Shown here: piece by piece, positions 1 to 26,050 of the stretch | How positions within the stretch are numbered: position 1 is the stretch's first letter | Layout of the letters: every line of letters starts with the position of its first letter | Notes under the pieces: model-generated | What the model saw: the letters and a program-made list of their open reading frames with translations, nothing else | Told to the model about the DNA's origin: nothing | The model's database searches: none | Made by a program: the position numbers and the translations under genes | Source of the DNA: Prolixibacteraceae bacterium | GTDB lineage: Bacteria > Bacteroidota > Bacteroidia > Bacteroidales > Prolixibacteraceae | Assembly: GCA_018399395.1 (NCBI GenBank) | Contig: JAGYOI010000002.1 | Span: forward strand, 1-26,050 | Length of the DNA: 26,050 nucleotides | Direction of reading: 5' to 3'

Positions 1-21
1 TGCGCGTTTTGCGCTCCCCGA

Positions 22-1239
22 TCAGCCAGACAATTCATGTTCCTGTTTAAACTTTTCGGTTCCCCCACCGGTAATATTGAGCATAACCGTTGCCTTTTTA
101 TCTACCTTGCCCGTTTTCACCACATCTATCAATGTAGCAACGGCTATCGCGGCTGCAGGTGTAACATCATTACCTTCGGTTTCAAGAAATAACTGCGCTG
201 CATTTTCAGCATCCTCGTTGGTTGCCGACAGCACTTCACCATTGGTGTCACTTAAAGCATCAAATAGGCCTCCTTTTAACGAATATGGTGGGCGACGGTT
301 GGTCAGCACTTTTGCATTTACAGTTTCAACTTGTTTGCGTGCATCGTTGTCATCAAAAGGCAGCATATCACGTGATCTGGCCTCCCAGGCATCTTTTATG
401 GGCACAAAAGGTTCGTTTTGCGAAACCATGAGTTTCATTTTATTGTTGCCAAAACGGCCGTCTTCAAGAAAACGTAAGTTTGCTTCCCACGCGGCAATTG
501 CACCAGTCCCGCTGCCTACTGCCTGAAAATAATAATCGGGGATTCGCCCAATTGTCGTAACTGCCGACACAACGGTCAACCCCATTCCATCGCGGCGTGC
601 AACATTTTTTGCACCCCCCTCGGGATAAAACAAATCCATTTCGCATGCAATGTTCGATAAATGGATGGCATCGAAATAATCGGTTCCTTTTTCGGTAGCT
701 ACAAGCTTAACACAAGAATCGGGTTCTGTTTCGAACCACATTGATGAGAGGTTGTCCTCGGGCACACAAAGCAAAAGTGGAATTTTGTTTTCGGAACACA
801 CTTTTGCGAATGCCCTGGATGTATTTCCGGCCGAAGCAACCACCATTATTTTATCGTGGCGTTTATTTTTACGGGCACAAACCGAGTAAGCTTCACATTC
901 TTTGAACGTACCGGTTTGCATATGTGCGCCTTTTTCGGGCCAATAACCATTGAAGGTGATAAAAAGATTTTCAAGCCCAAGCTCTTTGGCAAATCCTGCG
1001 CTTTTATATGTTACAGGTGAGCCCGAGCCATCAAGTATACGCTCAACAGGCATCCAGTTGGCAAATTTGTACAGCCCCGGCAGGTTGGTATTAACTTCAA
1101 TTTGTTTATTATCGTATACGGCACGGATGAGTGCAGGTTCATGATCATGCGGACAGCTTAACTCCCAGTCGGTGTCTTCAAATACAGCACCACAACACAA
1201 CGATTGAAGTTTGTAGTCTGTAGGTTTAAAATGTTCCAT
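22..1239 (-). CDS. Cysteate synthase (PLP-dependent, threonine-synthase family)
   Basis: A 405-residue fold-type II PLP enzyme. It most resembles cysteate synthase, which makes L-cysteate from O-phosphoserine and sulfite. I see an N-terminal Cys-rich start (C15, C16, C29), the block FNGYWPEKGA (97-106) that I recall from the methanogen enzyme, the likely PLP lysine K113 in TGTFKECEA, the phosphate-loop-like SAGNTSRAFA (136-145), GSGTGAIAAWEA, and GGGTEKF near the C terminus. In methanogens the product feeds coenzyme M. In Bacteroidota cysteate is the head-group precursor of sulfonolipids (capnine type), which is the likelier role here. No acyltransferase partner is in the window. The gene starts 23 bp after the LpoB-like gene, so the two are probably cotranscribed. 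ATG start at 1239. The alternative is a plain threonine synthase paralogue, which I consider less likely. Confidence 0.82.
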   Translation of the reverse strand: MEHFKPTDYKLQSLCCGAVFEDTDWELSCPHDHEPALIRAVYDNKQIEVNTNLPGLYKFANWMPVERILDGSGSPVTYKSAGFAKELGLENLFITFNGYWPEKGAHMQTGTFKECEAYSVCARKNKRHDKIMVVASAGNTSRAFAKVCSENKIPLLLCVPEDNLSSMWFETEPDSCVKLVATEKGTDYFDAIHLSNIACEMDLFYPEGGAKNVARRDGMGLTVVSAVTTIGRIPDYYFQAVGSGTGAIAAWEANLRFLEDGRFGNNKMKLMVSQNEPFVPIKDAWEARSRDMLPFDDNDARKQVETVNAKVLTNRRPPYSLKGGLFDALSDTNGEVLSATNEDAENAAQLFLETEGNDVTPAAAIAVATLIDVVKTGKVDKKATVMLNITGGGTEKFKQEHELSG

Positions 1240-1262
1240 TTGATTAAGGTTATATTTTCTGT

Positions 1263-1751
1263 TTACTCAACAATATTTTCGATCTTAGTTATCGGCTCCC
1301 TGGTTTTGTCGCTCCAAAGAGAAATTTTAAATATGACCGATGAATCTTGGTTGGGATTATTTTCAATGACAGACGAAATTACATAATCGACACTCTCACC
1401 TTGAGCAAGTTCGTAGGGAGTAAGAACACGCTGTGCTTCTTCTGTTTTCACCACCCTGACTTGTCCCGACTTTACCAAACGCATGTCGATGGTCTCATAA
1501 ATCGTATTTACATCGATTATTCCATTTGAATTGTTCGTTATTAAGGAGGTCATGATTATTGGCCGTTCATTATTTTCCGACATAAAATCGGATAACCACT
1601 CAGATGAAAGTAGTTCATCCACCGTTTTATTTATTGCTTGCTCAAGCGCTTGTTTTTCAACTACAAATTCAGGTTCTTCTGTTAATTTTTTGAAAAGTGA
1701 ACACCCTGAGAACAAAACCAGTACCAATATGTATAAAACACTACGTTTCAT
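1263..1751 (-). CDS. LpoB-like lipoprotein (penicillin-binding-protein activator family)
   Basis: A 162-residue predicted outer-membrane lipoprotein. The N terminus has a Lys-Arg start, a hydrophobic stretch and a lipobox LFSGC with the acylated Cys at 17. The body carries the LpoB-type signature: a helix with TVDELLSSEWL, then RPIIMTSLITNN, IIDVNTIYETIDMRLVKSGQVRVV, and a C-terminal VDYVISSVIEN strand. In enterobacteria LpoB stimulates PBP1b from the outer membrane; whether the Bacteroidota relatives do the same is inference. The protein is somewhat short for the family and the loop between the RVV strand and VDYVIS is reduced. It probably leads a two-gene unit with the cysteate synthase gene downstream. 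I see no clear promoter in the 144 bp upstream. Confidence 0.62.
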   Translation of the reverse strand: MKRSVLYILVLVLFSGCSLFKKLTEEPEFVVEKQALEQAINKTVDELLSSEWLSDFMSENNERPIIMTSLITNNSNGIIDVNTIYETIDMRLVKSGQVRVVKTEEAQRVLTPYELAQGESVDYVISSVIENNPNQDSSVIFKISLWSDKTREPITKIENIVE

Positions 1752-1895
1752 TTTTTCAATTTTTAGTTAACACTAAACATGCACATCACAGTTATTTACA
1801 TAGGTAAACAGCTTGATTATATGCTATGTTCGTAACGCATCAATATAACGCGGGTGTAAAAATAAGAAAATGTAGCGTTCTAAACAGGTAGGCCA

Positions 1896-2927
1896 TTAAT
1901 TATTTAGCATTGCCTGCCGTTTGAGTAATTCTTTTAAGTAGTGGTTCGTAACCTCCCGGTAGTTTACAGACAGCGATTTTTTAGCCCATTCAATAGCCTT
2001 CTCAATATCACCGGTCATCTCGTACCCCAGTGCAATGTTCAGCATTATTTTACTTTGAGTAGAACGGCTGCCATGTTCAGAATATTCCAGCCAGTTATTT
2101 AATGCTTCATACCATTTACCTTCAGCAGCTAATTGTACCGATTCATCTATTTTTTTATTTTTCACCACATAATAGTAACGGGTATCTGATTTCCAGCGAG
2201 GGGCAATAACATCACTAAAATCAAGGGCGACTTTAATTCCGGTTTGAATTGTGGCTTCTTTTACCGTTGGCAGTGCTTTAAATAATTCAACCAGGTCGTA
2301 ATCGTAATTATCCCAAAATATAGTATCCTGGTTCATCAGCACATCAACCAGAACCGTTTCAGAAGATGGCTCATAAATACGCCAATGTGCCATACTATAA
2401 AAATCCATTGAGGCATAATGATATTTGTATGCCTGAAAACCATCATATTCAGTACCGGTATCATAGCCGGTCACCGTACGTACTGCAAAATCTTCGAGAA
2501 CTACTAAAGCATCTGTATTATATGCTTCACAAATTTCCTTAACATACTCCCAGTCAAGCGGTTTTGGCTTATCACTATACGGCAAAATACGATAAACATT
2601 ACGATCAACGGGAATCACAACATCAAAGCGCCGCGAATCGAACAGGAGATCACCAAGTACTTTTATTGTCGTGTCGGCAGCCGTACTATCCAACAACAAT
2701 GTATTTATGTCAAAATTCTTTTTATAAAAATCAAGTTGAAGATCTTTTTCATTATAATCAGAAAATTCTGACGTCATACTCCGGTTCATAATTGTTAAAC
2801 TTTGAATAGAATCGGGTAGTTCAAACTTAGGGGGCACAGGTATATCAACCGTAAATTTTTTTAATTGTGCATTAACACTGAAATTGAACAGTGCTAATAT
2901 GGATATTAATATTATTTGTTTTCTCAT
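1896..2927 (-). CDS. DUF6340-like secreted protein with TPR-like C terminus
   Basis: A 343-residue exported protein of unknown function. A signal peptide is clear (hydrophobic stretch 5-15, cleavage likely after A20 before Q21). The middle, with IQSLTIMNRSM, LGDLLFDSRRFDVVIP and TDALVVLEDF, resembles the Bacteroidota family I know as DUF6340. Its strands recall lipoproteins of the CsgG/LpoB type. The last 70 residues form helical hairpins (LAAEGKWYEALNNWLEYSEHG, then IALGYEMTGDIEKAIEWAKKS) that read as tetratricopeptide-like repeats, suggesting a protein-binding scaffold. The gene lies 40 bp downstream of the membrane VWA gene on the same strand, so the two probably share a transcript. No catalytic residues can be named. 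Confidence 0.6.
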   Translation of the reverse strand: MRKQIILISILALFNFSVNAQLKKFTVDIPVPPKFELPDSIQSLTIMNRSMTSEFSDYNEKDLQLDFYKKNFDINTLLLDSTAADTTIKVLGDLLFDSRRFDVVIPVDRNVYRILPYSDKPKPLDWEYVKEICEAYNTDALVVLEDFAVRTVTGYDTGTEYDGFQAYKYHYASMDFYSMAHWRIYEPSSETVLVDVLMNQDTIFWDNYDYDLVELFKALPTVKEATIQTGIKVALDFSDVIAPRWKSDTRYYYVVKNKKIDESVQLAAEGKWYEALNNWLEYSEHGSRSTQSKIMLNIALGYEMTGDIEKAIEWAKKSLSVNYREVTNHYLKELLKRQAMLNN

Positions 2928-2967
2928 TATATATCAAGTTATGGCAATTTTAACAAAAAAGAGTGCA

Positions 2968-5046
2968 TTAATAACCGCCCCAGAATTTTCTCAAAAACCA
3001 TTCCAAAGACAACAGCCCCAAAACGATGAGAACATACACTTTCCAATCAATCAATTCGTATATATTCTTCTCATTGTATGTACGTGGCTTAATTTGTGAC
3101 GAATTAAGAAGCGTTTCTGATAATTCCCCATGTTCACTTTGGGTGAAAAACCTGCCTCCAGTTCTATTAGCAATGTTATTCAAAACATTAAAATTGGCCA
3201 AAAGGTTTTGATTTTCAATGTTTATTTCCTGTACACTAAAACGTCCGGTTTTCACAAACTCATTGTCACCCAATTCTACAGATGTTTCAAAATCGTATTC
3301 TCCGGAGGGCAGATATCCTAAGTCGAGATTATATCCTGAGCTACCTGAATCAAAAATGTAATCAAGCTCATTCCCCGTTGAATCTTTCAAAACCAGTGAG
3401 ACCTCTGCATCAGTTACCGGTTCAAATATCTCGTTAAACACCTGCGCTTTAATCCTAACCTGATCAACTTCCGACACAATACGCTCATACTGTATTTTGA
3501 ATTGCTCTTCTTTTTCTTCGAGGCTTAAATAATTGAAAAGGTTAACAATGATGTGATTGAATGCATCCTGAGAACCGAGGTACTGAAACTCACGCAAACG
3601 CCAACGCCAAATTCCTTCTCCAAAAATAACCGCTACCTTCCGATTTTTAACATCGCCTGTCATTAGCAACGGGTACTTCATTTCTACACCTTTAATTTTC
3701 TGATGGGCAAGAATTGAATATTCACTGCCGGTTTCATATTGAGTGTAACGTGTTATCAGCGGTGGATAGATATCTTCAACCGTTTTAATGTTATCAGGCA
3801 GCGAAAACAAAGAAAACGATGTATTGAAATAAGCCGATGCCTCCTGATTTTGAAGACCCGGTTGCAGTGAAAAATCGAACCCCAGGTTATTTAGCGCAGC
3901 AATTGAAGTTTTTTGTCCAACAATTACCAAAATTGGTTTTTTGCTTTTAACTATTGAATCGAAAACTGCTACGTTCTGGGTTGTACGTGAAGGAAGTTGA
4001 TTTAAAACAACCAAATCGAACGAGCTTAAGTCTTTATCGAAATGAGCAATATATTCAGAAGTAACATTATAATTTGCTTGCTTTTCTAAGGTTTCGGCAA
4101 TGGCTCCAATATCGGGATGAGGCCCATGCGAAAGCATCAATACATTTTTTTTATTGTCATGCACTTCAATAACAAACGAATAACGATTGTTTTCGGTGTT
4201 GCTTTCCTGGTTAAGCGGACTAACAACAACCGAAACATTCTGCAATCCTTCTTCTTTTGCTTCAATGAAAAAAGTATTCCTGTAAAAGTAATCTGGCTGA
4301 GGCACTGCTATCTGTTCTGACTTTACCAGCTGATCACCCATATATACTGATATTTGTGTTGTTTTATGGGGAAAGCGTGTAAAACCAACTTCCACCTCAA
4401 CCGGAAAAGTATTTCCCAAAAAAACATTGGGATTATGAATCACATCAAGAATAGCCTGGTCGGTATTCGGTATAGTATCGCCTACCCCGACTGTAAAAAC
4501 GGGTGCTTCAATATCTGACAATACCTGAACAGGATTTGGCCCCCTGTTATAAATTCCGTCGCCAATTAAAAGATAAGCACCTACATTCATATTAAAAAAC
4601 CGTTTATCGGCATCTCTGAAAAACTCAGCATAATCAGACTGTAATGCTGAAAAATTGGCTGAATCATTACTTTCCGGTTTTTCACCAAATAAAATTGTTT
4701 CAACAGAATATCTATCGCTGAGATTAGTTCTTAATTCAGAAGAAAAAGATCTGATGAACTCAACGTTAACAGAGTCGGCCGCAACTGATGCTGAATTATC
4801 AATCCCTATAACCAAAACAGGTTTCTCTACAATTTTTTGTATCATGCCGGCAACAGGCGATAAAATCAGAAAACCGATAAAAAAAGCATACAAAAACTTG
4901 ACAACTGCAAGCACATACCGCTGCCACGCAGAATAAATATTTTTTTCTTTAGGGAAAAAATATACAATGTATACAACAGCTACTATCGTTGCCAGAAGTA
5001 ATACAAATGCAAAAAACGGGTGTGATATGTTTGTTTGTAAATCCAA
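2968..5046 (-). CDS. Membrane-anchored VWA protein with amidotransferase-like middle domain
   Basis: A 692-residue inner-membrane protein. Two N-terminal transmembrane helices (about 11-31 and 44-63) precede a von Willebrand factor A domain whose metal site reads DNSAS (D83, S85, S87). A beta-rich region follows, then a class I glutamine-amidotransferase-like Rossmann segment (NVLMLSHGPHP, FDLVVLNQLPS, KPILVIVGQK) with no convincing catalytic Cys-His pair, more beta-sandwich, and a final helix near 670-687 (VYVLIVLGLLSLEWFL). This is the layout of the large BatA/VWA-type membrane proteins common in Bacteroidota. The function of this branch is unknown to me. The start is TTG at 5046: an in-frame stop lies five codons upstream, and the next internal ATG (residue 68) would remove both helices. 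The DUF6340-like gene follows. Confidence 0.65.
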   Translation of the reverse strand: MDLQTNISHPFFAFVLLLATIVAVVYIVYFFPKEKNIYSAWQRYVLAVVKFLYAFFIGFLILSPVAGMIQKIVEKPVLVIGIDNSASVAADSVNVEFIRSFSSELRTNLSDRYSVETILFGEKPESNDSANFSALQSDYAEFFRDADKRFFNMNVGAYLLIGDGIYNRGPNPVQVLSDIEAPVFTVGVGDTIPNTDQAILDVIHNPNVFLGNTFPVEVEVGFTRFPHKTTQISVYMGDQLVKSEQIAVPQPDYFYRNTFFIEAKEEGLQNVSVVVSPLNQESNTENNRYSFVIEVHDNKKNVLMLSHGPHPDIGAIAETLEKQANYNVTSEYIAHFDKDLSSFDLVVLNQLPSRTTQNVAVFDSIVKSKKPILVIVGQKTSIAALNNLGFDFSLQPGLQNQEASAYFNTSFSLFSLPDNIKTVEDIYPPLITRYTQYETGSEYSILAHQKIKGVEMKYPLLMTGDVKNRKVAVIFGEGIWRWRLREFQYLGSQDAFNHIIVNLFNYLSLEEKEEQFKIQYERIVSEVDQVRIKAQVFNEIFEPVTDAEVSLVLKDSTGNELDYIFDSGSSGYNLDLGYLPSGEYDFETSVELGDNEFVKTGRFSVQEINIENQNLLANFNVLNNIANRTGGRFFTQSEHGELSETLLNSSQIKPRTYNEKNIYELIDWKVYVLIVLGLLSLEWFLRKFWGGY

Positions 5047-5070
5047 AATACTTGCTTTTTAATGAATGAA

Positions 5071-5102
5071 CAAAATAACGAAATTTTTTTGTCATGAAAC
5101 AA
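5071..5102 (-). promoter_or_regulatory. Candidate Bacteroidota promoter for the VWA/DUF6340 unit
   Basis: Read on the minus strand, TTATTTTG (5078-5071) matches the Bacteroidota -7 box TAnnTTTG at seven of eight positions. TTG (5102-5100) lies 21 bp upstream as a -33 element. Transcription would begin near 5064, giving a leader of under 20 nt before the TTG start at 5046. This is a pattern match only, in AT-rich DNA. Confidence 0.4.
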
Positions 5103-5183
5103 TTTTGTTTTCCTAATAAAAAAATAGGTTCATCGCCCGAAAGTGACCGCTCATTAAGAAAACAATAGTATTTCATCATTTTA

Positions 5184-5215
5184 TTTGGCACAACACTCAC
5201 AAATGAACATTTTTG
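5184..5215 (+). promoter_or_regulatory. Candidate plus-strand promoter for a short RNA
   Basis: TTTG at 5184-5187 and CATTTTTG at 5208-5215 are separated by 20 bp. This matches the Bacteroidota -33 TTTG / -7 TAnnTTTG arrangement with one mismatch, in the -7 box. A start would fall near 5222. No plus-strand gene begins soon after it; instead a strong terminator follows about 70 bp later. Confidence 0.45.
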
Positions 5216-5221
5216 TAGCGG

Positions 5222-5317
5222 TGTATATATAACCGTTAGGTTATTAGTTCTCCCACTTACACCCCCCTTTTTATATAATCCCAATTCACCGTCCGACCCC
5301 ATCGGACGGTTTTTTTT
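5222..5317 (+). ncRNA. Candidate small RNA of about 95 nt
   Basis: An apparently non-coding stretch lies between a Bacteroidota-type promoter and a perfect intrinsic terminator on the same strand. The body has no convincing start codon. It can fold in alternative ways: GTGTA (5221-5225) can pair with TACAC (5258-5262), or TATATAA (5226-5232) with TTATATA (5271-5277), followed by the terminator hairpin. I do not recognise a known family; it lacks the conserved loops of SRP RNA and is too short for 6S RNA. It may be a free regulatory RNA, or an attenuated leader far upstream of the metal-efflux gene (ATG at 5694). Expression is unproven. Confidence 0.42.
5288..5317 (+). terminator. Strong intrinsic terminator
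   Basis: A perfect 9-bp stem, ACCGTCCGA (5288-5296) with TCGGACGGT (5302-5310), encloses a five-base loop. A run of eight T covers 5310-5317. The T run is on the plus-strand side, so it stops rightward transcription, although no plus-strand protein gene lies to its left in this window. This orientation is the main reason to suspect a small RNA here. Confidence 0.75.
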
Positions 5318-5487
5318 GTGCTAAATTTTATAACAAAACGGTTCATGTAATTATCATATGTACCATGCCTACGGCATTTTTGTTTGTGCTTACCTACAAT
5401 ATGTTATCATACCAAAACCTATAGATTTAATCGACCAGTTCCGTTAGGAAAGATGGCATTGATATACTAAATATGTTTCGCGCACAA

Positions 5488-5515
5488 AACAGGTTAAAAA
5501 CCTGTTCTCCTCTTA
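5488..5515. repeat. Palindromic intergenic repeat, copy 1
   Basis: Eight-bp arms AACAGGTT and AACCTGTT flank a three-base centre (5488-5506), followed by CTCCTCTTA. The 28-bp unit recurs 101 bp to the right with two differences, one in the palindrome centre and one in the tail. The tail TCCTCTTA (5508-5515) also pairs perfectly with TAAGAGGA at 5539-5546, so a second hairpin can form next to the first. Confidence 0.7.
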
Positions 5516-5588
5516 GCGCACCCCGCAACTTTACGGTTTAAGAGGACCACGCTTTTTAAAAGGGTGGGCAACGCAAACAAATTCAAAA

Positions 5589-5616
5589 AACAGGTTGAAA
5601 ACCTGTTCTCCCCTTA
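5589..5616. repeat. Palindromic intergenic repeat, copy 2
   Basis: The same unit as at 5488-5515: AACAGGTT, centre GAA, AACCTGTT (5589-5607), then CTCCCCTTA. It ends 77 bp before the efflux-pump start codon. It could be a REP-like intergenic element or a two-site operator for the efflux genes; the sequence alone does not decide. Confidence 0.7.
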
Positions 5617-5693
5617 AAAAAAAAGAGGTATCGAAACCATTAAGCAAAACGATTGTTTTAATTTTATTTACCAATCCTGTTAAAATCTATACC

Positions 5694-8600
5694 ATGCTCA
5701 ATAGAATCATTCAATTCAGCATTAAGAATAAACTCATTGCTTTTTTATTAACCATAACCATTGCGGTATTTGGCATCTATGCACTGATAAAAATACCGCT
5801 TGGAGCTGTGCCCGACATAACCAACAACCAGGTACAGGTAATTACAACCAGTAAAAACCTTTCGACCCAGGATGTAGAACAATTTATCACTTATCCGGTA
5901 GAACTCGAGATGTCGAACCTGCCGGGTGTCAAAGAAATACGTTCGATTTCAAAATTCGGGTTATCGGTTGTAACCATTGTGTTTGAAGAAAACATGGGTA
6001 CGTACCTGCCACGCCAGCTCATTGCCGAAAAAATTAAATCGGCTGCCGAAAATATTCCCGATGGATTTGGAACACCCGAAATGGGGCCTATCTCGACCGG
6101 GCTAGGTGAAATTTACCAGTATGTACTGGACACAAAGCCGGGTTACAAAGACCAATATTCAACAATGGAATTACGAACCATTCAGGACTGGGTGGTTAAA
6201 CGGCAATTATCAGGAATTCCGGGCATCGTGGAAGTTAACACCTGGGGTGGGTTTTTGAAACAATACGAAGTGGCCGTGGATCCTGAAAAGCTTAAAGGTT
6301 TTGACATTACCCTTATCGATGTTTACGATGCAATGTCGAAAAACAACAGTGTTGCAGGCGGGGCATACATCGAAAAGCAAAATCAGACCTACTTCATCAG
6401 GGGCGATGGCTTGGTAAATAAACTCGATGACATAAAATCCATAGTTATCAAAAACGAAAATGGAGTTCCCCTTCTGGTTAAGGATGTTGCCGATGTACAA
6501 TTTGGCAGTGCAAACCGTTTTGGGGCCATAACGGCAAATGGTGAAGGCGAAAAAGTTATGGGCCAAATCATGATGCTAAAAGATGCCAACTCAAATGAAG
6601 TAATAGAAGCCGTAAAACAGCGCATTGAAGAAGTCCAGAAAAACCTTCCGGAGGGTGTTTTTATCAACCCCATTGTTGACAGAAGCGAGTTAATTTCAAG
6701 AACATCTTTCACTGTTTTCGAAAATTTGCTCATCGGCTTCATAATTATTTTCCTCGTTGTGCTTTTGATTCTTGGAAATCTCAGGTCGGCATTGGTAATT
6801 TCATCAATAATCCCACTATCAATGCTATTCACAATATCGATGATGTATTTGTTTGGCATTGATGTAAACCTCATGAGCCTGGGTGCACTCGACTTTGGGA
6901 TCATTATAGACGGGGCCGTAATTATTGTTGAATTTATTGCTGTAAATTTAACAGTCAAAAATGCAGAGTTAAATAAACATACTGGGGCAGGCAGACAAAA
7001 AATCATGGATAAAATCACCTTCAACGGTGCTTCAAAAATGATGAATTCTGCCATATTCGGACAGCTTATCATTCTTATTGTGTTCATTCCTATTCTCTCA
7101 TTGGGCGATGTTGAAGGGAAAATGTTCCGCCCAATGGCACTATCATTTAGTTTTGCCCTGTTAGGTGCTATGTTTTTCGGGCTAACCTGGCTTCCTGCCA
7201 TTTCTTCATTGGTACTGAAACCGGTACCCGAAGAAAAGACTTTCAAAATAACACGATGGATGATGAAATGGATTTACCGTTCGTTTGATCCTGTCATCCG
7301 GTGGTCGTACCAATATAAAAAATGGGTTTTAACAATGGGCGTGGCTTCCCTTGTACTTACAGGAGTTGTATTTTCGCGTATGGGCGGCGAGTTTGTGCCA
7401 ACGCTTGACGAGGGTGACTTTGTGATTCAACCAATATTGAAAACGGGAACATCCCTTTCAAAAACGATTGAGCTCACAACACAAATGGAACAAATACTTA
7501 TTGAGAAATTTCCCGAAGTTGAAAAAATCGTAAGCCGAATTGGTGCTGCCGAAGTACCAACAGACCCCATGTCGATGGAAGAAATTGATATGATTATTAA
7601 GCTTAACCCAAATAAAAACGAATGGACATCAGCTTCCTCAAAAGAAGACCTTGCCAATCAGTTCAAAGAAGCACTTTTGGTTATACCCAATGTTGAATAC
7701 GAATTTACACAACCCATTGAGATGCGCTTCAACGAGCTAATTACAGGCGTACGTGCCGATTTGGCCATAAAAATATTTGGCGAAGACCTTGATGTTTTGA
7801 ACCAAAAAGCCATTGAAGCCAAATCGTTGATCGAAAATGTACCGGGAGCGGCTGACGTGGTAATGGAGAAAACCGCAGGCCTGCCACAAATGAGTGTAAA
7901 ATATAACCGCAGCAAAATAGCCTATTACGGATTAAATATTGAAGAACTCAACAATTATGTTTCGATGGCCTTTGGGGGCCAGTCGGCCGGCAGTGTTTTT
8001 GAGGGCGAACGCCGTTTTGACATGGTTGCACGCCTTCAACCTTCGTTCAGAAACGACATTGAACACATCAGAAATTTGTATGTTGCATTGCCCAATGGAA
8101 ATCAAATCCCTTTGAGCGAGTTGGCAGAGATTAACTACACAACCGGGCCGGCAATGATTTCGCGCGACAACACAAGCCGCCGGATTGTTGTAAGCGTTAA
8201 TGTAAGAAACAGCGATTTACAAACGGTTGTTGATAAAATACGGCCAATACTCGACCAGAACCTCAATTTACCATCAGGATACTACGTTGAATATGGCGGC
8301 CAGTTTGAAAACCTCGACAATGCCAGCCAACGCCTAAAACTTGCTGTTCCTGTTGCATTGCTGCTTATTTTCATATTCCTGCATTTCGCATTCAACTCTT
8401 TCCGCGAAGCTGCACTGGTATTTACAGCTGTCCCGCTGTCGGTTGTTGGTGGCGTTATGTTGTTATGGATAAGGGGCATGCCTTTCAGTATTTCGGCCGG
8501 CGTAGGGTTTATTGCATTGTTCGGCATTGCTGTATTAAACGGCATTGTATTAATTGAACACTTAAAAGAACTTAAAAAAGAAGGCGTAACCGATATGAGA

Positions 8601-10058
8601 GAACGTGTAATACGGGGCACAAAAGAACGCTTGAGGCCTGTATTGTTAACAGCCTCATCTACCATGATGGGATTTCTGCCCATGGCCATTTCAACTTCGG
8701 CAGGGGCTGAAGTACAACGCCCACTGGCAACGGTTGTAATTGGCGGGTTGATAACTTCAACCATGTTAACCATGATAGCATTGCCCCTTTTATATTCAAT
8801 ATTCGACAATAAAAGCGGGCGGGATATCATCAATATGCTTCGCCCGGCAAAAAAGAAAATTCCTGTTATCCTGTTGGCTTTTTTAATGCTTCCGGCATTT
8901 TCACTCAAATCACAAGCCCAGCCCCATGAAATAAGCTTAAACAAAGCCGTTTCAATAGCCTTGGAAAATAATACGGGGTTGAAGTCGGTTGAGCATTATT
9001 ACAAAAAGCAACAAGCACTTATACCCTCTGCTTTTGATATCGACAAAACACAAGTTTATTATGAGTACGACGAAAATAATATTGCCGCTAACGGTTATCC
9101 ACTCGGGGTTATGGGCATCGAACAATCGTTTCAGTTTCCAACGGTTTATTTTTCACAACGAAAAGCAGCCGGCTATAATGCAAAAACTGCTGAAAAAGAA
9201 TACGAACGTGCTAAATTAAAATTGCAAAAAAACGTAGCACAGTCATTCTATAAAATCAGGCATTTACAACAAAAGCAAAAAAGCCTGCAAACCATTGACT
9301 CTGTTTACGCAAATTACACCGAAGCTGCTGAAAAACAATTTCAATCGGGCGAAATAAGCAAACTCGATTTGCTTAATGCCAAATCACAACACAACAGGTT
9401 GAAATTGAAAGTGAAACAAACTAAAAACGATATCAATATTGCGCATGAGGAACTGAATGCACTTTTACAATCCGACACCACATACACGGCAAGCCACCGG
9501 CCTCTTGAACGCATCAACATAAAACTGCCCCGGGTGGAAAACACCCCGGGATACCAGGCACTGGAACAGAACATCCAACAAAACAATGCAGTTGTTAAAA
9601 CAGAAAAAAACAAGCTTCTTCCTGATATAACACTGGGATATTTCAATGGGACAAATCAATACGACAATGCTGATAATTATTACGGTGTACATGTTGGTTT
9701 GGCCATACCGTTATTTTTTGGAAACCAGAAGGCACAAATTGATGCCGCAAAACAAGAGCATTTATCGGCGGTATTCAAACAACACGACTATAAAATGCGG
9801 TACAACCTGAAGTTGAACTCGCTCCAAAAAGAGCTAAAAAAACATCACGAAACCCTTCAATATTACGAAGGCACCGGCTTAGAATTATCAGAACAGATAA
9901 CAGAAACAGCCCAAAAAAGTTATGATGCAGGTGAAATAGACTTTTTCAGGTTTGTCCATTCTATTGAAAATGCCATCAATATTAAAATTGAATATATTGA
10001 CAACCTGCAAAAATACAACCGTACAATACTCGAAATTAACTTTTTAACTTTAAACTAA
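5694..10058 (+). CDS. CusA/CzcA-type RND metal efflux pump fused to a TolC/CusC-like outer-membrane factor
   Basis: A 1454-residue fusion. Residues 1 to about 1050 are a heavy-metal RND transporter, with the N-terminal block MLNRIIQFSIKNKL, GAVPDITNNQVQVI (38-51), and the proton-relay motif D400-FGIII-D406-GAVIIV-E413, spaced exactly as D402/D408/E415 in CzcA. Residues 1055-1075 are a hydrophobic stretch ending SQA before Q1076, which looks like a signal peptide. Residues 1076-1454 are an outer-membrane-factor domain with long coiled-coil helices and the repeated motif QSGEISKLDLL / DAGEIDFFRF. The protein would export monovalent or divalent metal cations from periplasm or cytosol; which metal is not readable. 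ATG 5694 is chosen because family homology starts there; upstream in-frame codons lie in a repeat. The adaptor gene follows after 6 bp. Confidence 0.9.
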   Translation: MLNRIIQFSIKNKLIAFLLTITIAVFGIYALIKIPLGAVPDITNNQVQVITTSKNLSTQDVEQFITYPVELEMSNLPGVKEIRSISKFGLSVVTIVFEENMGTYLPRQLIAEKIKSAAENIPDGFGTPEMGPISTGLGEIYQYVLDTKPGYKDQYSTMELRTIQDWVVKRQLSGIPGIVEVNTWGGFLKQYEVAVDPEKLKGFDITLIDVYDAMSKNNSVAGGAYIEKQNQTYFIRGDGLVNKLDDIKSIVIKNENGVPLLVKDVADVQFGSANRFGAITANGEGEKVMGQIMMLKDANSNEVIEAVKQRIEEVQKNLPEGVFINPIVDRSELISRTSFTVFENLLIGFIIIFLVVLLILGNLRSALVISSIIPLSMLFTISMMYLFGIDVNLMSLGALDFGIIIDGAVIIVEFIAVNLTVKNAELNKHTGAGRQKIMDKITFNGASKMMNSAIFGQLIILIVFIPILSLGDVEGKMFRPMALSFSFALLGAMFFGLTWLPAISSLVLKPVPEEKTFKITRWMMKWIYRSFDPVIRWSYQYKKWVLTMGVASLVLTGVVFSRMGGEFVPTLDEGDFVIQPILKTGTSLSKTIELTTQMEQILIEKFPEVEKIVSRIGAAEVPTDPMSMEEIDMIIKLNPNKNEWTSASSKEDLANQFKEALLVIPNVEYEFTQPIEMRFNELITGVRADLAIKIFGEDLDVLNQKAIEAKSLIENVPGAADVVMEKTAGLPQMSVKYNRSKIAYYGLNIEELNNYVSMAFGGQSAGSVFEGERRFDMVARLQPSFRNDIEHIRNLYVALPNGNQIPLSELAEINYTTGPAMISRDNTSRRIVVSVNVRNSDLQTVVDKIRPILDQNLNLPSGYYVEYGGQFENLDNASQRLKLAVPVALLLIFIFLHFAFNSFREAALVFTAVPLSVVGGVMLLWIRGMPFSISAGVGFIALFGIAVLNGIVLIEHLKELKKEGVTDMRERVIRGTKERLRPVLLTASSTMMGFLPMAISTSAGAEVQRPLATVVIGGLITSTMLTMIALPLLYSIFDNKSGRDIINMLRPAKKKIPVILLAFLMLPAFSLKSQAQPHEISLNKAVSIALENNTGLKSVEHYYKKQQALIPSAFDIDKTQVYYEYDENNIAANGYPLGVMGIEQSFQFPTVYFSQRKAAGYNAKTAEKEYERAKLKLQKNVAQSFYKIRHLQQKQKSLQTIDSVYANYTEAAEKQFQSGEISKLDLLNAKSQHNRLKLKVKQTKNDINIAHEELNALLQSDTTYTASHRPLERINIKLPRVENTPGYQALEQNIQQNNAVVKTEKNKLLPDITLGYFNGTNQYDNADNYYGVHVGLAIPLFFGNQKAQIDAAKQEHLSAVFKQHDYKMRYNLKLNSLQKELKKHHETLQYYEGTGLELSEQITETAQKSYDAGEIDFFRFVHSIENAINIKIEYIDNLQKYNRTILEINFLTLN

Positions 10059-10064
10059 TTTGTC

Positions 10065-11189
10065 ATGAAAATATCATACTTATCAACCATTTTTCTTCTT
10101 GTAAGCATTTCATTTGCTTCTTGCGACCAAACAACAAACAATGATGAAGCTACAAAAACTGATGATACAACAATTCAGTTTACACGCCAGCAATTTGAAG
10201 CTACGGACATGAAGATTGATAACCCAAAGGTCCGGACGATAAATAACACAATACGGACAAACGGGTACATAAAACCATCGCCGGATGGGGTTGCTAAAAT
10301 TAACGCGGTGATACCCGGCATAATAAACGGATTAAAACACCCTGAAGGCACATACATAAAACAAGGAGAAATTCTTTTTCGCGTTAGTGGCCGTGAAGTT
10401 GTTAACGTGCAAAATAATTACGTAAAAGCCTGTTCTGACTTTGATTATGCCCAAACAGAACTTGAAAGGATTTCAAAACTGGTTAACGACCAAATAACTG
10501 CCCGAAAAGAGCTCACCAATGCCAAAAATAATTTCAAAATAGCCAAAGCCGAAAAAAAATCACTCGAAGCTATATTAAATCTCATGCACCTGGATCCGAC
10601 CCGGGTTGAACAGGGAAATATCAGTGCATACTTCAAAGTTCCGGCACCCATTGGTGGTTACTTATCCAAAGTAAACATTGACAACGGGCAATATGTAGAA
10701 CCACAAAACAATGCAGCAATAATTGTTGATAATAAAAAACTACAATTGGTGCTTAATGTATTTGAAAAAGATATCAGAAATTTAAGCCCGGGACAAACCG
10801 TATTGTTTTACGACCCTGACAGAAAATCGGACAAGCAGAAAGCAACCGTCTCACTAATTGGCCGTTCAATTAACCAGGATACCAAAACAATACCCTGCGT
10901 CGCAAAAATTGAAGACATTGAAGAAAAAATACTCATGAATGGCATGTATGCTGAATGTGAAGTAATAACTGACTCACGTGAAGCAAATGCCTTGCCACAG
11001 GAAGCCATAATTACAGAAAATACCAACACCTATGTTTTGGTTAAAACCAATGAAGAAGACAATAAACTCACATTCAACAAAGTAAAAGTTGATATTGGCT
11101 CAACATCAGCGGGATATACCGAAGTTAAAACAAAAGGGTTGAAAAATGTATTGATTAATGGTGCTTACTATTACCAGGCCCGGGAATAG
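10065..11189 (+). CDS. Efflux RND periplasmic adaptor (CusB/CzcB-like membrane fusion protein)
   Basis: A 374-residue periplasmic lipoprotein that joins the RND pump to the outer-membrane channel. The signal ends FASC, with C20 the likely acylated residue, followed by a polar Asp/Thr-rich linker. The lipoyl-like half-motifs surround a hairpin: GIINGLKHPEGTYIKQGEILFRV before, then a helical pair with ARKELTNAKNNFKIAKAEKKSLEA, then APIGGYLSKVNIDNGQYVEP. Beta-barrel strands (LQLVLNVFEKDI, GQTVLFYDP) and a membrane-proximal domain with EAIITENTNTYVLVK complete the CusB/CzcB order. No His- or Met-rich metal-binding extension is seen. It is the second gene of the efflux unit, and its stop codon is 2 bp from that of the converging rnfA. 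Confidence 0.88.
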   Translation: MKISYLSTIFLLVSISFASCDQTTNNDEATKTDDTTIQFTRQQFEATDMKIDNPKVRTINNTIRTNGYIKPSPDGVAKINAVIPGIINGLKHPEGTYIKQGEILFRVSGREVVNVQNNYVKACSDFDYAQTELERISKLVNDQITARKELTNAKNNFKIAKAEKKSLEAILNLMHLDPTRVEQGNISAYFKVPAPIGGYLSKVNIDNGQYVEPQNNAAIIVDNKKLQLVLNVFEKDIRNLSPGQTVLFYDPDRKSDKQKATVSLIGRSINQDTKTIPCVAKIEDIEEKILMNGMYAECEVITDSREANALPQEAIITENTNTYVLVKTNEEDNKLTFNKVKVDIGSTSAGYTEVKTKGLKNVLINGAYYYQARE

Positions 11190-11191
11190 AC

Positions 11192-11764
11192 TTAAACAAT
11201 ACCCGAGAACCCCATAAAAGCCATGGCCAATATACCGGCAGAGATCAATGCAATGGGCACGCCTTTCAAGCCTTTGGGCACATTTTGCATATCGGTATGT
11301 TCACGCAAGCCGGCAAAAATAATCAATGCGAGCCCAAAGCCCACCGCATTGGCAACAGCATACACAACACCCTCCATCAGGTTAAATTCTTTTTGGATAA
11401 CCAAAATAGCAACACCAAGTATGGCGCAGTTGGTGGTTATAAGCGGTAAAAACACACCAAGTGCCTGATATAACGACGGGCTTACCTTTTTTAGGACAAT
11501 TTCAACCAGCTGGACCAATGATGCAATGACCAGTATGAAAGATATTGTTTGTAAGTATCCTATCCCGAACGGTATGAGGATGTAATGTTGTATAAGAAAA
11601 GTTACGATAGTAGCCAAAACCATTACAAAAGCAACAGCCCCGGTCATACCCACGGCAGTTTCTATTTTTTTGGAAACTCCAAGGAACGGGCAAACCCCTA
11701 AAAACTGGTTCAATACAATGTTGTTAACCAGTATAGCCGATATGATGATAATAATGTATTCCAT
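11192..11764 (-). CDS. rnfA: RnfA, ion-translocating membrane subunit of the Rnf complex
   Basis: A 190-residue, six-helix inner-membrane protein of the RnfA/NqrE family, of usual length. Two cysteine sites are conserved: C25 in GVCPFLGVS and C113 in TTNCAILGVAI. In the related Nqr and Rnf complexes the equivalent cysteines of the RnfA/RnfE pair hold a [2Fe-2S] cluster inside the membrane. It is the last gene of the operon, 21 bp after rnfE. No terminator fits between it and the converging efflux adaptor gene. Confidence 0.95.
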   Translation of the reverse strand: MEYIIIIISAILVNNIVLNQFLGVCPFLGVSKKIETAVGMTGAVAFVMVLATIVTFLIQHYILIPFGIGYLQTISFILVIASLVQLVEIVLKKVSPSLYQALGVFLPLITTNCAILGVAILVIQKEFNLMEGVVYAVANAVGFGLALIIFAGLREHTDMQNVPKGLKGVPIALISAGILAMAFMGFSGIV

Positions 11765-11785
11765 TTTTACTTAATTTTTGGGTTT

Positions 11786-12376
11786 CTAAGCGTTTTTCTT
11801 GTTCAATCGGTTAATTACGGCAATAATGTAGCCCAACGCGATAAATGCACCGGGAGCCAGGATAAAAACAAGCATACCGTAGTCTTCGGGATAAATGGCA
11901 ATATCGAATAATTTACCACTGCCCAGCAGTTCACGCACACTTCCCAGAATGGTAAGCGCAAAGGCAAAACCAAATCCAATACCCAAGCCGTCAATAACCG
12001 ACGAGGTAATTGTATTTTTCGATGCAAAAGCTTCAGCACGGCCAAGCACAATGCAGTTTACCACAATAAGCGGGATGAACAGGCCAAGACTTTCGTATAA
12101 CGAAGGCAGGTAAGCCTGCATTACCATTTCCACAATGGTCACAAAGGTGGCTATAACCACGATAAAAGCCGGGATACGCACCTTATCGGGTATCAGGTTT
12201 TTAATGAGCGACACCACCAGGTTCGACATCACCAGCACAAATGTTGTGGCCAGACCCATGCCCAATCCATTAATGGCAGTTCCGGTTGTCCCAAGGGTTG
12301 GGCACATACCCAACAGCAAAACAAAAACCGGATTTTCTTTAATAAAACCTTTTGTAAAATTTTTCCACTGGTTCAT
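11786..12376 (-). CDS. rnfE: RnfE, ion-translocating membrane subunit of the Rnf complex
   Basis: A 196-residue, six-helix protein of the RnfE/NqrD family, the inverted-topology partner of RnfA. The matching cysteines are C25 in [12 protein letters not shown] and C108 in [15 protein letters not shown]. With RnfA it forms the core that carries electrons across the membrane through a shared [2Fe-2S] cluster (family knowledge). It lies 12 bp after rnfG and 21 bp before rnfA. Length and motifs are complete. Confidence 0.95.
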
Positions 12377-12388
12377 TTCTCAAATATT

Positions 12389-13051
12389 TTATTGTTCCGA
12401 TGAAGCTAAATCATCATCACTCGTATTCTGATCAATTTGTTGCGTGGCACCTGAATTTGAATCAGTATCCCACACATTATTCAAACAACGGTGCGCCCGG
12501 TTAAGGGCATCTAAAAATGCACGCGATGTAATGGTAGCAGCGGTAATGGCATCAACCTCGCCCCCATCTTTGCCCACACTCAGTCCCCCATCGGGGAAAG
12601 AACGGCCTACAACATTCTGACCGGGTTTTTCGGTATTCCCGAACCAGTCATCCATCTTCGATCCCAGACCGGGGGTTTCGGCATGTTTAAGCACCTGAAA
12701 ACCTGTAATTTCGCCTTCATCATCAATACCAACCATAACTTCGATATAACCACTAAACCCGCTGTATGTGTATGATTTAACAGCACTGGCAATCTCCTCT
12801 CCATCGGTACCGTATGCCGGGTATATTTCAATACTATCAGCCGCATCTTTAGGCAAAACTTTTATTACCTCGCCCAAATGATCATATTCGGGCAACACTG
12901 CGGCCAGTGCCATTTCCTGCTTTTTCATCTCAGTTTCGGCTATAGGCCCTTCAGTGGCGTCGTTAACCAAACCAAGCGATGCCGAAGCTATTAACGTGAC
13001 CCCAAAAAGTGAGATCACCATATTTTTAAAAGATGATTCTAACTTTGCCAT
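12389..13051 (-). CDS. rnfG: RnfG, flavoprotein subunit of the Rnf complex
   Basis: A 220-residue protein with one N-terminal transmembrane helix (about 11-29) and a periplasmic FMN-binding domain. The covalent FMN site is the Thr of DAITAATITS, T173, in the position of the usual S/T-G-A-T motif. Other family landmarks are HAETPGLGSKM (123-133) and the W in DDWFG. Its ATG overlaps the rnfD stop in TAATG, so the two are translationally coupled. After the FMN motif and a last helix, the protein ends with a polar, acidic tail of about 35 residues (from DTDSNSGATQQ onward) that I do not connect with a function. Confidence 0.93.
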   Translation of the reverse strand: MAKLESSFKNMVISLFGVTLIASASLGLVNDATEGPIAETEMKKQEMALAAVLPEYDHLGEVIKVLPKDAADSIEIYPAYGTDGEEIASAVKSYTYSGFSGYIEVMVGIDDEGEITGFQVLKHAETPGLGSKMDDWFGNTEKPGQNVVGRSFPDGGLSVGKDGGEVDAITAATITSRAFLDALNRAHRCLNNVWDTDSNSGATQQIDQNTSDDDLASSEQ

Positions 13052-14034
13052 TACTTTTTCTCTCCAAATCGTTTAGGTTTCACGTAATTATTAATAAGCG
13101 GCGTAAAGGCATTCATAATAAGAATTGCAAAAGAAATGCCCTCGGGATATGCCCCCCACAACCGGATACTTACAGTAATTAAACCAATCCCGACACCATA
13201 AATAAGTTGTCCCTTTTTGGCCATGGGCGATGAAACCATATCGGTAGCCATGTATATAGCACCAAGCATCATACCCCCTGACAACAGGTGAAACAGCGGA
13301 TCGGCATATTGCATCGGGTCAACCATCCATAATATTCCGGTAAAAACAAAAACCGTTGCAAAAATACTCACGGGAATATGCCAGGTTATCACTTTACGGA
13401 TAAGCATATAAACCATACCTAACAACAATAAAGCTGCTGATATTTCACCCAGCGAACCACTGAAGTTACCTAAGAGCAATTCATCGTACCCTGGTATTTT
13501 TTGCATAATTTCAGGTACCGTTGACCCACTTTTAATCCCTTCTTTCACCAAAGCCAAAGGGGTAGCTTCCGATGTTGCATCAACAGCCTGCCGGGTTACA
13601 TTAGGCCAGGTTGTCATTTGTACCGGAAATGAAATCAGTAAAAACACACGCCCAACCAACGCGGGGTTAAAAGGATTTTGCCCTAAGCCCCCAAACGACA
13701 TTTTACCAACACCAATGGCCACAAAGGCGCCAATTATCATAATCCATAAAGGCAAGCCGGCAGGTACGTTCATGGCCAGCAAAATTCCGGTTAATATTGC
13801 CGAACCATCGTTGATTGTCGGTTCAACTTTCATTAAATACTTTTGGATGAGCCACTCGATAAGCACACAGCTCACAACAGATGTTAAGGTTATTACAACC
13901 GCCGGGAGTCCGAATACAATAAATGACCAGGCCAGTGCCGGTAATAGGGCAAAAATCACGGTGTACATGATTTTTCTTACTGAATCGCCTTGTTTAATGT
14001 GTGGTGACGGCGTTATGGTGAATATTTTATCCAT
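13051..14034 (-). CDS. rnfD: RnfD, flavoprotein membrane subunit of the Rnf complex
   Basis: A 327-residue polytopic protein of the RnfD/NqrB family. Landmarks are the start ITPSPHIKQGDSVRKIMYTV, the helix GSAILTGILLAMNVP (77-91), GGLGQNPFNPALVGR (115-129) and the late MATDMVSSPM. The covalently attached FMN is expected on T158 in TSEATPLAL. The residue before Ala is Glu (E156), where the familiar motif has Gly. Together with RnfG it forms the flavin relay. It follows rnfC after 40 bp, the widest spacing but one inside the operon, and overlaps rnfG by one base. Confidence 0.94.
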   Translation of the reverse strand: MDKIFTITPSPHIKQGDSVRKIMYTVIFALLPALAWSFIVFGLPAVVITLTSVVSCVLIEWLIQKYLMKVEPTINDGSAILTGILLAMNVPAGLPLWIMIIGAFVAIGVGKMSFGGLGQNPFNPALVGRVFLLISFPVQMTTWPNVTRQAVDATSEATPLALVKEGIKSGSTVPEIMQKIPGYDELLLGNFSGSLGEISAALLLLGMVYMLIRKVITWHIPVSIFATVFVFTGILWMVDPMQYADPLFHLLSGGMMLGAIYMATDMVSSPMAKKGQLIYGVGIGLITVSIRLWGAYPEGISFAILIMNAFTPLINNYVKPKRFGEKK

Positions 14035-14074
14035 TTTAAATATCTTTTACCACTTATGGTTAATTATTTGGTTT

Positions 14075-15403
14075 TTATTTTCGGCTACGGATGATACCCC
14101 CAACGGTTTGTTTTCCATATCGTATATAATCGAGCAACGGGCGGTTGGCCGGACAAGTAAAGCTGCACGAGCCACATTCGATACAATCCATTACATTCTC
14201 ATGTTCGGCTTTGTCCCATATTTTCTTTTCGGCAAGTGTCATAAGCAAAAAAGGTTCAAGCCCCATGGGACAAACGCTAACACACCGCCCGCAACGGATA
14301 CAATTCAGAACCTGCTTACGGTGGCCTTCTTCTTCGTTGATGATTAGTACCCCTGAAGTACCTTTAGCCACAGGAATATCAATACTGGCAACAGCTTTCC
14401 CCATCATTGGGCCACCACTTATTACTTTTGCGGTATCTTCAGGCAATCCGCCGGCAGCTTCAATCAATTCTTTAACCGGTGTGCCAATTCGTACTTTAAA
14501 ATTTGATGGTTTTGAAAGCGACTTACCTGTTACGGTTACAATACGTTCAACCAGGGGTTTATTCTTCATTACCGCCTCGTACACGGCCAGTGCCGTACCA
14601 ACATTGTTCACTACTGCCCCAACCGCGATAGGAAGTGCCCCTGATGGAACTTCGCGTCCTGTTACGGCTTTAATAAGTTGCTTTTCGCCCCCTTGTGGGT
14701 ACTTTACTTTTAAAGGGCATACTTCAATACCTGAATAGTTTTCACTCAAAACGGTGAGATGTTCAATGGCATCGGGTTTATTGTTTTCGATACCAATAAC
14801 AGCCCGGTCAACACCGAGGGCTTTTTTCAGCAAGTTAATGCCCACCAATAGTTCTTCGCCATGTTCAAGCATTAAACGATGATCGGCGGTAAGATAGGGC
14901 TCACACTCTACCCCGTTAATAAGCAAAACTTCAGCTTTCATGCCCGGTGGGGGCGAAAGCTTAACATGGGTCGGGAATGTAGCCCCGCCAAGGCCTACAA
15001 TACCACCTTCTAATATTTTTTTGTTAATTGCTTTGGCATCAAGCCCGGTATTTTTTATTAAATCAGTCGATGTGTCAATCCCTTCGGCCCATTCATCACC
15101 ATCAACATCAATTACCACCGATTCTTTTTTATAGCCTGAGCTATCAAACACGGAGTCAATTTTCTTTACTTTTCCGGAAACCGAAGAATGGATATTGGTT
15201 GACACAAAACCGGCACTTTGTGCAATTAGCTGTCCGGCTTTGACCATATCGCCACGCTTGACAATTACTTTTGCAGGTGCCCCGATATGTTGTGCTATAG
15301 GAATTGTTACAGTTTTGGGAAGTGGTAACTTCTCAACCGCCTTATCAGCCGTAATTTTGTTTTCGGCCGGGTGAACACCACCTATTTTAAATGTTTTGAG
15401 CAT
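14075..15403 (-). CDS. rnfC: RnfC, NADH-binding iron-sulfur subunit of the Rnf complex
   Basis: A 442-residue peripheral subunit that exchanges electrons with NAD(H). The N-terminal barrel-sandwich part starts TFKIGGVHPAENK. The FMN/NAD site reads GLGGATFPTHVK (137-148), followed by INGVECEPYLTADHRLM. Two [4Fe-4S] motifs are complete: C368, C371, C374, C378 and C407, C410, C413, C417. The length is typical of the short RnfC form without the long Ala/Lys-rich C-terminal tail of enterobacterial RsxC. It sits 42 bp after rnfB. Confidence 0.95.
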   Translation of the reverse strand: MLKTFKIGGVHPAENKITADKAVEKLPLPKTVTIPIAQHIGAPAKVIVKRGDMVKAGQLIAQSAGFVSTNIHSSVSGKVKKIDSVFDSSGYKKESVVIDVDGDEWAEGIDTSTDLIKNTGLDAKAINKKILEGGIVGLGGATFPTHVKLSPPPGMKAEVLLINGVECEPYLTADHRLMLEHGEELLVGINLLKKALGVDRAVIGIENNKPDAIEHLTVLSENYSGIEVCPLKVKYPQGGEKQLIKAVTGREVPSGALPIAVGAVVNNVGTALAVYEAVMKNKPLVERIVTVTGKSLSKPSNFKVRIGTPVKELIEAAGGLPEDTAKVISGGPMMGKAVASIDIPVAKGTSGVLIINEEEGHRKQVLNCIRCGRCVSVCPMGLEPFLLMTLAEKKIWDKAEHENVMDCIECGSCSFTCPANRPLLDYIRYGKQTVGGIIRSRK

Positions 15404-15445
15404 TTTTTATCCTTTTAACGATGGAATACGACATTAAAATTTGTA

Positions 15446-16309
15446 TCAGGCCTGGGCCGTTTCGGTCTCTTTTTCCTTTTTCACCTTTCGCGGTGGAAAA
15501 TTTTCCTCAATAATGGCATTTGTCGGACAAACAGACACACATTTCCGGCAAAGGACACATTTATCAGAGTCGATAAATGCCAGGTTATTGCTAATGGTTA
15601 TTGCATCGTATTTACATTCTTTTTCGCATTTACCGCAACCGATACAAGCTACCTCGCATGATTTTTTGGCTACCCCGCCTTTGTCCTCGTTACGACAGGC
15701 AACATACACTTTACGGTATTTTGGCATTTGCTTACGTAATTCAAAAAGGTCTTTTGGACAAGCTTCAACACATGCACCACATCCCACACAGTTTTCATCG
15801 GTTACTACAGGCAACCCCGTTTCGGGATCCATGTGCAGGGCATCAAAATCGCAGGCATCGGCACAATCGCCAAACCCAAGGCAACCATATTGGCATCCGG
15901 TTTCCCCACCATAGTTCATGGCAGCAATGGCACAAGTTGAAGCACCTTCGTAGTGGTTTGTTTTCGGACGGTGCTCGCAGGTTCCGTTACAAAGCAACAC
16001 TGCAATACGTGGCTTCTGATTTTCAGCTTCGAGCCCCATAATCCCGGCAACCTTGTCCATCACCTCGCTACCCCCAACCGGACAATACTTGTTTTCGAGC
16101 GAATTATCCTTTACAATGGCTTCGGCAAAGGCCCGGCACCCGGCATATCCACACCCCCCGCAATTAGCGGCAGGCAGTGCCTCTTCAACTTCATCAATCC
16201 GGGGATCTTCGTACACATAAAATTTGCGGGCCGCAAAGTACAAAATAATCGCGGCAGCAATCCCGATGGAACTGATGGTAATAATCGTGTAAATTAGCGA
16301 TGCACTCAT
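15446..16309 (-). CDS. rnfB: RnfB, ferredoxin-accepting iron-sulfur subunit of the Rnf complex
   Basis: A 287-residue protein with one N-terminal helix (about 7-25), a Fe-S domain with C50, C53, C58 and C76, and a long ferredoxin-like part rich in cysteine. There, C174/C177/C180/C184, C222/C225/C228/C232 and C251/C254/C257/C261 form clear [4Fe-4S] motifs. C139, C143, C149 and C153 suggest a further one. It is the entry point for electrons from reduced ferredoxin. It is longer than enterobacterial RnfB (about 190 residues) because of the extra ferredoxin repeats, as in the anaerobe-type subunits. The C terminus is a charged tail. It lies 6 bp after rseC. Confidence 0.95.
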   Translation of the reverse strand: MSASLIYTIITISSIGIAAAIILYFAARKFYVYEDPRIDEVEEALPAANCGGCGYAGCRAFAEAIVKDNSLENKYCPVGGSEVMDKVAGIMGLEAENQKPRIAVLLCNGTCEHRPKTNHYEGASTCAIAAMNYGGETGCQYGCLGFGDCADACDFDALHMDPETGLPVVTDENCVGCGACVEACPKDLFELRKQMPKYRKVYVACRNEDKGGVAKKSCEVACIGCGKCEKECKYDAITISNNLAFIDSDKCVLCRKCVSVCPTNAIIEENFPPRKVKKEKETETAQA

Positions 16310-16315
16310 ATCTGA

Positions 16316-16738
16316 TTATTTGAGTGGTTCAACCACATAAGTAAATTTCTTTTTTATTTGTTTGCGATATAAATAGAGCAACAAGTAATAAGGTGCTAAA
16401 GAAGCTATCGAAATAATTCCAACCAGTCCTTCATTTTGTGTTTGCCCCGATAGAATAATCATTACAGTAAGTAATATGATAAAAGGCAATACATATCCCA
16501 GAAATAAGGCATTCATGCCTTGCGAAGATTTCAGCCGCACATTTACATGTTGCCCAACATTGTATCCTACCGGATTACAGTCGATGTCCAGTTCTTTGTC
16601 AGACTGTTCAGACATTGAACATGCCCCTTTTATCTCACAGCTGGCACACCCCGACTGCACAACAATGTTAACTGTTATGCCATCTTCACCTACAGACTTG
16701 ACAATGCCCGTATGTGTAACTTCATTTTTAGCGCTCAT
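16316..16738 (-). CDS. rseC: RseC-like protein (SoxR-reducing-system / Rnf accessory)
   Basis: A 140-residue membrane protein of the RseC family and first gene of the Rnf operon. A short N-terminal domain carries cysteines C31, C34, C40 and C54 (CASCEIKGAC at 31-40), enough for a metal or Fe-S site. Two transmembrane helices follow (about 78-98 and 102-122), then a basic tail. RseC proteins are known from the sigma-E and SoxR-reducing systems of enterobacteria and often sit next to rnf genes. A role in assembling or tuning Rnf is inference from position. A good -7 box lies just upstream. Confidence 0.82.
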   Translation of the reverse strand: MSAKNEVTHTGIVKSVGEDGITVNIVVQSGCASCEIKGACSMSEQSDKELDIDCNPVGYNVGQHVNVRLKSSQGMNALFLGYVLPFIILLTVMIILSGQTQNEGLVGIISIASLAPYYLLLYLYRKQIKKKFTYVVEPLK

Positions 16739-16757
16739 ATCTTAGTGTAATCGATTG

Positions 16758-16765
16758 CAAAACTA
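16758..16765 (-). promoter_or_regulatory. Candidate promoter -7 box of the rnf operon
   Basis: On the minus strand TAGTTTTG matches the Bacteroidota -7 consensus TAnnTTTG at every position. A start near 16751 would give a leader of about 12 nt before the rseC ATG at 16738. The -33 element is poor: CTG at 16786-16784 has the right spacing with one mismatch, and a TTTG lies too close. A 12-bp inverted repeat begins 30 bp upstream of the box. Confidence 0.5.
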
Positions 16766-16794
16766 TAGGTATTTTGCAAAGAACAGAATGATAT

Positions 16795-16856
16795 TTGTAA
16801 TATTTTTATATACATCGAGTAATTTAGATATATTCTCTGTAATTAAAATATTACAA
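16795..16856. repeat. Inverted repeat with 12-bp perfect arms upstream of rseC-rnf
   Basis: TTGTAATATTTT (16795-16806) and AAAATATTACAA (16845-16856) are exact reverse complements with a 38-bp spacer. They lie between the porin stop and the rnf promoter candidate. Possible roles are paired binding sites for a regulator of rnf, or a long stem in the porin 3' end. It has no trailing T run in the porin direction, so it is not a standard terminator. The rest of the 259-bp gap is AT-rich, with a small palindrome ACTTTT-AC-AAAAGT at 16897-16910. Confidence 0.55.
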
Positions 16857-16997
16857 CTGTCATATTATCAGAAATAAAGCACATATCAATCAATTTACTT
16901 TTACAAAAGTGCCACATCAACCATTTTGCATAGAACATTCAATCAAAATATTCAAAACGTTTGGTCCGTATTTTCTAAATAAGTTTTAAGTTTATAT

Positions 16998-18251
16998 TTA
17001 GAAATTAAAATGTGTCCGAAATCCATAAACATAGGTACGTTCAAAACAACTTCCACCCCAAATCATCTGGAAATGAGGCGACACGTGCGCCCACCTGTTC
17101 AACTGGCGACGGGCATAAACTTCAACAATATGCTCGGGGGCATAATCACAATTTACAAAGTTCGTTTCGCCATAGGCCGCACCTAAAACCACGGGGTTAT
17201 CCTTCACTTTATGAACAAATCTGGCACCTGCACTCCATGCTCTGTTTACCCCCCATAAATTGGCTATCTCTGTTTGATTTTCACCATAACGCCCAAAAAT
17301 GTTAAACTTGCCAAATACAACATCATCAAAACTAATACCCCAACCTGCTGAATTTCCTGTTTCGGGATGTTGATATGCATAAAACCGCAGGTTAGTCTCA
17401 AAATCGCTTCCCGGCAAAAATTTATACCCGATACTTGCAATTTTATACAATTCAGAAAATATTTCATCGCCGGTATTTTGAATTTTCGACATGGCATATT
17501 GTAAAAAAATCCGGTCGAACAACACGCCCCTGACCAAAGCACCGGGGGCATTTGACGGAACGGCAAAGGATGTGTTATTTATAAACGCATTGCTGATAAA
17601 CTGAACTGTTTCGTCGTTGGCCGATGTATTGTTATCAAAATAATTGGTCAGGTCAATTTTTCCGGTAATAAGCTTCAACTTACTTTTAAAAATCGAAAAT
17701 TCAGCCCAGGCTTCGAGCAAATTTAAACGGTTAACCCCATCTTCAGATAATGTTGAGCCCGCATCACCGTTAAGGCCTGAATAATTATGAAAGTAAGCAT
17801 CGGGGCCATTTCCCGTAATGGCCTCAAGGTCGAAAAACAACATTGAATACTGGTTAAAAGTAGCAATAGCAAAAATATCAAATGAGCTGGTTGCTGTTGA
17901 ATGCCAGATTTTATCGTGCCTGCCAGCTTGTAAAATAGTTGTTGAAGAACCCTTAAACTGAATTTGCCCCCGCTCTTCGTCCTGCATCATCTCAATTAGT
18001 GCATTTACCTGCTTATTCCGTGACAATACACTTATATCTTGTGTTTCAATTGTACTTATATCTAATATATCAAGCGAATCAACATTATCTGTTCCATTTT
18101 TCACAAACACACTGCTGTTGTTTTCATATTTTTCGAGCTTTTCCTCTAATATCCTGATGCGTTCGCCCAGCTCTTCAATATTACCATTTTGCTGGGCCAA
18201 ACCAACATTAGCACACACGAAAAGCACCATTACAAAAATGATTTTTTTCAC
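16998..18251 (-). CDS. OprB-family porin with N-terminal coiled coil
   Basis: A 417-residue outer-membrane protein. A signal peptide ends after A19 (NVGLA before QQNG). A short coiled coil follows (IEELGERIRILEEKLEKYEN, 25-44), then a linker and a beta-barrel whose last strand ends in Phe (TYVYGFRTHFNF). The central block with RLNLLEAWAEFSIF, KLITGKIDLTNYFDNN and FAVPSNAPG matches what I know of OprB-like carbohydrate porins, including the cyanobacterial branch. Substrate is unknown. The start is GTG at 18251, because the only upstream ATG runs into a stop after two codons. It is 110 bp downstream of the M48 protease gene and may be transcribed separately. Confidence 0.7.
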   Translation of the reverse strand: MKKIIFVMVLFVCANVGLAQQNGNIEELGERIRILEEKLEKYENNSSVFVKNGTDNVDSLDILDISTIETQDISVLSRNKQVNALIEMMQDEERGQIQFKGSSTTILQAGRHDKIWHSTATSSFDIFAIATFNQYSMLFFDLEAITGNGPDAYFHNYSGLNGDAGSTLSEDGVNRLNLLEAWAEFSIFKSKLKLITGKIDLTNYFDNNTSANDETVQFISNAFINNTSFAVPSNAPGALVRGVLFDRIFLQYAMSKIQNTGDEIFSELYKIASIGYKFLPGSDFETNLRFYAYQHPETGNSAGWGISFDDVVFGKFNIFGRYGENQTEIANLWGVNRAWSAGARFVHKVKDNPVVLGAAYGETNFVNCDYAPEHIVEVYARRQLNRWAHVSPHFQMIWGGSCFERTYVYGFRTHFNF

Positions 18252-18361
18252 AGTTATAAGGTTATAACATTAATAGCTTATTTTTGAATATCAGCAATTA
18301 ATTTACAAAAAACTTAAAACTATTAATACAAAAAGAGCATTTATTAATACACAAATACATA

Positions 18362-19594
18362 TTATTTTGCATCTAAATGCCTTAAACGCTGAAGCAGTGT
18401 TGGATGTGAATAATGAAAGAACACATACAATGGATGTGGGGTGAGGTTACTCAGGCTTTTAACCGAAAGCTTTTTCAACGCCCTGCCCAGTTCGTTTGCA
18501 AAACCAAACTGTGCGGCATAAGCATCGGCCTGGTATTCATTTTTACGTGAAATAATATTCATCCCAATTCCCATGATAAAGGATAGAGGGCTGTACAAAA
18601 TACCAAACGCAATTAAACCAATGTGAAACTTAGCTTGTTCAACCCCCAGGGCTTGCGACAAGTATGGCGAAGACACCAATAATGAAAAAATGTACAGCAT
18701 AATTCCGGTTTGCACAATACCGAGCAACAATCCTGTAAGCGTATGCTTCTTTTTATAATGGCCGATTTCATGCGCCAAAACGGCTACAATTTCATCTGTT
18801 TCCAAATCTTCAATGAGTGTATCAAACAACACAATGCGTTTTTTGGGACCCAGACCGGTAAAATAAGCATTTGCTTTTGTTGAACGTTTTGAGCCGTCAA
18901 TCACATAAATATTTTTCAGCCTGAAGCCTGCCTCTTCTGCAAATTTGAATATCGCATCTTTAAGCTCTCCGTTTCCCAGTGGTTTTTGCTTGTTAAACAA
19001 GGGCACAATAAGCTCAGAATAAAACATCGACATAAACACCGAAATTAGTGTTACGGCCCCCCAGGCAATAAGCCAAAAGTAACCTTCGGTGCTATTCCAA
19101 ATCCACATAATAAGTGCCAGTATTCCACCGCCAAGAATAGCGCCCAGCAACCAACCTTTTACTTTATCGCTGATAAATATTTTGGGGGTAGATTTGTTGA
19201 ACCCGAATTTTTCTTCAATAACAAACGTATCGTAAATTTCAAATGGGGTTGTTAAAATGTTGGAAACAATACCAATAATGCCAAAAAACACCAAAGCGAC
19301 CAAAATATAATGCGAAGTTATTGATGAAGCCCAGCTATCAACTATGGCAAACCCATCAAAAAGAAGCATGGCAAGGATTAAAATAAATGAAAAGGCAGAG
19401 GTTAACATCCCAAATTTCCGGTTGGCTTTCTTGTAGGCCTGCGACCTGGCATATTCTTCTTCGTTGTATATCCCTTTAAGTTCATCGGGTAATTTCTCAC
19501 TCCAGCGGGTTGTATTTAAATAATCGAGCCATTGTTCAAAAACAAAATCAAAAACAATGATGATTAAGATAAGGTAAAATATTGTTTGTGCCAT
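18362..19594 (-). CDS. M48 membrane metalloprotease, Ste24/CAAX-protease-1 type
   Basis: A 410-residue inner-membrane zinc protease. The N-terminal half has several transmembrane helices and the CAAX-protease N-domain block FEIYDTFVIEEKFGFN (118-133). The active site is H275-E-I-G-H279, with the third zinc ligand E353 in NEYQADAYA. The C terminus carries the family motif YSHPTLLQRLRHL. The bacterial relatives are membrane-protein quality-control proteases; prenyl-protein processing is not expected. The ATG at 19594 is preferred over a TTG three codons upstream because homologues begin with the first helix. It follows the ABC gene by 50 bp and may share its transcript. Confidence 0.87.
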   Translation of the reverse strand: MAQTIFYLILIIIVFDFVFEQWLDYLNTTRWSEKLPDELKGIYNEEEYARSQAYKKANRKFGMLTSAFSFILILAMLLFDGFAIVDSWASSITSHYILVALVFFGIIGIVSNILTTPFEIYDTFVIEEKFGFNKSTPKIFISDKVKGWLLGAILGGGILALIMWIWNSTEGYFWLIAWGAVTLISVFMSMFYSELIVPLFNKQKPLGNGELKDAIFKFAEEAGFRLKNIYVIDGSKRSTKANAYFTGLGPKKRIVLFDTLIEDLETDEIVAVLAHEIGHYKKKHTLTGLLLGIVQTGIMLYIFSLLVSSPYLSQALGVEQAKFHIGLIAFGILYSPLSFIMGIGMNIISRKNEYQADAYAAQFGFANELGRALKKLSVKSLSNLTPHPLYVFFHYSHPTLLQRLRHLDAK

Positions 19595-19644
19595 AAAAAT
19601 CAAACTATAAGTTTAAAACTTCATCCGTTGAAACATCTTTCGAC

Positions 19645-22600
19645 CTATGCTTTATTGTTCCGATCATATATAAGGTCGCCCGGGCGTTGTTTGAAGATTT
19701 TATTAATGATAAGGCTAAACACATAGTAATTTACGATTGCAAGTACGATAACGGATAACAAAGTAAGACCATTCCATAAATCGAAATAAAGGGCTTTTTC
19801 AACTTCAAAAGGAGATATTAAGTCGATAATAAAGTAAACAAATCCAAGATATCCGAGTATACCGGCAAGCATAATTGCCAGAAAAAGCGGCATGAGAACA
19901 AAAATGTACATCATCCCCATGTAAATCCGTTTAATATCGATACCAAATGCCTTAAAGGTACCAATATTCATTTTAATTTTATTGAGGTGCGTGCTCAAAA
20001 TATTCGACAAGAAAATATTAATCATCAGCACACTAAAACCAATTAGAATAATGGACATGATACGGGTAAGCTGACTTACAAAATTGTAGTTTTTCATTTG
20101 CTCAATTTTGGCCATTTCGAGCTTAATACCAGAATCATCGGCAAATTTTTCAGCAAATTCATCAACTTTACCCAAACTGTTAAAGTTAACTGCGATATAA
20201 TCGGGACGGCGTGGCCGTAACATTTGCTGATTAGGAAAATAGCTTTGAACCAATTGGTGACCGGCTATTTCAGCTTCATCCATAAATGTTTGAACCTCAT
20301 CAGATGCCTTTAGCTGCTCAAACAAGCTATCGATATCATCAAGCATCACATATTCTGACCCAAAGAATGACACTTGTAAAACGTACATTTCTTTGTAACT
20401 ATAGTCATGCTTATAAATATCAACTGCATTAACTTCAAGCAAACCACCCTCATTCCAGTACTTTGTAAAAAACGAATCGCACACCTCCTTAAAATCAGTC
20501 ACATAAGTTGAATCCATCACGATATACGCATAGAGCTTTTTATTGTCTTTAAATAAAAAATTATCGCCCAGATACATATAATTATTGTAAAAATGCTGAG
20601 TAGAAATAAAATCAACACGTTCACCGGGTAATTTATTAACTACAGCCCTTATGGGAATAGGAACAAGACGATCATCTCCTTGTTTCTTAAAAATAAATGC
20701 CGGCTCATCAGAGCACTCAAGTTTATTGAGCATTTTTCGTGTAACAATAATCGAGATATCCTGCGAACCAGAGAAAGGAGAGCCAGCTGCATTGTTTATT
20801 TCGGGGTCAACAATTGTTTCAACCAGTGGGTCATCAAAAGGAATAGACCTTCCATCGACACCACTGTTAGGGCTTTCAGGCAAATTCCCCTGAAAATAGG
20901 CCGTCCATTTGTTGTACCCAACGATGGTGTCGTAATCGTAAAACTGTTGCAGCGAGTCGGAATTATACAAATCAATCACCCTGCCAGCCTGCCGGTTAAT
21001 TCCTGGTATTGGAGCATTTAACGAGCGCACAAACGGGTCTTCCATTTTTTCTTTCAGGTACTCGAGGCTACCGTTTGAAAAGCCAATTGCCAGAAAAGTA
21101 AAAAATAAAATGACAACAATAAGCCAGAAGTTTTTATTCCGGTTACCAAGCAATTCTTTGGTTTCGTTGCGGTAAAAAAGATGTTTAAAATCGTGTGGGA
21201 TAGCCGAGAAGGTAATCCAGTCTTGCTTAAGCTTTATTTTTGCAAATAGCTTATATTTAACATTAACCCAGTCCCAGGCAATACATAACTTATAAAATAT
21301 TTTGGCCACGATTCCTTTTAACGAAAAGAATTTTTTAAACGAGGCAAAGTCATCTTCATCCTGAACCACCTGTTTTTTTACAGGTTTATATACCATGCTC
21401 ATCCACTTAGTAAATGATGAGACCAGCTTTTGAAACAAAAAGGTAAAAAACGGTGCAACAGAAAATATCAGCCATGGGATAAACCCGATAACAGAAGCAA
21501 ACGGTGAGCTGCTTCTGCCTAATTCTTGTTGTTCTAAGCTGCTTATACTTCCCGGACGACGATCATCACGTTGTCCCTCAACAGCCGTTTTAAATTTCAG
21601 GTCCTGGATGGTACGGATTACATCATTAATTTTTATGTCGGCTTTTTTAATTTCACCATAAGCAAACTGGCTGATGTTTTCTTTAACAGTTGCATTGAGA
21701 AGCTCCTTATCAGACAATTTTGATGTTAACCATAATTTGAAATCTTTTTTCTTATCCTCCGGAAAATCGGGGGCAACATCCATTTCGTGCTTATGGCTAA
21801 CCATGGCCTGCTTCACCTCATGAAAAAACTCTTCCTCAACCTCATTATCAGATAGGTGCATAAGAATGCGCACAAAACTTTCGGTGTCAGAGTTCAACAA
21901 AAGTTCTATTTCTTCCTGGATGCGTTGTTCAAGCTCCCTCGACTCATCCCATTTCAGTTTATCGCGATCGTAGATAAAATGAGGGTCGATGGTTGCAACA
22001 TTGTTCTCCCGTTTTGATAAAACAATGATACGGTCAGCAAAGTCGAGTGTTAACGGGATATTATGAGAGACGATAATTGCACTTACATTATCGCGTTGTT
22101 TGGTAATAAAATCGCGAATAAAGTGCATTAATTTTACTGAGTTAAAGTGGTCGAGGTTACCGGTAGGCTCGTCGCCAAACAAAACAGTAAACTCAGGATT
22201 GATGGCCCTGGCAAATGCTAGTCGCTGGCGTTCACCGCCCGAGAATTCAAAAGGCTTTTTTTCGTATGAAAGGCTCGTCACACTCAGGTTTTTAACCAAA
22301 CTCTCAATAGCATTGAAATAAGCTTCCGATTCAGGCTTATTCTGGATGAGTTCGGTAAGTCCGACATTTTCGAGTGCTGTAAAATTGGGCATCAGGTTGG
22401 TGCTCTGGAAAATAAAACTGTAATAGAGCATCCGGACCTTGTAGCGTTCTTCTTCCTGGGTGTCACCCCACATTTCAGCCAGGTTATATTCATCGGTATC
22501 GGTAGGGTAAAACATAATAGACGATGACTCCCCGTTCACCGTCTGTGTCATCAACCCAAGAGTTTCAAGAAGTGTACTTTTTCCTGCACCCGATGGCCCC

Positions 22601-22746
22601 AGCAGTACGGTAATTTTGCGCTTTGGGATGTATAAATTTTTGGCCTCAAGCACCGGCTGGTCACTCACGTATGCACACGAAAGCTTTTCAATGTAAAAAA
22701 GTACATCTTTTTTATCGATACGATCAATCGTTGACTGATTTGACAT
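19645..22746 (-). CDS. ABC ATPase fused to FtsX/MacB-like permease, with large cytoplasmic insert
   Basis: A 1033-residue protein. The N-terminal ATPase is complete: Walker A GPSGAGKST (50-58), Q-loop Q114, signature FSGGERQRL (168-176), Walker B VLFGDEP (188-194), and H228. It resembles LolD/MacB ATPases. Next comes a charged helical insert (about 262-412), an amphipathic or membrane hairpin (417-445), another cytoplasmic stretch, a transmembrane helix at 538-556, an extracytoplasmic domain of about 330 residues, and three C-terminal helices (893-916, 941-977, 986-1014) with IGTFKAFGIDIKRI between the first two, typical of FtsX-type permeases. Such proteins transmit ATP-driven motion across the membrane rather than form channels. 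The substrate or partner is unknown. It starts 7 bp after the TssR-like gene, which is the likely partner. Confidence 0.8.
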   Translation of the reverse strand: MSNQSTIDRIDKKDVLFYIEKLSCAYVSDQPVLEAKNLYIPKRKITVLLGPSGAGKSTLLETLGLMTQTVNGESSSIMFYPTDTDEYNLAEMWGDTQEEERYKVRMLYYSFIFQSTNLMPNFTALENVGLTELIQNKPESEAYFNAIESLVKNLSVTSLSYEKKPFEFSGGERQRLAFARAINPEFTVLFGDEPTGNLDHFNSVKLMHFIRDFITKQRDNVSAIIVSHNIPLTLDFADRIIVLSKRENNVATIDPHFIYDRDKLKWDESRELEQRIQEEIELLLNSDTESFVRILMHLSDNEVEEEFFHEVKQAMVSHKHEMDVAPDFPEDKKKDFKLWLTSKLSDKELLNATVKENISQFAYGEIKKADIKINDVIRTIQDLKFKTAVEGQRDDRRPGSISSLEQQELGRSSSPFASVIGFIPWLIFSVAPFFTFLFQKLVSSFTKWMSMVYKPVKKQVVQDEDDFASFKKFFSLKGIVAKIFYKLCIAWDWVNVKYKLFAKIKLKQDWITFSAIPHDFKHLFYRNETKELLGNRNKNFWLIVVILFFTFLAIGFSNGSLEYLKEKMEDPFVRSLNAPIPGINRQAGRVIDLYNSDSLQQFYDYDTIVGYNKWTAYFQGNLPESPNSGVDGRSIPFDDPLVETIVDPEINNAAGSPFSGSQDISIIVTRKMLNKLECSDEPAFIFKKQGDDRLVPIPIRAVVNKLPGERVDFISTQHFYNNYMYLGDNFLFKDNKKLYAYIVMDSTYVTDFKEVCDSFFTKYWNEGGLLEVNAVDIYKHDYSYKEMYVLQVSFFGSEYVMLDDIDSLFEQLKASDEVQTFMDEAEIAGHQLVQSYFPNQQMLRPRRPDYIAVNFNSLGKVDEFAEKFADDSGIKLEMAKIEQMKNYNFVSQLTRIMSIILIGFSVLMINIFLSNILSTHLNKIKMNIGTFKAFGIDIKRIYMGMMYIFVLMPLFLAIMLAGILGYLGFVYFIIDLISPFEVEKALYFDLWNGLTLLSVIVLAIVNYYVFSLIINKIFKQRPGDLIYDRNNKA

Positions 22747-22753
22747 TTAGATT

Positions 22754-25378
22754 TTATTTGGTATAATCGCCATAAAGAGTTTCAATAATACTTTTTTGCC
22801 CGAACGATTCAGTTTGATGAGGGAAAATTCTTGAATCGATCCAGTAATGCTTCAATCCGGAACCGGTACCCATCGGGATACTAAATGTTGCTTTAAAGTT
22901 ATTGTACTCTTCGTTATATTTATCAAAATATTGTTTGAATTTTTCTCTCATATCGGGATCACTATCAACCTCACCATTGCTCAAATGATAAAGATACTCG
23001 TAAAAGATGGTCCACATGTGGTCTTCGAAGAAATCTCCGGTTAACAAGTTTTGACCATCGTAAATACTTTGGATATGCCCTTTGGTTATACACCAGTCAA
23101 TCAAGTACTCATACAACATAACATCGGGGAAACGTTGAGGAGAAGTTACATCGAGCAACTTAATATCTTTATATTTTTCTTTTCCGCCCCAGCCTGTCAA
23201 AATGGAAGACAGCGTATAAAGGCTCAGCGTATCAATCGCTTCGTTGTTGCCTTCGGGGAAATAACCCAGAATATCAACGAGAATTTCGCTCCACCCATAT
23301 ACAATAAACGAGCGTGATTCATTTGGTGGCAGCGACATTTCATCAGTAGGTATTAACCGTTCTAACGATCGCTTAATATAGAACATATCCTGACGTGACA
23401 TTAAAAGTACATCCTGATAAAGTGGATGTGACAAACGGTCGTCGAACCTGCTGGTATAACCGGTATTATAAACCTGACCATTTTTCTGGAATACAATATC
23501 AAGTTCGTCATCAGATATACCCTCCTCGTTCAAACTGGCAATAAATGAATTCAATTCGCGGGCATGATCGCCTTCGATTTTACCATTCAGGTATTCTGAG
23601 ATTCCTTCAAGCTTGTAATTTACTTTTTCATCAATATCTGCAATCCCGTCGCTCAATTCCTTCATAAATACCGATGGATGAACACTACCACCATCGGGTG
23701 CTTTTTTGAAATACCCGGGCACGCCAACAGGTGAAGCTATGGTTACTTCCCGGTCATCATCTTGCAAAATATTTGATTTATCTAAGCCATTAGAAGGGTT
23801 GCGCTTTATTGCAACCTGGGTCATAAGACTTTCAATTTGCGAGCGAAAAGCATCATAGGCAGGCTTCATATCTGATGCAACACGGTGGTGCATTTGATAG
23901 GCAAAAAGATTAATATTCTTCTTAGCCATTAAATCAGACAGTTCATCCTCCTGTACGTTGGTATAATCATCATGTTCCTGATTGTCGCAACCCATAAATG
24001 TTGTACGATTATGATTACCGGCATCGCCAATTAAAACCATAAAATTTGATTCGCCCGAAGGTGGGTCAAATCGCTCAATAGCCCTTTTCATTCCATAAAA
24101 AACAGCTTCTTCGGGGTCTTTATTGCAACGGTTAAAAGTTGGGGTCATGAAGCGGCTAAGCGTACTGTTAATACTATTGTAGTTTGATGTTAAATCACGA
24201 GAATACTGCACCGTATTGGCTTTCCCTTCAGAAGCATCGCGATACAACAATATGCCAAACCGGTAATCATTTTTACTGTCGAGCAGATTACGCACAGTAC
24301 GTTTCAGTGCATTTTGAATCGCTCCGGAATAAGGAACCATACTACTTGAAGCATCGACAACAAAAATAATGTTCACATTTCGAAGCGCAGCCGACATTGA
24401 ATCAATTACATGTTTAATATTGGCAAACTGCAGGCTCGACAATGTCTCTCCATCTTCTGAACGTAAATCTCCAATTACACCTACTTTCGATTCTCCGTTA
24501 TATACATCGAGTACAGGAAAGCGGTCCACTTCACCAATATACCGGTTTTCATAATAACCAGGCCCTTCAGTATAAATTACACTACCCCCGTTCTTTTGAG
24601 AAGTAATTTTTGCTTTTATTCCTTTTTGCTTCCGTTCAGCCACGGCTTCTTCGTCCCAGTTCATCTCATAAGCCAAACGATGGTTCCATGCAGTAGTTTG
24701 CGATTTCAACACCCATCCTTTAATGCGGCTCCTGTCTTGTTCCACATCCTCTATCTCGGGTATATCACCTAGTAAATAAGCATTTGGAGTTTCTTTGTAC
24801 ACATAGTTAATCTGGTAAACCAAGGCTGAATTAACTGAATCGCCCGATTGGCACCGCGGATTTGAATAGTATTCGGGAACCCTTATGGTTTGCTGATCAT
24901 CGGAGATGATATTAAGCACCATTGCTTTTTTATTAAATATCCCATCCTTAAAACCTGGAAGGTTAACATCGCGGGTTTTTAAACAATTACGCCATAAAAG
25001 CATGTTGTCTTTAAGTACCCAAACAGCATTACCGGCGGCACCTTCTTTAAGATTACCCCTGAAGTCGACCGCATCAAACGGAACAATTTTAATAGCATTT
25101 TCTGACTCATTTACAACATACATTGGCTGCATGAAATCCAGTTGTTCACCGGTTACATCGGTACATGAACGATTTGAATATACCGGATTATCAGGCCGAT
25201 CGGAAAAAACGACCCATAATGCCCCTTCTTTAGTTGCTGATCCGGGAAAAGCTGCTGAAGCATTATCCATCGGCATTAAGTATTTACCTGGGGTCCGCAT
25301 TACAGCATGCTGGGCTTCAATACTTTTAAAGGTAAACAAAAGCAACAATATCGAGCTCAAATATAATATTCTCTTCAT
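22754..25378 (-). CDS. Secreted VWA-domain protein resembling TssR
   Basis: An 874-residue periplasmic protein. The signal peptide is cleaved probably after A22 (SIEA before QHAV). There is no lipobox. The N-terminal part (about 50-240) holds two SH3-like modules, recognisable by AVWVLKDNMLLWRNCL (118-133) and KGWVLKSQTTAWNHRL (220-235). A von Willebrand A domain follows, with metal site D342-A-S344-S-S346, a candidate T412 or T414, and D452 in LIGDAGN. The last 400 residues are mostly helical and unassigned. The N-terminal pattern (WVVFSDRPDNPVYS, MYVVNE, LLWRNCL, KAMVLN) recalls TssR, a component of the Bacteroidota type VI secretion system, but this is from memory. It leads a unit with the ABC fusion gene 7 bp downstream. 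Confidence 0.62.
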   Translation of the reverse strand: MKRILYLSSILLLLFTFKSIEAQHAVMRTPGKYLMPMDNASAAFPGSATKEGALWVVFSDRPDNPVYSNRSCTDVTGEQLDFMQPMYVVNESENAIKIVPFDAVDFRGNLKEGAAGNAVWVLKDNMLLWRNCLKTRDVNLPGFKDGIFNKKAMVLNIISDDQQTIRVPEYYSNPRCQSGDSVNSALVYQINYVYKETPNAYLLGDIPEIEDVEQDRSRIKGWVLKSQTTAWNHRLAYEMNWDEEAVAERKQKGIKAKITSQKNGGSVIYTEGPGYYENRYIGEVDRFPVLDVYNGESKVGVIGDLRSEDGETLSSLQFANIKHVIDSMSAALRNVNIIFVVDASSSMVPYSGAIQNALKRTVRNLLDSKNDYRFGILLYRDASEGKANTVQYSRDLTSNYNSINSTLSRFMTPTFNRCNKDPEEAVFYGMKRAIERFDPPSGESNFMVLIGDAGNHNRTTFMGCDNQEHDDYTNVQEDELSDLMAKKNINLFAYQMHHRVASDMKPAYDAFRSQIESLMTQVAIKRNPSNGLDKSNILQDDDREVTIASPVGVPGYFKKAPDGGSVHPSVFMKELSDGIADIDEKVNYKLEGISEYLNGKIEGDHARELNSFIASLNEEGISDDELDIVFQKNGQVYNTGYTSRFDDRLSHPLYQDVLLMSRQDMFYIKRSLERLIPTDEMSLPPNESRSFIVYGWSEILVDILGYFPEGNNEAIDTLSLYTLSSILTGWGGKEKYKDIKLLDVTSPQRFPDVMLYEYLIDWCITKGHIQSIYDGQNLLTGDFFEDHMWTIFYEYLYHLSNGEVDSDPDMREKFKQYFDKYNEEYNNFKATFSIPMGTGSGLKHYWIDSRIFPHQTESFGQKSIIETLYGDYTK

Positions 25379-25570
25379 CCTTCTAAATTATTTAATTTTT
25401 GCGCATCAAACACCTAACAAACAACACTTTTATCCTCAACCAGCATGTATTACATTGAATAAGGCACTTAATTTGCCCTTAAACTTATATTTTTCATTAA
25501 AAGTATTCAAATAACAAGCAACTTTTTTTCATTTTCATGAAAAGATTGCCTAAAAATAAAATATTAATCG

Positions 25571-25589
25571 TGGCAAAAAAAAATTGCCA
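25571..25589. repeat. Small inverted repeat between the TssR-like and ABC-exporter genes
   Basis: TGGCAA (25571-25576) and TTGCCA (25584-25589) flank seven A. It lies just beyond the 3' end of the ABC exporter gene. No T run follows the stem in either direction, so it is a poor terminator by the usual rules. The remaining 239-bp gap is AT-rich, with no promoter that I would defend. Confidence 0.3.
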
Positions 25590-25617
25590 GAGATCAAATT
25601 AAAAGATTTTTATAAAC

Positions 25618-26050
25618 TTAGTACATTTGCAATTTATGTAGCTTACTATATTCACCTTTCTGATCAATTAATTCATCGTGTTTTCCTTGTTCTACAATTT
25701 TTCCTTTTTTGAACACATAAATTACGTCAGCATTTTTGATGGTCGACAAACGGTGGGCTATAACAATTGAGGTTCTATTTTTCATGAGATGTTCCAGCGC
25801 ATCTTGCACAAGTTTTTCCGATTCCGTATCGAGGGCGCTTGTGGCTTCATCCAGAATCATGATCGGGGGGTTTTTCAAAACGGCCCTGGCTATAGATAAT
25901 CGTTGACGCTGACCGCCTGAAAGTTTACTTCCGCGGTCGCCAATGTTGGTTTCGTATCCATCGGGATATTGCGCTATAAATTCATGGGCATGTGCAATTT
26001 TTGCCGCATTTATAATGTCTTCCTCCGGAATATTATCCATTCCAAAGGCG
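25618..26050 (-). CDS. ABC exporter ATPase domain, 3' end (MsbA/multidrug type), cut by window edge
   Basis: The last 143 codons of a gene that continues beyond the right edge. The readable frame runs through A-F-G before MDNIPEED, matching the NIAFG segment of ABC exporters, so the internal ATG at 26040 is not the start. The signature [14 protein letters not shown], Walker [13 protein letters not shown] and switch His in [10 protein letters not shown] are intact. The C-terminal [11 protein letters not shown] is typical of MsbA/LmrA-like half transporters with a fused membrane domain upstream. Substrate cannot be told from this part; lipid or drug export are the common options. Confidence 0.88.

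Follow-up and report, generated by a model that had tools for sequence, protein, structure and literature searches.

The closest described relatives of the locus analysed here belong to two kinds of envelope system. One is the type VI secretion system of Bacteroidota (T6SSiii), in which TssR is part of the TssNQOPR membrane complex. A 2024 study states, in the parts of its text available, that it detected no homologues of the TssNQOPR parts except in T6SS loci and that the origin of the complex is hard to identify (PMC10781749); the words ABC, ATPase, transporter and permease do not occur in its main text as available. The other is the group of Type VII ABC proteins, including MacAB-TolC, LolCDE, FtsEX-EnvC and YbbAP-TesA, which convert ATP binding into the motion of periplasmic parts (PMC5985334, in the sections available). 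For YbbAP-TesA, the excerpted account describes a periplasmic partner encoded adjacent to the Type VII ABC protein (PMC12646458). In addition, FtsZl1-vWA operons are predicted to function in membrane remodelling (PMC2875224, as excerpted). Among the matches listed for TssR, T6SSiii and Type VII ABC proteins, no title or abstract opening described a pair of a TssR-like protein and an ABC protein.

The window, meaning the whole stretch of 26,050 nucleotides analysed, is derived from a Prolixibacteraceae bacterium. As the original prediction had it, two minus-strand genes lie 7 bp apart, both as open reading frames, and a protease gene begins 41 bp past the second. The features are as follows.

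22754..25378, minus strand: gene for the TssR-like VWA protein (open reading frame, 874 aa, ATG start)
24995..25297, minus strand: TssR N-terminal barrel domain (residues 28-128; PF17643, 41.6 bits)
23807..24397, minus strand: TssR VWA domain (residues 328-524)
24341..24355, minus strand: MIDAS loop DASSS (residues 342-346; the loop-3 Asp is residue 452)
19645..22746, minus strand: gene for the ABC ATPase-permease (open reading frame, 1033 aa, ATG start, predicted Type VII architecture)
21961..22746, minus strand: nucleotide-binding domain (residues 1-262) with Walker A, signature, Walker B and H-loop motifs
21202..21960, minus strand: long insert between the ATPase and the first membrane helix (residues 263-515, partly of low confidence)
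20116..21039, minus strand: predicted extracytoplasmic domain (residues 570-877) between membrane helix 1 and helices 2-4
18362..19603, minus strand: gene for an M48 CAAX-type protease, both M48 Pfam domains being over cut-off

The VWA protein had been proposed to share an ancestor with TssR, and the profile search suggested at that time bears this out. Both TssR_VWA (PF20782, 56.5 bits) and the N-terminal barrel scored over their cut-offs of 25.7, and the profile match spans nearly the whole length of TssR, indicating, at the level of sequence, that the window protein is a true TssR homologue. PF20780 and PF20781 gave no match to it in the Pfam scan, and no solved structure matching it by sequence was found. 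SH3-like modules had been predicted for it; Pfam describes its N-terminal part as a barrel. The modelled VWA domain is nearest, among the chains examined, to integrin beta I-like domains. A signal sequence was recognised by eye at the N-terminus, and no Cys is present within the first 27 residues. In contrast to the TssR of T6SSiii, the window protein has no surrounding T6SS genes, is paired with an ABC protein, carries an intact MIDAS and extends at the C-terminus past the aligned region. The lipoprotein signal reported for the Bacteroides fragilis TssR was likewise not seen by eye in the window protein; a lipobox was seen by eye in only 4 of 18 T6SS rows of the alignment, so that this signal is not general among T6SS TssR proteins. 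The MIDAS with its loop-3 Asp is intact throughout the window clade, in 11 of 18 ABC-linked rows, in none of 18 T6SS rows and in 36 of 42 unlabelled rows. Since 7 of the 18 ABC-linked rows have an incomplete MIDAS, metal binding is no general requirement.

For the second gene, a LolD/MacB-type ATPase fused to an FtsX-like permease with a large extracytoplasmic domain had been predicted. The ABC_tran match is over its cut-off (73.6 against 25 bits), the sequence motifs of the ATPase are intact, and the architecture stands by structure prediction: an N-terminal nucleotide-binding domain, four membrane helices and a large ectodomain between helices 1 and 2, the layout shared by the Type VII ABC proteins; like them, the window protein has a candidate periplasmic partner gene next door. 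The FtsX assignment, in contrast, stayed below the cut-off of the Pfam permease domain (12.3 against 25.5 bits); the relative in L041 was over it with 31.0 bits and that in L065 under it with 14.7. The AlphaFold model (pTM 0.54) aligns to MacB over 596 residues, with a high rmsd of 6.7, and on this model the protein is a Type VII (MacB-class) ATPase-permease. It lies far below the NCBIfam equivalog cut-offs for LolD (114.6 against 307.75 bits), MacB (68.2 against 966) and FtsE (97.9 against 264.85), and no solved structure matching the permease by sequence was found. It differs from the known Type VII proteins also in its partner, a TssR/VWA protein, and in the insert of about 250 residues after the ATPase in this clade; the insert is absent from 8 distant relatives aligned, while other proteins of 29-42% identity are equally long.

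The neighbourhood survey then showed the pairing to be conserved. Among 61 genomes, the window's own and 60 relatives, the VWA protein was found in 12: all 8 sampled members of the genus, 4 of the 29 from elsewhere in the family and none of the 24 from elsewhere in the order. In these same 12 genomes an ABC homologue was found whose score is far above those of the generic ATPases, several copies being cut by contig ends. In the 10 genomes in which the contig extends past the VWA gene, the ABC gene is always the next one; in the other two (G001 and G031) the contig stops inside the VWA gene, and adjacency is untestable. A scan of named genomes yielded 46 TssR loci, 27 with TssC and 19 without it in the stretch examined. 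The 27 loci with TssC, from Pedobacter, Chitinophaga and similar bacteria, carry it at a distance of about 5-7 kb, counted from where the TssR match starts, and none of them has an ABC gene beside TssR. The 19 loci without TssC comprise 11 from the window family again and 8 distant ones (22-29% identity over the best segment); the ABC ATPase is next in 17, the remaining L034 and L035 being the two contig ends.

In a sample of 392 genomes across the phylum, including the window's own, TssR_VWA was matched in 18 at E 1e-6. The permease profile (E 1e-8) was matched in 4, the window genome, G124, G218 and G099, each time beside a TssR_VWA match, and in none of the 12 sample genomes with TssC; the pair is therefore real but uncommon, and its distribution is patchy (12/61 and 4/392). 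The TssR_VWA matches in G256 and G266 and the second one in G385 have no adjoining ABC module and were taken as other VWA proteins. The 12 window-family genomes, the 8 distant ones and 3 from the phylum sample (G099, G124 and G218) make up 23 module genomes, and the ABC gene adjoins the TssR-like gene in 21 of the 21 that are testable, so the juxtaposition is not a matter of chance. Neither of the outcomes named beforehand as refuting, namely lack of both a TssR match and a kept neighbourhood, or an ABC protein mostly without the VWA gene, was encountered. Evolutionary distances of the two proteins run parallel in a mirror-tree comparison uncorrected for species history. In 16 of the first 49 database clusters of the VWA protein, the longest contig has the same size as that of an ABC cluster, which suggests linkage. 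For Roseimarinus sediminis, a cultured species, database entries of both proteins likewise come from contigs of equal length.

That the pair occurs without type VI secretion genes, a further point of the original prediction, holds for the window and its family and had to be qualified beyond them. Among the Pfam matches of 18 open reading frames scanned in the window, TssR is the only type VI family. The sheath protein TssC (PF17541), the sole T6SS marker in the genome-wide search, was not found in any of the 12 pair-bearing window-family genomes, of which 5 reach 90% completeness or more and the window's own 56.7%, nor in 21 of the 23 module genomes. With this model, 12 of the 17 phylum-sample genomes that have a TssR_VWA match besides the window's were positive, as were the two T6SS control genomes. 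With a single marker and several genomes of partial or unknown completeness, other T6SS types may be present in module genomes.

The two exceptions, G454 and G459, carry TssC and a TssP homologue near the pair. The T6SS gene names used for them presumably apply: ClpV, TssB, TssE, TssF, TssI, TssK, TssN, TssO/TssQ and TssP were assigned by the gene order of the reference locus L107, Pfam backing only TssC, TssD and TssR. In G459, the pair is located on a 41-kb contig with profile matches to ClpV, TssB, TssC, TssE, TssF, TssI, TssK, TssN and TssD, and upstream of the pair come a gene that is TssO/TssQ-like (E 1e-8 and 1e-6) and one that is TssP-like (E 6e-7), the TssP-like gene being separated from the pair by two genes. 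G454 has TssC on another contig; its TssP homologue (E 1.2e-32) is found upstream of the TssR-like gene at a distance of two genes. The T6SS TssR profile detects a single TssR in each genome, the ABC-paired one. These two genomes look like bridges between the ABC-linked module and the T6SS. Between TssD and TssI genes, G454 also encodes a protein of 824 aa that matches the TssP profile at E 1e-25 (L119, 12905-15379).

The TssP homologues near the pair in these two genomes would suit a relic, in which TssR and an accessory ABC protein remained after the other T6SS genes were lost. We regard this as improbable. In the profile search, which covered 25 stretches with some short ones left out, the 21 module stretches outside G454 and G459, window included, gave no T6SS match except TssR at E <=0.01. 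The first 49 database clusters of the VWA protein, partial ones among them, retain 59-91% identity, and a similar number of ABC clusters retain 60% or more; the ABC motifs, and in the window clade the MIDAS, are intact. The rooted VWA-domain trees, moreover, nest T6SS TssR inside the ABC-linked group and not the reverse, with the reservation that follows.

In unrooted full-length trees, T6SS and ABC-linked proteins separate with one change, both with 58 rows (SH-aLRT 98; the T6SS side also includes one unlabelled row) and with 24 rows (support 100/99); some branches are long, and such trees give only a clean split of the labelled rows. When the VWA-domain tree was rooted on three other VWA proteins, T6SS TssR was nested inside the ABC-linked group, near L040/L042 (the G454 type). 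The nesting withstood masking of the MIDAS columns together with removal of long and unlabelled rows (89/97), but a single ABC-linked clade was not rejected (AU p 0.222), so that the nesting is not decisive. A firm claim on polarity was dropped in view of this value, the unrooted full-length trees and an ABC tree that leaves L040 unplaced. The G459 protein (L065), on a long branch, groups with T6SS TssR in none of the three trees that contain it and was among the rows left out of the MIDAS-masked tree.

A tentative reading, possible but short of even odds, is that the pair is the older machine and that the T6SS recruited TssR first together with the ABC protein and later without it. As part of this reading, the loci of G454 and G459 near TssP homologues would represent a still-visible stage with both proteins, the ATP-driven Type VII ABC protein would there act on the T6SS membrane complex by gating, energising or recycling it, and the G459 protein would represent either a second, separate recruitment or a wrongly placed row.

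Taken together, the observed homology, conserved pairing, lack of TssC and bridging loci, with the modelled architecture, are best explained if both genes encode one envelope machine, in which an ATP-driven ABC protein moves or gates a periplasmic TssR-like protein; we give this explanation as a whole a probability of about 0.65. The ABC protein, a Type VII ATPase-permease of the MacB/LolCDE/FtsEX class and presumably an inner-membrane dimer, would use ATP to open and close its extracytoplasmic domains, and this motion would act on the TssR-family partner after its export to the periplasm. By analogy with the Type VII mechanism and with YbbAP-TesA, the TssR-like protein may be the part that is moved. 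Its VWA domain, integrin-like in the model and with an intact MIDAS in this clade, suggests that it grips a further protein of the envelope or surface, a binding that the ABC cycle would switch. Direct contact, ATP-driven motion and a ligand are thus what we infer for the machine. In the window genus it appears to run without T6SSiii, and at least two genomes seem to use this pair for a T6SS.

Two other roles of a Type VII ABC protein were weighed against this one-machine explanation. An extractor of the LolCDE or YbbAP kind would pull a lipoprotein or lipid from the inner membrane, with the TssR-like protein as carrier or chaperone. LolD is the best NCBIfam model for the ATPase part and is also among its best solved sequences, and the LolD and YbbA ATPase folds match, but only over the ATPase domain common to many ABC proteins; as the LolD score is far under its cut-off and the partner is a VWA protein of several domains, its Pfam domains and its VWA fold being unlike those of a LolA- or TesA-like carrier or enzyme, an extractor is rather unlikely. 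Control of a wall hydrolase as in FtsEX-EnvC, in which the ABC protein would move the TssR-like protein to activate a peptidoglycan enzyme, is very improbable: it would involve the same Type VII class, and the way in which the T6SSiii complex crosses the wall is stated as unknown (PMC10781749, in its available text), but no peptidoglycan hydrolase domain was over cut-off in the pair or the neighbours scanned. A CHAP match in L065, among T6SS genes, was below cut-off, and an LpoB-type gene is present in the window far from the pair.

For the envelope machine proposed here, the upstream genes offer a lead to a role with surface proteins. In several distant loci, genes lying upstream encode large surface proteins that carry SprB repeats, PKD domains or T9SS secretion tails, some of the matches being below cut-off. 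At least 75 secretion-tail proteins were found in 10 of 14 genomes counted (at most 150 candidates scored), and since such genes are very common in these genomes, the role stays a lead; a T9SS/SprB adhesin system as such was rejected on the same ground. Upstream of the triad, L098 (1-4791) encodes a giant surface protein with six SprB-repeat stretches and a T9SS secretion tail, and L099 (3-4586) a homologue of it.

With respect to the FtsZl1-vWA operons (PMC2875224, as excerpted) and the SrfB/SrfC loci, the triad adjoins FtsZl1 in L041 and SrfB-SrfC in L043. FtsZl1 or SrfB was over cut-off in only 4 of the 23 module genomes, two of these on another contig, and in none of the 12 window-family genomes. 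Each was found in 2 of the 23, one of each adjacent to the triad, and a general FtsZl1 or SrfB/SrfC system was rejected. No TssR-like gene lies within the 20 kb examined of the G218 SrfB locus; in G452, the contig that carries FtsZl1 is too short to show whether one is present. In L041 with L111, the triad is followed by two genes and then by FtsZl1 (Tubulin_2) and a trypsin-like gene; the genes on the other side were read by eye as PP2C-like, FHA-like and, in two cases, kinase-like. L043 (7509-22886) has three tandem TssR-like genes, the middle one of 492 aa, then ATPase, permease, SrfB and, after one further gene, SrfC/Virul_Fac.

The TssR-like protein and the Type VII ABC protein thus form a conserved envelope module mostly found without T6SSiii, pairing and ancestry being observed, and likely a new Type VII ABC system. 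TssR homologues outside T6SS loci qualify the statement, in the available text of PMC10781749, that none was detected there, and the ABC-paired family suggests a possible origin of a T6SS part and makes that origin testable. Database proteins named 'type VI secretion system protein TssR' are, by the same token, unsafe markers of a T6SS.

The suggestion that the M48 protease may belong to the machine has weak support, from close relatives only: of the 8 near-clade loci whose sequence extends downstream, 7 have the gene next to the pair, as against none of the distant loci examined. It was rejected as a core part, and probably is not one.

Elsewhere in the window, the plus strand at 5595-11189 encodes a CusA/AcrB-type RND pump of 1487 aa that carries a fused outer-membrane efflux (OEP) domain; a gene for a CusB/HlyD-type adaptor comes next. 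Between these efflux genes and the M48 gene, the minus strand at 11192-18251 carries Rnf-type electron-transport genes with an RseC-domain gene, and then an OprB-like porin gene. The order of this block is largely kept in G001, where one opposite-strand open reading frame replaces the ferredoxin-type gene. On the plus strand, a 12/12 match to the sigma-70 consensus (22740-22767) lies across the boundary of the VWA and ABC genes, antisense to both; the total of promoter-like matches did not exceed that in shuffled sequences. The records named Acetofilamentum (L043) and Caldiserica (L044) carry Bacteroidota-type TssR-ABC genes, and the TssR-like proteins of L044 and L039, the latter a Bacteroidales MAG, share 87% identity; the record names may therefore be wrong. 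Upstream of the VWA gene and on the same strand, an MsbA-like ABC gene (25618-26049, minus strand) is kept in 7 other near-clade genomes.
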